Below are positions 1 to 64,000 of a stretch of DNA of 64,000 nucleotides, piece by piece. Made by a program: the position numbers and the translations under genes. Source of the DNA: Streptomyces sp. NBC_01210 (lineage in GTDB: Bacteria > Actinomycetota > Actinomycetes > Streptomycetales > Streptomycetaceae); the NCBI RefSeq assembly GCF_036010325.1, contig NZ_CP108549.1, positions 5,208,001 to 5,272,000 of the forward strand, written 5' to 3'. Below the pieces are notes generated by a model. That model was not told the origin of the DNA and ran no database searches. It worked only from the letters and a program-made list of their open reading frames with translations. Every line of letters begins with the position of its first letter. The first letter of the stretch is position 1.

Positions 1-1948
<1,948 letters not shown>

Positions 1949-2130
1949 GACATCTCCCTTTCCCAGGGCGTCCTATGTGCCTATGTGTCCCAGGCCATAG
2001 CTCATCAGCCGACGGGCCGGGACACAAGAGCCTGCCGGAATTGGTTTAGACCTATAGGTGGCCCCTCCTCCCCGGGCGGCGGGAAAGAGGGGCCATACGT
2101 TCTCACGGACAGGAAGGGTGAGCGGTTCAG

Positions 2131-2229
2131 GCACGTGGTTTCGGGGCGTGTGGTTTCAGGCGCGTGGTTTCAGGCGCGTGGTTTCAGGGCGCGTTCTTGA
2201 GGACGCGTGGTTTCCGGGGGGCGGTTCAG
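2131..2229. repeat. 14-bp tandem repeat in the acsA upstream spacer
   Basis: About seven diverged copies of a 14-bp unit, best seen as two perfect consecutive copies of GCGCGTGGTTTCAG at 2161-2174 and 2175-2188. The array runs into the stop codon of the SulP-carbonic anhydrase gene and occupies part of the 277-base spacer before acsA. The rest of the spacer (1949-2130) shows no gene; it should hold the acsA promoter, but I cannot pick convincing -10/-35 boxes. Confidence 0.8.
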
Positions 2230-4622
2230 GCGCGCGCCTTCTGGAGGACCGAGGGGGTGGGGGCGACTCGGTCGAAGACCTCGTCGATCTCATGCTCGTC
2301 ACTGCTCGCGAGCAGATACGCCTGGGCCTCGCCGACATGGAAGTACATGCCGTGCAGCTCCAGCGTGCCCTCGGCGAGCCGTCTGGCCACCGCCTCATGG
2401 GCGCGCAGATGCTCCAACTGCTGGACCACATTCGTCAGACACAGCTGCTCGACAGCGTCGGTCGGCAGCCGCCCGGAGATCCTGGCCCAGGAACGGTGTC
2501 GGCTCTTCATCCGCTCCAGGCTCGGCAGCCCGTGGCGCAGCCAGCGCCGCAGCGGGGTCTGGGCGCCCCCGGGCGGAGCGTTCAGCAGGGCCTGCATCGC
2601 CCCGCACCCGGAGTGCCCGCAGATGGTGATCGAGTCCACCTCCAGGACATCGACGGCGTACTCGATCGCGGCCGCCACCGAGTCGTCGCTGCTCTCCGCG
2701 CCGGGGAGGGGCACCAGATTGCCCACATTCCGTACGGTGAACAGATCGCCCGGACCGCTGGCCGTGATCATGCTGGTGACCAGGCGGGAGTCGGCGCAGG
2801 TGAGGAAGAGCTGCGAGGGCCGCTGCCCCTCGCGGGCCAGCCGCGCCAGCTCGTCGCGCACCAGTGGAGCGGTATCGCGCTGGAACGAGCTGAGCCCGTT
2901 GGCCAGTTGATGCGGCTTGGCGCGTGGCGGGCGCTCGTCGCAGTGGTGGTTGCGCCAGGGCGTCCAGGGGCGGCAGCAGCCGTGTGTTTCGGAGGCGGGC
3001 TCGCTGATCCGTCCCCCTGCCCGGCCGGTGAACTCCACCGTCCCGCCCTGCGCGACATGCGAGATCTGCCAGTCGTGCAGTGCTTCGTACGCGGCATGGT
3101 CCATGAACGACCCGTCCAGCTCGATGACGCAGTCGGCCTCCTGGGGGATCTGGCTCAGCATCCGGCTCAGCCGAGGCACGGCGAGGAACGTCAACTGACC
3201 GCGCGCCCGCATCCGGTGGACCCCCTCCTGCTCGGCGGAGGTGATCCGGGTCCTGGTCAGTCGGTGCAGCGCGACGGCGACCGCCACCGCGATCCCGATC
3301 GCCACGCCTTCCAGTACGCCGGCGATGACGACCGAGGCCAGCGTCACCGTGTACACCAGCATTTCGCGGTTCCGCTTCACGCTGCGCAGATGCGTGATGC
3401 TGACCATCTGGACGCCCACGACCATCACCAGCGCGGCGAGGGCCGCCAGCGGGATCAGATCGAGCACGGGCACCAGCAGCAGCGCGGCGACCGCGATCCA
3501 CATGCCGTGCAGCATCGTGGCGTTACGGCTCACAGCGCCCGCGGACACATTCGCGGCGCTGCGTACGGCGACCCCGGTGACGGGCAGCCCGCCGAGTGCG
3601 CCGGAGACGACATTCGCCGCTCCCTGCCCGGCCAGCTCGCGGTCGAGATGAGCGCGCGGAATGCGAACGGCCGGCTCCTTGCGGGCGGCCACCAGCTTGT
3701 CGACGGCGACCGCCGACAGCAGTGACTCCACGCTGCCCACCAAGGTGATGGTGAGCACGGCGGCGAGTATGCCCAGCGCCGGCCCCTCGGGCAGCTGGGG
3801 CAGGGCGTGGCTGCTCCAGGACGGCAGATCGACGCGCGTCAGGTTCAGCCCGGCGAGCGTGGCGAAGACGGTCGCGCCCGCCACCGCGGCGAGCGCGGCA
3901 GGGAGCTTTCGTACGATCCGGCCCGTCCGCCCCGGAATCCGTGGCCACAGCAGCAGTACGGCGACGGTCAGGATGCTGACCGAGAGTGCGGCCGGGTGGA
4001 GGCTGGCCAACTGGGCCGGAAGAGCACGGACGTTGTCGACCGCCGAGCTCTGCGGGGTGCTGCCGAGAACGATATGGAGTTGGGCGAGGGCGATCGTGAC
4101 GCCGATGCCGGCAAGCATGCCGTGCACGATCGCCGGGCTGACGGCGAGGGCCGAACGGGCCACCCGCAGGGCGGACAGCCCGAGTTGGGCGAGTCCGGCG
4201 AGAACGGTCATGGCGCAGGTGGTGCGCCAGCCGTACCGCTGGATCAGATCGGCGGTGACGACGGTCAGTCCGGCCGCGGGGCCGCTGACTTGCAGCGGTG
4301 CCCCGCCGAGCCGACCGACGACGATGCCGCCGACGGCGGCGGCCACCAGCCCGGCCTGGAGTGGTGCGCCGGTGGCGAGTGCGATGCCGAGGGAGAGCGG
4401 CAGCGCGATCAGAAAGACGGAGATCGAGGCGGAGAAGTCGGCGCCCGCGATACGGAATCGACGGCCACCGCCATGGCCGCCGTCGGGCGACGGCGGACTG
4501 TGCGGGCGCTGGAAGCGCGAGGCCAGAAACGTACGCGACTTCGTAGGGGACTTGGTACGGGACTTGTTGTGCTTGGTCTTGCGTGAAGGGTCGTCGGTGC
4601 GAGTGGGGACGCAGGAAGGCAT
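2226..4622 (-). CDS. SulP-family anion transporter fused to beta-carbonic anhydrase
   Basis: A 798-residue membrane protein. The start is the ATG at 4622 because GGAGGAGA lies 8 bases upstream; an upstream in-frame ATG has no such site. Residues about 60-480 are a SulP/SLC26-type transporter with many hydrophobic segments and the SGPAAG motif, followed by a STAS-like stretch (about 490-560). The C-terminal 200 residues are a beta-class carbonic anhydrase: the zinc and catalytic set is visible as C609-A-D611-S-R613 and H670-S-G-C673. The usual inference for this architecture is bicarbonate import coupled to CO2/bicarbonate interconversion at the membrane. The N-terminus (first 50 residues) is basic and Ser/Lys-rich. 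acsA follows in the same direction. Confidence 0.92.
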   Translation of the reverse strand: MPSCVPTRTDDPSRKTKHNKSRTKSPTKSRTFLASRFQRPHSPPSPDGGHGGGRRFRIAGADFSASISVFLIALPLSLGIALATGAPLQAGLVAAAVGGIVVGRLGGAPLQVSGPAAGLTVVTADLIQRYGWRTTCAMTVLAGLAQLGLSALRVARSALAVSPAIVHGMLAGIGVTIALAQLHIVLGSTPQSSAVDNVRALPAQLASLHPAALSVSILTVAVLLLWPRIPGRTGRIVRKLPAALAAVAGATVFATLAGLNLTRVDLPSWSSHALPQLPEGPALGILAAVLTITLVGSVESLLSAVAVDKLVAARKEPAVRIPRAHLDRELAGQGAANVVSGALGGLPVTGVAVRSAANVSAGAVSRNATMLHGMWIAVAALLLVPVLDLIPLAALAALVMVVGVQMVSITHLRSVKRNREMLVYTVTLASVVIAGVLEGVAIGIAVAVAVALHRLTRTRITSAEQEGVHRMRARGQLTFLAVPRLSRMLSQIPQEADCVIELDGSFMDHAAYEALHDWQISHVAQGGTVEFTGRAGGRISEPASETHGCCRPWTPWRNHHCDERPPRAKPHQLANGLSSFQRDTAPLVRDELARLAREGQRPSQLFLTCADSRLVTSMITASGPGDLFTVRNVGNLVPLPGAESSDDSVAAAIEYAVDVLEVDSITICGHSGCGAMQALLNAPPGGAQTPLRRWLRHGLPSLERMKSRHRSWARISGRLPTDAVEQLCLTNVVQQLEHLRAHEAVARRLAEGTLELHGMYFHVGEAQAYLLASSDEHEIDEVFDRVAPTPSVLQKARA

Positions 4623-4913
4623 GGTTCCCGTCTCCTCCGGGGCAGCGCGGTCGCGGAATGGGGGACGCGGCCGTGGGTCACGGCGTGCAGCGGCGGGATA
4701 CTCAACTCTCGGTAAATGGATCGTAATGCAGAGTAAAGAGTCTGGCATTAATTTCAGGGCAAATAGGGCAGCCTTTCACCCGATCCAGTGATTAATGATT
4801 TGAACGCGGCTCGTCGCGCTTCCCTCTCACCACCGCGATGCGAGTTTGTCGGCGCCGTAAGTAGGTCGTCGTACAGACGTATAGGCATACAGCCCAGGAA
4901 AGAGGGTGGGCGG
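4623..4913. other. Divergent intergenic region, AT-richer than surroundings
   Basis: Spacer between two divergently transcribed genes. It is noticeably AT-rich near 4700-4805 (for example GGCATTAATTTCAGG and GATTAATGATTTG), so it must contain both promoters. I see no convincing sigma-factor consensus pair and no hairpin. Confidence 0.4.
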
Positions 4914-6182
4914 ATGAAGGCCGCTACGCAGAGGATCGCTGTCGCCGCAGTCGCAACGGCGCTGGTCGCAGGACTCGCCGGCTGTTCCGGTACGGAGGCC
5001 CCGTCCGCCCGCAAGCAGGGCGCCCCCCGGGCGAAGCACGGCGCCCCCGGAGCAAGGCACGGCGCTGCGGGCCCCCAGAGTGCGGTACGTCTCATCGGCG
5101 ACGGCTCGACGGCGTTCACCGGAGCTCAGCCCGGCCTGATGAAGCCACAGCGCCTGAAGCCCGGTCAGGCGCCACCGCAGTTCGTGGTGTTCTCCTGGGA
5201 CGGGGCCAGCGAGGACGGTCAGAAGCTCTTCTCGCACTTCCGCAAGGTCGGCAGGAAGTACGACGCGACGATGACCTACTTCCTCAGCGGCATCTATCTG
5301 CTCCCCGAGGCGAAGGCGAACCTCTACGACCCGCCCCAGCACTTGGCCGGGAGCTCCGAAATCGGCTTCAACAACATCCAGGGCATCAGGGACACCGTGC
5401 GTGAGCTGCGCGGCGCCTGGCAGGAGGGCAATGAGGTGGGTACCCACTTCAACGGCCACTTCTGCGGCAAGGACGGCGGGGTCGGCAACTGGTCCGTCGA
5501 CGAGTGGAAGAGCGAGATCAGTCAGGCCAAGTCCTTTGTGGAGAACTGGAGGACGAACGCCGGCCTGGAGACCGAGCAGCCGCTGCCCTTCGACTACGAG
5601 AAGGAGCTCATTGGCGCCCGCACGCCCTGCCTCGAGGGCCGCCCGAACTTTCTCCGTGCCGCGAGCGAGTTGGGCTTCCGCTATGACACCAGCGGCGTCA
5701 ATGACCAGATCTGGCCCAAGAAGGAACTGGGCCTGTGGGACCTGTCGATGCAACTGGTCCCGGTACCGGGCCGCGCCTTTGAGACGCTCTCCATGGACTA
5801 CAACTTCATGGTCAACCAGTCGGGGACGGTCAACGGCGACCCGGCGGAGCGCGAGTACTGGGGCAACCAGATGCGCGACGGCCTGGTGCAGGCCTTCAAC
5901 CGCGCGTACAAGGGCAATCGGGCCCCGCTGATCATCGGCAACCACTTCGAATCCTGGAACGGCGGCACGTATATGCGCGCCATCGAGGAGACGATCGCGA
6001 CGGTCTGTGTGAAGCGCGATGTGAAGTGCGTGTCCTTCCGGCAGCTCGCCGACTGGCTGGACGCGCAGGACCCGGCGGTCCTCCAGAAGATGCACGGCCT
6101 GCGAGTCGGACAGGCCCCGCCGGGCGGCTGGACGGGGTTCCTCGCCGCCCAGCCCGCGGCGAAGCAGGCTGAGCAGCACTGA
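4914..6182 (+). CDS. Secreted polysaccharide deacetylase-like lipoprotein
   Basis: A 422-residue protein with a short basic N-terminus, a hydrophobic stretch and a lipobox ending LAGC (Cys24), so it is probably a lipid-anchored extracytoplasmic protein. The body looks like a divergent NodB-type deacetylase: an early FSWDGA segment supplies the metal-binding aspartate, HFNGHF near residue 178 resembles the H-x(3)-H metal motif, and GARTPCL fits the arginine/proline motif that follows. Family members remove acetyl groups from N-acetylated sugars of peptidoglycan or chitin; the substrate here cannot be told. The start was chosen at the ATG that gives the signal peptide and has a GGGTGGGCGG stretch upstream. 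It converges on the CooC-like gene with only 46 bases between stop codons. Confidence 0.85.
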   Translation: MKAATQRIAVAAVATALVAGLAGCSGTEAPSARKQGAPRAKHGAPGARHGAAGPQSAVRLIGDGSTAFTGAQPGLMKPQRLKPGQAPPQFVVFSWDGASEDGQKLFSHFRKVGRKYDATMTYFLSGIYLLPEAKANLYDPPQHLAGSSEIGFNNIQGIRDTVRELRGAWQEGNEVGTHFNGHFCGKDGGVGNWSVDEWKSEISQAKSFVENWRTNAGLETEQPLPFDYEKELIGARTPCLEGRPNFLRAASELGFRYDTSGVNDQIWPKKELGLWDLSMQLVPVPGRAFETLSMDYNFMVNQSGTVNGDPAEREYWGNQMRDGLVQAFNRAYKGNRAPLIIGNHFESWNGGTYMRAIEETIATVCVKRDVKCVSFRQLADWLDAQDPAVLQKMHGLRVGQAPPGGWTGFLAAQPAAKQAEQH

Positions 6183-6228
6183 CATCCGCCACGCCCGGGA
6201 AGTATGCCGGTCCTGGGGTGCGGTTTCC

Positions 6229-7215
6229 TCAGCTGGGCTGGGGTACTGCCGAATGCTCGCCGAGCACGAAGCCGGGGTCGACCTGCGCCGCCAGGTTGGC
6301 GCCGGTCTTCGCGTTCCCCCAGCTCTCCGCGTTCTTCAGGTGGAAGTGCACCATCTGGCGCGTGTAGCGCTCCCAGTCGCGGTTCTCGTACGAGTCCTCC
6401 GCGGCGTTCTGCAGGGCCTGCAGCGACATGCGGTTCTCCGCCTCCAGCAGCTCGAAGCGCGGCGGCCGGCCCTTCTCCATCGCCCTGACCCAGTCGGAGT
6501 GCCCGACCGTGACGAGCAGGTCGTCGCCCACCTCCTCGCGCAGGAAGTCCATGTCGTCCTGTCCCTGCACCTTGTTGCCGACGACCTTCAGCGCGACGCC
6601 GAAGTCCCGTGCGTACTCCTTGTACTGGCGATAGACGGAGACGCCCTTGCGAGTCGGTTCGGCCACCAGGAACGTCATGTCGAAACGCGTGAACATCCCC
6701 GAGGCGAAGGAGTCCGAGCCCGCGGTCATGTCGACGACCACATACTCGTCCGGGCCGTCGACCAGATGGTTGAGGCAGAGCTCGACCGCTCCGACCTTGG
6801 AGTGGTAGCAGGACACCCCCAGGTCGGACTCCGTGAAGGGGCCCGTCGCCATCAGACGGATGTCCCCGTCGTCGAGGCGGACGGTGCGGGCACAGGCCTC
6901 GTAGACCGGGTTGTCCTCATTGACGCGCAGCAGCCGCGAGCCCTCGCCCGGCGGCGTGGTCTTGATCATCGTCTCGGCGGAGGCGACCCGGGGGTTGGAG
7001 CCGCGCAGGTAGTCCTTGATGAGCGGCAGATGCGCTCCCATCGCGGGCAGCGTGGCGGTCTCCGCCTCGTCGAGACCGAGTGCGGCCCCCAGGTGCTGGT
7101 TGATGTCGGCGTCCACCGCGACGACGGGGGCTTCATTGGCGGCCAGGTGGCGGATGAAGAGCGAGGACAGCGTGGTCTTGCCGCTGCCGCCCTTCCCCAC
7201 GAAAGCGATCTTCAT
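6229..7215 (-). CDS. CooC/MinD-like P-loop ATPase
   Basis: A 328-residue ParA/MinD-superfamily ATPase. The deviant Walker A motif GKGGSGKTT sits at residues 7-15, the switch region begins VDADINQH, and VVVDMTAGSD forms the Walker B-like strand. The closest family picture is CooC, the ATPase that helps insert nickel into carbon monoxide dehydrogenase, but no such enzyme is encoded here, so the client is unknown. The ATG at 7215 was preferred because AGG lies 5 bases upstream; a GTG six bases earlier would place the start inside that site. It is divergent from the Fic-like gene across about 100 bases. Confidence 0.82.
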   Translation of the reverse strand: MKIAFVGKGGSGKTTLSSLFIRHLAANEAPVVAVDADINQHLGAALGLDEAETATLPAMGAHLPLIKDYLRGSNPRVASAETMIKTTPPGEGSRLLRVNEDNPVYEACARTVRLDDGDIRLMATGPFTESDLGVSCYHSKVGAVELCLNHLVDGPDEYVVVDMTAGSDSFASGMFTRFDMTFLVAEPTRKGVSVYRQYKEYARDFGVALKVVGNKVQGQDDMDFLREEVGDDLLVTVGHSDWVRAMEKGRPPRFELLEAENRMSLQALQNAAEDSYENRDWERYTRQMVHFHLKNAESWGNAKTGANLAAQVDPGFVLGEHSAVPQPS

Positions 7216-7317
7216 GTTCACCTAGGGTAGCGGTATGTGTGCATGGTGTGGTCGAGGTGCGTGAACAAGACCACTCCAAGGTGGGACGCGCCCCGCGGGC
7301 GCGTAGCCTCGCTACCT

Positions 7318-8148
7318 ATGAGTACGAATGCCTCGTCGGTCGACCCCCTCGCCGCTCTCGGCTCCCTGCCGGGCGTCGCCGACTCCGTGGACTCCGTACG
7401 CAAAGCCGTCGACCGCGTCTACGGGCACCGGGTCATACGGCGCCGCAGTAATGAGGTCACCTCGGAGGCGGCACTGCGCGGAGCGCGCGGTTCCGCCGCG
7501 CTGTCCGGAGCGGACTGGGCCCTGGAGGAAGTACGCAGGCGTACCGACTTCGGAGTCGAGGCCGAGGCGCGTACGGTCGGCGCGGCGCTGCGGCTGACCG
7601 CCGAGGCCGGTCAACTGCTCTCGATCTGGCGGCAGTCGCCGCTCCGGGTGCTGGCCCGGCTGCATCTGGTCGCGGCAGGCGGCGCCGGTGATGACGAGGC
7701 GGTGGGCCGTCCGCGCCTGGCGGGCGAGGCGGTCGACGAGCCGCTGATCGAGGCGCCGCTGCCGGGCGCGAGCGAGGTGGCCGGCCGGCTGGACGGCCTG
7801 GCGGAGCTGATCATCGTGGGAAGTTCCGCGCCGGCGCTGGTGACGGCGGCCGTGGTGCACGGCGAGCTGCTGGCGCTGCGCCCCTTCGGCTCGTACAACG
7901 GCCTGGTCGCGCGGGCGGCTGAGCGCATTGTGCTGATCGGCAGCGGACTCGACCCCAAGTCGATCTGCCCGGCCGAGGTCGGCCACGCGGAGCAGGGGCG
8001 GGCGGCGTACGTCGCGGCCTTCGAGGGCTATCGGTCCGGAACGCCGGAGGGCATGGCCGCCTGGATCGCGCACTGCGGACGTGCGGTCGAGCTGGGAGTC
8101 CGGGAGTCGACGGCGGTGTGCGAGGCGCTGCAGCGCGGCGCTGCCTGA
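7318..8148 (+). CDS. Fic-like protein with degenerate active-site motif
   Basis: A 276-residue, mostly helical, Ala/Leu-rich protein. The segment LRPFGSYNGLVARAAER lies where Fic proteins carry H-P-F-x-[DE]-G-N-G-R-x-x-R; here the catalytic His is Arg, the acidic residue is Ser, and several glycines are changed, leaving P-F, N-G and the final R. Fic enzymes transfer AMP or other groups to target hydroxyls. With the histidine missing, this protein is either inactive or works differently. The N-terminal half contains a segment resembling the conserved helical region before Fic domains (SEAALRGARGSAALSG). It is followed by a clear hairpin terminator. An alternative annotation as a protein of unknown function is equally defensible. 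Confidence 0.6.
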   Translation: MSTNASSVDPLAALGSLPGVADSVDSVRKAVDRVYGHRVIRRRSNEVTSEAALRGARGSAALSGADWALEEVRRRTDFGVEAEARTVGAALRLTAEAGQLLSIWRQSPLRVLARLHLVAAGGAGDDEAVGRPRLAGEAVDEPLIEAPLPGASEVAGRLDGLAELIIVGSSAPALVTAAVVHGELLALRPFGSYNGLVARAAERIVLIGSGLDPKSICPAEVGHAEQGRAAYVAAFEGYRSGTPEGMAAWIAHCGRAVELGVRESTAVCEALQRGAA

Positions 8149-8179
8149 ACTGCCTCTGAAAAAGCCCCTGAACAGGGTT

Positions 8180-8208
8180 GCGGCGGTACCAATGGGTGGT
8201 ACCGCCGC
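8180..8208 (+). terminator. Hairpin after the Fic-like gene
   Basis: Perfect 11-bp arms GCGGCGGTACC / GGTACCGCCGC with a 7-base loop, 31 bases after the stop codon. There is no T-run, as is common for actinomycete terminators. Confidence 0.7.
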
Positions 8209-8485
8209 TGGCACGTCCGCCGAGTTACCATGCGTCCTCGAATATTTGCCCATCAGGTCGGGAACTTCTGCCCGTCACCTGGTGCGGCTGGCCCGTAATC
8301 GACGGGTCGACGTCGCGTGGGTGCTCAGTTTTCATGCTTCGGTCCGTGGGCCTTCATGCGTTAAAGGTGATCCTTTCGGATGTCCTTGGTCTCGCGGGCC
8401 GTTAAGTCCTTTCTACTCCTGCTCGCGGTGAAGCGGAACCCCTGGCCACGCATCTTTACTTTTAGGTTCAAATACGGGCGAATTA
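8209..8485. other. AT-richer spacer between two convergent genes
   Basis: Runs from the terminator to the stop codon of the HAD gene. Convergent 3' ends need no promoters, yet this stretch is about 280 bases long and includes AT-rich runs such as CATCTTTACTTTTAGG and a small AAAGG-TGAT-CCTTT hairpin near 8364. I find no coding signal; a small RNA or a decayed gene would both fit. Confidence 0.4.
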
Positions 8486-9334
8486 CTATACGGCGGTGGT
8501 CTGCGCGGCTGCGGTGCGCCGACGGCTGGCGTACCAGACCAGGCCGGCCGTGGCGGCGGCCGCACCCACCGCGGCCGCCGCGACCAGAGCGGGGCGCGGC
8601 GGCATGGAGAACGCGGGCAGCCGCTGCTTCAGTTGCACCGGGCGATTGAAGACGAGAATCGGCCAGCCGCGCGCGGTCGCCTCGCGGCGCAGTGCGCGGT
8701 CCGGATTTACGGCGTACGGATGGCCGACAGACGCCAGCATCGGGACATCGGTGGCCGAGTCGCTGTATGCATAACAGCGGGCCAGGTCGTATCCCTCGGA
8801 CGCGGCCAGCTCCTTGACCGCTTCCGCTTTGGTCGGCCCGTACGCGTAGTACTCCACTTCGCCCGTGAAGCAGCCGTCGCCGCCGACCACCATGCGGGTG
8901 GCCACCACCCGGTCCGCGCCGAGGAGCTCGCCGATCGGCTCGACGACCTCCGCGCCGGACGTGGAGACGATGACGACGTCGCGGCCGGCCGTGTGGTGCT
9001 CCTCGATGAGCGACGCGGCCTCGTCGTAAATGATTGGGTCGATCAGGTCATGGAGGGTCTCGGCGACGATCTCCTTGACCTGCTGGACGTTCCAGCCCTT
9101 GCAGAGCGCGGAGAGGTACTGACGCATCCGCTCCATCTGGTCGTGATCGGCGCCGCCCGCGAGAAAAACGAACTGGGCATAGGCGGTGCGTAGTACGGCG
9201 CGCCGGTTGATCAGCCCGCCTTGGTAGAAGGACTTGCTGAAGGTCAGAGTCGATGACTTCGCAATGACCGTCTTGTCCAGGTCAAAGAAGGCAGCTGCGC
9301 GAGGCAAGGAGTGGTTTTCCACGAGCCTGAGCAT
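8486..9334 (-). CDS. HAD-superfamily phosphatase (subfamily IB) with C-terminal membrane anchor
   Basis: A 282-residue protein of the SerB/CicA-like HAD family. Motif I is D18-L-D20-K-T, motif II is in VIVSTSG, motif III is the Lys in the GPTKAEAV segment, and motif IV is YSDSATDVP. This family hydrolyses small phosphomonoesters, often phosphoserine, lysophosphatidate or similar; the substrate cannot be named from the sequence. Residues about 250-270 form one hydrophobic helix followed by RRR, so the enzyme is probably tethered to the membrane with its catalytic domain in the cytoplasm. It is divergent from the first Tad locus across about 480 bases. Confidence 0.9.
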   Translation of the reverse strand: MLRLVENHSLPRAAAFFDLDKTVIAKSSTLTFSKSFYQGGLINRRAVLRTAYAQFVFLAGGADHDQMERMRQYLSALCKGWNVQQVKEIVAETLHDLIDPIIYDEAASLIEEHHTAGRDVVIVSTSGAEVVEPIGELLGADRVVATRMVVGGDGCFTGEVEYYAYGPTKAEAVKELAASEGYDLARCYAYSDSATDVPMLASVGHPYAVNPDRALRREATARGWPILVFNRPVQLKQRLPAFSMPPRPALVAAAAVGAAAATAGLVWYASRRRTAAAQTTAV

Positions 9335-9814
9335 AGGTGCCCGCCATTCGGCGTACGCTCGGGCGCGTGGGTTTGCCTGAGAAGGCTCTCGGGTACACCA
9401 TGGAAGTCACGGATCGTTCGCGACCGTGCTAACCCGGTCCGGCTCCTCCCCCCCCGAGTCGGCCGGAGAGACGACCCCCGCTCTCCCCCCCGGCGGGGGT
9501 CGTCGCATGTCCGGACGCCTTTCGTCCGCCTTCTGCGATCGACTCCGATCATTCCTCCCCTCCGCGGGCCGTGTCCGCTGCCAGGTTCCGCATACCCCGA
9601 CTCGTCACTGAGCGTAGCGGTTGCGCTGCTCTCCGAGAGTCACCGGTATGGGCTATGGGGATATTCACAAGTGGCTAGTTGTCCACAGTTTTTCAGCAAG
9701 ATCCACACGATTTTCCGGTGCGCTGCACGGTGATTCCACCCGCGTAGTTCGCGGGCCGAAGGAATCGCAGATCTCGCCTCCAAGTGAGATCGAAGTAAGA
9801 GGGGCGTGGAGATC
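9335..9814. promoter_or_regulatory. Long divergent leader with a perfect 12-bp hairpin
   Basis: This 480-base spacer separates the HAD gene from the Tad locus. It contains a perfect inverted repeat, GACGACCCCCGC at 9470-9481 and GCGGGGGTCGTC at 9493-9504, with an 11-base C-rich loop. A ten-codon ATG frame (9400-9432, MEVTDRSRPC) lies just upstream on the plus strand. The tad promoter should lie between here and 9800; the AT-rich segment 9650-9720 is the likeliest place. Confidence 0.5.
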
Positions 9815-10918
9815 GTGGCTGGATCTATCACATCGCAACGGCCTCCGGTCGCCGAAGGGCGCCGGGACGGGCCGCTGATCGTCACTGAAGACCTGGAACT
9901 GCTCGACGATCTGCTGCGGCTGTGCGCCGCGGCCGGGGCCGAGCCTGACGTCCACCATTCGGTGCCGGAGCGACGGGGAAGCTGGGAGGGCGCTCCACTG
10001 GTCCTGGTCGGCGACGACGCGGCCGCGCGCTGCCGGGGAGCGACCCGCAGACGCGGTGTGCTGCTCGTGGGGCACGACCAGGACGACCCGGATGTCTGGC
10101 GGCGGGCGGTCGAGATCGGGGCGGACTGCGTGCTGCGGCTGCCCGATGCGGAGAGCTGGCTCGTCGACCGGATCGCCGATGTGGTCGAAGGGGTCGGGCG
10201 GCAGGCGCTGACCGTCGGAGTGATCGGCGGACGGGGCGGCGCCGGTGCATCAACGCTGGCCTGCGCGCTCGCGGTGACCGCGGCCCGGGACGGCCGTCGC
10301 ACCATGCTCGTCGACGGCGACCCGCTGGGCGGAGGGCTCGACGTGCTGCTCGGCGGAGAGCAAGCGGACGGCAGACGATGGCCGGATTTCGCCGCCTCCA
10401 AGGGACGGGTCGCCGGCGGGGCGCTCGAGGAGTCGCTGCCCGAGCTGCACGCGCTGCGGGTGCTCAGCTGGGACCGCGGCGATTCGGTGGTGATTCCGCC
10501 GGAGGCGATGCGGTCGGTCCTGGCCGCGGCGCGCAGACGCGGTGGGGTGGTGGTCGTGGATCTGCCGCGGCGGGTCGACGAAGGCGTGGCGGAGGCCCTG
10601 GCCCAGCTGGATCTCGGGCTGTTGGTGGTGCCGGGCGAGCTACGAGCCGTCGCCGCGGCGAACCGGGTGGCGTCGACAGTGGGCATGGTGCTCCAGGACC
10701 TGCGGGCGGTCGTGCGCGGGCCGTACGCCGCCGGGCTGGACGAGCAGTGGGTGGCGGACGCCCTCGGGCTGCCATTGGCGGGTGAACTGCCCGCGGAGGC
10801 CGGACTGTTGGCGGCGCAGGACGGGGGCGCTCCGCCGGGAGCCAGTGGGCGCGGGCCGCTGGCGAGGTTCTGTACGGCCTTCTGGGAGCGGGCGCTGGCC
10901 GGGGGCGGGGTCTCATGA
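9815..10918 (+). CDS. ssd: Septum-site/TadZ-like ParA-family ATPase
   Basis: First gene of the first Tad locus; about 367 residues. The N-terminal 120 residues form a receiver-like domain, followed by a ParA/MinD domain with the deviant Walker A GGRGGAGASTLA (lysine replaced, as is common in this family) and VVVVDLPRR. Actinobacterial relatives are annotated septum site-determining protein Ssd or TadZ, and are thought to position the pilus machine at the cell pole or septum. The start is a choice between GTG 9806 and GTG 9815; the latter is 10 bases from GAGGGG and is preferred. The stop overlaps the tadA start (ATGA), so translation is coupled. Confidence 0.85.
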   Translation: MAGSITSQRPPVAEGRRDGPLIVTEDLELLDDLLRLCAAAGAEPDVHHSVPERRGSWEGAPLVLVGDDAAARCRGATRRRGVLLVGHDQDDPDVWRRAVEIGADCVLRLPDAESWLVDRIADVVEGVGRQALTVGVIGGRGGAGASTLACALAVTAARDGRRTMLVDGDPLGGGLDVLLGGEQADGRRWPDFAASKGRVAGGALEESLPELHALRVLSWDRGDSVVIPPEAMRSVLAAARRRGGVVVVDLPRRVDEGVAEALAQLDLGLLVVPGELRAVAAANRVASTVGMVLQDLRAVVRGPYAAGLDEQWVADALGLPLAGELPAEAGLLAAQDGGAPPGASGRGPLARFCTAFWERALAGGGVS

Positions 10919-12063
10919 GCGCCGGGCTGCTGGAATCGGTACGACAGCGGCTCGCGGAGAGCGGGGCCGAGCCGACGCCGGCCAGGGTGGCGGCCGCCCT
11001 GCGGGCACATGGGCGGCTGCTGGGAGACGCTGAAGTACTGGGCGGCACCCAGGAGTTGCGATGCGAGCTGGTGGGGACGGGGCCGCTGGAGCCGCTGCTG
11101 GCCGATCCGTCGGTGACGGACGTGCTGGTGTCCGCGCCCGATCGGGTGTGGGTGGACCGGGGCCGCGGGCTCGAGCTCACCGAGGTGACGTTCGCGGATG
11201 CGGCGTCGGTGCGCAGGCTGGCACAGCGGCTTGCGGCGGTTGCCGAGCGGCGACTGGATGACGCCAGGCCGTGGGTGGACGCCAGGCTGCCGGACGGCAC
11301 ACGGATGCATGCCGTGATCCCGCCGGTGGCGGTCGGCTCGACGTGTCTCTCGCTGCGGGTGGTGCGGCTCAGGGCGTTTTCGGTGGGCGAGCTGGTGACG
11401 GCGGGGACGGTGCCGCCGGGCGGGGACCGGGTGCTGCGGGCGCTGATCGAGGCCCGGCTGTCCTTCCTCATCAGCGGTGGCACGGGATCAGGCAAGACAA
11501 CCTTGCTCTCGAGCCTGCTGGGGCTGGTGGGGGAGCGTGAGCGGATCGTGCTGGCCGAGGACTCGGCGGAGCTCAGGCCGGACCACCCGCATGTGGTGCG
11601 GCTGGAGTCGCGTACGGCGAATCAGGAGGGTGCCGGCCGGGTGACGCTGCGGGATCTGGTGCGGCAGGCGTTGCGAATGCGGCCCGACCGGCTGGTGGTG
11701 GGGGAGGTGCGAGGAGCCGAGGTGACTGAGCTCCTGGCCGCTTTGAACACCGGTCACGAGGGCGGCTGCGGGACTGTGCACGCCAATGCGGCGGCGGATG
11801 TGCCGGCGCGGCTGGAGGCGCTGGGGACGGCCGCGGGGCTCGACCGGGCGGCGCTGCACAGCCAGTTGGCCGCGGCCCTCTCGGTGGTGGTCCATCTCGT
11901 ACGGGACAGGGGCGGGCAGCGGCGGATCGCTGAGGTGCATGTGCTGGAGAGGGACCAGGCGGGGCTGGTGGTGACGGTGCCCGCGCTGAGGTGGGGCGCG
12001 GAGGCGTTCGCGTACGAGCGGGGCTGGGAGCGGCTGCGGTCCCTGATCGGGGGTTCGCTGTGA
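10915..12063 (+). CDS. tadA: TadA/CpaF-type secretion ATPase
   Basis: A 382-residue hexameric type II/IV secretion ATPase that powers Tad pilus assembly at the inner face of the membrane. The Walker A motif GGTGSGKTT, the Asp box LAEDSAEL, the Walker B LVVGEVRGAE and the His box TGHEGGCGTVHANAA are all intact. The N-terminal part (residues 1-130) is the usual helical domain. It overlaps the preceding stop (ATGA) and the tadB start (TGATG), which marks one operon. Confidence 0.93.
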   Translation: MSAGLLESVRQRLAESGAEPTPARVAAALRAHGRLLGDAEVLGGTQELRCELVGTGPLEPLLADPSVTDVLVSAPDRVWVDRGRGLELTEVTFADAASVRRLAQRLAAVAERRLDDARPWVDARLPDGTRMHAVIPPVAVGSTCLSLRVVRLRAFSVGELVTAGTVPPGGDRVLRALIEARLSFLISGGTGSGKTTLLSSLLGLVGERERIVLAEDSAELRPDHPHVVRLESRTANQEGAGRVTLRDLVRQALRMRPDRLVVGEVRGAEVTELLAALNTGHEGGCGTVHANAAADVPARLEALGTAAGLDRAALHSQLAAALSVVVHLVRDRGGQRRIAEVHVLERDQAGLVVTVPALRWGAEAFAYERGWERLRSLIGGSL

Positions 12064-12911
12064 TGGCGGGTGACCCGGTGTACGCGGCCGCGGTGTGTGC
12101 GGGTGCGGCGGCGTGGCTGACGGTCGGCAGGGAGCAGGGGCTGCGGCGGGCGCGGCTGCTCCTCGCGGGCGGCGGGCCGGTGGAGTTGCCGCCGAGGTGG
12201 TCCTGGCAGCGGCTGCGGCCGGTGGTCCGGCTGTGGCGGGAGTGGCTGTGCCTGCCGGCGGCGCTGGTCCTCGCGGTGCTGGGGAAGTCGGTGCTGCCGT
12301 TGGTCGCGGGAGCGGTGGCTGTGCCGCTCGTGAGGAGGCGGTTGCGGGCCCGGGAGCGGAGGCGGGAGCGGGAGCGGCGGGCTGAGGGCGTCATCGCGTT
12401 GTGCGGTGCGGTCGCGGGCGAGCTGCGGGCGGGGTTGCAGCCGGGGCAGGCGCTGCTGTTCGCCGCCAGATCCACCGGGGTGCTGGGCGGAGCGGAGGCC
12501 GCGGTGCTGGCGGCGGCGCGGTTCGGGGGCGATGTGCCTCAGGCGCTTCGGGAGGCGGCCAGGCAGCCGGGAGCGGACGGTCTTGCCGGGGTCGCGGCCT
12601 GCTGGCGGGTGGCCGTGGACAGCGGGGCGGGTCTGGCCGCTGGGCTCGACCGGCTGGAGGCGGCTCTGCGGGCCGAATGGGGCCAGCGGCAGGAGCTGCG
12701 GGCCCAGTTGGCGGGTGCGTGGTCGACCGTCGTCCTGCTGGCGGTGCTTCCGCTGATCGGCCTGGCGATGGGCTGGGCACTGGGCGCCGATCCCCTCGGG
12801 GTGCTGCTGCACACCGCTGCGGGCCTGGTGTGCCTGTTGGTCGGCGGGCTGCTGGAGGCGGCCGGGTTCTGCTGGGCCATGCGGATCGTACGGGGCAGGG
12901 AGGAGACATGA
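12063..12911 (+). CDS. tadB: TadB-like type II secretion F-domain membrane protein
   Basis: A 282-residue membrane protein. Two hydrophobic helices near residues 60-85 flank a strongly basic segment (RRRLRARERRRERERR), then comes the cytoplasmic four-helix T2SSF domain (ALCGAVAGELRAGLQPGQAL) and a C-terminal pair of membrane helices. TadB and TadC form the inner-membrane platform on which TadA acts. The start ATG overlaps the tadA stop, and the stop overlaps the tadC start as ATGA. Confidence 0.88.
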   Translation: MAGDPVYAAAVCAGAAAWLTVGREQGLRRARLLLAGGGPVELPPRWSWQRLRPVVRLWREWLCLPAALVLAVLGKSVLPLVAGAVAVPLVRRRLRARERRRERERRAEGVIALCGAVAGELRAGLQPGQALLFAARSTGVLGGAEAAVLAAARFGGDVPQALREAARQPGADGLAGVAACWRVAVDSGAGLAAGLDRLEAALRAEWGQRQELRAQLAGAWSTVVLLAVLPLIGLAMGWALGADPLGVLLHTAAGLVCLLVGGLLEAAGFCWAMRIVRGREET

Positions 12912-13678
12912 CCGGGGACGCCGTCCACAGGCTGGGGGCAGCGGTGTGGGTTCTGGCCGCAGTGGCCTGCCTGGGCTTGGTGGTCGCGGGACGACGGCGC
13001 GAGCGCAGAGTTCGCAGGCGGATCGAGGCGCTGCTGGCGGTGGAGTACGAACGACTGCGGTGGCGGCCCGACTGCGGCGCCTGGGCGAGGCGCTGGGTGG
13101 CTCCGCTGGGCGCGGTGATCACCGGCTATGTCCTGGTCGGCGGGGTGATCGGCACCGTTGTCGGGCTCGCCGGGGCGTATGGCGTGTGGCGTTGGCAGCG
13201 GAGCCGTAAGCCTGCTGCGGACGCCGGGGACCGTGTGTCGGGTCGTCAACTACCGCTCGCCGCCGATCTGCTGGCGGCCTGCATCTCCGCAGGGGCTGGT
13301 CCGCGCGAGGCGGCGGAGGCGGTCGGGGAGTCGCTCGGCGGGCCGGTCGGCGAACGGCTGGCGCGGGCGGCCGCCGAACTGCGGCTCGGCGGTGAGCCGG
13401 CACAGGCCTGGGGTTGGTTCGGACAGATACCGGGCGCGGCGGCGCTGGCCCGCTGTCTGGAGCGGGCCGACTCCACAGGGGCACCGGCGGCGGAGCCCGT
13501 GTCCCGATTGGCCGAGCGCTTCCGGGCGGACCAGGCCCGGGCGGCCGCGGCGCAGGGCCGGAAGGCGCAGGTCCTGATCACCGCTCCGGTGGGGCTCTGC
13601 TTCCTGCCCGCCTTCCTGGCGGTCGGGGTGGCCCCGGTGGTGATCGGCCTGGCCGACGGATTGTTGAACGGCAACTGA
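12908..13678 (+). CDS. tadC: TadC-like type II secretion F-domain membrane protein
   Basis: A 256-residue membrane protein with the same layout as TadB: one N-terminal helix (about residues 9-28), a helix pair near 65-95, the T2SSF domain (LAADLLAACISAGAGPREAAEAV) and two C-terminal helices. It is the second platform subunit. The pilin gene starts 26 bases after its stop, so transcription was originally continuous with the pilin and the TadE/TadG-like genes that now lie 15 kb away. Confidence 0.87.
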   Translation: MTGDAVHRLGAAVWVLAAVACLGLVVAGRRRERRVRRRIEALLAVEYERLRWRPDCGAWARRWVAPLGAVITGYVLVGGVIGTVVGLAGAYGVWRWQRSRKPAADAGDRVSGRQLPLAADLLAACISAGAGPREAAEAVGESLGGPVGERLARAAAELRLGGEPAQAWGWFGQIPGAAALARCLERADSTGAPAAEPVSRLAERFRADQARAAAAQGRKAQVLITAPVGLCFLPAFLAVGVAPVVIGLADGLLNGN

Positions 13679-13704
13679 ACGAAATCTCTTGGGGGTTGGT
13701 TGGT

Positions 13705-13818
13705 ATGTGGAATTCGTTGCGGGGCTGGGTGCGCGGGTTGACGCGCAGGATGCGCAGGGACGAAGGGATGACCACGTCCGAGTACGCAATGGGGACGATC
13801 GTTATCTTGGGTACCTGA
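13705..13818 (+). pseudogene. 5' part of Flp-type pilin gene, interrupted by the element
   Basis: The frame encodes 32 native residues with the Flp prepilin signature DEGMTTSEYAMGTI: the peptidase site follows the glycine and Glu sits at +5, as in type IV prepilins. It then runs into foreign sequence and stops after five more codons (VILGT). The missing half, beginning AACAFAAVLYK, is found in frame at 28600-28704. Joining the two pieces gives a normal-sized 66-residue pilin. The break is inside the hydrophobic helix, so the product cannot form a pilus. A weak GGGGGTTGG site precedes the ATG. Confidence 0.9.
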
Positions 13819-13833
13819 ATGACGTCAGGCATG

Positions 13834-13866
13834 TAAGGCAAGTAGGGTAGTTCTGTACTTGCCTTA
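13834..13866. repeat. Left subterminal inverted repeat of the element
   Basis: Perfect 11-bp arms TAAGGCAAGTA (13834-13844) and TACTTGCCTTA (13856-13866), 33 bp inside the left end. The same AAGGCAAGT word occurs near the right end, so these are probable recombinase-binding sites. The position just before tnpA would also allow autoregulation. Confidence 0.75.
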
Positions 13867-13880
13867 ACGGTATCCAAGGG

Positions 13881-15056
13881 GTGTTAGGCACGTTGGCTAC
13901 GTCTGCTGTTCTACACCGGCACTACCGAGCTGAACGGGCCATATCGGGGGACGGGTCTACGTACTGGGTCGTCGTCACCGAAGCCTTCGAGCTGCACATC
14001 GAGGCGTGCGCCTGGCTGGCAGGGCGCAAGGACCGGGCCTACAACACCCAGCGCACGTACGCCGGCCGGATCGCCCTGTACCTCTCGTACTGCACCGAGA
14101 ACGCGGTCGACTGGAGCCGTCCCTCCTTGGCGCAACTCATGGCGATGATGCGGTGGCTGGTCGATGAGCCGCTGCCGCCGAAGGGCCGCCGCTCGGCTGC
14201 TGAGCCGCGTTTCCGCGACAAGGGCACGGCGAACAAGATCATGGGCACGGTCGGGGAGTTCCTGACGTGGTCCGCGCTTCAGGGCTGGGTCCCCCCGAGT
14301 GTGGTCAGCCAGCTCGTGCAGCCGAAATTCCTGCACTACGCCCCGCCCGGGTTCGATCCGGGCGAAGACGGCCAGCACCGCACGATCCAGGCGCGAAGGA
14401 TCAAGTACCGCGTCGCGGTGCCGGGTTACGAGTGGCTGTCCGACGACCAGATCAACCAGGTCCTCGACTGCACGACGCACGCCCGCGACAGGTTCCTGGT
14501 GGCCCTGCTGGCGGTCACCGGTATGCGTATCGGCGAGGGCCTGGGGCTGCGGCGTGAGGACATGCATTTCCTGCCCGACTCCACCTCGCTCGGCTGCCGG
14601 GTCGAGGGACCGCACGTGCATGTGCGGCGCCGTCTGAACAGCAACAACGCGTACGCCAAGTCGCACTATCCGCGGTGGATTCCGGTGGAGGCCGACACCG
14701 TGGAGCAGTACGCCGCCTACCGCTACGAGCGCGACGCGGTACCGGAGGCCGAGGGCTGCGACATGGTGTTCGTGAACCTGTTCCGCGCCCCGCTCGGCGA
14801 GCCGATGAAGTACCCCAGCACGTATGAGCTGTTCAAGCGGCTCGCGACCCGCGCCAGGTTCCGCGCCCGCCCGCACATGCTGCGGCACTCGGCGATCACC
14901 CGGTGGCTCCGCAACAAGGTGCCCCGGGACGTGGCCCAGAACATGGCCGGACACCAGTCGCCGCAGTCGATGGACCCCTACACCCACGCAACCGACCAGG
15001 ACAAACGCGACGCCGTCAAGCTGGTGGCCGCCAAGAGGAAGGAAGCCCGTCAGTGA
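13881..15056 (+). CDS. tnpA: Tyrosine recombinase, TnpA of the Tn554-type trio
   Basis: A 391-residue tyrosine recombinase. An N-terminal SAM-like core-binding region covers residues 35-135, and the catalytic set is complete: R216 (GMRIGEG), H332-x-x-R335 (HMLRHSA), H358 (GHQS) and the nucleophile Y367 (DPYTHAT). It cleaves and rejoins the element ends and target. It is the first of three overlapping genes; its stop overlaps the GTG of tnpB. The start is uncertain: GTG 13881 would give a TTA second codon (the rare leucine codon read by bldA tRNA in Streptomyces), while TTG 13893 would avoid it and sits at a better distance from AAGGGG. Confidence 0.9.
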   Translation: MLGTLATSAVLHRHYRAERAISGDGSTYWVVVTEAFELHIEACAWLAGRKDRAYNTQRTYAGRIALYLSYCTENAVDWSRPSLAQLMAMMRWLVDEPLPPKGRRSAAEPRFRDKGTANKIMGTVGEFLTWSALQGWVPPSVVSQLVQPKFLHYAPPGFDPGEDGQHRTIQARRIKYRVAVPGYEWLSDDQINQVLDCTTHARDRFLVALLAVTGMRIGEGLGLRREDMHFLPDSTSLGCRVEGPHVHVRRRLNSNNAYAKSHYPRWIPVEADTVEQYAAYRYERDAVPEAEGCDMVFVNLFRAPLGEPMKYPSTYELFKRLATRARFRARPHMLRHSAITRWLRNKVPRDVAQNMAGHQSPQSMDPYTHATDQDKRDAVKLVAAKRKEARQ

Positions 15057-17584
15057 CGGTGTCCGGCAACGTCGTCCCGCTCCACCAGCCCCGGCGGGAC
15101 GCCGACCAGGCGGCTCACGGTCTGCCGCGAGGGGTCCTCACCGAGTGGACCGCGTGGCTGCGCGAACAGACCGGGCCCGGCTGGCGGCCCGGCGAATGGG
15201 ACGACAACACCCACCTGTTCAGCGGCGACGTCGACCACGCGGGCACGGCCGTCTACCGGTGCGATGTGGCCGCCTGCGACGCGCTCACCCGCACCCGGCG
15301 GGGCCTGTGCGCCACCTGCGAGAAGACCCACCGCGCCGGCAGCCTGGGGCTGAAGGAGTTCAAGGCCACCTACGTGCCGGACCGCAACCGGGTGATCTCC
15401 GGTGAGCGGGCCGACTGCCGTGTGACGGGGTGCCCCCGGGACTCGGTCCTGTGGGGCCTGTGCAACGCGCACGGCTCGCTGCGGCACAAAGATCTGCAGC
15501 GCGACCCCGACTCCGAGTTGGAGGCGTGGGTCGAGCGGCAGACACCGTACGGGCCGTCGCCTGCCTGCCGGGTCGCGGGCTGCCGCTACGACGCTCGGGC
15601 CACCTGGGGGCTGTGCGGCATACACCAGAGCCGCTGGAAGAAAGCCACTACCGTCTCCCGGGGGCGTCGGTCCGCGCCGACATCAGCGTGGCTGGACCGC
15701 CAGGCACCGTTCCTGAACGTCCACCAGTTCTCCCTGGCCCCGCTGCATCCGGTGGCCCGCGTAGAGATGCTGTACGCGCTGCAGCAGCGCGACGAACGCG
15801 GCCAGAAGATCGACCCCGTGGCCGTCCGCCAGGCCGTCTCGCACCTCGCGGAGCGGGTCGACTCCATCGCCACCGCCGAGGCCGAGCGGTTGCCGAGCGG
15901 GACGCAGGCGAACGTGGACGCGCTCCTTCGGGAGACGCACCGCATCTTGCGCTCGGCGTTCGACCGCTTCGAGGGGGTCGATCCGACCAGCAGGGATGTG
16001 CTGGACCTGTCCGAACTGGGCGTCAAGAGCCTGCGCGGGGGCACCACTCAACGGCCGCTCGGCCTGGACGTGACGGACATCCGCCAGCCGTGGCTGCGGC
16101 GGATCCTGGTCACCTGGATCTTTGAGACGAAGCCGAACACCACCGAGTCCAGACGGGGGCTGCGGGTGTGCGAGGCGGTCTCCCGGGCCCTGGATGCCCG
16201 GCCTGGTGGCGGCATGGACCCCGCCAAGCTGGTGTTCGCCGACATGAACGCCGTGGTCGACACCTTCCGCCAGCTGCCCAAGCTGGACGGCGGGGCCATG
16301 TCGAGCAAACAGCGCGGTGCCCTGCTGTCGTTCTTCTTCAAGATCCTCGACTACAACCGGGCCGCGGGTCACCTGGACGGCATGTCGGCGAGCTTCGCGA
16401 GGCACTCCAGCCACGTCATCAAGGGCGAGGAGGTCGACGAGGACGAGGCCGGCAAGGCCCTGCCGGAGTCCGTCATCGCCCAGCTCGACGATTACGTGGA
16501 CCTGCTGGGTCAGGGCATGACCCACGGAAAGATGACGCCCGAGCAGGTCCAGGCGATGGCCCGCGCGATCTACGAGCTGCTGCGGGACACCGGCCGGCGG
16601 CCCTACGAGATCGCCGAGCTGCGGACGAACTGCCTCGAACATGCCGACGGTGAATGGCTGCTGATCTGGGACAACCGCAAGGGACGGCGCCTGAACCGGC
16701 GCTTGGAGCTTGAACACGACACCGTGGAGAGCATCCGCACGTGGCGGGCTGTGCGCGACACGCTCGACCTGCCCACGGGCAGCGAGGGGTTCCTGTTCCC
16801 GCCGGCCGGTGAGAACGGCATCATCCGTCACCTGGTGCCCGAGCAGATCTCGTCGATGATCCGCAAGTGGGCCGACAGCGTGCCCGTCCTGCTGTCCGAG
16901 GAGTTCGACAAGAACGGTGACCGGGTGCCGTTCGAGCGCTCGCTGATCTACCCGTACGCCTTCCGCCACTCGTTCTGCCAGCGGTACGCGGACGCCGGGG
17001 TACGAATCGAGGTGCTGCGGGAGCTCATGGATCACAAATCCATGCAAACCACCCAGCGGTACTACAAGATCAGTCACAAGCGGAAGCGGGAGGCGGTCAA
17101 CGTGATGCGCCTGCACACCGTGGACCGCAGGGGCAAGTCCGCTCCGATGACATCAGCTACCGCGTACGAGGCCCGCTCGGTGGCGGTGCCGTTCGGCAAC
17201 TGTACCGAACCCTCCAACGTCAAGGCGGGCGGAAAGGCATGTCCGATCCGGTTCCAGTGCGCCGCCTGCCCCTTCTACCGGCCGGACCCGTCCTATCTGC
17301 CCGTCATCGAGGACCACATCCGCTCGCTGAAGGCCGACAAGGAGATGGCGGTCATGATGGAGGCGGACGAGTTCGTGGTGAGGAACCTGGACGACCAGAT
17401 CACGGCCTTCAAGGGGACCACCCGGACACTGCGGAAGCTGATGGAAACCATGGGACAGGACGAGCGGGACGAGGTCGAGCAGGCGTCGGCCGTCCTGCGC
17501 AAGGTGCGGGCCGTCCAGGGGCACGGCTCCGTGTCGCTGCCCATGCCCGGTTTCCCCGGCCAGCGTGGCGGGAGCACGGCATGA
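15053..17584 (+). CDS. tnpB: Large tyrosine recombinase, TnpB, with three N-terminal zinc-ribbon modules
   Basis: An 843-residue tyrosine recombinase, longer than the roughly 630-residue TnpB of Tn554. The extra N-terminal part has three Cys-rich modules: C70-x4-C75-x10-C86-x2-C89, C122-x4-C127-x9-C137-x2-H140 and C172-x4-C177-x10-C188-x2-H191. Each should bind one zinc. The catalytic region has DTGRRPYEIAEL (first Arg, near 514), HSFCQRY (H-x-x-R, near 640), MDHKS and the tyrosine in QRYYKIS (near 670). A further Cys cluster follows (CTEPSNV ... CPIRFQCAACPF), typical of TnpB proteins. It works with TnpA in a coordinated exchange of both strands. Start GTG overlaps the tnpA stop; its stop overlaps the tnpC ATG. 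Confidence 0.9.
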   Translation: MTVSGNVVPLHQPRRDADQAAHGLPRGVLTEWTAWLREQTGPGWRPGEWDDNTHLFSGDVDHAGTAVYRCDVAACDALTRTRRGLCATCEKTHRAGSLGLKEFKATYVPDRNRVISGERADCRVTGCPRDSVLWGLCNAHGSLRHKDLQRDPDSELEAWVERQTPYGPSPACRVAGCRYDARATWGLCGIHQSRWKKATTVSRGRRSAPTSAWLDRQAPFLNVHQFSLAPLHPVARVEMLYALQQRDERGQKIDPVAVRQAVSHLAERVDSIATAEAERLPSGTQANVDALLRETHRILRSAFDRFEGVDPTSRDVLDLSELGVKSLRGGTTQRPLGLDVTDIRQPWLRRILVTWIFETKPNTTESRRGLRVCEAVSRALDARPGGGMDPAKLVFADMNAVVDTFRQLPKLDGGAMSSKQRGALLSFFFKILDYNRAAGHLDGMSASFARHSSHVIKGEEVDEDEAGKALPESVIAQLDDYVDLLGQGMTHGKMTPEQVQAMARAIYELLRDTGRRPYEIAELRTNCLEHADGEWLLIWDNRKGRRLNRRLELEHDTVESIRTWRAVRDTLDLPTGSEGFLFPPAGENGIIRHLVPEQISSMIRKWADSVPVLLSEEFDKNGDRVPFERSLIYPYAFRHSFCQRYADAGVRIEVLRELMDHKSMQTTQRYYKISHKRKREAVNVMRLHTVDRRGKSAPMTSATAYEARSVAVPFGNCTEPSNVKAGGKACPIRFQCAACPFYRPDPSYLPVIEDHIRSLKADKEMAVMMEADEFVVRNLDDQITAFKGTTRTLRKLMETMGQDERDEVEQASAVLRKVRAVQGHGSVSLPMPGFPGQRGGSTA

Positions 17585-18150
17585 GCGAGGTGAAGCGGAC
17601 CCCCGGCGACGTCCTGCGCGAGACCCGCAAGAAGGACAGCCAGACCAAGCGGGCCAAGGTGCTGGCCACAGTGGACGCGATGAAGGCCAGGGGCGAGACG
17701 GTCACCTTCCTCGCCGTCGCCCGCGCCGCAGGCGTCTCCAGGTGGCTCGTCTACGCCGAAGGCGTCCGTGAGCACATCGAGGCCGCCATGAAGAGCCAGA
17801 CCAAGGCCGAGCGCCGAACGAAGCAGGCCGGCCGGGACGCCTCTGCGGCGAGCCTGGCCACCGATCTGGCACTGGTCCGCGAGGAGAACAAGGCCCTGCG
17901 CGACGAGCGTGACCGCCTCAAGAAGGCCGTCCAGCGCTCGCTGGGCGCCCAACTCGACCAGGCCGGGACCAAGGAACTGACCGCGCGGGTCAACGAGCTT
18001 CTGGCGGCCGTGGAACGAATCACTCTGGAACGCGATGAGATACGCGCTGAACGGGACGAGCTGAAGCGCAAGCTCACCGAGGCCGAGGACGACCTGACTG
18101 CCGCCCGCGAGGCGGGCAAGCGGATGCTCAAGCAGATCAACCGCACCTGA
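17581..18150 (+). CDS. tnpC: TnpC-like coiled-coil accessory protein (DUF6262 type)
   Basis: A 189-residue protein with a helix-turn-helix-like N-terminal half (TFLAVARAAGVSRWLVY, residues about 40-57), then a long charged coiled coil from about residue 95 to the end (repeated Glu/Arg/Lys heptads). Tn554 TnpC is a small protein that improves the efficiency and orientation of transposition; this one has the same position, start overlap (ATGA) and character. No catalytic residues are evident. A strong hairpin follows immediately. Confidence 0.82.
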   Translation: MSEVKRTPGDVLRETRKKDSQTKRAKVLATVDAMKARGETVTFLAVARAAGVSRWLVYAEGVREHIEAAMKSQTKAERRTKQAGRDASAASLATDLALVREENKALRDERDRLKKAVQRSLGAQLDQAGTKELTARVNELLAAVERITLERDEIRAERDELKRKLTEAEDDLTAAREAGKRMLKQINRT

Positions 18151-18166
18151 CCCGGCACGATAGAGG

Positions 18167-18194
18167 CGGCCCGGCGGTTGTCGCCGCCGGGCCG
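18167..18194. terminator. Bidirectional terminator between tnpC and the opposing operon
   Basis: Perfect 11-bp arms CGGCCCGGCGG / CCGCCGGGCCG with a 6-base loop, located 16 bases after the tnpC stop and 16 bases before the stop of the opposing gene. Confidence 0.8.
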
Positions 18195-18210
18195 TTCAGT
18201 GCACCGGGGG

Positions 18211-18780
18211 TCAGGCCGAGGCGGTGGACTGATCCGAGGTCAACTCGGCGATCTGGGCCTCCAGGTCCGCGATCCGCTCGGCTTGTCGCCGCATTGTCCC
18301 CTGGTTCTTCACGACCTTGCTGCCCAGCCTCTCCACGCCGCTGAAGGTGCGGATGCCGCCTTCGGCGGCCTCCGCCATCTGCCCGAACGCATCCGCGTCG
18401 AGGCTGTTGGGGTTGCCGGCCTCGAACGAGCAGGCCCGGTGCATGTCGCCCATGTAGGCCACGGCCTTGCGGCAGGCGAGCAACGCGTCGCGGGCGCCGA
18501 ACTCGTCGCCCTGGCCCAGCTTGTGGAAGCGCGTCACCCTCGCTCCGCGCCTGAGCGGGTCGCGGGAGGCCATGAACTGCTCCAGCCGGTGCCCGAGCAC
18601 ATGGGCGGCGACCCGGGCCTTGGGCACCGCACGCCGCAGGCGGCGGTCGGGGATGCCGGTGCCGCGGGAGATGTCCGTGTAGGACAGTTCACGGCCCGCG
18701 TTGGGCCCGAGCCACAGCAGGACGTCGATGGCGTCCTGCTCCAGCTGGGAGGGGGTGTCACTGTCGCGCTTGCGGCTCAT
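18211..18780 (-). CDS. Element-borne protein of unknown function with winged-helix-like N-terminus and coiled-coil tail
   Basis: A 189-residue protein I do not recognise. Residues 12-55 read like a winged-helix DNA-binding fold (LEQDAIDVLLWLGPNAGREL followed by YTDISRGTGIPDRRLRRAV). The middle is helical with three cysteines, and the last 35 residues form a short coiled coil (RRQAERIADLEAQIAEL). It is the last gene of a three-gene operon; its ATG overlaps the upstream stop. Its position beside the transposase trio suggests an element-maintenance or regulatory role, but that is inference. Confidence 0.6.
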   Translation of the reverse strand: MSRKRDSDTPSQLEQDAIDVLLWLGPNAGRELSYTDISRGTGIPDRRLRRAVPKARVAAHVLGHRLEQFMASRDPLRRGARVTRFHKLGQGDEFGARDALLACRKAVAYMGDMHRACSFEAGNPNSLDADAFGQMAEAAEGGIRTFSGVERLGSKVVKNQGTMRRQAERIADLEAQIAELTSDQSTASA

Positions 18781-19760
18781 CCCAGCTTCCTCTCGCTCTC
18801 GTCCAGGAACGCCTGTAGAGCCTCGTCGTTCAGCGCCGTGTAGGGGCTGGCGGCCAGGTCGCGGATGAAGGCGATGGCCGCCTCCGACGCGGTGCACAGG
18901 TCGGTGATGGCCCGGCTGCGGTCGCCGGTGAAGTGCACCTGGTGACGCTGCAGCAGCGACAGTGCCCGCAGCGTGGCGAGGCGGACCTCGGTCATCTCGG
19001 TGAAGACCTGCAGAGCCACGTCGGGTTCGGACTGTTCTCGCGATGTGGCTCGGACGGCCCGCTCGACATCCGCGGTATCCGCCTCCCGTGCCTGACGGTC
19101 CGGGTGTGCTTCCTCCACATCACACGCGCGCTCGTTCTTTTCGGCCGCCTTGCGGGCTGCGACACGGTCTTCGAGGTCCGCTCGCATCTCGCGCCGTTCG
19201 AACTCCGCCAGCGCTTCCTGGGCGGCGGCACGGGTGGTGGCGTCGGCCAGGATCGCCGTCTTCAGCGCCTTCGGCTGCTGAGCGACGTAGACGGGGGAGC
19301 CCGGCTTGATTCCGGCCCGCATCGCTTCCTGCTCGATCGCCTGCCGTCGCTCGCCGTTGTTCATGCGAGCTTCGTAGCTGCGGTAGTAGCCGTGCTCGCC
19401 GAAGAACGGCACTTCCTCCTCGTCCGGGAGATCAACGTGAACGCCAGGCGCCAGCTTGTGAAACGGGAGAACGATGCCGTCGTCAGCCGCACGTTTCCAT
19501 GCTTCGTGGAAGGCCATGATCCGCTTGGCGCTGCTTCCCGACCGGCTCGCGAATTCCCGGGCGCTGATGCGCCGGAAAACGTTTCGGTCGAAACGTTTCG
19601 TGGACTCCTGTCCGAATCCGATGCCGTGGCCCTCGTCGGGTTCGACGCGGCGGGCGATCAAGAGCGCTCGGGCCCAGCCGCCTTTGCGGTCGTGGGCGGC
19701 GAACTCTTCGATATCAGCGCTGAGGCGATCCTCGCCGTCGTCTGCTGCGGTCGGCTCCAT
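18777..19760 (-). CDS. Element-borne protein of unknown function, ParB-like helix-turn-helix possible
   Basis: A 327-residue acidic, mostly helical protein not assignable to a family by eye. An early ISAREFASRSGSSAKRIMAF segment (residues about 70-90) looks like a helix-turn-helix; long charged helices cover residues 180-260. It overlaps both neighbours as ATGA, so the three genes are co-translated. No signal peptide or membrane helix. Confidence 0.6.
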   Translation of the reverse strand: MEPTAADDGEDRLSADIEEFAAHDRKGGWARALLIARRVEPDEGHGIGFGQESTKRFDRNVFRRISAREFASRSGSSAKRIMAFHEAWKRAADDGIVLPFHKLAPGVHVDLPDEEEVPFFGEHGYYRSYEARMNNGERRQAIEQEAMRAGIKPGSPVYVAQQPKALKTAILADATTRAAAQEALAEFERREMRADLEDRVAARKAAEKNERACDVEEAHPDRQAREADTADVERAVRATSREQSEPDVALQVFTEMTEVRLATLRALSLLQRHQVHFTGDRSRAITDLCTASEAAIAFIRDLAASPYTALNDEALQAFLDESERKLG

Positions 19761-20602
19761 CACACACCCACCAGATCGCGGGCCTCGGCCCGGCTGTCGG
19801 CGGCAGTCATCTGGTCGTCGAGGACCCTGACCCTGATCCACGTGGCGAGGACGTCCAGGGTCCCCAGAACTTCCTTGCAGGCGACCCTCTGTTCGTCGGT
19901 GAAGGCCAGTGAGGCGGACGGCGGGTAGCGGCTCATGAAAGCGGCCCCCTGGTCACTGAGCCGCACCAGGTCCCGGGCCACGGCCGCAGCCTTGTCGGAC
20001 CTCCCCCCACCGCACCCCGGGCCGCGGGTCTCACGGTCCCGGCGACGCTTTTCGTCCATGACCCGCTTCAGGGCGTCGTGCACCTCCGCCTTCTTCTCCA
20101 CTAGGTCCCGAAGAGCCTGGTCACGCTCCTGGGGTGGCAGGGAGCCGAGATAGTCGGCCAGGGTCGTGTCGCTGGAGGGGTCCAGCAGATCCCGCAAGGC
20201 CGGCTCCACCCCCAGGGCACGGCGGTACTGGGGCACGCTGACGCGGCCGGCGCCCGCCTCGCGCGCTTCCTGCAGCAGCGAGCGGAGGGTGCTGTAGCCC
20301 TCGTCGTACGGCTTGCCGGAGGTGGTCAGGCGGGCGCCTTCACGAAGCGCGCTGTAGCTGACGTGGACGCCGCTGTCGGCCACGATCTGCCGCACGGGCG
20401 GGGTGCACATGCGGGCGGTGTGACGGTACTGCCGGGCCGTCTTGGGGTTCAGGCTGATCTCGTCGCAGTACCGGTCGAAGGCGCTGTCCGGGCCGCCCGG
20501 GGCCGTGACGGACAGCAGCTTGTCGCCGATCACCAGCCGGTTCTCGCAGCCCTCGTTCATCAGCCGACGGCCCTCGCGCACGTCCTGGTCTGTGTAGCTC
20601 AT
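19760..20602 (-). CDS. Element-borne putative DNA-binding protein (DUF6192-like)
   Basis: A 280-residue protein and the first gene of the operon. Residues 20-75 (RLVIGDKLLSV ... SLNPKTARQYRHTARMC) resemble the helix-turn-helix of actinomycete DUF6192-type proteins, in which a fixed short sensor-like segment precedes the recognition helix; I am moderately sure only of the HTH. The central part is Lys/Arg-rich and helical. A 19-bp-arm hyphenated palindrome lies 60 bases upstream and could be its operator. The ATG at 20602 was chosen as the first methionine giving a globular start (MSYTDQDV). Confidence 0.6.
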   Translation of the reverse strand: MSYTDQDVREGRRLMNEGCENRLVIGDKLLSVTAPGGPDSAFDRYCDEISLNPKTARQYRHTARMCTPPVRQIVADSGVHVSYSALREGARLTTSGKPYDEGYSTLRSLLQEAREAGAGRVSVPQYRRALGVEPALRDLLDPSSDTTLADYLGSLPPQERDQALRDLVEKKAEVHDALKRVMDEKRRRDRETRGPGCGGGRSDKAAAVARDLVRLSDQGAAFMSRYPPSASLAFTDEQRVACKEVLGTLDVLATWIRVRVLDDQMTAADSRAEARDLVGV

Positions 20603-20661
20603 ACGGATGTCCCATCGCAGACAGTTCGACGGGCGCGGAGTGTAATCAGATGAACACGTCA

Positions 20662-20710
20662 CTCCGGTGCATCAACTTGGTTCATGTGGAGCCAAGTTGA
20701 CGCACCGGAG
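20662..20710. repeat. Long hyphenated palindrome upstream of the three-gene operon
   Basis: Nineteen-base arms, CTCCGGTGCATCAACTTGG at 20662-20680 and CCAAGTTGACGCACCGGAG at 20692-20710, with one mismatch and an 11-base loop. It lies 60 bases upstream of the first gene's ATG, a place for an operator rather than a terminator. A transcript-end hairpin of a lost gene is the alternative. Confidence 0.75.
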
Positions 20711-20751
20711 GCGCGGATGGGCGACATCGATCCGTCGTTGTGCTCGTACGA

Positions 20752-21045
20752 CTACACCCATGTGGGCGACAGCAAGCGCCGCCCACGACCGCTGAGCCGT
20801 CGGCCAGCGCCAGCTCGGGGGTGCTCCCCGCGGGTCAGAGGTCGCTTCTCCGGTCTGCCCGCGCACCAGCTGGGTGCACAGCTCTCGCCGTGCTGCCCGA
20901 CGCCCCTCAGGGCTTCACGAACGATCCCGAGCTGATCGGCGACCTGGGAAATCGAACGGACCTTCTGACCCGTCTCCTGACGTATCTCGAACGCGAGCCG
21001 GACAGCCTGCTCCCGCTCAGCGGAATACTTCCTCGGCGCTGGCAT
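20752..21045 (-). pseudogene. IS3-type transposase orfA remnant
   Basis: The first 50 codons match the helix-turn-helix start of IS3-family OrfA proteins (MPAPRKYSAEREQAVRLAF, then ISQVADQLGI and EALR). Where the family continues with a tryptophan-centred helix and a leucine zipper, the frame here turns to low-complexity Arg/Gly sequence, so a frameshift or replacement has occurred near 20900. No OrfB is present. It lies 71 bases past the last bacteriocin-cluster gene. Confidence 0.6.
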
Positions 21046-21116
21046 GGCTCCAACCCTTCCAGGGTTCAGAGCCTTCAAAGAAGCCGGGGCGGCTGATGCC
21101 GTGACGCAGTTCCGGA

Positions 21117-21911
21117 TCACATGCCTTGCCGGCGGAACTGTGCGACGGCCCCCACGAAGAGTGCCCCGGTGAAGAGGCCGAAGACGAGGACCGCGGTCCC
21201 GGGCGCCATACGCTGGGAGGCCTCGGCGAGGAAGGCCCCCTCATCGCCTGCGATGTTCGACATCGAAGTGCCCGCGGCGAACGGCAGATACTTCGCGGCC
21301 TGCGCCAGCCACGGAGAGTCGGCGAACAGGCCGCCCGTCCTGACCATGGGCTCGAGCACGTAGGGGATCGCCACCAAGGAGACGGTGCCGACGGCCTGTG
21401 AGCGGAACACGACGGTGATCGCAATGCCGATCAGGGTCCAGCACACGGTCTGCAGCAGCAGGCCGCCATGGAGCACGATCAGGTCTCCGTATGAAACACC
21501 CGAGATCAGCTCCGCCGGCAGGGTGGCGCTCGCCACGATCCAGGACACTGCGGTGGCGCACCCCGTCACCGCCAGCGCGAATCCGCCGGCCACGAGTGCC
21601 TTCGCCGCGACGGCCCGGCTGCGAACGGGAGTCACGGCGAGCGTCGCCCTGATCGTGCCATGCCGGTAGTCACCTCCCATGGCGAGTGCCCCGAAGACCC
21701 CGGCTGCGAGGGGGGCGAACGAAGCCTTATTGATGACCGCGACCAATGCTTCTTGGGCGGTGACGGCTATCTCTTCCGACTGGAACTCGGTGACGGTGAA
21801 GGCATAGCCCCAGGCCGCAAGGGCAGTCACCGCGACCGCTGCGGCTGCGAGCAGCCACGTCGATGTCAGGGTGGTCAGGCGCACCCACTCATACCGCACA
21901 GGCCTGTTCAC
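21117..21911 (-). CDS. ABC-2 type permease of the bacteriocin cluster
   Basis: A 264-residue integral membrane protein with six hydrophobic segments and the MGGDYRHGTIRATLA segment found in ABC-2 permeases just after the first helices. It is paired with the ATPase gene upstream (GTGA overlap) and is the last gene of the cluster. In circular-bacteriocin loci such a second ABC module gives immunity or assists export, which is the inferred role here. Confidence 0.85.
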   Translation of the reverse strand: MNRPVRYEWVRLTTLTSTWLLAAAAVAVTALAAWGYAFTVTEFQSEEIAVTAQEALVAVINKASFAPLAAGVFGALAMGGDYRHGTIRATLAVTPVRSRAVAAKALVAGGFALAVTGCATAVSWIVASATLPAELISGVSYGDLIVLHGGLLLQTVCWTLIGIAITVVFRSQAVGTVSLVAIPYVLEPMVRTGGLFADSPWLAQAAKYLPFAAGTSMSNIAGDEGAFLAEASQRMAPGTAVLVFGLFTGALFVGAVAQFRRQGM

Positions 21912-22831
21912 CGGGCACCCGCCTTCTCATCCGTCACGTATTCCACACTCGCCGCCGAGGCGCGCAGGAATGCCTCCTCCAGCGTCGCTTCGGCGACCGT
22001 CAGCTCTGTGACGATGACGTTCTCGGCAAGCGCCGTGGCTGCGATCTCCCGCTGCGTGAGCTCCTTGACCAGCAGACAGCCGTCCGCGCTGGACTCGACG
22101 TCCGCGCCGAGCCGTAGTAGTGCGCGGCGGAGCTGGTCCGGTGAGTCCGCCCGTACTCGGACGGCTCCCCCGTCGTATCCGCGCTTGAAGTCGGCGAGGG
22201 TGCTGTCGCAGATGAGACGCCCCTTGCCGATCAACACGACCCGCTCAGCCAGCTCGTCCAGATCCGACATCTGGTGGGAGGAGACGAAGACGGCGTTGCC
22301 CGCTGCCGCGTACTCCTTGAGGAAGGTGCGCAACCACCGCATGCCCTGCGGGTCCATACCGTTACCGGGCTCGTCGAGGATGAGGACGTCGGGGGAGCCG
22401 AGTAGCGCGCAGGCGAGGCCCAGCCGTTGCAGCATGCCCAGGGAGAAGCCCTTCGGCCGGTGCCGCGCGACAGGGAGGAGCCCCACGAGGTCGAGGACTT
22501 CGTCGATGCGTTTTTCCGGGATGCCGATACCTCGGGTGAGCATGCGTAGATGTGCGCGCACGGAACGCCCGGGGTGGTAGGCCCTTGTCTCCAGCAGTGC
22601 TCCGACGCGCTGCGCCGGATCGGCCAGTTCCGAGTAGCGCTGACCGTCGAAGAGTGTCCTGCCGCTTCCCCGCTCCAGCTCGAGCATGAGCCGCAGGGTT
22701 GTCGACTTCCCCGCGCCGTTGGGCCCCAGGAATCCTGTGACCGCCCCGGGTTCCACGGTGAAGCGGAGCCCGTCCACTACCACCTTCTCACCGAATGTCT
22801 TCGAGAGAGCGTCGACTTGAACCGTTGCCAC
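21908..22831 (-). CDS. ABC transporter ATP-binding protein, bacteriocin-cluster export or immunity
   Basis: A 307-residue ATPase of the CcmA/BcrA-like class. Walker A is GPNGAGKSTT, the signature is FSLGMLQRLGLA and Walker B is VLILDEPGNGMDP. The C-terminal 90 residues are the usual extension of drug and bacteriocin self-protection ATPases. The GTG at 22831 has TGGGGA upstream and touches the stop of the previous gene. It overlaps the permease start downstream, so the two are a unit. Confidence 0.88.
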   Translation of the reverse strand: MATVQVDALSKTFGEKVVVDGLRFTVEPGAVTGFLGPNGAGKSTTLRLMLELERGSGRTLFDGQRYSELADPAQRVGALLETRAYHPGRSVRAHLRMLTRGIGIPEKRIDEVLDLVGLLPVARHRPKGFSLGMLQRLGLACALLGSPDVLILDEPGNGMDPQGMRWLRTFLKEYAAAGNAVFVSSHQMSDLDELAERVVLIGKGRLICDSTLADFKRGYDGGAVRVRADSPDQLRRALLRLGADVESSADGCLLVKELTQREIAATALAENVIVTELTVAEATLEEAFLRASAASVEYVTDEKAGAR

Positions 22832-23490
22832 TATTCCCCACTCCCCGGCGATGCACCGGAACACCCGTCAAGGGTGATGGTCGTGTCCGCTGCCACGGTG
22901 GCCGGCGGATCGTGTGCGATCAGCACGACGGACGCATGCGTGGCCCACGCGCACATCTCGGCTGAGAGCAGCTCGATGCCCGCGGAGTCCAGTCCGTTGA
23001 AGGGTTCGTCGAGCATGACGAGCGCGAACTCGCCCAATGTGCACATGGTCAGCCAGAGCTTCCTTCTGTTGCCCGTGGACAGTTCCTTTGCAGCGTGGTC
23101 CAGCCACGGCTCCAGTCCGTAGCGCACGGCCCTTTTCAGTCCCGGATCAGGACTGATCCCGCGGCAATGGGCTGCGAAGACGAGGTGGTCCCGCACGGTC
23201 ATGCTGGGATACAGCGACACGTCCGTACGGCAGACCCTGCGCGCGGCCCGACTCTGCGGATCTCGTGCGTCCCGGTTGCCGACGCGCACCTGACCGTGCC
23301 ACGGCGGAAGGTAACCGCTGCACAACTCGAGGAAGGTCGACTTACCGGCACCGTTTCTGCCCGACACCATGGTGAGACCACGGCCCGGCAGGGACAGGGA
23401 GAGGTCCACGAACACCGGGGCGTACTGGTCGTATCCGGCGGTTACGGACTTCAGCTCTAGCGCAGTTTCAGGATGCTTCGTCTCACGCAT
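22831..23490 (-). CDS. Second ABC ATP-binding protein of the bacteriocin cluster
   Basis: A 219-residue ATPase with Walker A SGRNGAGKST, Walker B LVMLDEPFNGLD and the H-loop IAHDPPA. The signature region reads ELSTGNRRKLWL, a departure from LSGGQ in which Thr and Asn replace the usual residues; similar forms occur in short ABC-2 ATPases. It overlaps the preceding 506-residue membrane gene by 34 bases and adjoins the next ATPase gene. The large membrane protein is its likely partner. Confidence 0.85.
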   Translation of the reverse strand: MRETKHPETALELKSVTAGYDQYAPVFVDLSLSLPGRGLTMVSGRNGAGKSTFLELCSGYLPPWHGQVRVGNRDARDPQSRAARRVCRTDVSLYPSMTVRDHLVFAAHCRGISPDPGLKRAVRYGLEPWLDHAAKELSTGNRRKLWLTMCTLGEFALVMLDEPFNGLDSAGIELLSAEMCAWATHASVVLIAHDPPATVAADTTITLDGCSGASPGSGE

Positions 23491-24977
23491 GCCGTCGCAA
23501 CTCCAGTAAGTATCAGGGCGTAGCAGAATGCCAGGGCCGGTCCGGCGGTCCATTCCTGTGAGAAGACCCAGACCACTGGGCCGGTCAGCACGAGTCCGAG
23601 GAATCCGGTGACAGGGTCGGAGGCTGCACTGCCATCGGTGTTTCGCGGCGGAGTCGCCATGGTCTCGGCGACGAGTGCGGCGGATATGCCGCACACAGCC
23701 GTGATCACAGGTATGGCGGTGAGGCCCGGGCCGGCCAGGAGCAGTACGGCAGCGGCGGTTGCGACCCCGGCGCACACGCCGCACGCGGTCCACACCAGAA
23801 CCAACGCGCGGGCGATGGACCAGGAGGACATGCCCGCCTCCCAGGTAGCGCGCAGCACGGCCCGCAATGTGGTCGGGCCGATCGCTCGGGACAGCATCTC
23901 CGCAAGGCCGAGTACCATCACCGCGACCGCCGCCGCTGCCACCTTGTACGTATGGGCAGGGAGGTCTGCCACTGGCAGGGGGAAGGGGCTTGCCAGTGCG
24001 AAACCCGCTATCGCGGCAACCCCTCCGGCCCCGGCCAGGAACACCTGCTTGACCAGCGGGTACACCGCGCTGCCACGCAGTTCTCGTACCAGGATCGTGG
24101 CGAGCGGTGGAGGCTTGGTGCCGGACCCCGTGTCCGCGGGAGTACGCGCACCCGGACGCGAAGCGGCCGCGAGGGGGAACGAGTGGAAAGGCATCCTGCC
24201 GAGGTCACGTACAAGGCGGAAGGAGGCCGTGCCACCGACGGCCACGACCAGCGTGGCACACGCTCCGGCAAACGCCGGCGAGTAGAGCGCCGGCATCCTG
24301 ACGTCGGTGGATCCCATCAACGGAGTCGCGATGAACAGCGCAGCCGAGATGCCCAGGGCCAGGGAGCTGACGATGGTCGCGAGCGCCCTGACAGACTCCC
24401 GGCTCCGCCCTTGGCGCAGGCTCAGCGCGGATCGTGCGGCGACCGACAGGTTGACGGCGCACATGCTGACCGGAACGACCGCGGCGAAGACGAGATGCGG
24501 AATGCTGATGGCCGGGACCGGCCAGTAGGCGAACAGGAAACCAGCGGGCATCATGCCAAGCAGCAGATGGTACGCGCAGATACGGCGGGCGCAGTAGACG
24601 AGGAACACCTCCCGTGACGAGATGTCCATCGCCCGGAAGAGTGCTGCGTTCGGCGATCGGGCCACCATGAACCGACGCTGGGAGAACGCCTCCCGCAGGG
24701 CGTACGAGGTAGTCCAGTAGAGCGACAACACCGCCAAGGCGACCAGTAGCTCCTCGGCTTGGACACCTTCTTCTTCCGCGATGGGCCTGATCAGGGAGAA
24801 CCCGGCCACCGTCACGATGAAGACGAGCGGCACGGCCAGCACGTACAGGCCGGCGAGTAGATGTCTGGCCGTGCGCACCGTCATACGCAGGCGCAGAGCG
24901 GCGAGTATCTCGAACAGGTAGAAGTCAGACACCGCGCGGAATCTGATCCTGTCCAACTGTGGTTCCGTACTGGACAT
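23457..24977 (-). CDS. Large polytopic membrane protein, ABC permease partner
   Basis: A 506-residue protein with about twelve hydrophobic helices in two clusters separated by a polar loop near residues 265-305. No family motif is certain, but the position directly before an ABC ATPase gene with a 34-base overlap, and the size, fit a fused ABC-2-like permease exporting the bacteriocin. A start at ATG 24977 gives a cytoplasmic N-terminus (MSSTEPQLDRIRFR). It is 29 bases downstream of the small membrane gene. Confidence 0.7.
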   Translation of the reverse strand: MSSTEPQLDRIRFRAVSDFYLFEILAALRLRMTVRTARHLLAGLYVLAVPLVFIVTVAGFSLIRPIAEEEGVQAEELLVALAVLSLYWTTSYALREAFSQRRFMVARSPNAALFRAMDISSREVFLVYCARRICAYHLLLGMMPAGFLFAYWPVPAISIPHLVFAAVVPVSMCAVNLSVAARSALSLRQGRSRESVRALATIVSSLALGISAALFIATPLMGSTDVRMPALYSPAFAGACATLVVAVGGTASFRLVRDLGRMPFHSFPLAAASRPGARTPADTGSGTKPPPLATILVRELRGSAVYPLVKQVFLAGAGGVAAIAGFALASPFPLPVADLPAHTYKVAAAAVAVMVLGLAEMLSRAIGPTTLRAVLRATWEAGMSSWSIARALVLVWTACGVCAGVATAAAVLLLAGPGLTAIPVITAVCGISAALVAETMATPPRNTDGSAASDPVTGFLGLVLTGPVVWVFSQEWTAGPALAFCYALILTGVATACVRRSILKLR

Positions 24978-25006
24978 GTTGCTTCCTCGAGCAGCCGAGC
25001 GGCTGC

Positions 25007-25411
25007 CTAGAACCTGCTCTGCGGAGGCTTGCGAGAGGGGCCCTCACCCGCCGCGAACAGCGACACCACCGCCATGACGAGAGAGATGACCACAGCCAGG
25101 AGCGAGAACAGGGACTGTGGCGCGGACGCCACCAAATCGCTGAGCATGATCGAGTTCGACGCCATGGCGAGGATCGACACTCCTGCCATCCACCATGTTG
25201 TCTCTCTCGCCTTGCGTACCAGGACAGCCGAGGCGGGCAGCAGCACGGCGAAGACCAGCAACTGCACTGCCAAGACCGCTTTGAGCACGTTGGGGCCGAC
25301 GTTCCCCACGGGGTTCAGTGGATGTGTGAGGAAGCACAGCAGTGCCGCCGCGCCGAGCAGCAGCACGGCCGCTGCGGCAAGTCGGACCGTCTTCGTGTAG
25401 AGCGCGAGCAT
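25007..25411 (-). CDS. Small four-helix membrane protein of the bacteriocin cluster
   Basis: A 134-residue hydrophobic protein with four predicted helices (near residues 8-28, 42-66, 74-92 and 100-121) and a short basic tail. I cannot assign a family. Small hydrophobic or basic membrane proteins in circular-bacteriocin loci commonly serve immunity or maturation, so it is an immunity candidate by position only. The start has a GAGAGAGAT stretch about 12 bases upstream. Confidence 0.6.
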   Translation of the reverse strand: MLALYTKTVRLAAAAVLLLGAAALLCFLTHPLNPVGNVGPNVLKAVLAVQLLVFAVLLPASAVLVRKARETTWWMAGVSILAMASNSIMLSDLVASAPQSLFSLLAVVISLVMAVVSLFAAGEGPSRKPPQSRF

Positions 25412-25446
25412 AGGAGGTATCTCTCTCTTGCTTTCGATGCCCTCGG

Positions 25447-26064
25447 TCACCCGACCGCAGTGAACGCGGCGAGGCCGATGCTGCAGCAGTAGAGGGCGAT
25501 GATCTTGCCTGGCGGCAGGTGCCGCCACTGGCCCCGGAAGAACACCGGAACCAGCAGGACCACCGCGGCGATGTAGAGGTAGTAGACGATGCCCTGGGTC
25601 GGGTCGACCACCTCGAATGCGAGGGCGGCCAACTGCGGGGGCACGAGACACAGGGCGAGAACCGGGAAGAACGCACCAGTGCGAACTCCCCGGCCCAGCG
25701 ACCGACTCGCGGTGAAGACCCGCCGCTCCAGGGCGCGGGCCACGAAGACGTAGCAGGCGTAGACGAAGACGGTCAGCAGGACGCCACCGCCCACGGCTAC
25801 GTTGACCGCCAGGTCCTCCAGCGCGGGATCGCCGATCTCTGCCCGCTGCTTCGGCGTTATCAGGGTCTCCGCGTAGGCGAATGCGGTCGGCAGCCTGCAC
25901 AGCACGAGCGCGAGTGCGACGAAGTACAGCGAGAGCCACAAGGACTTGCTCGTCGGCGCCGCGGCCTTGGCGGACTCGACGGTGTGACGGACTTCGTCGT
26001 CGAACGGCGCCTTGAGCGCGGACTCGTCCGCAACCGCCGGCTGATGAGATGTGTCAGCTCTCAT
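25447..26064 (-). CDS. Multi-pass membrane protein of the bacteriocin cluster
   Basis: A 205-residue protein: a polar, acidic N-terminal 40 residues, then five hydrophobic segments. No recognised motif. It begins 5 bases after the SpoIIM-like stop codon, so the two are surely co-translated, and it likely works with that protein in processing, cyclisation or export. Alternative: part of the transporter. Confidence 0.6.
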   Translation of the reverse strand: MRADTSHQPAVADESALKAPFDDEVRHTVESAKAAAPTSKSLWLSLYFVALALVLCRLPTAFAYAETLITPKQRAEIGDPALEDLAVNVAVGGGVLLTVFVYACYVFVARALERRVFTASRSLGRGVRTGAFFPVLALCLVPPQLAALAFEVVDPTQGIVYYLYIAAVVLLVPVFFRGQWRHLPPGKIIALYCCSIGLAAFTAVG

Positions 26065-26069
26065 GTTTC

Positions 26070-26630
26070 CTATCTCGCTGCCATGACAATGGCTTCGATA
26101 CACGCGGCGCCGACAATGACCGACACCCCGACCAGAAAGATTCGCAATGAGTCCGCCATTGCATGCACATATCGGCGCAGCATCCCGGTATTCTCCTGGC
26201 GACTCCCACGGGCCATTGCGACGGCAGCTGGATACAGACCAGCAGCACCCGCAAGAATGAATCCCAGGAATTCGAACCCCACGTACGCTCCGGTCTCGGT
26301 CATGAACCCCGACCATCCGGAATTGGACGTGACGACAGCCAGCGTTGCTCCCACATAGGCAGCGAGCATGGTGATGCCGATCAGGCTCACCACTCCAAAG
26401 GAAACAGCTCCCGCATAAAGCAGCATCGCGGATGGGATGTTCCTGCCGAGAATCTCCCAGAAGGCCTGGCCGAAACCGCTTTCCGGTGCCACTGTCCGTG
26501 GACTCAACTCCGCACCGGCCAGAGCTGAATACCCAAGTACCGCACCGAGACCGAAAATCGTGGCGCTCGCAAGGAGCGAGAGCAGAACGCTCCTGCTCCT
26601 TGCGAGACCAACCATGGCGTTGACAGCCAT
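26070..26630 (-). CDS. SpoIIM/DUF95-family membrane protein, circular-bacteriocin maturation
   Basis: A 186-residue membrane protein with the SpoIIM/DUF95 layout: N-terminal helix, then the conserved ILGRNIPSAMLLYAGAVSFG segment, a GITMLAAYVGATLAVV helix and the acidic GFEFLGFILAGAAGLYPA segment. In Firmicutes, DUF95 proteins are the hallmark membrane proteins of circular-bacteriocin operons and are required for production and immunity. It begins 16 bases after the stop of the precursor gene. This stretch is visibly less GC-rich than the core genome, which supports acquisition from outside. Confidence 0.75.
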   Translation of the reverse strand: MAVNAMVGLARSRSVLLSLLASATIFGLGAVLGYSALAGAELSPRTVAPESGFGQAFWEILGRNIPSAMLLYAGAVSFGVVSLIGITMLAAYVGATLAVVTSNSGWSGFMTETGAYVGFEFLGFILAGAAGLYPAAVAMARGSRQENTGMLRRYVHAMADSLRIFLVGVSVIVGAACIEAIVMAAR

Positions 26631-26646
26631 CAGGTAAGAATGAGGT

Positions 26647-26922
26647 TTAGGCGATCGCGAACGCCTTGCCCTTCTTCTTGATGTAGTAGAGCACCGTCGC
26701 GCTGATGGCAGAGATGACGCCACCACTGAACATCGCCCCGACGATGGCCAGCGCCAGGCCACCTGCGGAGATGGCGTCCACAACCTGCCCGGCGACGCTC
26801 GCGCTGATGCCCAGTGAACCGGCCACCCAGAACGCTGCGAAACCAGCCATGGCCAGCCCGGCCGCGCCGATGGCGCCGGCCGCCAACGCGGCGAAGCTGT
26901 TCTTGGACATTATCGACTGCAT
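26647..26922 (-). CDS. Circular bacteriocin precursor, AS-48/uberolysin-like
   Basis: A 91-residue peptide. ATG 26922 has GGGAG five bases upstream. The first 32 residues are a hydrophobic leader ending AAFW; the remainder (VAGSLGIS... to the final Ala, about 59 residues) aligns with the enterocin AS-48 core. Shared features are the LGI-x-A-x-VAG-x-V start (AS-48 FGIPAAVAGTV), an AGG turn, a central SGG, and a C-terminal IKKKGKAFAIA against IKKKGKRAVIAW. The product would be a cationic, helical, head-to-tail cyclised peptide that permeabilises membranes. The terminal Trp of AS-48 is absent, as in garvicin ML, which ends in Ala. Exact cleavage (before W32, V33 or nearby) is uncertain. It is first in an eight-gene operon of membrane proteins and ABC transporters. 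Confidence 0.85.
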   Translation of the reverse strand: MQSIMSKNSFAALAAGAIGAAGLAMAGFAAFWVAGSLGISASVAGQVVDAISAGGLALAIVGAMFSGGVISAISATVLYYIKKKGKAFAIA

Positions 26923-27393
26923 GCAAGCTCCCGTTTCCTGAGGATGTACGGAAGCTGGCCCAAGGCAGAGTTCCCCCATGTAGCAAGCCCCCGCTGATCC
27001 GTGAATAGTTGCCCAGGCCGTGATCGCCGCGGCGATGAAGGCGAGGGGTCGAGTGTCTCTTGACTCACCCCAACCGCATGGTCTTACCGGGCTGTTGGGG
27101 CGGCAGCCGCAATACGATCATCGGTCCGTTTCAAGTGTCAAGCCCACTCACCTGGGAGACCAGCCTGCATCTGACGGCACATCAAACGGCTCAACTTCTC
27201 GCCCTGCCTGTCGCAACTAACCGTGAGTGACACACGTGGCTCAGAATGCTCTCCGACTGGTAATTGGATTCTGAACGTGCCGAGTTGCCTGCTCGTTGAT
27301 TTCTTGTGCTTGAAGTTAAGGATGCTCGCGAGGACTCGCTCACGTGAAGGCGCCTTTTCTGGAGTCGCTGCCTGACATCGCCAAAGTGGGTCT
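26923..27393. other. Upstream region of the bacteriocin operon, no gene seen
   Basis: About 470 bases between the precursor start and the ISL3-type remnant. It must hold the operon promoter. Reading frames here are not convincing; codon-scale composition is mixed and AT-rich stretches occur near 27210-27330. Confidence 0.45.
27112..27141 (-). promoter_or_regulatory. Candidate promoter of the bacteriocin operon
   Basis: On the minus strand a perfect -35 box TTGACA (27136-27141) is followed after 18 bases by TCGTAT (27112-27117). It lies about 190 bases upstream of the precursor ATG, leaving a long leader. The -10 match is only partial. Confidence 0.35.
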
Positions 27394-28136
27394 TCATGGT
27401 TGAGCGGTGCGGAGGTGCCCGCGGGCTCGGCGGGTGGTGACGCAGCGTGTCCGTAGGCGCTGGTTGTCGGCGTTCCTGAACCCGAACTCGTTGCGGGCGA
27501 TGAGCTTGAGCACGCGGTTGATGCCCTCGATATTGGCGTTGCTGTACCCGGTGTCGATGAACGCGGCGATCTCGGTCCACCAGCGGTCGACGGTGACGGC
27601 GAGGCGGCGCACTTCGGGGATGTCGCTGTCCGCGCACCAGCTGAGGAACTTCCAGCGGGGCGTGGCCGACTTGATGTCGGCTCGCACCGGTGCGAGCGAG
27701 GGCGAGGAGGGTGCGCAGGGACTCCTTGGCGATCCACGCGGTCAGCAGCGTCTGGCCGACCCTCCCCTCGGCCAGCAGCAGCTTCCACATCTTCGCGAAC
27801 TGCTCATCGCTCAGGTCCTCGCGATTGCGGAGCAGCCGACGCCTGGCCTTCCACTCCGGGTCCGTGGCCCGTCCGCGCCGGCCGCGGACCTCGGCGGTGG
27901 TGCGCCTGCGCACCGTGGACAGCATCTTGTTCGCCAGCTGCACGACGGGGAAGTGATCGACCACGATGACGGCGTCGGGCAGTCCCGTGCGGATCGCGGC
28001 CCGGTAGGTGGCCGACATGTCGATCGCGACGTGACGGATGTTCTTCCGCCAGGTCAGCGGGTGGTCAAGAGCCAGGCCAGGACATCGGCGACGGTGCGGC
28101 CCTCGACCTGACCGAGCAGCCCGCCGGTGCCTCAGC
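27394..28136 (-). pseudogene. ISL3-family transposase remnant, truncated and frameshifted
   Basis: Three out-of-frame pieces read as the C-terminal two thirds of an ISL3 transposase: GQVEGRTVADVLAWLL, then VAIDMSATYRAAIR and VVDHFPVVQLANKM, then after another shift near 27690 GYSNANIEGINRVLKLIARN. These carry the family's D, D-H-F and E positions. At least two frameshifts (near 28070 and 27690) and the missing N-terminus make it inactive. Its 5' side abuts a transporter fragment at about 28130. Confidence 0.8.
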
Positions 28137-28556
28137 TCTATCTTCGCCCCTGCCTCCGTCGGCGGTCTGATCGGCGCGGCGATCTCCCGCAAGGTCATCT
28201 CATACTTCACCCCTTACCTCGGCGCCCAGGGGGCACTGACCGTGGCAGCGATCGGTTCCGCCGCTGTGCTGATCGCGCTTGTCCTGTCCCCGGCGTGCCA
28301 ACTCCGGGACCTGCCGTCGGCACCGGAAGAACCCCGTCAAGGCGGCAGCGGACGGGCAGGCCGAAGGCTGAGACGGAGAACCTCGACCTCGAACGGTGAG
28401 GCCCTTCGAATCATGCCTGGTGAGGCACTGGCGGAGGATACGAGGGGCGCGCCCCCAACAGGCTTTCCAAGCGAGCGGCCCCTCCCCGTTGCCGGCCGCT
28501 CTTGTTCCCCTCCGACTACTGACGACACTTGCCTTACTTGCCAGAACAGGTTCTAG
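28128..28556 (+). pseudogene. 3' fragment of a membrane transporter gene (MFS-like)
   Basis: From about codon SSIFAPASVGG onward the plus-strand frame encodes a plausible last two membrane helices and a charged tail (GALTVAAIGSAAVLIALVL), like the end of an MFS efflux protein. The first part of the gene is missing, cut at the ISL3 remnant. The last 50 codons are low in coding character, so the true stop may have been lost. Family assignment is weak. Confidence 0.35.
28527..28554. repeat. Right subterminal repeats of the element
   Basis: Two abutting copies of ACTTGCC (in ACTTGCCTTACTTGCC, 28527-28542), the reverse complement of the AAGGCAAGT word at the left end, followed by an AGAAC-AG-GTTCT inverted repeat (28543-28554). 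They lie 36-68 bp inside the right end. Confidence 0.65.
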
Positions 28557-28599
28557 CTCGTTTACCTGCAACTTCGCTTGACAGCACTAGATAACCGGC

Positions 28600-28704
28600 G
28601 CCGCGTGTGCCTTCGCAGCCGTCCTGTACAAGGTCGTGACCAGCGGGGCCGTCTCGGCGGCGCTGCAGTCGGTGATCGGGAAGGCGCTCAATGCGCAGTT
28701 CTGA
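28600..28704 (+). pseudogene. 3' part of the interrupted Flp-type pilin gene
   Basis: Encodes AACAFAAVLYKVVTSG and the rest of the pilin tail ending KALNAQF, in the frame that continues the 5' piece at 13705-13800. It has no start of its own. Its last codons overlap the first possible ATG (28691) of the TadE-like gene. Confidence 0.88.
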
Positions 28705-28795
28705 GGCGCCCGGTTCTGAGACGCCGGGTTCTGAGGTGCGCGGTTTTGAGGCGCCGGGTTCTGAAGTGCGCAGTTCTGAGATGCGCGGCCAGGTG
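28691..28795 (+). repeat. 15-bp coding minisatellite at the pilin/TadE junction
   Basis: Seven phased units beginning at 28691, 28706, 28721, 28736, 28751, 28766 and 28781, consensus close to GCGCCGGGTTCTGAG. The first unit overlaps the pilin stop codon, so the array seems to have expanded from the pilin end. In one alternative frame each unit reads a TGA. Confidence 0.85.
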
Positions 28796-29218
28796 CCCGA
28801 CAGGGGGTCCGTGACGGCGGAAGCGGCCGTCGCGGTGCCCGCTCTGGTGGTCTTCGCCATGGCCCTGGTCTGGGCGCTGATGGCTGCCTCAGCGCAGATC
28901 CAGTGCGTCGACGCGGCACGGGCCGGTGCCCGGGCCGCGGCCAGGTCAGAGCCACGGGCGGCCGCGCTGGCCGCCGCCCGCTCGGCGGCCCCGGGTGGTT
29001 CCCGGGTCACGCTGGGGCGGTCAGGGGCCCTGTGGCGGGTGCGGGTCGAGGCGAAGGCTCCAGGGCCGGGCGGGCTGGCGCTGACGCTGAGCGCGGACGC
29101 CGCGGCCCTCGCCGAGGACACGGTGGGCCAGGACACCGCGGCCCAGGACACTGCCCAGGGCCCGGGAGCCGGCCGAGCAGCCGCAGGCCCAGGAGGCACC
29201 GCAGAGGTGGCCCAGTGA
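28691..29218 (+). CDS. TadE-like pseudopilin with a repeat-extended N-terminus
   Basis: Up to 175 residues. The TadE-type segment is DRGSVTAEAAVAVPALVVF: Glu five residues after the glycine and a long hydrophobic helix, so it should be processed and assembled by the Tad system. Upstream lie six 15-bp repeats that encode variants of the five-residue unit [AE]PGSE, giving four in-frame start codons (28691, 28736, 28766, 28781). ATG 28781 (MRGQVPDRGSV) is probably the native start. The C-terminal tail is Gln/Asp/Ala-rich and degenerate. The stop overlaps the next start (GTGA). Confidence 0.8.
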   Translation: MRSSEAPGSETPGSEVRGFEAPGSEVRSSEMRGQVPDRGSVTAEAAVAVPALVVFAMALVWALMAASAQIQCVDAARAGARAAARSEPRAAALAAARSAAPGGSRVTLGRSGALWRVRVEAKAPGPGGLALTLSADAAALAEDTVGQDTAAQDTAQGPGAGRAAAGPGGTAEVAQ

Positions 29219-29580
29219 ACCGCGAGCGTGGGTCGGCGACCGTCTGGGTCGCCATGGCCACGACCGTGCTGTGTGCGGTCTTCGCGGCCGTCCTGGCCAT
29301 GGGCCAGGCCGTGGTCGCCCGACACAGGGCGGGCTCCGCCGCGGACTTGGCGGCACTCGCCGCGGCGGACCACGCCCTGAGCGGCACCGCCGAAGCCTGT
29401 GCGAAGGCGGTCGATGTGGCCCGGGCGCAGGGCGCGGCGGTGGTGCGCTGCGCTGTGCGGGGCGAGATCGCCGATGTGACGGCGCAGGCCCGCTTCGGCC
29501 CGTACGCCCCGATGGTCAGGTCGCGGGCGGGACCGCCGGGACCTCCTGGCCCGACGGGGCCACCCGGAGCAGTTCCGTGA
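29215..29580 (+). CDS. TadG/Rv3654c-like helicase-adjacent pilus protein
   Basis: A 121-residue protein starting at GTG 29215, which overlaps the TadE stop. The N-terminal RERGSATVWVAMATTVLC segment is a TadE/TadG-type hydrophobic helix, and a second Ala-rich segment (AADLAALAAADHAL) follows, as in the short actinobacterial Tad proteins known from Mycobacterium as Rv3654c-like. The C-terminus is collagen-like (GPPGPPGPTGPPG); this part overlaps the 3' end of the opposing helicase gene by 65 bases. Confidence 0.75.
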   Translation: MNRERGSATVWVAMATTVLCAVFAAVLAMGQAVVARHRAGSAADLAALAAADHALSGTAEACAKAVDVARAQGAAVVRCAVRGEIADVTAQARFGPYAPMVRSRAGPPGPPGPTGPPGAVP

Positions 29581-31999
29581 GGAGGCGGACCGCGCCGCGC
29601 TTGTGCAGCGGATCGTTCCCGTTGCCGCATTTGGGGGACTGGATGCAGGACGGGCAGCCCGCCTCGCACTCGCAGGAGGCGATCGCCTCACGGGTCGCGG
29701 TGAGCCACTCACGGGCGGTGTGGAAGGCCCGCTCGGCGAAGCCCGCGCCACCCGGATGGCCGTCGTACACGAAGACTGTCGGCAGCAGCGTGTCCGGGTG
29801 GAGCGGCACGGAGACCCCGCCGATGTCCCAGCGGTCGCAGGTGGCGAAGAGCGGCAGCATCCCGATCGAGGCGTGCTCGGCGGCGTGCAGGGCCCCGCCC
29901 AGCTGCTCCGGGTTGACCCGGGCGGCGTCCAGCTGGTCCTCGGTGACCGTCCACCACACGGCCCGGGTGCGCAGGGTGCGGGGCGGCAGATCGAGTTTGG
30001 TCTCGCCGAGCACCTCACCGGTGATGAGTTTGCGACGCAGGAAGGAGACGACCTGGTTGGTGACCTCGACGGAGCCGTAGCAGAGGCGACCATCGCCCCA
30101 CGGGATCTCGGTGTCGGTTTCGAGTACGGAGATGGAGGTGGTGTCGCGGGCAGTGGTGGAGTACGGCGGGTTGGCCTCCTCGACGAGGGCTGCGGAGTCC
30201 TCCAGGTCCAGATGCTTCACCAGGTACGTACGGCCCTGGTGGAGGTGGACGGCACCGTCGTGGACGGCGGTGTGGGCGGCCGACTCGTCCACCGTGCCCA
30301 GCAATCGGCCGGTCGCGGCCTCGACGATCTGGACGGGGCGGCCGCCCTCGCCCCGGATGTCGGTGAGGTCGGCGGCCCGCTCGCGGCGCGTCCAGTGCCA
30401 GGCCGTGGCCCGGCGGCGGAGCAGCTTGGCGGCTTCCAGCTGGGGCATGAGCTCGGCGGTCGCCGGGCCGAAGAGCTCAAGATCGTCTTCCGTGAGCGGG
30501 AGCTCGGCGGCGGCAGCGCACAGATGGGGGGCGAGGACGTACGGGTTGTCCGGGTCGAGGACGGTGGACTCCACCGGCTGCTGGAACAGCGCCTCGGGGT
30601 GGTGGACGAGGAAGGTGTCCAGCGGGTCGTCGCGGGCGACGAGGATGGCCAGGGCGCCCTGGCCGGAGCGGCCCGCGCGGCCCGCCTGCTGCCACAGCGA
30701 CGCCCGTGTCCCGGGGTAGCCGGCGATGACGACGGCATCGAGGCCCGAGACATCGACGCCGAGTTCCAGGGCGGTGGTGGCGGCGAGGCCGAGGAGCTCG
30801 CCGGAGTGCAGCGCCCGCTCCAGGGCGCGGCGCTCTTCGGGGAGGTAGCCGCCGCGGTAGGCGGCGACCCGCGGCGGCAGGGAGCGGTCGATCTCCGCGA
30901 GGCGTTCCTTGGCGATGACGGAGATGAGCTCTGCCCCGCGACGCGAGCGTACGAAGGCGACCGTACGGACTCCCTGGACGGTCAGATCGGTGAGGAGGTC
31001 GGCGGTCTCGGCGGTGGCGGTGCGGCGCACCGGAGCGCCTTTCTCGCCGTGGAGCTCGGTGAGCGGGGGCTCCCAGAGGGCGAACACAAGTTCGCCGCGC
31101 GGTGAGGCGTCGTCGGCGACCTCCTGGACGGGCAGGCCAGTGAGCCGGCCGGCGGCCAGGGCAGGTTCCGCGGCGGTGGCGGAGGCGAGGAGGAAGACAG
31201 GGTTCGCACCGTAGCGGGCGCATACACGGCGAAGACGGCGCAGCACCTGGGCGACGTGCGAGCCGAAGACGCCGCGGTAGGTGTGGCACTCGTCGATCAC
31301 CACGTAGCGCAGTGAGCGCAGGAAGGAGGACCAGCGGGGATGTGAGGGAAGTATCCCGCGGTGCAGCATGTCGGGGTTGGTGAGGACGTAATTGGCGTAC
31401 TGCCTGACCCATTCGCGTTCCTCGACGGGCGTGTCGCCGTCGTAGACCGCGGGGCGGATGCGGTTGCCGAGCGGCGCGCCGAGCTCCTTCACCGCGCGGC
31501 GCTGGTCGGCGGCCAGGGCCTTGGTGGGGGCCAGGTAGAGGGCGGTCGTACCGCGACCGTTGGCGGCCTCGGAGCCGTCGAGCAGGGCGGTGAGTACGGG
31601 CGCGAGGTAGGCCAGGGACTTGCCGGACGCGGTACCGGTGGCGATGACGACGGATTCGCCGTCCAGGGCGTGCTCGGAGGCGGCCGCCTGGTGGGTCCAG
31701 GGGTGCTCGATGCCGGCCTGCTGAATGGCGTTGATCACTTCCGGGCGGATGCGGTCGGGCCAGACGGCATGGCGGCCGGGCCTGGGGGGCAAGTGCTCCG
31801 TATGAGTGATGCGCGCAGCTCGGCTCGCCCCTGCGGTGAGCCGGTCGAGGACCGTACCGGGGGAGGGGCGGGTTTCCCCGCTCTCGGGAGGTCGTCTGGG
31901 ACGGTGATTCTTGGCCATCGGCACCGAGTGTGTCACCGGAGTGACGGACAATGGTCCCAAGGCGTCGTGCATGGCTGCTGGTAAGTGATTGAATGCCAT
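29516..31999 (-). CDS. DEAD/DEAH-box helicase with C-terminal zinc-binding DUF1998 region (MrfA/Hrq1-like)
   Basis: An 827-residue superfamily 2 helicase. Motif I is ATGTASGKSLAY, motif II IDECH, motif III SATAA, and motif VI QQAGRAGRSGQG. The C-terminal part has the DUF1998 four-cysteine motif CECEAGCPSCIQSPKCGNGN. Bacillus MrfA, with this layout, is a 3'-5' helicase in mitomycin C repair; a DNA-repair role is inferred. The start at 31999 lacks a strong ribosome site; an internal Met at 31918 is an alternative. It is divergent from bldG and convergent with the tad genes, overlapping them slightly. Confidence 0.92.
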   Translation of the reverse strand: MAFNHLPAAMHDALGPLSVTPVTHSVPMAKNHRPRRPPESGETRPSPGTVLDRLTAGASRAARITHTEHLPPRPGRHAVWPDRIRPEVINAIQQAGIEHPWTHQAAASEHALDGESVVIATGTASGKSLAYLAPVLTALLDGSEAANGRGTTALYLAPTKALAADQRRAVKELGAPLGNRIRPAVYDGDTPVEEREWVRQYANYVLTNPDMLHRGILPSHPRWSSFLRSLRYVVIDECHTYRGVFGSHVAQVLRRLRRVCARYGANPVFLLASATAAEPALAAGRLTGLPVQEVADDASPRGELVFALWEPPLTELHGEKGAPVRRTATAETADLLTDLTVQGVRTVAFVRSRRGAELISVIAKERLAEIDRSLPPRVAAYRGGYLPEERRALERALHSGELLGLAATTALELGVDVSGLDAVVIAGYPGTRASLWQQAGRAGRSGQGALAILVARDDPLDTFLVHHPEALFQQPVESTVLDPDNPYVLAPHLCAAAAELPLTEDDLELFGPATAELMPQLEAAKLLRRRATAWHWTRRERAADLTDIRGEGGRPVQIVEAATGRLLGTVDESAAHTAVHDGAVHLHQGRTYLVKHLDLEDSAALVEEANPPYSTTARDTTSISVLETDTEIPWGDGRLCYGSVEVTNQVVSFLRRKLITGEVLGETKLDLPPRTLRTRAVWWTVTEDQLDAARVNPEQLGGALHAAEHASIGMLPLFATCDRWDIGGVSVPLHPDTLLPTVFVYDGHPGGAGFAERAFHTAREWLTATREAIASCECEAGCPSCIQSPKCGNGNDPLHKRGAVRLLTELLRVAPSGQEVPAVPPAT

Positions 32000-32078
32000 C
32001 GCGGCTGGCGACCGTCCTCCGGCTCCGCCGGGGAGACCTCATGGGGCGGCCGCTCGATAGCAAGGTGCTGGAGGATCC

Positions 32079-32432
32079 GTGGACCTGTCCCTGTCGACTC
32101 GCAATGTGTCCGGCCCTGGTGGCGACCGTACGGTCGTCGAGGTCGGTGGCGAGATTGATGTGTATACCGCGCCCAAGCTGCGCGAGCAGTTGGTCGAGTT
32201 GGTGAACGACGGCAGCTACCACCTGGTTGTCGACATGGAGGGCGTGGACTTCCTCGACTCCACCGGCCTCGGCGTACTCGTGGGCGGCCTGAAGCGTGTG
32301 CGTGCGCATGAAGGCTCGCTACGCCTGGTCTGCAACCAGGAACGCATTCTCAAGATCTTCCGGATCACAGGTCTGACCAAGGTGTTCCCCATCCACACCA
32401 CGGTCGACGAAGCTGTCGCGGCGACCGACTGA
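32079..32432 (+). CDS. bldG: Anti-anti-sigma factor BldG
   Basis: A 117-residue STAS protein, nearly identical by eye to Streptomyces coelicolor BldG, a regulator of aerial growth and antibiotic production. The phosphorylation site is S61 in [11 protein letters not shown] (position 57 in the 113-residue S. coelicolor protein); unphosphorylated BldG binds anti-sigma factors. The difference is a four-residue insertion (SGPG region, residues 11-14) near the N-terminus. GTG start with GGAGG upstream. The gene for its anti-sigma partner follows after 91 bases. Confidence 0.97.
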
Positions 32433-32523
32433 CGGTCGGCGAGGACTGCCGGAAGAAGGAAGGGGCACCGGGCATCCAGCCCGGGCCCCTGAGATGCACG
32501 CCCGTACGTCTGAGGGGGAATGC

Positions 32524-32973
32524 ATGGCGACCGTTGAACTCCGCTTCAGCGCCCAGCCCGAGCATGTCAGGACCGCCCGTCTGGTGGCCGCTGCCGTGGC
32601 TCGCCGGGCCGGGGTCGACGAGGCCGTGCTGGACGAGGTCCGGCTCGCGGTCGGCGAGGCATGCAGCCGTGCCGTCGGGCTGCACCGCAGCCATGGCATC
32701 ACCGCCCCCGTTCGGGTGGCGCTGTCCGAGGAGGAGAAAGCCTTCTCCATCGAGGTCGCGGACGAGGTCCCGGCTGCGGGCGGTGGTGGGTCCCATGCGG
32801 CCCCAGGCGTCCGTGAGGCCGCGGACGAGGACCCGGACTCCGACGGCGAGGACGAGATGATGGGCCTCGCGGTCATCAGCGGCCTCGTCGACGACGTGGA
32901 GGTCACCTCCACCGAGGAAGGCGGCGTGATCCGGATGAGCTGGCCCACGACGCCGGCCACCATAGCGCCCTGA
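32524..32973 (+). CDS. Anti-sigma factor of the RsbW/SpoIIAB type, BldG partner
   Basis: A 149-residue GHKL-fold protein encoded directly after bldG, as in S. coelicolor where the neighbour (SCO3548, ApgA) is bound by BldG. The helix DEVRLAVGEACSRAV is the N box; the asparagine used for Mg-ATP binding in SpoIIAB is Arg here. The region normally holding D-x-G-x-G is an acidic, Gly-rich insertion. G2 reads GLAVISGLVDDVEV. So ATP binding and kinase activity may be weak or lost. Start ATG 32524 has GAGGGGG at 6 bases. A good terminator follows. Confidence 0.92.
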   Translation: MATVELRFSAQPEHVRTARLVAAAVARRAGVDEAVLDEVRLAVGEACSRAVGLHRSHGITAPVRVALSEEEKAFSIEVADEVPAAGGGGSHAAPGVREAADEDPDSDGEDEMMGLAVISGLVDDVEVTSTEEGGVIRMSWPTTPATIAP

Positions 32974-33032
32974 TCGTGCGGCCCGACCGTGCGGACAGTT
33001 TGCTGATCGTTTTGTAGTTCCGGGAAGTGAAG

Positions 33033-33058
33033 AGGCCCTGCTTGAGCAGGGCCTTTTT
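33033..33058 (+). terminator. Intrinsic terminator after the bldG operon
   Basis: Nine-bp arms AGGCCCTGC / GCAGGGCCT, loop TTGA, then TTTTT: a textbook factor-independent terminator 60 bases past the anti-sigma stop. Confidence 0.95.
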
Positions 33059-33247
33059 CCTTTTCCGTAGATCATCGATCAAGCGTCAATGCCTTTGCCC
33101 CATTACCTCTTTCGGGGCTACTTTGGGAACGCGATCATTTGCTGAGTAGCAAGTGAAGGTCAATTACATTTGTCGCGCCCTGTTTTGATCAGGTTCCGCT
33201 CCCTACAATCCGTCCACATCTTGAGCTCTGAGCGTCAAGGAGGACGA

Positions 33248-35653
33248 ATGGCGGGGCTCGTCAACTCAGAACTGTCCGATCAACCCACTTCTCTCGCAGC
33301 CGCGGTACTCACCGACAACAACCGGCTGATCGTGATCGTCATCGCGGCAGTCGCCCTGGCGGCACTGGTCGTCGCCCAGCTGCTGGTGCGCCAGGTGCTG
33401 GCCGCCGGCGAGGGCACCGATTCCATGAAGAAGATCGCGGCAGCCGTTCAGGAAGGCGCGAATGCCTATCTGACACGGCAGTTGCGCACCCTCGGCGTCT
33501 TCGCCGTCGTTGTGTTCTTCCTACTGCTGCTGTTGCCGGCCGACGACTGGTCACAGCGAGCCGGACGTTCGGTGTTCTTCCTGGTGGGGGCGATCTTCTC
33601 GGCGGCCACCGGATACATCGGCATGCGTCTTGCCGTACGAGCAAATGTGCGCGTGGCCGCGGCCGCGCGTGAAGCGACACCGGCGGAGGGCGAGCCGGAA
33701 AAGGATCTGACGGCCGTCTCGCACAAGGCCATGAAGATCGCTTTCCGTACGGGAGGCGTGGTCGGCATGTTCACGGTGGGCCTCGGCCTGCTCGGTGCCT
33801 CCTGCGTGGTTCTCGTCTACGCGGCCGACGCCCCCAAGGTGCTCGAGGGCTTCGGCCTCGGCGCCGCGCTGATCGCCATGTTCATGCGTGTCGGCGGCGG
33901 CATCTTCACCAAGGCCGCCGACGTCGGCGCCGACCTCGTCGGCAAGGTCGAGCAGGGCATCCCGGAGGATGACCCGCGCAACGCCGCCACCATCGCCGAC
34001 AACGTGGGTGACAACGTCGGTGACTGCGCGGGTATGGCGGCCGACCTCTTCGAGTCGTACGCCGTCACGCTCGTCGCGGCACTCATCCTCGGCAAGGCGG
34101 CATTCGGCGACGCCGGACTCGCCTTTCCGCTGATCGTCCCGGCGATCGGCGTGGTCACCGCGATGATCGGCATCTTCGCGGTCGCCCCGCGGCGCGCCGA
34201 CCGCAGCGGGATGACTGCCATCAACCGCGGATTCTTCATCTCCGCACTGATCTCGCTGGCCCTGGTGGCCGCGGCGGTCTTCGTCTATCTGCCCTCCTCG
34301 TACGCCAAGTTGGACGGCGTCACCGAGGCAGCCATCAAGTCACACAGCGGGGACCCGCGGGTTCTGGCGGTCGTCGCTGTCGCCATCGGCATCGTGCTGG
34401 CGGCCCTGATCCAGCAGCTGACGGGGTACTTCACGGAGACCACCCGGCGTCCCGTCAGGGACATCGGCAAGTCCTCGCTGACCGGACCCGCGACGGTGGT
34501 GCTGGCCGGTATCTCCATCGGTCTGGAATCCGCCGTGTACACCGCGCTGTTGATCGGCCTCGGCGTATACGGGGCGTTCCTGCTCGGCGGTACGTCGATC
34601 ATGCTCGCGCTCTTCGCGGTGGCACTGGCCGGTACCGGCCTGCTCACCACCGTCGGCGTCATCGTCGCCATGGACACCTTCGGTCCCGTCTCCGACAACG
34701 CCCAGGGCATCGCCGAGATGTCCGGGGACGTCACGGGCGCGGGTGCGCAGGTCCTCACCGACCTCGACGCCGTCGGCAACACCACCAAGGCCATCACCAA
34801 GGGCATCGCCATCGCCACGGCTGTACTGGCGGCGGCCGCGCTCTTCGGCTCGTACCGCGAAGCCATCGCGAACGCCGCACGGGACGTCGGCGAGAAGGTC
34901 GGCGACGGCGCCCCGATGAACCTGGTCATGGATATCTCGCAGCCCAACAACCTGGTGGGCCTCATCCTCGGCGCCGCGGTCGTGTTCCTCTTCTCGGGGC
35001 TTGCGATCAACGCGGTGTCCCGGTCGGCGGGCGCGGTGGTCTACGAGGTGCGGCGGCAGTTCCGCGAGCACCCCGGGATCATGGACTACACCGAGACGCC
35101 GGAGTACGGGCGCGTCGTCGACATCTGCACCAAGGACGCGCTGCGCGAGCTGGCCACACCAGGTCTGCTCGCCGTACTGACCCCGATCGCGGTCGGCTTC
35201 TCGCTCGGCGTCGGAGCCCTCGGCTCCTTCCTCGCGGGCGCTATCGGCACCGGCACCTTGATGGCCGTCTTCCTGGCCAACTCCGGTGGCGCGTGGGACA
35301 ACGCCAAGAAGCTCGTCGAGGACGGCCATCACGGCGGCAAGGGCAGTGACGCCCACGCCGCGACCGTCATCGGCGACACCGTCGGCGACCCGTTCAAGGA
35401 CACCGCCGGGCCCGCCATCAACCCGCTGCTGAAGGTGATGAACCTGGTGGCACTGCTCATCGCGCCCGCGGTGGTGCAGTTCAGCTACGGGGACGACTCC
35501 AACGCCGGAGTGCGGGCGCTGGTGGCGGTACTCGCCATCCTCGTCATCACCGGCGCGGTGTACGTCTCCAAGCGGCGAGGCATCGCTGTCGGTGACGAAG
35601 GCAACTCCGCGGAGCGGAGCTCGAAGTCACCTGATCCAGCGGTGGTTTCGTAG
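33248..35653 (+). CDS. hppA: Proton-pumping membrane pyrophosphatase, K+-insensitive type
   Basis: An 801-residue polytopic protein that couples hydrolysis of pyrophosphate to proton export. Catalytic residues are in DVGADLVGKVEQGIPEDDPR and DNVGDNVGDCAGMAADLFE. The motif GNTTKAITKG carries Lys where K+-dependent members have Ala, so it should be K+-independent and proton-specific. Start ATG 33248 follows AAGGAGGACGA. The spacer from 33059 to 33247 is AT-rich and must contain the promoter. A hairpin follows the stop. Confidence 0.97.
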   Translation: MAGLVNSELSDQPTSLAAAVLTDNNRLIVIVIAAVALAALVVAQLLVRQVLAAGEGTDSMKKIAAAVQEGANAYLTRQLRTLGVFAVVVFFLLLLLPADDWSQRAGRSVFFLVGAIFSAATGYIGMRLAVRANVRVAAAAREATPAEGEPEKDLTAVSHKAMKIAFRTGGVVGMFTVGLGLLGASCVVLVYAADAPKVLEGFGLGAALIAMFMRVGGGIFTKAADVGADLVGKVEQGIPEDDPRNAATIADNVGDNVGDCAGMAADLFESYAVTLVAALILGKAAFGDAGLAFPLIVPAIGVVTAMIGIFAVAPRRADRSGMTAINRGFFISALISLALVAAAVFVYLPSSYAKLDGVTEAAIKSHSGDPRVLAVVAVAIGIVLAALIQQLTGYFTETTRRPVRDIGKSSLTGPATVVLAGISIGLESAVYTALLIGLGVYGAFLLGGTSIMLALFAVALAGTGLLTTVGVIVAMDTFGPVSDNAQGIAEMSGDVTGAGAQVLTDLDAVGNTTKAITKGIAIATAVLAAAALFGSYREAIANAARDVGEKVGDGAPMNLVMDISQPNNLVGLILGAAVVFLFSGLAINAVSRSAGAVVYEVRRQFREHPGIMDYTETPEYGRVVDICTKDALRELATPGLLAVLTPIAVGFSLGVGALGSFLAGAIGTGTLMAVFLANSGGAWDNAKKLVEDGHHGGKGSDAHAATVIGDTVGDPFKDTAGPAINPLLKVMNLVALLIAPAVVQFSYGDDSNAGVRALVAVLAILVITGAVYVSKRRGIAVGDEGNSAERSSKSPDPAVVS

Positions 35654-35668
35654 CACCAGCTCAAAACG

Positions 35669-35707
35669 CGGGCGGACGGCGCACTTTGACGCGTCGTCCG
35701 CCCGTTT
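35669..35707 (+). terminator. Terminator after hppA
   Basis: Arms CGGGCGGACG (35669-35678) and CGTCCGCCCG (35695-35704) flanked by AAAACG and TTTGC, 16 bases after the stop codon. Confidence 0.8.
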
Positions 35708-35840
35708 GCATGCGCGGGTGAGCCTTGTCTCCCTTGGTGCAAATGGCTGCAATAGGTTATGGATCGGGTATACGACACGCGGTTGTCGCCCACATGGCGT
35801 GTATGTTCCGGGGCCGAGAGCCTTGGAAGGGACCAATCCG

Positions 35841-36527
35841 GTGAACAAGAAGCTTGCGGCCGCACTGTCCGGCGGTGCGGTACTGGTACTGGCGCTGTCG
35901 GGCTGCACCAACGACAGCGGTGACAGCAAGGTGAATGCCTGGGCCAAGAAGGTCTGCGACCAGGCACAGCCGCAGATCCAGAAGAGGGCCAACGCCCAGC
36001 AGACCATCATCTCGACCGCAGCCGACGGCAAGCCGGCCGACATCCAGGCCGCGGACTCGAAGGCCTTCCAGGACATCGCCGCCGCGGACAGTGCGCTCGC
36101 CGCCGCCGTGAAGGCGGCAGGCACGCCGCCCGTCGACAACGGCGAGAAGCTTCAGACGGACGCGGTCAACGAACTCAACGCCACGGCAAAGGCGTATCTC
36201 GACCTGAAGAAGCAGGTCGACGCTCTCAACGCGAAGGACCAGCAGAAGTTCGCGGACGGCCTGCAGGGCGTCGCCGACGGGCTGAAGAAGATCGAGAACA
36301 TGGACCAGGCCGCGCTGAAGAAGCTGCAGTCCGGCGAACTGGGCACGGCGATGGCGAAGCAGCCCGGCTGCCAGGGGAAGAAGACGTCGAGCCCCGCGCC
36401 CGCTCCCGGCGCCCCGTCCGAACCGGCAGACTCATCCTCCTCGGCGCCCGCGAAGACCGGAGCGACCCCCTCGAGCCCCGCGAAGGCCGGAGCTACCCCC
36501 TCGAGCAAGGCGTCCAGCAAGGCATAA
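35841..36527 (+). CDS. Small secreted lipoprotein with helical body and Ser/Pro/Ala tail
   Basis: A 228-residue lipoprotein: signal peptide MNKKLAAALSGG... and lipobox LSGC (Cys about 20). The body (residues 25-175) is helical, with a single Cys pair (VCDQAQ near the start and PGCQGK at the end), resembling the conserved hypothetical small secreted proteins of Streptomyces. The last 50 residues are a disordered, repeated Lys-Ala-Gly-Ala-Thr-Pro-Ser tail that may span the cell wall. GTG start with GGAAGGGA upstream. Function unknown. Confidence 0.82.
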   Translation: MNKKLAAALSGGAVLVLALSGCTNDSGDSKVNAWAKKVCDQAQPQIQKRANAQQTIISTAADGKPADIQAADSKAFQDIAAADSALAAAVKAAGTPPVDNGEKLQTDAVNELNATAKAYLDLKKQVDALNAKDQQKFADGLQGVADGLKKIENMDQAALKKLQSGELGTAMAKQPGCQGKKTSSPAPAPGAPSEPADSSSSAPAKTGATPSSPAKAGATPSSKASSKA

Positions 36528-36591
36528 CCCTCCCCCTGCCCGCCTCCGCCCGCGCGCCCGGCTCAGCCCCGCCGTACGGCTCGGCACGCGT

Positions 36592-36631
36592 GCACGGCCC
36601 GGTCCCCCGCACCACGGGGGCCGGGCCGTGC
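36592..36631 (+). terminator. Strong hairpin between the lipoprotein and methyltransferase genes
   Basis: Arms of about 17 bp, GCACGGCCCGGTCCCCCG and CGGGGGCCGGGCCGTGC (36592-36609, 36615-36631), with one bulged base and a 5-base loop. Confidence 0.85.
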
Positions 36632-36665
36632 GGCGTTTGTCAGTGGTGGCGGCCACAATGGGCGG

Positions 36666-38177
36666 GTGAGTACGACCAGCCTTGCCGCAGGCCTTCCTTC
36701 GCCCGACCACTCGACCCGGCTGCGTGAAGCCCTCCTCGCCGCCGCTTTCACCGCCGACGGGCTGCTCGACCTGCTCGGTGCGCCCGCGTATGCCGCGCTC
36801 GCCCGCAGCGAGACCGTGCCCGCCCTGCGGGCCACCCGCGGCGACGGCGTCCTCGACACGCTCGTACGGCTGTTCCTGCTCCAGCGTCCCGTCGCGTACG
36901 AGCGGGCGCGAGCCGCGCTGCCCCTTGAGGAGTGCCTGGCCGACGGCTGGCTGCTGCGCGACGGCGGGGAGGTCCGGGCCACGGTGGATGTGCGGCCGTA
37001 CGGCGGACCCGAGGGACAGGACTGGTTCGTTGTCTCCGACCTGGGATGCGCGGTCGGCGGTGCGGGCGGCGCGAGCGGCCATGGCGAGGAGGTGGTGCTC
37101 GGCGTCGGCGGGGCGTCCACCACGCTCGCGGGGATCACCGTCCGTACGCCGGTCTCCTCCGCGCTCGATCTGGGTACCGGTTGCGGCATCCAGGCGCTGC
37201 ATGCCGCACAGCACGCGACGCGGGTCACGGCCACCGATCTGAACCCGCGCGCCCTGCACTTCGCACGGCTGACCCTCGCGCTCTCCGGGGCGCCGGAGGC
37301 CGATCTGCGCGAGGGCTCGCTCTTCGAGCCGGTCGGGCAGGACACATACGACCTGATCGTGTCGAACCCGCCGTTCGTGATCTCACCCGGCGCCCGGCTG
37401 ACCTACCGGGACGGCGGGATGGGCGGGGACGATCTGTGCCGCACGCTCGTTCAGCAGGCGGGAGCCAGACTGAACGACGGGGGATACGCGCAGTTCCTCG
37501 CCAACTGGCAGCACGTGGAGGGGCAGGAGTGGCAGGAGCGGCTGCGTTCCTGGGTCCCACGCGGCTGCGACGCGTGGATCGTGCAGCGTGAGGTGCAGGA
37601 CGTGACGCAGTACGCCGAGCTGTGGCTGCGCGACAGCGGAGACCACCGCAGCGACCCGGCCGAGTACGCGGCGCGGTACGACGCATGGCTGGACGAGTTC
37701 GAGGCGCGTAGGACCAAGGCGGTCGGCTTTGGCTGGATCACGCTGAGGAAGTCCGGTTCCGAGCGCCCGTCGATCGTCGCCGAGGAGTGGCCGCACCCCG
37801 TCGAGCAGCCGCTCGGCGAGAGCGTGCTGGCGCATTTCGCGCGGCAGGACTATCTGCGTACGCACGACGACGCGGCCCTGCTCGCCGGTCACTTCAGGCT
37901 GGCGGCGGAAGTCGTGCAGGAGCAGGTCGGGCTGCCGGGCGCGGAGGACCCCGAGCATGTGGTGCTCCGTCAGCACCGCGGTATGCGGCGCGCCACCAAG
38001 GTGGACACGGTCGGCGCGGGCTTCGCCGGGGTGTGCGACGGCACGCTGAGCGCCGGACGGATCCTGGACGCGATTGCCCAGCTCATCGATGAGGACCCGG
38101 TGGTGCTCCGCGACCGCACGCCGCAGGCCGTACGGCTGCTGGTCGAGGAGGGCTTCCTGGAACCGGTCCGTCCATGA
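36666..38177 (+). CDS. Class I SAM-dependent methyltransferase, HemK/PrmC-like core
   Basis: A 503-residue cytoplasmic enzyme. An all-helical N-terminal domain (1-160) precedes the methyltransferase core with motif I LDLGTGCGIQALHAA, ATDLNPRAL and the NPPF motif (VSNPPFVISPG), which marks methylation of a planar nitrogen as in HemK/PrmC glutamine methylases or nucleic-acid base methylases. The C-terminal 150 residues are a separate helical domain. The family is conserved in actinomycetes; the substrate is not known. GTG start has no strong ribosome site. Confidence 0.85.
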   Translation: MSTTSLAAGLPSPDHSTRLREALLAAAFTADGLLDLLGAPAYAALARSETVPALRATRGDGVLDTLVRLFLLQRPVAYERARAALPLEECLADGWLLRDGGEVRATVDVRPYGGPEGQDWFVVSDLGCAVGGAGGASGHGEEVVLGVGGASTTLAGITVRTPVSSALDLGTGCGIQALHAAQHATRVTATDLNPRALHFARLTLALSGAPEADLREGSLFEPVGQDTYDLIVSNPPFVISPGARLTYRDGGMGGDDLCRTLVQQAGARLNDGGYAQFLANWQHVEGQEWQERLRSWVPRGCDAWIVQREVQDVTQYAELWLRDSGDHRSDPAEYAARYDAWLDEFEARRTKAVGFGWITLRKSGSERPSIVAEEWPHPVEQPLGESVLAHFARQDYLRTHDDAALLAGHFRLAAEVVQEQVGLPGAEDPEHVVLRQHRGMRRATKVDTVGAGFAGVCDGTLSAGRILDAIAQLIDEDPVVLRDRTPQAVRLLVEEGFLEPVRP

Positions 38178-38482
38178 GGTGAAATCGGCCAACATCCGCA
38201 AGCTGTACAGCAAACAGAACAGCAAACAGGAGCAGGAAGAACAAGAGAAACAAGAGAACAAGAGGAAGAGGAGCTGCCGCCTCCGCTGCGCCCTCCTCGA
38301 CGTTCCCGGCCCGCCCTTCGCCCCGTCCCGCACGCCGCGCTCCGCCCGGCTCTCGATCTGTCACCGCGACCGGGCGGGTGAACCCACGCGGCGTTCACCA
38401 GGAATTCGTGCCCCTGACGCCCCGAGCTGTCAGCCTCGGGCCGCCGGGAAGTCCGGACATCGGGGAAGAACGGGGTACGGGC
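38178..38482. other. Spacer with a purine-rich, almost T-free tract
   Basis: About 305 bases without a confident gene. Positions 38208-38275 are an A/G-rich low-complexity run of AACAGCAAACAGG-like and AAGAACAAGAG-like words, unusual in a GC-rich genome. In one frame it would encode a Lys/Gln/Glu-rich peptide from GTG 38179, but there is no ribosome site and the frame then becomes non-coding. Confidence 0.5.
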
Positions 38483-38680
38483 ATGGAGAGCGGGCCAGCG
38501 ATCTTCGCCGGGACGGCGTTCGCGCTGTTCGGGGCCGGGCTGCTGCTGTGGACAGGAGCACGCGTGCTGCACCGTGCCCCCGTCGCGCACGGAGTGAGCC
38601 CCGCCACGGCCGTCGCCCTCTCGACACTCTTCGGCGCGGCGTCCCTGGCCCTCGGGGTGTGGTGCTTCGGCCGCGTCTGA
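38483..38680 (+). CDS. Small two-helix membrane protein
   Basis: A 65-residue protein with two hydrophobic segments (GPAIFAGTAFALFGAGLLL and a second at residues 40-60) joined by a basic loop. It is a conserved-looking hypothetical protein lying before topA. GGGGTACGGG precedes the ATG. Nothing further can be said of its role. Confidence 0.6.
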   Translation: MESGPAIFAGTAFALFGAGLLLWTGARVLHRAPVAHGVSPATAVALSTLFGAASLALGVWCFGRV

Positions 38681-38890
38681 TCTGGGGCCGGAGCCGCCGA
38701 CGTGCCGGTCCGGGCGGCAGGAATGGCCGGAGTCGGGTTACCGTTCGAGTGGCCGTTGCGGGCTTTTGCCGTTTGACACGAGGGCGGGTTGTACCGTCAC
38801 ACTCCGCAGCGACAGCGGCGGCAGAACCGTGACCACACGGTCTTACTGCCGTTTGTGCCCATCGAGCGTCGACCGGAGAGAAGAGCGAAG

Positions 38891-41737
38891 TTGTCCCCGA
38901 CCAGCGAGACCGCAAAGGGCGGCCGCCGACTCGTGATCGTCGAGTCTCCTGCCAAGGCTAAGACGATCAAGGGCTATCTCGGCCCTGGATACGTCGTCGA
39001 GGCGAGCGTCGGGCACATCCGCGACCTCCCGAACGGCGCCGCCGAGGTGCCCGAGAAGTACACCGGCGAGGTGCGGCGCCTCGGCGTCGACGTCGAGAAT
39101 GACTTCCAGCCGATCTATGTCGTCAATGCCGACAAGAAGGCGCAGGTCAGGAAGCTCAAGGAGCAGCTCGCCGAATCCGACGAGCTCTACCTCGCCACCG
39201 ATGAGGACCGCGAGGGCGAGGCCATCGCCTGGCACCTCCTCGAGGTCCTCAAGCCCAAGGTCCCCGTCCACCGGATGGTCTTCCACGAGATCACCAAGGA
39301 CGCGATCCGCGACGCCGTCGCCAACCCGCGCGAGCTCAACAAGCGCATGGTCGACGCCCAGGAAACCCGCCGAATCCTCGACCGTCTCTACGGCTACGAG
39401 GTCTCGCCGGTCCTGTGGAAGAAGGTCATGCCGCGGCTGTCCGCCGGCCGTGTCCAGTCCGTCGCCACCCGCCTCGTCGTCGAGCGTGAGCGCGAGCGCA
39501 TCGCCTTCCGTTCCGCCGAGTACTGGGATCTGACCGGCACCTTCTCCACCGGCCGTGCCGGGGACGCTTCCGACCCGTCCACCCTCACGGCCCGCCTGAA
39601 CACCGTCGACGGACGGCGCGTCGCCCAGGGCCGCGACTTCGGCTCGGACGGGCAGCTCAAGTCCGACCAGGTTCTCCACCTGGACGAGGCGAACGCCCGC
39701 GCGCTCGCCGCTGCGCTCCAGGACGCCTCGTTCGCCGTCCGCGCGGTCGAGTCGAAGCCGTACCGCCGCTCGCCGTACGCACCTTTCCGTACGACGACGC
39801 TGCAGCAGGAGGCCTCCCGCAAGCTGGGCTTCGGGGCCAAGGCCACCATGCAGGTCGCGCAGAAGCTGTACGAGAACGGCTTCATCACCTATATGCGTAC
39901 GGACTCCACCACTCTCTCCGACACTGCCGTCTCGGCAGCGCGGGCGCAGGTAACGCAGCTGTACGGCGCCAACTATCTGCCGGAGAAGCCGCGCGTCTAC
40001 GCCGGCAAGGTCAAGAACGCGCAGGAGGCGCACGAGGCGATTCGTCCTTCGGGTGATCGTTTCCGCACTCCGGCCGAGACGGGTCTGAGTGGCGACCAGT
40101 TCCGGCTCTACGAGCTGATCTGGAAGCGGACCGTGGCCTCCCAGATGAAGGACGCGGTCGGCAACAGCGTCACCGTCAGGATCGGCGGCCGGGCGAGCGA
40201 CGGCCGGGACGCGGAGTTCACCGCGTCCGGCAAGACGATCACCTTCCACGGCTTCATGAAGGCGTACGTGGAGGGGGCCGACGACCCGAACGCCGAGCTC
40301 GACGACCGTGAGCGGCGTCTGCCGCAGGTCGCCGAGGGCGACGCGCTCTCCTCCGAGGAGATCTCGGTCGACGGCCACGCGACCAAGCCGCCGGCCCGCT
40401 ACACCGAGGCCTCGCTGGTCAAGGAGCTGGAAGAGCGCGAGATCGGCCGCCCGTCGACCTATGCCTCGATCATCGGCACCATCCTCGACCGCGGGTATGT
40501 GTTCAAGAAGGGGACGGCGCTCGTGCCGTCGTTCTTGAGCTTCGCCGTGGTCAACCTGCTCGAGAAGCACTTCGGCCGACTGGTCGACTACGACTTCACC
40601 GCACGCATGGAGGACGACCTCGACCGCATCGCGCGGGGCGAGGCGCAGGCCGTGCCGTGGCTGAAGCGGTTCTACTTCGGCGAGGGCGACGCGGACGCCG
40701 GTGTGGCCTCCGCGGCGGGCAACGGCGACGGCGACCACCTCGGCGGTCTCAAGGAGCTGGTGACCGACCTCGGCGCGATCGACGCCCGGGAGATCTCCAG
40801 CTTCCCGGTCGGCGAGGGGATCGTGCTGCGTGTCGGCCGCTACGGCCCGTACATCGAGCGCGGTGAGAAGGACGCGGAGGGCCACCAGCGCGCCGACGTT
40901 CCCGAGGACATCGCGCCGGACGAGCTGACCGTGGAGTACGCGGAGGAGCTGCTGGCCAAGCCGAGCGGTGACTTCGAGCTGGGCACCGACCCGGCCACCG
41001 GGCACCAGATCATCGCGCGGGACGGTCGTTACGGCCCGTACGTCACGGAGGTGCTGCCCGAGGGCACGCCGAAGACCGGCAAGAACGCGGTCAAGCCGCG
41101 TACCGCCTCGCTCTTCAAGTCGATGTCGCTCGACACGGTCACGCTCGAGGACGCGCTGAAGCTGATGTCGCTGCCGCGGGTGGTCGGCGTCGACGCGGAA
41201 GGCGTCGAGATCACCGCGCAGAACGGCCGGTACGGCCCGTATCTGAAGAAGGGCACGGACTCGCGTTCGCTCGAGACCGAGGACCAGCTCTTCAACATCA
41301 CGCTCGACGAGGCCCTGGCGATCTACGCGCAGCCGAAGCAGCGGGGCCGGGCAGCTGCCAAGCCGCCGCTGAAGGAGCTGGGCACGGACCCGGTGAGCGA
41401 GCGTCCGGTGGTCGTCAAGGACGGCCGCTTCGGCCCGTACGTCACGGACGGCGAGACGAACGCGACCCTCCGCACCGGCGACAGTGTCGAGGACATCACG
41501 CCGGAGCGCGGCTACGAGCTACTCGCCGAGAAGCGCGCCAAGGGCCCCGCCAAGAAGACGGCGAAGAAGGCTGCGGCCAAGAAGGCACCGGCGAAGAAGA
41601 CCGCGGCCAAGAAGACGGCAGCCAAGAAGACGACGGCCAAGAAGACCGTCGCGAAGAAGACGACGGCTGCGGCCAAGACGACGGCGGCCGCGGCGAAGAA
41701 GACGGCCGCGTCGGCGAAGGCGTCGACGGACGAGTAG
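38891..41737 (+). CDS. topA: DNA topoisomerase I with Lys-rich C-terminal tail
   Basis: A 948-residue type IA topoisomerase that relaxes negative supercoils. The TTG start (MSPTSETAKGG) follows GGAGAGAAGAG. The Toprim domain carries VIVESPAKAKTI and TDEDREGEAIAW, and the nucleophilic tyrosine is in FITYMRTDSTTL. Four or more repeated C-terminal units end in GRYGPY or GRFGPY (topo C-terminal repeats). The last 70 residues are AKKT-type lysine repeats as in other Streptomyces TopA, which improve processivity. A TTGACA at 38773-38778 may be a -35 box; topA of S. coelicolor is known to be controlled by supercoiling. Confidence 0.98.
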   Translation: MSPTSETAKGGRRLVIVESPAKAKTIKGYLGPGYVVEASVGHIRDLPNGAAEVPEKYTGEVRRLGVDVENDFQPIYVVNADKKAQVRKLKEQLAESDELYLATDEDREGEAIAWHLLEVLKPKVPVHRMVFHEITKDAIRDAVANPRELNKRMVDAQETRRILDRLYGYEVSPVLWKKVMPRLSAGRVQSVATRLVVERERERIAFRSAEYWDLTGTFSTGRAGDASDPSTLTARLNTVDGRRVAQGRDFGSDGQLKSDQVLHLDEANARALAAALQDASFAVRAVESKPYRRSPYAPFRTTTLQQEASRKLGFGAKATMQVAQKLYENGFITYMRTDSTTLSDTAVSAARAQVTQLYGANYLPEKPRVYAGKVKNAQEAHEAIRPSGDRFRTPAETGLSGDQFRLYELIWKRTVASQMKDAVGNSVTVRIGGRASDGRDAEFTASGKTITFHGFMKAYVEGADDPNAELDDRERRLPQVAEGDALSSEEISVDGHATKPPARYTEASLVKELEEREIGRPSTYASIIGTILDRGYVFKKGTALVPSFLSFAVVNLLEKHFGRLVDYDFTARMEDDLDRIARGEAQAVPWLKRFYFGEGDADAGVASAAGNGDGDHLGGLKELVTDLGAIDAREISSFPVGEGIVLRVGRYGPYIERGEKDAEGHQRADVPEDIAPDELTVEYAEELLAKPSGDFELGTDPATGHQIIARDGRYGPYVTEVLPEGTPKTGKNAVKPRTASLFKSMSLDTVTLEDALKLMSLPRVVGVDAEGVEITAQNGRYGPYLKKGTDSRSLETEDQLFNITLDEALAIYAQPKQRGRAAAKPPLKELGTDPVSERPVVVKDGRFGPYVTDGETNATLRTGDSVEDITPERGYELLAEKRAKGPAKKTAKKAAAKKAPAKKTAAKKTAAKKTTAKKTVAKKTTAAAKTTAAAAKKTAASAKASTDE

Positions 41738-41747
41738 CGAGAGCATC

Positions 41748-41810
41748 ACGGGCGCTTTGTGCGAAGAGTTTGTTCGGGGAGTTTTCCCACCCTCCGTACA
41801 AAGCGCCCGT
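41748..41810. repeat. 13-bp inverted repeat in the topA-tmk spacer
   Basis: Perfect arms ACGGGCGCTTTGT (41748-41760) and ACAAAGCGCCCGT (41798-41810) enclose 37 bases. It starts 10 bases after the topA stop, so a topA terminator with a long loop is likely; a regulatory site for tmk 50 bases downstream is the alternative. Confidence 0.75.
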
Positions 41811-41860
41811 ATGTTCGGTCAGGTCTCCGGGGAGCGGCGCGCTCCGGATAGGCTGGGCGG

Positions 41861-44800
41861 ATGACGCGAGCCGAGCAGCCAGCCGAGCAGCAGGCGGTCG
41901 TGAGCACCGCCTCAGAGACTGCCTCAGACTCCGACGCATCCGAAGCGCTTGCCGCGGACTCACGCGAGCGCGCGGTGCGGGCCCTGCTGCGCTTCCCGCC
42001 GCTCAAACGGCTGTGGAGCGCCCAGGTCGTCGGAGGCGTCGGGGATGCCGTCGCCGTTCTTGTGCTTCTGCTGCTGACACTGCAGGCGGCGGTACTGGAG
42101 GGCTCATTCGGGGCCGGCTACCGCGGGGCGGCCTTCGCCGTCGCCACGGTGCTCGGCACCCGTGTCCTGGCCACGCTGCTCTTCGGCGCCGTACTCCTCG
42201 GCCCGCTGACGACGCTCACCTCGCCGAACGGCCCGCTGGACCGCCGCTGGACGATGATCGGCGCGGATGTGCTGCGTCTTGCGCTGCTGATCGTGGCGCC
42301 GCTGTGGATCGACTGGACCCCTGGCAACGCGCCGGCGCTCCTGCTGATCACCGTCTTTGTCACCGGCGTCGCCGAGCGCTTCTGGACGGTCGCCCGCGAC
42401 GGCGCCGCACCCGCACTGCTGCCGGCCCCGCCGCTGGAGGGCGCGGCGGTCCGTCCGCTGCCGGACCACCTCGACGCACTGCGCAGGCTCTGGCTGCGTA
42501 CGAGCTTCGCCGCCATCCCCGCCGGAGCCGCTGTGCTGCTCCTCGGCACGCTGATCGGCAATCTGCTCGGCTCGGGCATCGAGTGGTTCTCGCTGCACCA
42601 GGCGGCCCTCGGTTCGTACCTCGCGGCTGGTCTCTTCGCCGCGTCCGTATCGACGCTGTACTTCTTGGAGCTGCCCGGCTCGCTGACCCCGAGGCCGCGC
42701 TCGCCGCTGGAGGGCCTGCGCCGTCCGTCCACCGGCAATGGCCTGGACAGGGGGCGTACGGGCGCCATACCGCTGTTCGTTGCCGGCTGCGCGGCGGTCG
42801 CGGGCGCGATCTCGTCCGCCGTTGCCGTCTCCGTACTGCACGCCTTCGACCTCGGTGGCGGGCCCGTGGCCTTTGCGCTGCTGGTGCTCGCGCTGACCGG
42901 CGGAGCCGGGCTCGGTATCCGCGGTGCCGGCGCCGTGCTGCCCACGCTCTCCCGTCGTAGGCTGCTCGCCCTCGCGCTCGCGGTCACCGGTGTCGCACTG
43001 CTCGCCATGGGGCTGGTGCCGGACACGGCGACCGTGCTGTTCATCGCGCTGCTCGCCGGACTCGCGGCCGGTGTCGCCGCGAGCACCGGGCATGCGCTCA
43101 TCGACCAGGAGGCCGAGGAGTTCCGCCGGGCCCGGATCACCGAGCACCTGCAGGCGGTCGTACGGGTCGCGATCGCCCTCGGCGCGATCGCTGCCCCGCT
43201 CCTCGCCGCCGCGATCGGGCCGCACCGGCTCGCGAGCGGCGACTTCGTCTTCGCGCACGGTGGCGCGGCGTTCACGCTGATGCTGGTCGGCGCGCTGCTG
43301 CTGCCCGTCGCGGCCATCGTCCTCGCCAAGACGGACGACCGTTCCGGCGTACCGCTGCGCCGCGATCTTGGCGACGCACTGCGCCGCGGGGCCGATCCGG
43401 CGCAGGCGCCGGCGACGAACGGTTTCTTCATCGCCATCGAGGGCGGCGACGGGGCCGGGAAGTCCACGCAGGTCGAGGCGCTCGCCGAGTGGATCCGGGC
43501 GAAGGGCCACGAGGTTGTGGTGACGCGTGAGCCGGGTGCGACGCCGATCGGCAAGCGGCTGCGTTCGATCCTGCTGGATGTGTCGTCGGACGGGCTCTCG
43601 AACCGGGCGGAGGCGCTGTTGTACGCCGCGGACCGGGCCGAGCACGTCGATTCGGTCGTACGGCCCGCACTGGAGCGCGGCGCGATCGTCATCTCCGACC
43701 GCTACATCGACTCCTCGGTCGCCTATCAGGGTGCCGGGCGCGATCTGTCGCCGACCGAGATCGCCCGTATCTCGCGGTGGGCGACGGACGGACTGGTACC
43801 GCATCTCACGGTGCTGCTCGACGTGTCGCCGGAGGCCGCGCGCGAACGCTTCACGGAGGCGCCGGACCGGCTGGAGTCGGAGCCGGCGGAGTTCCACCAG
43901 CGGGTGCGTTCCGGTTTCCTCACGCTGGCCGCGGCGGACCCGGGCCGGTATCTGGTCGTGGACGCGGGCCAGGACCCGGGGTCGGTCACCACCGTCGTAC
44001 GGCACCGGCTCGACCAGCTGCTTCCGCTCTCCGATGCCGAGGTGAAGGCGCAGGAGGAGGCGCGGAAGGCGGCCGAGGAGGAAGCCCGTCGGCGCGCGGA
44101 GGCGGAAGCCGCGCGCAAGGCGGAGGAGGAGCGGGTCGAGCGCGAGCGGCAGGAACAGCTGGCCAAGCTCCGTGCCGAGGAGGAGGAGCGCAAGCGCCGC
44201 GAGCTGGAGGAGGCGCGGCAGCGCGAGGCCGAGCGGCAGGCGGAGGAGGCCCGGCTGCGGGCCGAGGACGCGCGGCGGCGGGCGGACGAGGAGCGGGCGC
44301 GGCGGCTCGCCGAGGAGAGGGCGGCCGCGGCGGAGCAGGAACGCCTCCGCAAGCAGGCCGAGGAGGAGGCGCGGCTCCGGGCGGAGGCGGAGGAGCGGCG
44401 CCTGGAGAAGCAGCGCAAGGCGGAGGAGGCGCTGCTGCGGGCGGAGGAGGCGCGGCGGGTGGCGGAGGCGGCGGCTGCCGCTTCTGCGGCGTCGGCCTCA
44501 GCCGCGGCCTCGACTGCAGCTCCGGCCTCGGCTCATGAGGTGACCGTGCCGACGCCGGTGGTCACGCCGGACGAGGTGACTCAGGAGGTGCCTGCGGTTC
44601 CGGATGTGGCCGAGACGACGGTGCTTCCGAAGGTGCCGGCGGACGCGGACGAGACGACGGTGCTTCCGCCGGTGTCGAGGGACGCGGCCGAGACGACGGT
44701 GCTTCCGCCGGTGTCGGGGGACGCGGCCGAGACGACGGTGCTTCCGCCGGTACGGGAGTCCGCACGCAAGCCGGTACGCGAGCCGGTACGGGATACGGAT

Positions 44801-45022
44801 CCGGCTGACCGGGTCCCGCCGGGCATCTTCCGCGACGAGGCCGGGAGAGAGGGTACGAACGAGCGCACCCGCGAACTCCCGCAGGTCGACCCGGACTCGG
44901 GCCGTCCCCGCCGCCGCTCGGACTGGGCGGAGGAGACCCCCTTGGACGACCTCCCGACGCTGGCTGACGAGCTGCTCGGCCCGCACGACGAGGACGAGAA
45001 CGGGCGGCGGGGCGGGCGCTGA
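41861..45022 (+). CDS. tmk: MFS-like membrane domain fused to thymidylate kinase and coiled-coil tail
   Basis: A 1053-residue fusion. Residues about 40-505 are a polytopic MFS-like domain. Residues about 521-735 are a complete dTMP kinase: P-loop EGGDGAGKST, VTREPGATPIG, SDRYIDSSVAYQGAGR and the lid-like region following. It phosphorylates dTMP to dTDP for DNA synthesis. Residues 735-885 are a Glu/Arg/Ala coiled coil, then come three repeats of AETTVLPPVSGD and an acidic end. This fusion is typical of Streptomyces. holB follows after 145 bases, an order that places dNTP supply next to DNA polymerase. The start ATG 41861 is the first that keeps the N-terminus polar. Confidence 0.94.
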   Translation: MTRAEQPAEQQAVVSTASETASDSDASEALAADSRERAVRALLRFPPLKRLWSAQVVGGVGDAVAVLVLLLLTLQAAVLEGSFGAGYRGAAFAVATVLGTRVLATLLFGAVLLGPLTTLTSPNGPLDRRWTMIGADVLRLALLIVAPLWIDWTPGNAPALLLITVFVTGVAERFWTVARDGAAPALLPAPPLEGAAVRPLPDHLDALRRLWLRTSFAAIPAGAAVLLLGTLIGNLLGSGIEWFSLHQAALGSYLAAGLFAASVSTLYFLELPGSLTPRPRSPLEGLRRPSTGNGLDRGRTGAIPLFVAGCAAVAGAISSAVAVSVLHAFDLGGGPVAFALLVLALTGGAGLGIRGAGAVLPTLSRRRLLALALAVTGVALLAMGLVPDTATVLFIALLAGLAAGVAASTGHALIDQEAEEFRRARITEHLQAVVRVAIALGAIAAPLLAAAIGPHRLASGDFVFAHGGAAFTLMLVGALLLPVAAIVLAKTDDRSGVPLRRDLGDALRRGADPAQAPATNGFFIAIEGGDGAGKSTQVEALAEWIRAKGHEVVVTREPGATPIGKRLRSILLDVSSDGLSNRAEALLYAADRAEHVDSVVRPALERGAIVISDRYIDSSVAYQGAGRDLSPTEIARISRWATDGLVPHLTVLLDVSPEAARERFTEAPDRLESEPAEFHQRVRSGFLTLAAADPGRYLVVDAGQDPGSVTTVVRHRLDQLLPLSDAEVKAQEEARKAAEEEARRRAEAEAARKAEEERVERERQEQLAKLRAEEEERKRRELEEARQREAERQAEEARLRAEDARRRADEERARRLAEERAAAAEQERLRKQAEEEARLRAEAEERRLEKQRKAEEALLRAEEARRVAEAAAAASAASASAAASTAAPASAHEVTVPTPVVTPDEVTQEVPAVPDVAETTVLPKVPADADETTVLPPVSRDAAETTVLPPVSGDAAETTVLPPVRESARKPVREPVRDTDPADRVPPGIFRDEAGREGTNERTRELPQVDPDSGRPRRRSDWAEETPLDDLPTLADELLGPHDEDENGRRGGR

Positions 45023-45167
45023 CGGTTCGGCGCTTCGGCGCCCGTTTGCGGTGCAGGGGTTCGTCCTGGTGCCGGTTCTTCGGGGTGGCGAGTCCCTGCC
45101 ACCGCGTCCGCGCTGTCAGACCCCTGCCCCACAATGGAACCCCCAGCACGAAAGGCGGTGACGGCCC

Positions 45168-46373
45168 ATGACCGTATGGGACGACGTGGTCGGCCAGGAG
45201 CGCGTCCAGGCGCAGCTCTCCGCCGCCGCCCGGGACGCCGACACCCGCGTCACCGCCCAGGCCCACGGCGCCCCCGCCCCCGACGCGTCCAAGATGACGC
45301 ACGCCTGGCTGTTCACCGGCCCACCCGGCTCCGGACGGTCCACCGCCGCCCGGGCCTTCGCCGCCGCGCTGCAGTGCACCAGCCCCGACCGCGCCCTCGG
45401 CGGTGAGCCCGGCTGCGGATTCTGCGACGGCTGTCACACCACCCTCGTCGGTACGCACGCCGACGTCGAGGTGATCCGTACGGACCTGCTCTCCATCGGC
45501 GTCAAGGAGACCCGCGAGCTCGTCCGCCGCGCCCAGCTCTCCCCGGCCGGCGGCCGCTGGCAGGTGATCATCCTGGAAGACGCCGACCGGCTCACCGAAG
45601 GCGCGGGCAATGTCCTGCTGAAGGCCGTCGAGGAGCCCGCCTCCCGCACCGTATGGCTGCTCTGCGCGCCCTCCCTCGAGGATGTACTCCCCACCATCCG
45701 CTCCCGCTGCCGCCACCTCAGCCTCCGTACGCCGCCGGTCGCCGCCGTCGCCGACGTCCTGATCCGGCGGGACGGCATCGAACCCGAGGTCGCCGTCAAC
45801 GCCGCCCGTGCCACCCAGGGCCACATCGGCCGCGCCCGCCGACTGGCCACCGACGAGCGTGCCCGAGCCCGCCGGGCCACGGTGCTCAAGCTGCCGCTGC
45901 GCGTGGAGGACATCGGCGGCTGCCTCAAGGCCGCCCAGGAGCTGGTCGACGCCGCGGCCGAGGACGCCAAGCAGGTTGCCGAGGAGATCGACGTCAAGGA
46001 GACCGAAGACCTCAAGGCGGCCCTCGGCGCGTCCGCCGGCGGCCGGATGCCGCGGGGCACGGCAGGGGCGATGAAGGAGCTCGAGGACAAGCAGAAGCGC
46101 CGCAAGACCCGTAGCCAGCGCGACAGCCTCGACCTGGCGCTCACCGATCTGACGGGCTTCTACCGCGATGTGCTGGCCCTCCAGATGGGCTCGGAGGTCG
46201 CGCTCGCCAATCACGACGTCCGGGACTCCCTCGACCGGATCGCCCATGGTTCGACCCCGGAGGGCACCCTGCGCCGGATAGAGGCAGTGGTCGCGTGCCG
46301 CCAGGCACTGGACCGCAATGTCGCGCCGCTGCTGGCCGTGGAGGCGATGGCGGTCGCTCTCCGCGCCGGCTGA
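45168..46373 (+). CDS. holB: DNA polymerase III delta' subunit
   Basis: A 401-residue clamp-loader subunit. The AAA+ core shows TGPPGSGRST (an altered Walker A), the zinc-binding CGFCDGCHTTL, VIILEDADRLTEGAGNVLLK (Walker B-like) and VWLLCAPSLEDVLPTIRSRC with the sensor SRC. Start ATG is preceded by AAAGGCGGTGACGGCCC. With the delta and tau subunits it loads the sliding clamp on DNA. Confidence 0.96.
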   Translation: MTVWDDVVGQERVQAQLSAAARDADTRVTAQAHGAPAPDASKMTHAWLFTGPPGSGRSTAARAFAAALQCTSPDRALGGEPGCGFCDGCHTTLVGTHADVEVIRTDLLSIGVKETRELVRRAQLSPAGGRWQVIILEDADRLTEGAGNVLLKAVEEPASRTVWLLCAPSLEDVLPTIRSRCRHLSLRTPPVAAVADVLIRRDGIEPEVAVNAARATQGHIGRARRLATDERARARRATVLKLPLRVEDIGGCLKAAQELVDAAAEDAKQVAEEIDVKETEDLKAALGASAGGRMPRGTAGAMKELEDKQKRRKTRSQRDSLDLALTDLTGFYRDVLALQMGSEVALANHDVRDSLDRIAHGSTPEGTLRRIEAVVACRQALDRNVAPLLAVEAMAVALRAG

Positions 46374-46512
46374 CGTCCGGCCTGTCTCCTGGCCATCTCC
46401 TGGCCATCGAATCCGCACCGCAGGCCGTCAGACCTGCCGCCGATCGGTTGACCGGCTCACCCGTAAGAGCGCGGAAAGGCGGCAGCGGTCACCCTGCGAT
46501 TACGCTCCATGG

Positions 46513-48063
46513 ATGGACACCAGGCGCCTGCTCCGTACTTCCGCCCTCGTGCTGGCCACAGCCGGCCTGCTCATCTCCGGCTGCACCGGCGGGAGTTCGT
46601 CACCCAGCGCCTCCGAGTCCGCCTCCTCCGGCGGTGGCGGAGGAGCCGCCCCGACCGCTGCCCTCAAGCCGTACTACGCACAGCAGCTGAAGTGGCGTCC
46701 CTGCGGCGTCCCCGGTTTCGAATGCGCCACGATGAAGGCTCCGCTCGACTACGCCAAGCCCGACGGCGATTCGGTCAAGCTGGCCGTCGCCCGCAAGAAG
46801 GCCACCGGCCCCGGCAAGCGCCTCGGCTCCCTGGTCGTCAATCCGGGTGGCCCCGGAGGATCGGGCGTCAGCTATCTCCAGGGGTACGCGGGCATCGGCT
46901 ACCCCGAGCCCGTCCGTGCCCGCTACGACATGGTGTCCGTCGACCCGCGCGGCGTCGCCCGCAGCGAGCCCGTCGAATGCCTCAGCGGCAAGGAGATGGA
47001 CGCGTACACCCAGGTCGACCAGACCCCCGACGACGCAGCCGAGACGACCCGTCTCGCCACGTCCCTCAAGGGCTTCGCGGTGGGCTGCGAGAAGCGCTCC
47101 GGCACGATCCTGCCCCATGTCTCCACCGTCGAGGCGGCCCGTGACATGGACATCCTGCGCGCCGTGCTGGGCGACGAGAAGCTGACGTACGTCGGAGCTT
47201 CGTACGGCACCTTCCTCGGCGCGACGTACGCCGAGCTCTTCCCCGACCGCGTCGGCCGCCTCGTCCTCGACGGCGCGATGGACCCGTCGCTGGCGTCCCA
47301 GCAGATGAACCGTGACCAGACCGCCGGCTTCGAAACCGCGTTCCAGTCCTTCGCCGCCGACTGCGTCAAGGAGAAGGACTGCCCGCTCGGCACGGAGTCG
47401 GCCGCCGACGCCTCCAACCGCCTCAAGGCCTTCTTCGCCGCCCTCGACGCCAAGCCCGTCCCCACCGGCGAGAGCCGCGAACTCGGCGAGTCGCTGGCCA
47501 CCACCGCAGTGATCGCCGCGATGTACGACGAGGCCGCCTGGCCACAGCTCCGCAAGGCACTGGCTCAAGCCATGAACGGTGACGGCGCGCCGCTGCTCTC
47601 GCTGGCCGACAGCTACTACGAGCGCGAGGGCGACGGCTCGTACGCGAACCTGATGTACGCCAATGCGGCCGTGAACTGCCTGGACCTGCCGCCCGCCTTC
47701 ACCGCCCCCAAGGGCGTGCAGTCGGCCCTGCCCGCGTTCGAGAAAGCCTCCCCGGTCTTTGGCAAGGGCTTCGCCTGGGCCTCCCTGAACTGCGCGTACT
47801 GGCCCACCCCCGCCACCGGCGCGCCGCACCGCATCGAGGCGAAGGGCGCCGCCCCGATCGTGGTCGTCGGCACCACCCGGGACCCGGCCACGCCCTACAA
47901 GTGGGCGCAGGGGCTGGCCGGGCAGCTCTCCTCCGGGCGCCTGCTCACGTACGACGGCGACGGCCACACGGCGTACGGGCGCGGCAGCGACTGCATCGAT
48001 ACGGCGATCAACACGTACCTGCTGGAAGGCACGGCCCCGGCGGACAACAAGCGCTGCCGCTGA
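46513..48063 (+). CDS. Secreted alpha/beta-hydrolase lipoprotein, tripeptidyl aminopeptidase (SlpD/E-like)
   Basis: A 516-residue lipoprotein with lipobox LISGC and a Ser/Gly linker. The alpha/beta-hydrolase fold shows NPGGPGGSGV as oxyanion loop, nucleophile GASYGTFLG, acid TTRDPATP and catalytic His in DGDGHTAYG. The C-terminal cap with CLDLPP and DCIDTAINTYL is typical of the Streptomyces Slp/tripeptidyl aminopeptidase family, which trims three residues from N-termini of secreted proteins. It is the last gene before the tRNA. Confidence 0.92.
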   Translation: MDTRRLLRTSALVLATAGLLISGCTGGSSSPSASESASSGGGGGAAPTAALKPYYAQQLKWRPCGVPGFECATMKAPLDYAKPDGDSVKLAVARKKATGPGKRLGSLVVNPGGPGGSGVSYLQGYAGIGYPEPVRARYDMVSVDPRGVARSEPVECLSGKEMDAYTQVDQTPDDAAETTRLATSLKGFAVGCEKRSGTILPHVSTVEAARDMDILRAVLGDEKLTYVGASYGTFLGATYAELFPDRVGRLVLDGAMDPSLASQQMNRDQTAGFETAFQSFAADCVKEKDCPLGTESAADASNRLKAFFAALDAKPVPTGESRELGESLATTAVIAAMYDEAAWPQLRKALAQAMNGDGAPLLSLADSYYEREGDGSYANLMYANAAVNCLDLPPAFTAPKGVQSALPAFEKASPVFGKGFAWASLNCAYWPTPATGAPHRIEAKGAAPIVVVGTTRDPATPYKWAQGLAGQLSSGRLLTYDGDGHTAYGRGSDCIDTAINTYLLEGTAPADNKRCR

Positions 48064-48177
48064 GGGCGGGCTGTGAGGTGCCCTGGACCTGGTTCGGGGC
48101 ACCCAGAACAACCCTGTAGACTTGGCGCCGCTGCTGATGCGAACGTGTTCTCGCGAGGACGGGTATATCCGCAGCTT

Positions 48178-48251
48178 GCCGCCTTAGCTCAGTTGGCCAG
48201 AGCAACGCACTCGTAATGCGTAGGTCTCGGGTTCGAATCCCGAAGGCGGCT
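48178..48251 (+). tRNA. tRNA-Thr, anticodon CGT
   Basis: A 74-base cloverleaf: acceptor GCCGCCT/AGGCGGC, D arm GCTC/GAGC, anticodon stem ACGCA/TGCGT with loop CTCGTAA (anticodon CGT), variable loop AGGTC, T arm TCGGG/CCCGA with TTCGAAT loop, discriminator T, no encoded CCA. A copy of its 3' half at 49381 marks it as an attachment site. Confidence 0.97.
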
Positions 48252-48256
48252 CCGTG

Positions 48257-48294
48257 AAAGCCCCAGGACTCACTCGCCGTGACCTGGGGCTTTT
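48257..48294 (+). terminator. Terminator after tRNA-Thr
   Basis: Arms AAAGCCCCAGG / CCTGGGGCTTT with a 15-base loop and a T-run. The same terminator is repeated at the second attachment site. Confidence 0.9.
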
Positions 48295-48313
48295 GCCTTT
48301 TCGTGGCAACGCC

Positions 48314-48718
48314 TCAGCCTGAGAAGCTTTCCCATGCGTGCTGCCGAAGTGGCGTGTCGACGCGGACACCCCGGAAGTCGCGAGCAGTTGGCGGCGGGAC
48401 CTGGCGCTGGATGCCCGCCCACACGCCCGCGCCGACGGCCGCTGTGAGATATGCCGCCGATGCCGCGGACACCAGCTTGCGGCGGGTGTCGGCGGGCCAG
48501 GAGGTGAAGGTCAGCAGCTGGGCCAGGGCCGGCAGGACGAGGACCGCGTGCAGGGCCACTCCGTGCAGGGGCTTCAGCGCCTCGGTGGAGTGGTATGCCG
48601 CCTCCTGGCTGTCGGTGCGGGTGACCCCGCCGAGGTCGGCGAAATGGAAGTTGTCGGAGACGACGTCGCCGAGGAGGGCCTCGGCACCGCCGACGAGATC
48701 CTCGTCAAAGTCGCCGAG
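48314..48718 (-). pseudogene. Truncated membrane protein gene inside the tRNA-linked scar
   Basis: The minus-strand frame reads continuously as an acidic N-terminal region, then VALHAVLVLPALAQLLTF and ASAAYLTAAVGAGVWAGI as two membrane helices, and ends normally at 48314, but no start codon opens it: the 5' end is lost near 48718. It has no assigned family. The location between the two attachment-like repeats implies it is a leftover of the excised element. Confidence 0.55.
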
Positions 48719-48843
48719 GGGTCACTCTTTCGGCATGCGCACATACGTTTCTTCCTGAGCCGAACGAGTGGCCGAGTGGATCACCTTGCGGGATTCGGGA
48801 AAACCAGGGCTGTCTGGACCCCGAATACGTAAGGAAGGTCGGC

Positions 48844-49227
48844 ATGAAACCCATCCGCCCCCTCGCCGTGGCCGCCATGGCCACCGGCGTGCTCCTCGTC
48901 AGCGGCGTGACCTCCGCCAATGCGCTGGCCGCCAGCGACAATCCGCCCAAGACCGATTTCCCCGCCGAAAGCGGTGTCGTGGCGCCGCTGAGCGCGCACC
49001 CCCAGTACCAAGGCTCCAGCGTGGCCATCCCGGCCGGAGGTTTCGCCTTCGCGCATGTGGACTGTCCATCGGGCAGGGTGCCCACCGGGGGTGGCGGCAC
49101 GACCAGCAGCACGCTCACCTTCTTCACGGACTCCTACCCAACCAGCGGGGGCTGGACGGTCGGTGTGAAAAACACCGCCACCTTTGGCGCCTCTGCGACG
49201 GCCTGGGTCGTCTGCACCGTCCCGTAG
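48844..49227 (+). CDS. Small secreted protein of unknown function
   Basis: A 127-residue protein with a signal peptide (MKPIRPLAVAAMATG..., cleavage after ANALA) and a mature part rich in Gly, Thr and Ser with two cysteines (VDCPSG and VVCTVP), which could form a disulfide. The beta-sheet-like composition suggests a small exported domain. AAGGAAGGTCGGC precedes the ATG. It is the only intact gene between the two tRNA-derived repeats. Confidence 0.7.
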   Translation: MKPIRPLAVAAMATGVLLVSGVTSANALAASDNPPKTDFPAESGVVAPLSAHPQYQGSSVAIPAGGFAFAHVDCPSGRVPTGGGGTTSSTLTFFTDSYPTSGGWTVGVKNTATFGASATAWVVCTVP

Positions 49228-49634
49228 GTCGTGTCTGCGCCCTAGGCTCAGACCTGGTCTCAGTGGCGGCGCAATCCAGGATGGTCCGTGTACGTCCGTT
49301 GCACCCCATCCAGTGCCGTGACCTGCTGCGCTGTGTACGGATCATCCTTCAGTGGACAAGGGTGGACGAGAACCGATCTTCTCGTAGTGCGTAGGTCTCG
49401 GGTTCCAATCCCGAAGGCGGCTCTGTAAAAGCCTCAGGACTCACTCGCCGTGACCTGGGGCTTTTGCTTTTGAGGGCAGGGCGAGGTGCACGCCTCGCCA
49501 GGAGTCCGCCGCCTGCCCGCCGTACGTCGGCGCACGGCGGAAGCGGTATCTGACCGGCCACGGTTGCCTCGATCGGAGGCCGGTCAGATCGGTTGCTGTC
49601 ATCGAACCCATCCCGCGGCCGGCACTTCTCCCGC
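49228..49634. other. Gene-free stretch around the second attachment repeat
   Basis: Besides the tRNA-derived repeat at 49381-49473 no gene is supported. Frames here are shadows or fragments. The 3' ends of the small secreted gene and of the BTAD gene converge on it. Confidence 0.5.
49381..49473 (+). repeat. Second attachment-like copy of the tRNA-Thr 3' half plus terminator
   Basis: From the anticodon loop (CTCGTAGTGC) through the T arm, acceptor strand and terminator hairpin, about 85 bases match 48210-48302 with only a handful of substitutions (for example TTCGAA to TTCCAA). There is no 5' tRNA half. This is the pattern left when an integrase inserts at the 3' end of a tRNA gene. Confidence 0.85.
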
Positions 49635-52600
49635 TCAGGCTGCAGAGCTGCTGTCCATGTCCGGGATGGTCGCCAGCAGTTCCCGGAGCAGGTCGATGGT
49701 CTCGTCCTCGGCATCGACGCCGAGTTCCTCGTTGAGACTGTTGAGTCGATCTGCGGCCTCGATGATGGCGGCGCGGTCGCCCACGGCCGCATGTGCGCGG
49801 AAGAGATCTCGGGAGAGTAGTTCGCTCTCCGGAGAAGCTGCCAGGCCTCGTGTCGCCGCCGCGAGTGCGCCGGCGTGGTCGCCTGCCGACAGGCACCGTT
49901 TCGCCAGTTCATGGGCAACGTCAACGATCGCCGAGAGCATGTCGTGGAACATGGCGTCCGCCCAGAGGTAGTTGCGCGGATTGGTCGCGGCGAACGGACT
50001 GCCCTGGACCAGTGCCAGAGCGTTCGCCAGAGCGGTGTCGGCGGCCTCGCCCTTGGTATGCATGCCGTTCTGGTAGAACTCCTGGAAGTCCAACCAGTCG
50101 CACCGCACAGAAGACGCGAAGGTGTACCGGCCGTCCGAGACAAAGGGGAGGTACGACTGCCCGCCCACCCAAGCGCGCAACTTGCTCATGTTGGAGTTGC
50201 GCAGCGAGTGGCCGACCTGGCGCTCAGGCCAGATCGCCTCGTCGAGGGCGTGGTGCTCCAGACCCGGGTGCAGCACGAGCCATGCGGCCAGCTCGGTCAG
50301 CCGACCACGGCGGTTGGGCTCTACGGGGCCCTCTGCGGAGACCAATTCCACCGGACCGAGTACACGGACGTACGGCGCCGCAGGGGATGGCAGCGGAGTG
50401 CGGATCACGTCTTCGAAGGGGATACCCGTGCGCTCTTCGTGCTCCTCGGTCGGATCCGGGTCCGGAACCGCCGCGACGGAGAGCTTCATACGGGGGTCTT
50501 CGGGCCGTGCCCACGTCGGCGTCGGCTCGTCCCCGGGTCGGCCGGTGATGTCCATAAGTTCCAACAGGCTTTCGTACTGGGCAGTTTCAAGGCGTTGGAG
50601 TACCACTTCCAGGTCGGTTCCGGGGAGGCCGATCACCATCTCGGGTGCCGCCGCCACGGTCCAGGTGCCCGGAAGGACGAGCGCATCCTCGGCGCTCGTC
50701 ACTGCCGCCAGCGAGGTACGTGGCTGAGCCCCTATCAGGTCGATGAGGTCAAGGGCGCCCTCGTCCCCTTCTGTGAGCGGCAGCGAGCAGAGCACGATCT
50801 GCGGGGCCCAGGCATCCGCGCCGGTGCCGAGCAGCCGCGCTTCGCGCAGGCTTTCCGCACCGCTCTCCTCCAGCGCACGACGCTGTGCCGCGTCATGTCC
50901 TCGCAGCCCGGCGACCGCAGAAGCGAGGGTCGCATGGTGGACGATGCGGCCGGGGAACGCCGCTTTCAGCTCCTGGCCGAAGCCGACCAGCCGGATCGTG
51001 TGCTCGGCGTGCAGTGAGTCGGAAGCCAACTCCACTGCCAGAGCGAGGAGTATGGCCTGTACGTCGTACTCGTCACCATCGAGTCGGAGCATGCCGATGC
51101 GCTCGAGGTCGACCAGCACGGGATGTCCGTCGGAGCTGGTGCCGAGGCTGATCAGTGCGGGGTACGGCAGCGCGGTGCAGGATGCCTCCTGGGCCGGGAG
51201 AAGCGAGTCTGTGTCCTTCGGGCACCACCAGATGTCGTCCCCGCCGATCACCGGTATGAAAGGCCGTACCGCAGGAGCCGGCTCGGAAAGATGGAGGGCG
51301 GCCCCCTCCGGGGTGATGACGGCGGCGGTGATCGACGGTAGTGCGCTCTCGGCCTCCCCCAGACCGGCGGCAAGAGTACGCAGCGCGCGATCCAGCAGGT
51401 CGAGGCCGTCGGGCACATCCGCTGCGGCCACGCGCATGTCACGCTCGAGTGCGGCGGTGTCACCTTCGGGGAGTGAGATGCGGCGTCGGGGGCGGCGGCG
51501 GCGCTGTTGAACGATCCGTCGGACGCCGAGTACGCCGAGCACGCCTGCGGCGAGGAGCGCCCCGACCCCCGCGACCGTCCGGATGGACCCGTCCTCGTTC
51601 TCCTCGCCGTCGTCGGCCGTATCGGTGGCGTCCGCCGTGCCCGGGTTCTCCCTTCCGGCAGGCCCGGACGGCTGTCCCTCACCGGCGGACGCGGCGTCGT
51701 CGGGCCTCGCGGTCTCCTGCGGCTTGGCGGAGTCGTGCGGCTTCGCGGTCTCGTGCGGCTTGGCGGAGTCGTGCGGCTTCGCGGTCTCGTGCGGCTTCGC
51801 GGTCTCGTGCGGTTTGGCCGACTCGTGCGGTTTGGCGGAGTCGTGCGGCTTCGCGGTCTCGTGCGGCTTGGCGGAGTCGTGCGGCTTCGCGGTCTCGTGC
51901 GGCTTCGCGGAGTCGTGCGGTTTGGCCGACTCGTGCGGCTTGGCGGAGTCGTGCGGCTTCGCGGTCTCCTGCGGCTTGGCCGACTCGTCCGGCTTCGCGG
52001 TCTCCTCCGAAGGCTTCTCCTCGCCCGACCCGGGCTTGTCCCCGGCGTCGGAAGCGCCGGGTCCCGTCCCAGGGAGCCGCAACTCCTGTCCCGGGATGAT
52101 GAGGTCGGGGTCGGTGAAGGTACCGCCTCCCGGCTGAGGAGTACCCCTGTTGAGGTCGAAGATCTCGGTATAGCGGGCAGGGTTACCGAGTTCGCGGTTC
52201 GCGATCGAGCCCAAGGAGTCGCCCGGCCGCACCGTCGTGGTCGTCCCGGCGTCCGCCGCGGCGGTGCCTCCCGGCATGAGGAGCTTCCAACCGGGCTGGA
52301 TGAGTCCTTGGGCGTGGAAGACAGTGCCGTCGGCCATCACCCGACCCTCATTGAGCGCGGCGATCTCGTGCCAGCGGTTCCCGTCGCCCATCTGGCTCTC
52401 GGCGATGCTCCACAGACTCTCCGATGGCCGGGTGTCCCGCACCGTATATGTGTTCTCGCGCGCCGCCCCGTCCATGGACCGGGTCTCCGACGCGTTCACG
52501 GAGTCAGAGCCCCGGGCCTGGATGGAGGACTGAGACACCGAGCTCGATGCCGCCGCAGGCGCCGCGAAGGCCGCGCCGGCGGTCGGCAGGAGCACCAGGA

Positions 52601-52931
52601 TGCCGCCGATCAAAGATGCGGCGGCCCGCTGGCTCATCCCGAGGCCGCTCACTCGCCGTGCGGTACGGCCGCGCAACTGAGCCGGAATCTCCAGGAGTAC
52701 GGAGACACTGAAGCCTGCCCAGCCGATCCACCCCGCGGCGGCGAGCAGCAGCAGAAACGCCCCTCCGGTGTCCTGACGGGAGAACAGGTGGCTCAGGTCG
52801 TCGAGACCACTGTCCAGGACGAGCCCGGTGGCCTGCCACAGCAGCACAGGGAGGCCGAAGAGCAGGACGAGCAGTACGACCAGACTCAGCAGGGCTCGCA
52901 GCAGATGACGGAGTGTACGCACTGCGATCAC
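49635..52931 (-). CDS. Membrane protein with LysM domains, hexapeptide repeat and SARP-like BTAD region
   Basis: A 1098-residue protein. Two membrane helices at about 7-36 and 57-80, another hydrophobic stretch at 105-125, two LysM domains (about 160-220 and 232-280), about 16 copies of an AKPHDS/AKPHET hexapeptide (about 309-409), and a further membrane helix near 447-470. Its C-terminal region from about 849 on reads as a winged-helix (PYVRVLGPVELVSAEGPVEP) plus helical BTAD domain as in SARP/AfsR regulators. LysM binds peptidoglycan, so the protein may sense the cell wall outside and regulate inside. It is the last gene of the second Tad locus. Its start GTG/ATG region overlaps the previous stop by 4 bases. 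Confidence 0.85.
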   Translation of the reverse strand: MIAVRTLRHLLRALLSLVVLLVLLFGLPVLLWQATGLVLDSGLDDLSHLFSRQDTGGAFLLLLAAAGWIGWAGFSVSVLLEIPAQLRGRTARRVSGLGMSQRAAASLIGGILVLLPTAGAAFAAPAAASSSVSQSSIQARGSDSVNASETRSMDGAARENTYTVRDTRPSESLWSIAESQMGDGNRWHEIAALNEGRVMADGTVFHAQGLIQPGWKLLMPGGTAAADAGTTTTVRPGDSLGSIANRELGNPARYTEIFDLNRGTPQPGGGTFTDPDLIIPGQELRLPGTGPGASDAGDKPGSGEEKPSEETAKPDESAKPQETAKPHDSAKPHESAKPHDSAKPHETAKPHDSAKPHETAKPHDSAKPHESAKPHETAKPHETAKPHDSAKPHETAKPHDSAKPQETARPDDAASAGEGQPSGPAGRENPGTADATDTADDGEENEDGSIRTVAGVGALLAAGVLGVLGVRRIVQQRRRRPRRRISLPEGDTAALERDMRVAAADVPDGLDLLDRALRTLAAGLGEAESALPSITAAVITPEGAALHLSEPAPAVRPFIPVIGGDDIWWCPKDTDSLLPAQEASCTALPYPALISLGTSSDGHPVLVDLERIGMLRLDGDEYDVQAILLALAVELASDSLHAEHTIRLVGFGQELKAAFPGRIVHHATLASAVAGLRGHDAAQRRALEESGAESLREARLLGTGADAWAPQIVLCSLPLTEGDEGALDLIDLIGAQPRTSLAAVTSAEDALVLPGTWTVAAAPEMVIGLPGTDLEVVLQRLETAQYESLLELMDITGRPGDEPTPTWARPEDPRMKLSVAAVPDPDPTEEHEERTGIPFEDVIRTPLPSPAAPYVRVLGPVELVSAEGPVEPNRRGRLTELAAWLVLHPGLEHHALDEAIWPERQVGHSLRNSNMSKLRAWVGGQSYLPFVSDGRYTFASSVRCDWLDFQEFYQNGMHTKGEAADTALANALALVQGSPFAATNPRNYLWADAMFHDMLSAIVDVAHELAKRCLSAGDHAGALAAATRGLAASPESELLSRDLFRAHAAVGDRAAIIEAADRLNSLNEELGVDAEDETIDLLRELLATIPDMDSSSAA
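51705..52005 (-). repeat. 18-bp coding minisatellite (AKPHxS/T hexapeptides)
   Basis: About sixteen in-frame copies of an 18-bp unit coding AKPHDS, AKPHES or AKPHET, with AKPQET and AKPDES variants at the borders. Length of such arrays often varies between strains. It forms a His/Lys-rich linker between LysM and membrane segments. Confidence 0.9.
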
Positions 52932-53353
52932 GCTCCTTCCGGGGCGACGACACCGTGAATCAGCGTGGCCTTCCCGTGCCCGGTGACTCCCATGGAAGCG
53001 ACGCCGACGACGCTCAGGAAGCGTGTGGAATATGTTGTGTTCACGCGTACGGTGATCGTCTTCCCGTCGCCGGAGACGTTCACCGAACCACTGACCCCGG
53101 CCTTGTTGAGATACTCGGCCGCGGCAGCTCGCGCGCCTTCGGGGTCGGCAACGACAGCGTCGCCTGGGATTGCCTTGCCAGGGTCGATGGCCTGGCCTCC
53201 GGCCCTGGCTGCCTCCATGGCAATGGCATCGGCGCGTTCACTGGCTCGCAGTTTCCCGCCACCGTCCACCACGACGCCGATGATGGCCAACAGCGACACG
53301 GTGAGGATGGCGCAGTAGACGGCTATTCCGCCGCGGTCGTCCAACGCACGCAT
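52928..53353 (-). CDS. TadG/TadE-like secreted pilus-associated protein
   Basis: A 141-residue protein with the DRGGIAVYCAILTVSLLAIIG N-terminal TadG-type helix, then a helix (ASERADAIAMEAARAGGQAI) and a beta-rich C-terminal domain (VNVSGDGKTITVRVNT). It starts at ATG 53353, overlapping the upstream stop (ATGA). Expected to be membrane-anchored and exposed outside, as a minor pilin or pilus-biogenesis factor. Confidence 0.78.
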   Translation of the reverse strand: MRALDDRGGIAVYCAILTVSLLAIIGVVVDGGGKLRASERADAIAMEAARAGGQAIDPGKAIPGDAVVADPEGARAAAAEYLNKAGVSGSVNVSGDGKTITVRVNTTYSTRFLSVVGVASMGVTGHGKATLIHGVVAPEGA

Positions 53354-53775
53354 CAGTTGCGCTCCCGGAATGCGTCGACCGCCGAGGTGAAGGTCGAACT
53401 GAGGGTGTGGCTGCCGGGCACTCCCGGCAGCATCAGATCGGACAGCGGAACGGTGCAGCGAACGGTCACGGTCACCGTGCCGACCGTGCCGAGGGGGGCG
53501 CTGAGACCCGAGGCGTCCACCGAGATGCTCGTTCCGGAGCACTTGAGGCCCTGGTCCGCCAGCGTCTCATTGGCTGCGGCGTAGGCATTGGCCTGGGCTG
53601 TCGCGGCGGTCCGCGCGATGGATGCTTCGCGGGCAGCGTCCTCTGCGGCGGCGTCCACCTTGCTGCCCGCGGTCACCACGCGGCCGGCGGCGAGTGCCAT
53701 GCAGAGAAACATGATCATCAAAGGCGTGACGATCGCCGCCTGGATCGCCTCACTGCCCCGGTCGTCCCAGTTCAA
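53353..53775 (-). CDS. TadE-like pseudopilin 2
   Basis: A 140-residue TadE-family protein: RGSEAIQAAIVTPLMIMFLCM carries the acidic residue five places after Gly and a membrane helix. Two cysteines (LKCSG and RCTVP) may pair in the external domain. The start is TTG 53775 with GGGGGATGAG upstream; it lies just past the preceding stop. Confidence 0.75.
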   Translation of the reverse strand: MNWDDRGSEAIQAAIVTPLMIMFLCMALAAGRVVTAGSKVDAAAEDAAREASIARTAATAQANAYAAANETLADQGLKCSGTSISVDASGLSAPLGTVGTVTVTVRCTVPLSDLMLPGVPGSHTLSSTFTSAVDAFRERN

Positions 53776-53776
53776 C

Positions 53777-54184
53777 TCATCCCCCGGTCGTCCAGCGCTC
53801 CACCGGCCCGGACGCGCTCTGTGTGATGGTCAGGCCCGGCACCCCCGGCAGCATCGACGGTGCGGTACCGGACACCTGGATACGGATGCGCTCCGCCGAG
53901 CTACCCCCTGTCGACACGGTCGGGCCGAGCAGGCTGCTGCCCGCGATACGGCCGAGCACGTCCTGGGCACGCGCCGCGCCGGCGCCCGGGCCGGATTCGT
54001 AGACCCGGGCGGCGGCCACGCCCTCCCGTGCGGCTGTGAGGGCCACATTGCGCGCGTAGTACCACATCGACACCTGTACCACGGCGATCGTCAGCAGGAT
54101 GACGAACGGAAAGACGATGGCCATCTGAATCGATGAGTCGCCGCGATCGTCCAGGGACCGGCGGACGACGGCCGGACGATGCAC
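53777..54184 (-). CDS. TadE-like pseudopilin 1
   Basis: A 135-residue TadE-family protein: DRGDSSIQMAIVFPFVILLTI provides the processing site and helix, followed by VSMWYYARNVALTAAREG as the usual helical extension. GTG start overlaps the TAG stop of the small pilin-like gene. It is paired with the next TadE gene. Confidence 0.77.
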   Translation of the reverse strand: MHRPAVVRRSLDDRGDSSIQMAIVFPFVILLTIAVVQVSMWYYARNVALTAAREGVAAARVYESGPGAGAARAQDVLGRIAGSSLLGPTVSTGGSSAERIRIQVSGTAPSMLPGVPGLTITQSASGPVERWTTGG

Positions 54185-54408
54185 TAGATGCCCGCCAGCT
54201 TGCCGTTGTACCTGCCGACGATCACAGCGATGGTGCCGGCGATCAGCAGGGCGCCGGCGACGGCCGCGACCCAGATGATGACCGTGGTGATGCTGATGTC
54301 GCCGCGCTCCGGGTCCTGGGTACCGCGCTCGATGCGTTCGCTCAGAACAGCCAGCACGATAGCCAGTGATGCAGTGGCCCGGGTCGTGAGCTTGTTGAAC
54401 ATGTCCAT
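54184..54408 (-). CDS. Small single-helix pilin-like protein of the second Tad locus
   Basis: A 74-residue protein with one C-terminal hydrophobic helix (ITTVIIWVAAVAGALLIAG) after a charged N-terminal half that contains GDISI. This is not the standard Flp start, and no clear prepilin site E+5 is seen, so it may be a membrane anchor or an unusual major subunit. ATG 54408 follows GAGGGGG by 10 bases. Its place between tadC and the TadE genes is the place of the Flp pilin in the first locus. Confidence 0.6.
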   Translation of the reverse strand: MDMFNKLTTRATASLAIVLAVLSERIERGTQDPERGDISITTVIIWVAAVAGALLIAGTIAVIVGRYNGKLAGI

Positions 54409-54481
54409 GTTGGAGACAGCCCCCTCGTTGTTTTCTTGCGTCAACACCGCTGACCTGTTGCGGGATTGAATGTTGATCAGT

Positions 54482-55369
54482 TCAGGTGGTCAGAATATTG
54501 ACCACGGCGGGGAAAGCGACAAGCAGCATGACGAGCACCGCCAGCAGAGCGCCTGGAGCGGTCATCTTCTCGCTGTTCTCGTTCGCCTCGGTCGCCTGTT
54601 TTGAAAGCAGTTCGATGCGCAGCGACTTGGCCCGCGCCCGCAGCGTCGTGTAAACCGCAGCCCCGTCGTGCGCGGACATCCGCATGATCTCCGCGACATC
54701 CTCCAAGACCGGCAGGTCGAGCTCTTCGGTGAGCTGCACCAGCGCCTCCCACGGAGGGATCTTGTCGACGCGTGCTCGCAGCATCGCCTCCTGGAGTCTG
54801 GTGAAGGCCCAGCCCTTGCCGATGGCCGCAGCCCGCTCCAGCGCTTCGGTTGGACCCGAGTCGGCGGCTCGCTTGAGCGCGACCAGATCGAGGTAGGCGG
54901 CGACTGCGTGCGAGAACTCCTCGCGCGCCCGGTTCGCCTGGTCCCGTACGGACAGATCGGGAATGAACCACAGCAGTGCGCCCAGGCCGAGCCCCACCGC
55001 GACCGGTATGTAGAAGGGCACGCCCAGGCCCATCAGCGTCCAAGCGCCCACGAGCAGCGGAGGGATCAGCAGACCGAAGCCGGCCAGGGCGGACTTGAGC
55101 AGCAGGAAGCGCTCGGCCGACTGGCCGACCAGCGCCAAGTCCTTTCGCGGAATGGTGACGCCCGGGAGGCCCTGCAGGTGCTCCAACAGCCACTCGCCCC
55201 ACATCTCGTCGCGGGTGGCCGGAGCGGTGGGCGCCTCCCTCGGTGCTGAGGTGTTGAGACGGTGCACTGCGGAGGCCAGATCCGGCTGCGGCCGGACGAA
55301 TTCGCGTATGAGCAGCGCGAGCCCTCCACCGACAGCGAGTCCCGCGAAAATCGCGGCAGGCGGGATCAC
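54482..55369 (-). CDS. tadC: TadC-like platform protein of the second Tad locus
   Basis: A 295-residue membrane protein with an N-terminal helix, a helix pair (LIPPLLVGAWTLMGLGV and IPVAVGLGLGALLWFIP), the T2SSF domain (YLDLVALKRAADSGPTEAL ...) and a C-terminal helix (ALLAVLVMLLVAFPAVV). GTG start overlaps the previous stop. Confidence 0.86.
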   Translation of the reverse strand: MIPPAAIFAGLAVGGGLALLIREFVRPQPDLASAVHRLNTSAPREAPTAPATRDEMWGEWLLEHLQGLPGVTIPRKDLALVGQSAERFLLLKSALAGFGLLIPPLLVGAWTLMGLGVPFYIPVAVGLGLGALLWFIPDLSVRDQANRAREEFSHAVAAYLDLVALKRAADSGPTEALERAAAIGKGWAFTRLQEAMLRARVDKIPPWEALVQLTEELDLPVLEDVAEIMRMSAHDGAAVYTTLRARAKSLRIELLSKQATEANENSEKMTAPGALLAVLVMLLVAFPAVVNILTT

Positions 55370-56286
55370 GAGACCTCCTGGAGTGGATCGGACGATTCCG
55401 GCATTTTGACCCGGCTGCGGGGATCAGCGATCAAGAATCGCGGCACCGGCTTGTGGTCGGCCAGAGAGCGCATCCAGGCCAGCACCCCCGCGAAACCGGC
55501 CGCCAGCAGACCCAATACGAGCTGACCGAGGAAGGTGCTGTACGGAGCCGTGTAGCTGGGGGTGAGAAATCCGGCCGCGACCACGCACAGGGTGATGATG
55601 GTCATCCACCGCACCGTCGTACGCGGCTTGGCCCGGTCGGCCTCGATCTGCCGGCGTTTGGCGACCTCCTCGCGTACAGCCTCGGAGAGATCCTCGAGCG
55701 CCTGAGCGAGCCCCGGGCCTCGGTCGGAGGCGCACAGAATCAGGGAGGCGAGAACTTTGTCGGCAGTGACATCGTCAAGCGCGTCCGCGAAGGACTCCAA
55801 CGCATCGGCGGGCCGCCAGCCGACCTGCAACCGGTCGGCGAGATCGGCGATCTCATGTTCCAGCTCACTGGGCGCACCACGGCGGCTGGCGATCATCGCC
55901 TGCTCCAGGCCCATGCCGAGACGCAGCACATCGGCGAGGCGTTGGGTCCACTCGCCGAGTGCCTCCAGCTTGTCGATGCGCACGGCAGCGTTCTTGGTGG
56001 GGGAGAGCAGCCAGGGCACACCGACAACGGCGAGTCCGGCGAGGGCTCCGCCTACGAAGACTCCGGTGAACAGCCATATCCCCAGGCTGATAGCTGCCGC
56101 AGCAGCCCAGCGGGCCCGGCGCCGCATGGACGCGTCCCGATCCGCACTTCCGCCGCCTTTGCCTTTGCCTCGTCCGAAACGCCGGGGAGTCAGCGGGGCG
56201 GTGGTTCCGACGATGCCGGCAACCACTCCCACCAGGCCTCCGACGATGGCCAGCCCCGCGAGTACCCACAACAGCATCGTGTTCAT
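55366..56286 (-). CDS. tadB: TadB-like platform protein of the second Tad locus
   Basis: A 306-residue protein: N-terminal helix, Gly/Lys/Arg-rich loop (RGKGKGGGS), helix pair near residues 60-95, T2SSF domain (WTQRLADVLRLGMGLEQAMI) and two C-terminal helices. Its ATG overlaps the tadA stop (ATGA). Confidence 0.86.
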   Translation of the reverse strand: MNTMLLWVLAGLAIVGGLVGVVAGIVGTTAPLTPRRFGRGKGKGGGSADRDASMRRRARWAAAAAISLGIWLFTGVFVGGALAGLAVVGVPWLLSPTKNAAVRIDKLEALGEWTQRLADVLRLGMGLEQAMIASRRGAPSELEHEIADLADRLQVGWRPADALESFADALDDVTADKVLASLILCASDRGPGLAQALEDLSEAVREEVAKRRQIEADRAKPRTTVRWMTIITLCVVAAGFLTPSYTAPYSTFLGQLVLGLLAAGFAGVLAWMRSLADHKPVPRFLIADPRSRVKMPESSDPLQEVS

Positions 56287-57803
56287 CCGGCCATCACACG
56301 AAGATCCAGCGGACGCTGCCACGAGCCGCGCGGGTTGTCGAGGAGATGACTGGGAAAGCCGACCCGCACAAGGTCGTCCAGGCATGCCGGGTGCATCTGC
56401 GGTACGGCCCTCGGTTCACCGGGCGCAGGGGCAAAGATCCTGTTGGTCGCGGGCCGGCCGTTCTCGCCCATGCCTGTGACCTCCAGCACGTGCGAGACGA
56501 ACCGGTGCCGCTTGCCTTCGATCCGGGTCTCGTCGCGCATGGACACAAAGACGATGAAGTCGAGTCCGTTGGCCGCCTGGCGGTAAGCGAGTTGCTCGGT
56601 CATGTTGTCCTGCGCCAGGAGATACAGCTCAGCGATCCGGTCGAAGACGATCTCGGGACGGCGGGCGTGGATCGTACAGAGGTTGCCGCCCTTTCCGTTG
56701 GTCATCGCCTGCATCATCGCGACGATCTCCTTACCCCGGACCTCCCCGACCACCACCCGGGACAGCGACATACGCAGTGCCCGGTGGATGAGGTCGAGCA
56801 GGGTGATCTCCCCGGCGCCACGGCCGTCCGACCCGCGCTCGCCGTTGGACTCCCGGGACTCCATCGGCACGACCTGGCGGTGGAAGTCATTGGTGTGAGC
56901 GAAGAGTTCGAACTCGGTCTCGATGGTGGCGAAACGCTCGTCCGGGTCGATCTCCTTGAGCAGCGCACGCAGCAGAGAAGTCTTGCCCACCGCCTGCTCA
57001 CCGGTGATCATGATGTTCTTCTCGGCTCGCACGGCGGCGGAGAGAAAGGACGCCAGGGTCTCGTCGATGGCCCCCAGCTGAACCATGCCGGCCAGGTCCA
57101 CATCCTTGACACGGTGCCTGCGGATGGTGACGAACGTCTTGGGTGTGACCCCGGTGACAGCCTGCAGGCGCGATCCGTCCGCGAGGCGCAGTGCAAGGAA
57201 CGGGTCGGCGGTGGAAAGGGTGCGCTCGCTCTGGCCGTTGCGCCGGGCCAGGTCCCGGAGCATCTCCTGAAGTTCCTCGTCGGATTCTGCTACGGGCGCG
57301 GCATGAACCCGATGGCTGTCGCCGTAGTCGAGCCACACATCGTCGTAGCCGTTGATGAGGATGTTCTCGACCCGGTCATCGTCCAGGTAGGGCTGGAGGC
57401 GACCAGCCCTGAAGAGCATGTCGTACACGGCCGCGGCGAGGGCAGTGTCCTCGGCCTTGGTGGTGCTCGCACCGCGTTCGACGGCGATGGCGTCGGACCA
57501 GACGGCGACAGCCTCGTTGATCAGAGCACGGCCGCGCTGTGCCTGTGACTCCAGACCCATCCGCCCCGAGGACTTGATCTCCTGCGTGAGACGGTCAGCC
57601 ACGCCTTTCTTGATCTCTCCGGCGACGCGGTAGTCCACAGTGACCTGGGGCAACGCGCTTTCGCCGAGAGCATGGGGGGAGGACGCCCCCGCCGGCTCGC
57701 CTTTGATGGCCGACGCAGCGCCGAACCGCCCGAGGATCACGGTCCGTTCGGTGGCGGGCTCAGGGTGCACCCCGGGGTCCGGGTGCAAGGGATTAGCGCG
57801 CAC
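56283..57803 (-). CDS. tadA: TadA/CpaF-type ATPase of the second Tad locus
   Basis: A 506-residue secretion ATPase, longer than the first-locus copy owing to an N-terminal 120-residue extension. Walker A reads GEQAVGKTSLL rather than the usual GGTGSGKTT, with the lysine and Thr kept. Walker B is VVVGEVRGKE and the His box is LCTIHARRP. It drives assembly with TadB and TadC. GTG start overlaps the TadZ gene by 11 bases. Confidence 0.9.
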   Translation of the reverse strand: MRANPLHPDPGVHPEPATERTVILGRFGAASAIKGEPAGASSPHALGESALPQVTVDYRVAGEIKKGVADRLTQEIKSSGRMGLESQAQRGRALINEAVAVWSDAIAVERGASTTKAEDTALAAAVYDMLFRAGRLQPYLDDDRVENILINGYDDVWLDYGDSHRVHAAPVAESDEELQEMLRDLARRNGQSERTLSTADPFLALRLADGSRLQAVTGVTPKTFVTIRRHRVKDVDLAGMVQLGAIDETLASFLSAAVRAEKNIMITGEQAVGKTSLLRALLKEIDPDERFATIETEFELFAHTNDFHRQVVPMESRESNGERGSDGRGAGEITLLDLIHRALRMSLSRVVVGEVRGKEIVAMMQAMTNGKGGNLCTIHARRPEIVFDRIAELYLLAQDNMTEQLAYRQAANGLDFIVFVSMRDETRIEGKRHRFVSHVLEVTGMGENGRPATNRIFAPAPGEPRAVPQMHPACLDDLVRVGFPSHLLDNPRGSWQRPLDLRVMAG

Positions 57804-58629
57804 GGGCCAGCTCCTCTTCTCCGTACGGTCCCTGAGGGCGCGGCGCGAGACGGTCGCGGCGAAGCAGCACGCGCTGTTGCAGCGGGCCGGTGACCGAGCG
57901 GGCCGCGCGCATCAGATCGGAACGCGCGAACCGGCTACCGCCGTCGACGCCGTCGGACAGCACCGAGGCCTGTTGTGGTCGCCACGGCATCGCGCCCAGA
58001 ACCGGCGCCTGCAGCACCTTCTCGACTTCACCCGGCTTGTACGGGCCGCTCTCGACCAGCATCACGGCGAGTGCGTCGGCACCGGTTCCGCCGGGTCCGT
58101 GCAATTCCTTGCGCAGCGCTTCGGCCCGCACCTGTGCGCTTTGGACACCGCGCAAGGTGTTGCGGACCACCAGCACCACGACGTCCGCTCGCCTGGCCAG
58201 TACGGCGGAGGCGCCGAACGCGCCCCGCCGACCGAGGTCGACCAAGACGTCGTGATCGTGATCCTCGATCCTGGCGAAGAGTTCGGCGAGGCTGCCCCAG
58301 GCGGGGTCGAGACCGGCCGCCTGCGCGGGGTCGGTGATCCCAGGGAGAAGTAGCCGTGAGCTGCTCTCGTCCTCGGAGATGTCGACCAACTGCCGCCAGA
58401 ACGCCTCAACCAGTTGGTCCTTGCGCGAGGCAACGGCCAGATTGCGCAGCCCGTAGCGGGAATCCATGCGGCCCTGGAGGGCACCGGCCAGCACGGCCCC
58501 GCCGTCCGGGTCGCACTCGGCCAGGATCAGCCGCCGGCCTGGCTCCAGGGGCCAGGCCAGCAACAGAGCAAGCGCTGTGCTGGTCACCCCTGGAGCTCCG
58601 GTGCTACCGACGAAGGCGATCACTGACAT
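57793..58629 (-). CDS. TadZ/ParA-like ATPase of the second Tad locus
   Basis: A 278-residue MinD/ParA-like protein with a start typical of the fold (MSVIAFVGSTGAPGVTSTAL, a deviant Walker A lacking the lysine), AECDPDGGAVLAG and VLVDLGRRG. Presumed to localise the pilus complex as in other Tad loci. Its ATG touches the CpaB-like stop (58629). Confidence 0.82.
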   Translation of the reverse strand: MSVIAFVGSTGAPGVTSTALALLLAWPLEPGRRLILAECDPDGGAVLAGALQGRMDSRYGLRNLAVASRKDQLVEAFWRQLVDISEDESSSRLLLPGITDPAQAAGLDPAWGSLAELFARIEDHDHDVLVDLGRRGAFGASAVLARRADVVVLVVRNTLRGVQSAQVRAEALRKELHGPGGTGADALAVMLVESGPYKPGEVEKVLQAPVLGAMPWRPQQASVLSDGVDGGSRFARSDLMRAARSVTGPLQQRVLLRRDRLAPRPQGPYGEEELARAR

Positions 58630-59318
58630 CAGGAACCGCTCCCGTTCTTCACGACGATGGCGACCCTGCCGGTGGCGGCGCGCGCCGCAAGTGCCGGACC
58701 GTCGGTTGCCGGGACGGCCACGTCGACTGTGACGACGCCCGTGGTGTCGGGAGCCTTGCCGACCGACACGATCGTGGCCGCAATGGTGTGCGGCGGGGCC
58801 GACGGCACGTTCTCGTCTGCGCCCGGTGTGCTGACGATGAGCACTTTGCGCCCGGGGAACAGTCCGGAGGTGGGCCGCTGTGACGGCTTGACGGATATTC
58901 CGACCAGCGTGTCGCCCTCCCCCAAGAGGGATTTGTCCGTGACCTGATCGCGGGCGAGCAGTGAACCCGGTGTCAGCTCGACTGCGGCGCGCTTGCCGAC
59001 GACGCTCGCCCTGTCTGTCGCCTTCACCGGTTTGAGCGCTGGGTCGAGAGAGATGGACGCCTCGGTGAGATCGCTGTCCTCGATCACGTCACCGACCGGT
59101 ACGTCGCGGGCGATCGCCAGAACGTCCGTTCGCTCGCCGGTCGCCGTGAACAGCACCGCGCCCGAGAGCCCTCCGACGGCGGTCAGCGCGAGAGACAGCG
59201 CGATGAGCGCCGGCCGACGCCGTCGCTGCTTCAGGGCCCGCGGCGGCGCCACGGGGGTGGGGGCGGAGCCGCCGGGCCCGCCCTGGACGGGTGGGGCGGC
59301 GGTCTTCGTCCTGGTCAA
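58629..59318 (-). CDS. SAF-domain protein, CpaB/RcpC-like
   Basis: A 229-residue protein: Pro-rich cytoplasmic N-terminus, a basic stop (RRRR), one membrane helix (residues 38-58) and an external SAF domain (IARDVPVGDVIEDSDLTEA), as in CpaB/RcpC of Tad systems, where it is linked to pilus stability and cell-wall interaction. TTG start with GGCAGGAA upstream. Confidence 0.82.
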   Translation of the reverse strand: MTRTKTAAPPVQGGPGGSAPTPVAPPRALKQRRRRPALIALSLALTAVGGLSGAVLFTATGERTDVLAIARDVPVGDVIEDSDLTEASISLDPALKPVKATDRASVVGKRAAVELTPGSLLARDQVTDKSLLGEGDTLVGISVKPSQRPTSGLFPGRKVLIVSTPGADENVPSAPPHTIAATIVSVGKAPDTTGVVTVDVAVPATDGPALAARAATGRVAIVVKNGSGS

Positions 59319-59358
59319 TTCCTGCCTCCAGCAGATCTGTCGCTGCTACTGCTCACTA

Positions 59359-60306
59359 CTAGCCCACGACTTGGAGCTCGCCGATGGCGATCTCGGTGTC
59401 GGATTCCCGGATCTCCGTCAGGTCTCCGGTCTTGCCGCCGCCCTCCCAGTGGATGGTCCAGGTGGCAGTCGTGGTGATCTTGTACTTGTTGCCGCTCTTG
59501 CCTTTGGATGTTCTGCTGTAGACGTGACCGCAGTCGGGTGACTTCCGCTTGCCGTAACCGGCCTTGTACGGCGTGCCGGGCTTGGTGCAGGTGACGGAGG
59601 TGCCGTCGCCCATGTTCCAGACGACCTTGTCCACTTCGGCGGTCGCGGTGACGGTGACGGCTCCCGCGGAGGCGGTCACGGTCTGCGGGCCGGTAGTGGT
59701 CTCGCCCTGGTTGTTCCACATCCAGACCGGAAGTCCGACCAGCCCCGTCTTCCCGGGCTCGGGGACGATGCCGATGTCCGGCCCCTTCAAAGTCATCTGC
59801 TTGACGGCGCGCTGGGCGACTTCCTCCGGAGTGACGGTGGGAGCCTTGCCGAGTTCGCCGTCGGCGAAGAACATGTCACGAGGGACGAACGTTCCTGCGC
59901 CCACGTAGTTGAAGTCGGGGCAGGACGTGGGGCGGTAGATGGCGCCCTCGCTCGGCTTGTTCTTGCCCCAGACGAAGGCATCGGCTGGTGGCTGGGGATC
60001 CACCAGCAGCCAGTAGCACATGCTGCCGTCCCAGGAACCGAGCCCCGGAACGGAGCACGGGATCTCCTGCCCGTTGGCCCGTCGGCACCCGCCGGAGGAG
60101 GCACCGTCGCCCGACCCGCCTCCCGTGTCACCCGATCCGCCGTCCCCGGGCTTTTTCGGGTCCTCAGCCGTCACGTCGCATTTCACCGCACCGGGCGGGC
60201 ATTTGACAGGGCCGTTGGCCACTGCCGCGCTCGTGCCGGCCAGCATCAGCCCTCCGGAGGCAAGGAGGACGAGGGCCTCGCGCGTGATACGCGACTCGCT
60301 CAGCAT
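59359..60306 (-). CDS. Secreted protein with Gly-rich linker and PKD-like domain
   Basis: A 315-residue exported protein: signal peptide (ALVLLASGGLMLAGTSAA), a Gly/Ser/Asp linker (residues 50-72) and six cysteines. The C-terminal part has a PKD-like run (VDKVVWNMGDGTSV ... CGHVYSRTS) and a Tyr/Trp-rich beta sheet. Similar secreted proteins accompany actinomycete Tad loci; a surface role is inferred. It overlaps the lipoprotein gene by 7 bases. Confidence 0.72.
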   Translation of the reverse strand: MLSESRITREALVLLASGGLMLAGTSAAVANGPVKCPPGAVKCDVTAEDPKKPGDGGSGDTGGGSGDGASSGGCRRANGQEIPCSVPGLGSWDGSMCYWLLVDPQPPADAFVWGKNKPSEGAIYRPTSCPDFNYVGAGTFVPRDMFFADGELGKAPTVTPEEVAQRAVKQMTLKGPDIGIVPEPGKTGLVGLPVWMWNNQGETTTGPQTVTASAGAVTVTATAEVDKVVWNMGDGTSVTCTKPGTPYKAGYGKRKSPDCGHVYSRTSKGKSGNKYKITTTATWTIHWEGGGKTGDLTEIRESDTEIAIGELQVVG

Positions 60307-60872
60307 GTCCTGTCCTTGTCAATGGTGTAGTCGGTGATCCGCCACTCGGCGCCACCCGCCTTCGCGGTGGTGGCCTTGGCGGTCCAGGGGCGCCGGGTGT
60401 CGTCCTTGTCCACGGTGACGGGCTTGCCCGTCGCACGCTTGACCAGGACATAGTTCGTCGTGTCGACACAGTCGGTGATGGTGGCCGTGTGGGGATCGGC
60501 CTTCACGTCGACCGCGGTTACTTTCGGGGTCACCGTGGGCTTGCCTGTGAAGGTGAGGCCACGCCCCTGGTAGTAGGTGAAGGCGCCGATGATGTTCTCG
60601 GCTGCCTCGCCGGTCGTGTAGTCGCCCAGCCGGGCCTTCTTCATGCTGCCGGAGGAGTAAGCCTCGACCTGGGCATCCCACATGCCGCGGTATGCGGCCA
60701 GGGCCTTGCGCTCCGCCTCGGCCCTTTCCTTCTGCTCCTTGTCCTGCCCGCCACTCGCCTTGGGCGGGCCGGGCTCGTCACCGCCTGACGAGCTACAGCC
60801 TGTCAGCAGCAGGACCAGGGCTGCGGCACCCCCGGCGCAGACCCTTCGGGCAGCGCTCTCCCCGTACGTCAT
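60300..60872 (-). CDS. Lipoprotein, first gene of the second Tad locus
   Basis: A 190-residue lipoprotein with lipobox LLTGC (Cys about 26). A Gly/Lys/Glu-rich linker (residues 30-60) is followed by an NTF2/Tim44-like globular domain (EAERKALAAYRGMWDAQVEAY, then three beta strands and a CVDTTNYVL segment). Such proteins scaffold or bind cell-envelope partners. Its promoter lies in the divergent region with repeated TGTGACAG words. Confidence 0.72.
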   Translation of the reverse strand: MTYGESAARRVCAGGAAALVLLLTGCSSSGGDEPGPPKASGGQDKEQKERAEAERKALAAYRGMWDAQVEAYSSGSMKKARLGDYTTGEAAENIIGAFTYYQGRGLTFTGKPTVTPKVTAVDVKADPHTATITDCVDTTNYVLVKRATGKPVTVDKDDTRRPWTAKATTAKAGGAEWRITDYTIDKDRTC

Positions 60873-61300
60873 TCAGATCCCCCTCGGTCATTCGACGTAA
60901 CGCTTCTTCCACGTCTGTAAAGTGACCCGCCGTCATTCTGCATCAGTCTCAGCCACCACGGTGATGCTGTTCTGTCACAGCTACATACTCCTGCTGTCAC
61001 AAAGAGCCTCGATGTGGGCGGAGTTGATGCAGAGTCGATCATCTCATCTGACCCCATGGCCACTTGGGAGGCCGCCGACCCACCGTGCCACATCGGGAGC
61101 CATGAGCGCTTCGCCGTTTTACGGCGCGCCAAACCACCCAGGCGCATCTGATGCCGGGGCAGCGCTCGGATCAATACCCGCGTGACACGGTGAAGTTGAC
61201 CGGTCAAGATCTTGACCGACCGCGCGGTTGAACGGCGTTTCCCCTGAACCGTGCGGCTGGCGCGAGTGGTCCAGGCAGCGGACAAGGGGGGAGTGAAACC
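60873..61300. promoter_or_regulatory. Divergent regulatory region with repeat and palindrome sites
   Basis: This 428-base spacer separates the Tad locus from the plus-strand genes. It contains CTGTCACA twice, 22 bp apart (60972-60979 and 60994-61001); a GTGACAC at 61182-61188; and an 18-bp perfect palindrome CGGTCAAGATCTTGACCG (61201-61218) that overlaps a second palindrome TTGACCGGTCAA (61196-61207). No coding signal is seen. Confidence 0.6.
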
Positions 61301-62185
61301 ATGGTCATGTTCCACAGCAAGCCACAGGGGGGACCATCCGTGCGCAACAACACCGTCCGCACTCGAAGCGACGGCCTTGTCGGCAGGCTCAACGCCGATT
61401 GGTTGCAACTGAGCCAGGACAAGACCGCTTTGCTCGCCGTACGCGACTGGTACGGGGATGAAGAGCTCGTCGGCCCGCAGTGCGTTCTCGACGCACTTCG
61501 CGTCTGCCTGGCCCACACCGACCAGGACCGTCTTCTGCTTCCTCCGCTGCGTGCGGCCGCTGCCGGCGGCGCGCGGGCACAGCTGGGCGCGCGCGTGGTC
61601 GTACAGGCGATGCTGCCGAAGGCGATACGCATAGCCCGCAGCCAGATGCGCCCGCAGTACGGCTGGGAGGAGACGATCTCTCTCACGGTCGGCGCCTTGT
61701 ACGAAGTCATACGGACGTATCCGGTCGACCGTCGGGCGGAGCGCATCGCGGCCAATCTGGCCTTGGACACCCTTCGGCTAACGCGCTGCCTGATCGCTGC
61801 GGACGCAACCGTTGTGCCGCTCGACGTCGAGGCCATTGCCGGCCTCACCGCCCCTGACGCCAGTCCGGCCTCGCAGGCGGAACTGGCGTTGCTGCTGGCG
61901 CAGGCGGGTGAGTACGAGCTGCTCGCCGACGACGAGCCGGGCCGAGTGGCGGGGTGGGACGCCCGCGCGGAGCTGGTCGAACTCCTGGTATGGGCCCTCG
62001 ACACCGGCGCCCTCGACGTGGAGGACGCACGCCTGATCACCCGCTACTACCGGGACAGTCCAGCGCCGGACACGATCACTTCCCGGCCTTCGAACCGGGC
62101 CGGAGCCAGCCAGCGTCAGCGCCGCAGCCGGGCCGTCCGCCGCCTGACGCACGCAGCTTCTGACAGGTTCGCGACAGCGAAGTGA
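61301..62185 (+). CDS. Uncharacterised sigma-factor-like or DNA-binding protein
   Basis: A 294-residue helical protein. A central segment (QMRPQYGWEETISLTVGAL with the preceding Arg-rich helix) resembles region 2 of ECF-type proteins only faintly, and the end (RQRRSRAVRRLTHAA) is a basic helix like those of DNA-binding tails. Start ATG 61301 is well supported by GGGGGGAGTG 4 bases upstream. It precedes a TcpC-like gene and may control that operon. Confidence 0.5.
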   Translation: MVMFHSKPQGGPSVRNNTVRTRSDGLVGRLNADWLQLSQDKTALLAVRDWYGDEELVGPQCVLDALRVCLAHTDQDRLLLPPLRAAAAGGARAQLGARVVVQAMLPKAIRIARSQMRPQYGWEETISLTVGALYEVIRTYPVDRRAERIAANLALDTLRLTRCLIAADATVVPLDVEAIAGLTAPDASPASQAELALLLAQAGEYELLADDEPGRVAGWDARAELVELLVWALDTGALDVEDARLITRYYRDSPAPDTITSRPSNRAGASQRQRRSRAVRRLTHAASDRFATAK

Positions 62186-62192
62186 CACCCTC

Positions 62193-62206
62193 GTGACACA
62201 AGTCAC
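62193..62206. promoter_or_regulatory. Crp-like site upstream of the TcpC-like gene
   Basis: GTGACACAAGTCAC fits the Streptomyces Crp half-site pattern GTG(N)6GNCAC and is itself an inverted repeat of GTGAC with 4-base spacing. A further GTGACAC lies 11 bp upstream (62182). Position 207 bases before the ATG. Confidence 0.4.
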
Positions 62207-62413
62207 CTGAACTTTAGGTCAGTTGGGTGTCACACCAGAACCAGTGGGCGCACCTCTCACATGAGGGACCCAATTTCCCGCCCATCAGCACAGCCATCAG
62301 AGAGGCCCCGGAGGACCCGTGATCGCCATCCCCGCAGCGTCCTTGGACGAGGACGGACGAAACGTCGTCGATCCCCGACGCCTGGTGCTGTGGAACGCTC
62401 ATGGAGGCATGCG

Positions 62414-63643
62414 ATGAAACGCGGCCGGAAGCTCAAGAACAAGAAGCAGGAGACGGAGCGGCCGCCCGCGGGCCGCACGCCCGGCCGGGCCGCGCGCTAC
62501 CAAGCACGGCCGCCGGAGGGGGCCGATGGCCTCAACGATGCCGATGAGCTCAACGATGCCGATGAGCTCGACGATGCCGATGGGCTCGACGAAGCCGCCA
62601 CCGGCTGGCAGCAGACCACCGTCAAGATGGCCGGCCTCACCAGACTTGCCACGGCCTGCATCTGGGCTCTGCTGCTGGCCGGACCGGCGATCGGTCTCTT
62701 TGCGGTGGCCGTCGCCGGGTCCTCGCGTGCCGCACCGACCACGACGGCGGCACCGACAGCCGACCAGCCCTCGGCCACCGGCCCCACCGGATTCGCGGAG
62801 CTGTATCTTGCGGCGTACATCTCGGCGGGGGAAGGAACGGAGGACAGTCTCGCGCCCTACTACGCCGAGCCCGTGACGCTTGCCAACAAGCCTGGCTCGC
62901 GCACCGCCACCCGTATTGTCACGGTGGCAGCCCAACCGGTCGGCAAGGGCTACTGGGCCATGACGGTCGCAGCCCAGATCTCGGCGAAGGGCGAGAACGG
63001 CAAGACCACCGACCGCGGGCTGCACTACTTCCGGGTCGGAGTCCAGGTCTCCGGGACCCCCGAGGCCGGCGGTACCGCCAAGCCCGCCAAGGCCGGATCC
63101 AAAGAGGCGCTCTACGCCGCGACCTCACTACCGGCCGAGGTCAACGCCCCGGCCACTGCGGAGCACGGGGACCTCACCTACGGACCGGGCGACGGGGTGA
63201 GCGAGAGCGACCCGGTGAGCGACACGGTGAGCCGCTTCATCGCCGCCTACCTGACCGGCCAGGGGGAACTGAACCGCTACGTCTCCCCCGGACTCCGGGT
63301 CACGCCGATCGTTCCGGCTCCCTACGCAGCGACGCTCGTCACCGGGCTCCGGGACGATCAGGAGGAGGACGGGGACAGCACGGACGACGACTCGATTCCG
63401 GCGGACGGCACTCGGCGGCGCGTACTGGCCACCGTGAGCGCGACGTCGGGAGGCGAGGACTACCTGCTGACCTACGCACTCACTCTGAGCACGCGGGACG
63501 GGCGCTGGGAGGTGGCGGCGCTCGACACCGCGCCCGCTCTCTCTGCCGAACAGACCGGACCGGTGTCCGGAAGCGCCTCGCCGACGCCGAGCGTCGCGCC
63601 GAGCGAGAACTCAGCCTCCCCGACGGACTCCGCCGGGGACTGA
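62414..63643 (+). CDS. TcpC-like conjugative-transfer membrane protein
   Basis: A 409-residue protein: basic, low-complexity N-terminus with four LNDADE-type repeats (residues 40-60), one membrane helix (TACIWALLLAGPAIGLFAV), and an extracytoplasmic part with two NTF2-like domains (FAELYLAAYISAGEG and FIAAYLTGQGELNRYV), as in TcpC of Gram-positive conjugation systems. An acidic linker (residues 365-380) precedes the last beta domain. ATG 62414 follows GGAGG by 6 bases. Confidence 0.75.
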   Translation: MKRGRKLKNKKQETERPPAGRTPGRAARYQARPPEGADGLNDADELNDADELDDADGLDEAATGWQQTTVKMAGLTRLATACIWALLLAGPAIGLFAVAVAGSSRAAPTTTAAPTADQPSATGPTGFAELYLAAYISAGEGTEDSLAPYYAEPVTLANKPGSRTATRIVTVAAQPVGKGYWAMTVAAQISAKGENGKTTDRGLHYFRVGVQVSGTPEAGGTAKPAKAGSKEALYAATSLPAEVNAPATAEHGDLTYGPGDGVSESDPVSDTVSRFIAAYLTGQGELNRYVSPGLRVTPIVPAPYAATLVTGLRDDQEEDGDSTDDDSIPADGTRRRVLATVSATSGGEDYLLTYALTLSTRDGRWEVAALDTAPALSAEQTGPVSGSASPTPSVAPSENSASPTDSAGD

Positions 63644-63678
63644 CACACCAAGCAGCTCATCACACGAGGGGATTACAC

Positions 63679-64000
63679 ATGAGCTACGCGAGCACTGACA
63701 TGGTCCAACTCGCCGCGAACGGCGATGTCTTCCAGTGGGTCAAGGACACACTCGGCAATATCAAGACCCTTGCCGTCTCAGCGGCCACTGTGATGGCCAT
63801 CGTCGCCACGGTCATGGCCTATGCGAAGACGAAGTCCTGGGCGGGCACCCTTACCGCGGCCATCCTGGGCGCCGTTGTCGTGTTCGCCGTATCGAACATC
63901 GACGACCTCAGCAACATGGTGGACAGCGAGGTGCCCGACAAGAAGGGATCCGGCCCGGTCTCCGTCGTGGAGGTACCCCAGCCGCTGGGACACACCGTCA
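63679..64000 (+). CDS. Membrane protein, C-terminus cut by window edge
   Basis: At least 107 residues: amphipathic N-terminus, then two hydrophobic helices (LAVSAATVMAIVATVMAYA and GTLTAAILGAVVVFAVSN). It is typical of the small membrane proteins that follow TcpC-like genes in actinomycete transfer-like clusters. GAGGGGATTACAC precedes the ATG. Confidence 0.65.
   Translation, partial: MSYASTDMVQLAANGDVFQWVKDTLGNIKTLAVSAATVMAIVATVMAYAKTKSWAGTLTAAILGAVVVFAVSNIDDLSNMVDSEVPDKKGSGPVSVVEVPQPLGHTV

What the first reader, a model, noticed from the sequence alone, without database searches (positions are those of the whole stretch)
26647..26922. A circular (AS-48/uberolysin-like) bacteriocin precursor in a Streptomyces-type genome
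Sequence: 91-aa precursor with hydrophobic leader and a core sharing the VAG, AGG, SGG and IKKKGK landmarks with enterocin AS-48 in the right order. Knowledge: circular bacteriocins are best known from Firmicutes. Inference: the mature peptide is a 59-60-residue cationic helical ring. This may be a new subfamily: it ends in Ala, not Trp.
Basis: partly seen in the sequence, partly recalled or inferred. Interest (0 to 1): 0.95.

Follow-up and report, generated by a model that had tools for sequence, protein, structure and literature searches.

The report
Streptomyces circular bacteriocin, shifted ring joint
A Streptomyces-type genome carries, on what looks like a mobile element, a gene set for a ring-shaped antibacterial peptide of a kind best known from Firmicutes, and its relatives suggest that the ring is closed one residue away from the usual place.

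Summary
The finding is real. On the minus strand, 26922-26647 encodes a 91-aa precursor above the curated cut-offs of Pfam PF09221 and NCBIfam TIGR03651. It heads an eight-gene block (26922-21117) with SpoIIM, a 506-aa multi-TM protein, two small membrane proteins, two ABC ATPases and a permease, as in circular-bacteriocin clusters. NCBI already names close Streptomyces relatives 'uberolysin/carnocyclin family circular bacteriocin', so presence in Streptomyces is not new to databases.

Less ordinary is the ring joint. In 32 of 32 clade-1 sequences (window included) an aromatic residue (21 Trp, 11 Tyr) directly precedes [VI][AV]G, and none ends in an aromatic. Closing the ring as Ala91-Trp32 puts both ends in gapless register with AS-48, NKR-5-3B and circularin A, Trp32 taking the slot of their C-terminal Trp/Tyr. 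I propose a 60-residue ring, residues 32-91, closed one residue from the usual family-i point. Circularity, activity and exact start are inferred; structure models were inconclusive. The cluster sits on a ~14.8-kb insertion that splits a DUF4244 gene.

The parts
26647..26922 (-). Circular-bacteriocin precursor, 91 aa: leader ~1-31, proposed core 32-91
   Evidence: PF09221 and TIGR03651 above cut-off; relatives
26650..26829 (-). Proposed core coding region, Trp32 to Ala91 (60 residues); predicted cyclic mass 5780.78 average, 5777.20 monoisotopic
   Evidence: Conservation boundary, register scan, mass; inferred
26070..26630 (-). SpoIIM/DUF95 membrane protein, 186 aa
   Evidence: PF01944 30.1 bits against 26.9; phmmer match to the Anoxybacillus SpoIIM frame in L016, E 6.5e-5
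25447..26064 (-). 205-aa membrane protein, 5 TM-like segments; role unknown, in the place of small membrane proteins of other clusters
   Evidence: Hydropathy; no Pfam hit over cut-off
25007..25411 (-). 134-aa membrane protein, 3 TM-like segments; possible immunity protein (inference)
23457..24977 (-). 506-aa protein with 10 TM-like segments, compared with the large membrane protein of AS-48/circularin-type clusters by size and topology only
   Evidence: homology not shown; no match in 60 of 60 other genomes searched
22831..23490 (-). ABC transporter ATPase, 219 aa; start overlaps the end of the previous gene
   Evidence: PF00005 61.7 bits
21908..22831 (-). ABC transporter ATPase, 307 aa; best NCBIfam match the lantibiotic-protection ATPase TIGR03740 (167.9 bits), below its cut-off (309.75)
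21117..21911 (-). ABC-2 type permease, 264 aa
   Evidence: PF12679 32.3 bits against 27.2
13800..28600 (.). Insertion (~14.8 kb) that carries the cluster and splits a DUF4244 gene (left part 13705-13800, right part 28600-28704); ends approximate
   Evidence: both parts match PF14029, profile positions 3-23 and 24-54
13881..18150 (+). Recombinase trio: 391 aa (PF00589), 843 aa (PF00589), 191 aa (DUF6262)

Best explanation
The locus makes and exports a cationic, head-to-tail cyclised bacteriocin of the PF09221 family. The precursor (91 aa) has a hydrophobic leader of about 31 residues. The leader is removed before Trp32 and Ala91 is joined to Trp32, giving a 60-residue ring in which the aromatic residue sits in the same ring position as the C-terminal Trp/Tyr of AS-48, NKR-5-3B and circularin A; it is simply encoded at the other end of the core. 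Processing and export would need the SpoIIM protein, the 506-aa membrane protein and the 219-aa ATPase; the 307-aa ATPase with its permease, and perhaps the 134-aa protein, would give self-protection. The product would act by inserting into membranes of other Gram-positive bacteria. Shown by computation: family membership, gene content, constraint, the invariant aromatic slot, ring register. Inferred: cyclisation, start of the core, roles of the individual genes, antibacterial action. Likelihood: circular bacteriocin cluster about 0.9; core starting exactly at Trp32 about 0.65.
For: PF09221 and TIGR03651 above curated cut-offs; 35 of 37 members of alignment A5 match TIGR03651 and 32 of 37 match PF09221 at E 0.001. 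SpoIIM, ABC ATPases and permease in one closely spaced block; reported cluster gene content: precursor, SpoIIM/DUF95 and ATPase/transporter (PMC8534725 section 5; PMC8659200 section 4). Aromatic residue in slot 32 in 32 of 32 clade-1 sequences (21 W, 11 Y), C-terminus aromatic in 0 of 32 (25 A, 6 S, 1 G), entropy 2.03 at position 31 against 0.93 at 32. Register scan for the window (starts 28-37): best ungapped score at start 32 with AS-48 (72, next 39), NKR-5-3B (56, next 35), circularin A (48, next 33). Over 31 of the 32 clade-1 sequences (P0032 left out for its extra C-terminal residues) the slot start is best in 31, 27 and 30 of 31 with AS-48, NKR-5-3B and circularin A, and with the aromatic slot not scored in 31, 27 and 25 of 31. 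In circularin A, Y69A, V and I blocked production (0-2% yield; PMC10028692 section 8). dN/dS 0.07-0.43 over the eight genes.
Against: No experiment shows a ring, its ends or activity. Structure models are of low confidence and find no circular bacteriocin. The leader is not free of conservation: Gly22 is kept in 30 of 31 and Leu23 in 25 of 31, so Trp32 could belong to a leader signal. In circularin A the leader variant L-1W (leader MFW) works slightly better than wild type (PMC10028692 passage), while Trp as core residue 1 or 2 is not accepted; so one known machinery takes Trp at -1 and refuses it at +1. AS-48 W70A still gives some circular product, so the aromatic is not needed everywhere. 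The register test has limited resolution: on known precursors, each scored with the references of the other two, it picks the true start in 3 of 6 cases with the slot masked and 5 of 6 unmasked; on three subgroup-ii precursors it picks the known start in 3 of 9 cases, all with AS-48. Clade-1 rows are related and not independent; the profile search behind them scored only the 7994 candidates sharing most words. Homology of the 506-aa protein to the large membrane protein of Firmicutes clusters is not shown.
Confidence: 0.7

Rival explanations
1. Circular bacteriocin cut after Trp32: the ring is the 59-mer Val33-Ala91 and Trp32 is the last leader residue, part of a recognition signal.
For: Val1 is a known family-i N-terminus (circularin A; PMC7562740 section 9); in circularin A Trp is accepted at -1 but not as core residue 1 (V1W); other leader positions are conserved too (Gly22 in 30 of 31).
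Against: It breaks the gapless ring register by one residue with the three references and leaves no aromatic at the joint, where circularin A Y69A/V/I fail.
Confidence: 0.2
2. Family-ii style cut further upstream: the ring starts at Phe31 or Ala30, as acidocin B starts Ile-Tyr-Trp before Ile-Ala.
For: Acidocin B (2mwr) and plantacyclin B21AG (6wi6) end in Ala and have Trp as core residue 3 before IA.
Against: Position 31 is variable in clade 1 (M, A, L, F, S; entropy 2.03); for the window, starts 30 and 31 score below 32 with all three references.
Confidence: 0.1
3. A linear (leaderless or leader-cleaved) membrane peptide or holin-like protein, not cyclised.
For: Hydrophobic helical prediction; cyclisation cannot be seen in sequence, and no cyclising enzyme had been identified in this class (PMC8659200 section 2.5).
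Against: Curated circular-bacteriocin models above cut-off; SpoIIM and ABC genes in the same block.
Confidence: 0.05
4. A decayed or silent cluster.
For: It lies on a mobile element beside a transposase fragment; no sigma-70-type promoter match was found in 20900-27500 (a weak test for Streptomyces).
Against: All eight frames are open and under purifying selection, dN/dS 0.07-0.43 against NBC_01481.
Confidence: 0.1

Closest known systems
Enterocin AS-48 / circularin A / NKR-5-3B (subgroup i circular bacteriocins, PF09221, TIGR03651)
   Same: Family models, cationic C-terminal stretch, SpoIIM plus ABC genes, ring sequence around the joint in gapless register
   Different: They end in Trp/Tyr and start at Met/Val/Leu; here the core would start at Trp (Tyr in relatives) and end in Ala (Ser or Gly in some relatives). 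In pPD1 and Anoxybacillus the large membrane protein gene comes before SpoIIM, here after it
Anoxybacillus amylolyticus circularin-like peptide (L016, plasmid pDSM15939_2)
   Same: Ring sequence GKAAAIAW/VAGTLGVS against GKAFAIA/WVAGSLGIS; SpoIIM, large hypothetical protein and ATPase next door
   Different: Its Trp is encoded at the C-terminus; its core start is inferred from circularin A, not measured
Acidocin B / gassericin A / plantacyclin B21AG (subgroup ii)
   Same: C-terminal Ala; Trp directly before [IV]A..[FL]G[IV]; closure point upstream of the Trp
   Different: 58 residues with pI values from 4.03 to 9.99 across the six subgroup-ii entries (table in PMC10028692; plantacyclin B21AG 9.99, +3); closure two residues further upstream; no sequence hit to them from P0001
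Streptomyces kronopolitis P0002, Streptomyces sp. NPDC007861 P0003, S. bacillaris P0024, named by NCBI 'uberolysin/carnocyclin family circular bacteriocin'
   Same: Same family; P0002 93% and P0003 88% identical; same aromatic slot
   Different: P0024 belongs to the Tyr subgroup (Y-IAGMFGLS, C-terminal Ser)

Membership tests
Circular bacteriocin, PF09221/TIGR03651 (circularin A/uberolysin) | Score above the curated cut-off of the family models | tested here: met
   38.9 against 23.6 bits; 35.1 against 30.7 bits
Circular bacteriocin, PF09221/TIGR03651 (circularin A/uberolysin) | Small precursor with leader; hydrophobic core of about 58-70 residues | tested here: met
   59 or 60 residues, GRAVY about 1.2, pI 9.70; range in the table of PMC10028692
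Circular bacteriocin, PF09221/TIGR03651 (circularin A/uberolysin) | SpoIIM/DUF95 gene and ABC ATPase beside the precursor | tested here: met
   PF01944 30.1 against 26.9; PF00005 twice
Circular bacteriocin, PF09221/TIGR03651 (circularin A/uberolysin) | Large multi-TM protein (as in AS-48 and circularin-type clusters) | tested here: inconclusive
   506 aa, 10 TM-like segments; no detectable homology, but the hhalign test also missed SpoIIM, which phmmer found, and so lacks power
Circular bacteriocin, PF09221/TIGR03651 (circularin A/uberolysin) | Four- or five-helix closed bundle | tested here: inconclusive
   All-helical models of low confidence; the VIA rows list no circular bacteriocin
Circular bacteriocin, PF09221/TIGR03651 (circularin A/uberolysin) | Peptide bond between core N- and C-terminus | not testable with these tools
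   Needs mass spectrometry
Circular bacteriocin, PF09221/TIGR03651 (circularin A/uberolysin) | Antibacterial activity | not testable with these tools
   Needs an overlay assay
AS-48/NKR-5-3B-type ends (usual in subgroup i; known exceptions garvicin ML and carnocyclin A) | Aromatic C-terminal residue | tested here: not met
   Ends in Ala; 0 of 32 clade-1 members end in an aromatic. So not filed in that subgroup
Subgroup ii (acidocin B/gassericin A) | C-terminal Ala, and Ile, Val or aromatic at the N-terminus | tested here: met
   C-terminal Ala is in the sequence; N-terminus Trp32 (proposed) or Val33 both fit; pattern stated in PMC7562740 section 9
Subgroup ii (acidocin B/gassericin A) | Relatively low pI and net charge, as PMC10028692 describes the subgroup | tested here: inconclusive
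   pI 9.70, charge about +2.8. The subgroup-ii entries of the table in PMC10028692 run from pI 4.03 to 9.99 and from -2 to +3, and plantacyclin B21AG has 9.99 and +3, so this feature does not separate. Not filed in subgroup ii: P0001 has no hit to its solved members and passes the PF09221/TIGR03651 models
Tn554-like element | Two tyrosine recombinase genes followed by a small third gene | tested here: met
   PF00589, PF00589, DUF6262 in a row; that this order is Tn554-like is recalled
Tn554-like element | Exact ends and movement | not tested
   Ends approximate

The most novel reading that the evidence does not exclude
An actinobacterial subfamily of circular bacteriocins encodes its ring with a one-residue circular permutation relative to AS-48, NKR-5-3B and circularin A: the aromatic residue of the joint, there the C-terminal residue, is here the N-terminal residue of the core, and the ring is closed as [Ala/Ser/Gly]-[Trp/Tyr]. 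With subgroup ii (closure two residues before the Trp) there would be at least three natural closure points on one homologous ring. The processing machinery would then not read a fixed C-terminal aromatic but a ring position, with the cut and join able to slide along the joint helix.
Probability: 0.6. Interest if true: 0.68.

Novelty: new variant of a known kind. Interest (0 to 1): 0.52.

Why it matters
How circular bacteriocins are cut and joined is an open question; no enzyme had been identified by 2021 (PMC8659200 section 2.5). In circularin A an aromatic C-terminal residue is required (PMC10028692), and in circularin A/acidocin B hybrids a weak band appears when Ile-Tyr-Trp is moved from the front to the back (PMC10905743 section 13). 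A natural group in which that residue is encoded at the other end, with its own SpoIIM, membrane protein and ATPase, is a direct test of what the machinery reads, and one mass measurement decides it. It also describes an intact, constrained circular-bacteriocin cluster on what looks like mobile DNA in Streptomyces.

Tried and rejected
Structure: two AlphaFold jobs on the precursor (11 and 37 sequences) gave pLDDT 52.8 and 62.5; VIA-align on the second aligned 8 chains and lists six: two Rop variants, three designed bundles and a dengue virus chain, no circular bacteriocin. A linear precursor may simply be a poor object for this. Inconclusive.

Homology of the 506-aa, 205-aa and 134-aa proteins to parts of other clusters: hhalign of alignments of 1-5 sequences found nothing but the permease match to L032 (E 1e-6), and missed SpoIIM, so the test lacks power. 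phmmer against ORFs of 14 fetched loci, other than L002, found the SpoIIM in L032 and L016 (E 1.8e-5, 6.5e-5), the ATPases in many, the permease in L032 (6.6e-9), AS-48 with the precursor (E 0.001), and nothing for the 506-, 205- and 134-aa proteins. The 506-aa protein has no match in 60 of 60 other genomes. No PADLOC model matched five of the proteins.

Distribution: PF09221 in 4 of 392 genomes of the genus draw, 5 of 396 of the phylum (one, G547, below cut-off in a 642-aa frame, is likely chance), 1 of 296 of the class; profile A5 in 8 of 394 of the family (G1238 and G263 lie in frames of 936 and 737 aa, likely chance) and 5 of 396 of the phylum (four at E 6e-4 to 9e-4 in frames of 425-960 aa, likely chance). 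G000 is counted in each; draws overlap. At E 1 the PF09221 control search rang in 2 of 14 control genomes, none over the cut-off; at E 0.001 in none. No match of P0001 on plasmids.

Clade 2 (P0036, P0048, P0050, P0051, P0054) has Val/Ala in the slot after Asp/Asn (4 of 5) or Gly; with the slot masked the register test supports the slot start in 5 of 5 with AS-48 and NKR-5-3B but 1 of 5 with circularin A. P0032/L013 has a C-terminal extension and a doubtful start; it is in the counts of slot and alignment (its last residue there is Ser) and left out of register and tree.

Tree (36 of the 37 A5 rows, 7 of the 18 NKR-type hits, AS-48, circularin A, Anoxybacillus, G477): clade 1 is one side of a branch (92/89), clade 2 another (100/100), but with 63 columns, long branches that meet and an unsettled bootstrap deeper order is unresolved; the slot residue had been moved to the C-terminal side in the c1/c2 rows, which builds one column of the hypothesis in.

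Considered and rejected: holin or chance ORF (family models, constraint); 'ends in Ala' alone as novelty (garvicin ML, subgroup ii); low charge as a mark of subgroup ii (plantacyclin B21AG has pI 9.99). No paper describing a Streptomyces circular bacteriocin, or this aromatic-first group, was recognised in the listings of searches (open-licence PMC only; several listings were capped below the number of hits, and most listed papers were not opened). 'Venezuelacyclin' (PMC7132975, passages) may be such a group: its source organism was not visible and supplements could not be read, so priority is open. Of the papers, outlines or abstracts were seen for PMC8534725, PMC7132975, PMC8659200 and PMC10028692, and beyond that only sections and passages: the ones named in this report, plus section 5 of PMC7132975 and search passages of the same papers.

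Full report
Observation. The stated stretch encodes, on the minus strand, a 91-residue protein with GGGAG 5 nt before the ATG. It passes the curated cut-offs of Pfam PF09221 (38.9 against 23.6 bits) and NCBIfam TIGR03651 (35.1 against 30.7 bits). Single-sequence similarity to solved members is weak (NKR-5-3B E 0.014, AS-48 E 0.11).

Context. Seven genes follow on the same strand: SpoIIM (PF01944, 30.1 against 26.9), 205-aa and 134-aa membrane proteins, a 506-aa protein with 10 TM-like segments, an ABC ATPase of 219 aa, a second of 307 aa and an ABC-2 permease. The 506-aa and 219-aa frames overlap, as do 219/307 and 307/permease, which suggests translational coupling (inference). Published clusters hold at least a precursor, a SpoIIM/DUF95 protein and an ATPase or transporter (PMC8534725 section 5; PMC8659200 section 4). 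The plasmid pPD1 AS-48 cluster and an Anoxybacillus circularin-type cluster fetched here show precursor, large hypothetical protein, SpoIIM and ATPase in that order; in the window SpoIIM comes first. The same eight genes occur in Streptomyces sp. NBC_01481 (L002; protein identities 88-99%), with dN/dS from 0.07 (precursor) to 0.43.

Relatives. A search with the precursor gave three relatives, two of them already named by NCBI as uberolysin/carnocyclin family circular bacteriocins from Streptomyces. A profile search, which scored only the 7994 candidates sharing most words, gave 36 proteins, among them Streptomyces bacillaris, Streptomyces pathocidini, Kitasatospora, Sinomonas and Micrococcus records. 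With the window's protein they form alignment A5 (37 rows): 32 clade-1 rows and 5 clade-2 rows. Nine of the 32 clade-1 rows carry an organism name in the listings, all actinobacterial; the others show none, so 'actinobacterial' rests on those nine and the window. 35 of 37 match TIGR03651 and 32 of 37 match PF09221 at E 0.001.

The joint. In clade 1 the residue just before [VI][AV]G is aromatic in 32 of 32 (21 Trp, 11 Tyr), the residue before that is variable (M, A, L, F, S), and the C-terminal residue is Ala, Ser or Gly in 32 of 32. Known subgroup-i peptides mostly end in Trp, Tyr or Phe and start with Leu, Val or Met, with garvicin ML and carnocyclin A as exceptions; subgroup ii ends in Ala (PMC7562740 section 9). 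Written as rings, AS-48 reads IKKKGKRAVIAW/MAKEFGIPAAVAG and the window reads IKKKGKAFAIA/WVAGSLGISASVAG (slash: the end and start of the core), with no gap if Trp32 belongs to the ring. A scan of possible starts 28-37 gives the best ungapped score at 32 with each of three references. Over 31 of 32 clade-1 rows the slot start wins in 31, 27 and 30 of 31 for AS-48, NKR-5-3B and circularin A, and with the aromatic slot not scored in 31, 27 and 25 of 31. Limits: on known precursors the masked scan finds the true start in 3 of 6 and the unmasked one in 5 of 6 cases; rows are related and do not count as independent; Gly22 and Leu23 of the leader are conserved too.

Subgroup ii fits the same picture by eye. 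Acidocin B and plantacyclin B21AG start IYW-IADQFGI and IVW-IARQFGV and end in Ala, so the Trp before [IV]A..[FL]G lies inside the core there. The joint would then lie after the Trp in AS-48-type peptides, before it here, and two residues before it in subgroup ii. The masked scan backs this only with AS-48 as reference: it picks the known start of gassericin A, plantacyclin and paracyclicin in 3 of 3 with AS-48 (by 1, 4 and 3 points) and in 0 of 6 with the other two.

Experiments of others. Circularin A needs an aromatic last residue (Y69A, V, I blocked, 0-2% yield; PMC10028692 section 8). In circularin A/acidocin B hybrids a faint band appears when Ile-Tyr-Trp is moved from front to back (M2) and not when it is at the front (M1); but M2 has no activity, and M4, with the native front and the Ile-Tyr-Trp back, gave no product (PMC10905743 section 13). 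Against my reading: circularin A accepts Trp at -1 but not as core residue 1 or 2, and AS-48 W70A still circularises in part. These concern machineries of other clusters, so they do not settle the case here.

Mechanism. Leader removal before Trp32, ring closure Ala91-Trp32, export by the SpoIIM/membrane protein/ATPase set, self-protection by the second ABC transporter and perhaps the 134-aa protein, and killing by membrane insertion. Only gene content and sequence pattern are shown; the chemistry and the roles are inferred from the known clusters. Predicted cyclic mass 5780.78 (60-mer) or 5594.57 (59-mer), pI 9.70.

Family placement. By its models the peptide is a PF09221/TIGR03651 circular bacteriocin. 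It does not have the aromatic C-terminus usual in subgroup i, and its ends resemble subgroup ii. Charge does not help to choose: PMC10028692 describes subgroup ii as of relatively low pI and charge, yet the six entries of its table run from 4.03 to 9.99 and plantacyclin B21AG, at pI 9.99 and +3, is at least as basic as this peptide. It is kept out of subgroup ii because it passes the PF09221/TIGR03651 models and has no hit to the solved subgroup-ii members.

Mobile context. DNA shared with the 16.3 kb held of NBC_01481 stops at 21105 and 27341 (93.2% identity), so the cluster lies at a different place there. In the window, a stretch of about 14.8 kb splits a DUF4244 gene whose two parts match PF14029 at profile positions 3-23 and 24-54, between a TadA-like ATPase gene (PF00437) and a TadE gene (PF07811). 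Besides the cluster it carries two tyrosine recombinases and a DUF6262 gene, an order that recalls Tn554 (recalled), and an ISL3 transposase fragment. GC is 0.65-0.69 inside and 0.72-0.73 outside. No empty site was sought in other genomes.

Novelty. Circular bacteriocins, also in Actinobacteria, are known, and the close relatives are named in NCBI; the ten paper searches listed in Tried and rejected showed no study of this group. The new element is the aromatic-first joint of a whole group. I rate it a new variant of a known kind.

Noticed in passing
window 13705-13800 and 28600-28704: A DUF4244 gene next to tad genes is split by a ~14.8-kb insertion; an 11-base inverted match (GTAAGGCAAGT at 13833; ACTTGCCTTAC at 28527) lies near the two ends.
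   Followed up: partly
window 13881-18150: Two tyrosine recombinase genes and a DUF6262 gene in a row, Tn554-like by recalled arrangement.
   Followed up: partly
window 27394-27687: Fragment of an ISL3-family transposase (PF01610) upstream of the precursor.
   Followed up: no
window 18211-20662: Three minus-strand ORFs (228, 354, 300 aa) inside the insertion without a Pfam match at E 0.01.
   Followed up: no
L011, L012, L029-L031: A second group (clade 2) with Val or Ala in the slot, mostly after Asp/Asn, and C-terminal Ala or Gly, with ABC and multi-TM genes nearby.
   Followed up: partly
L025, L026: A further precursor-like type (C-terminal KKGGKKAVIA / KRGGRKAFVA) found with profile A5 in two genomes.
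   Followed up: no
L013 4702-5262 (P0032): A Tyr-type member with extra C-terminal residues PHWAS and an unclear start, perhaps degenerate.
   Followed up: no
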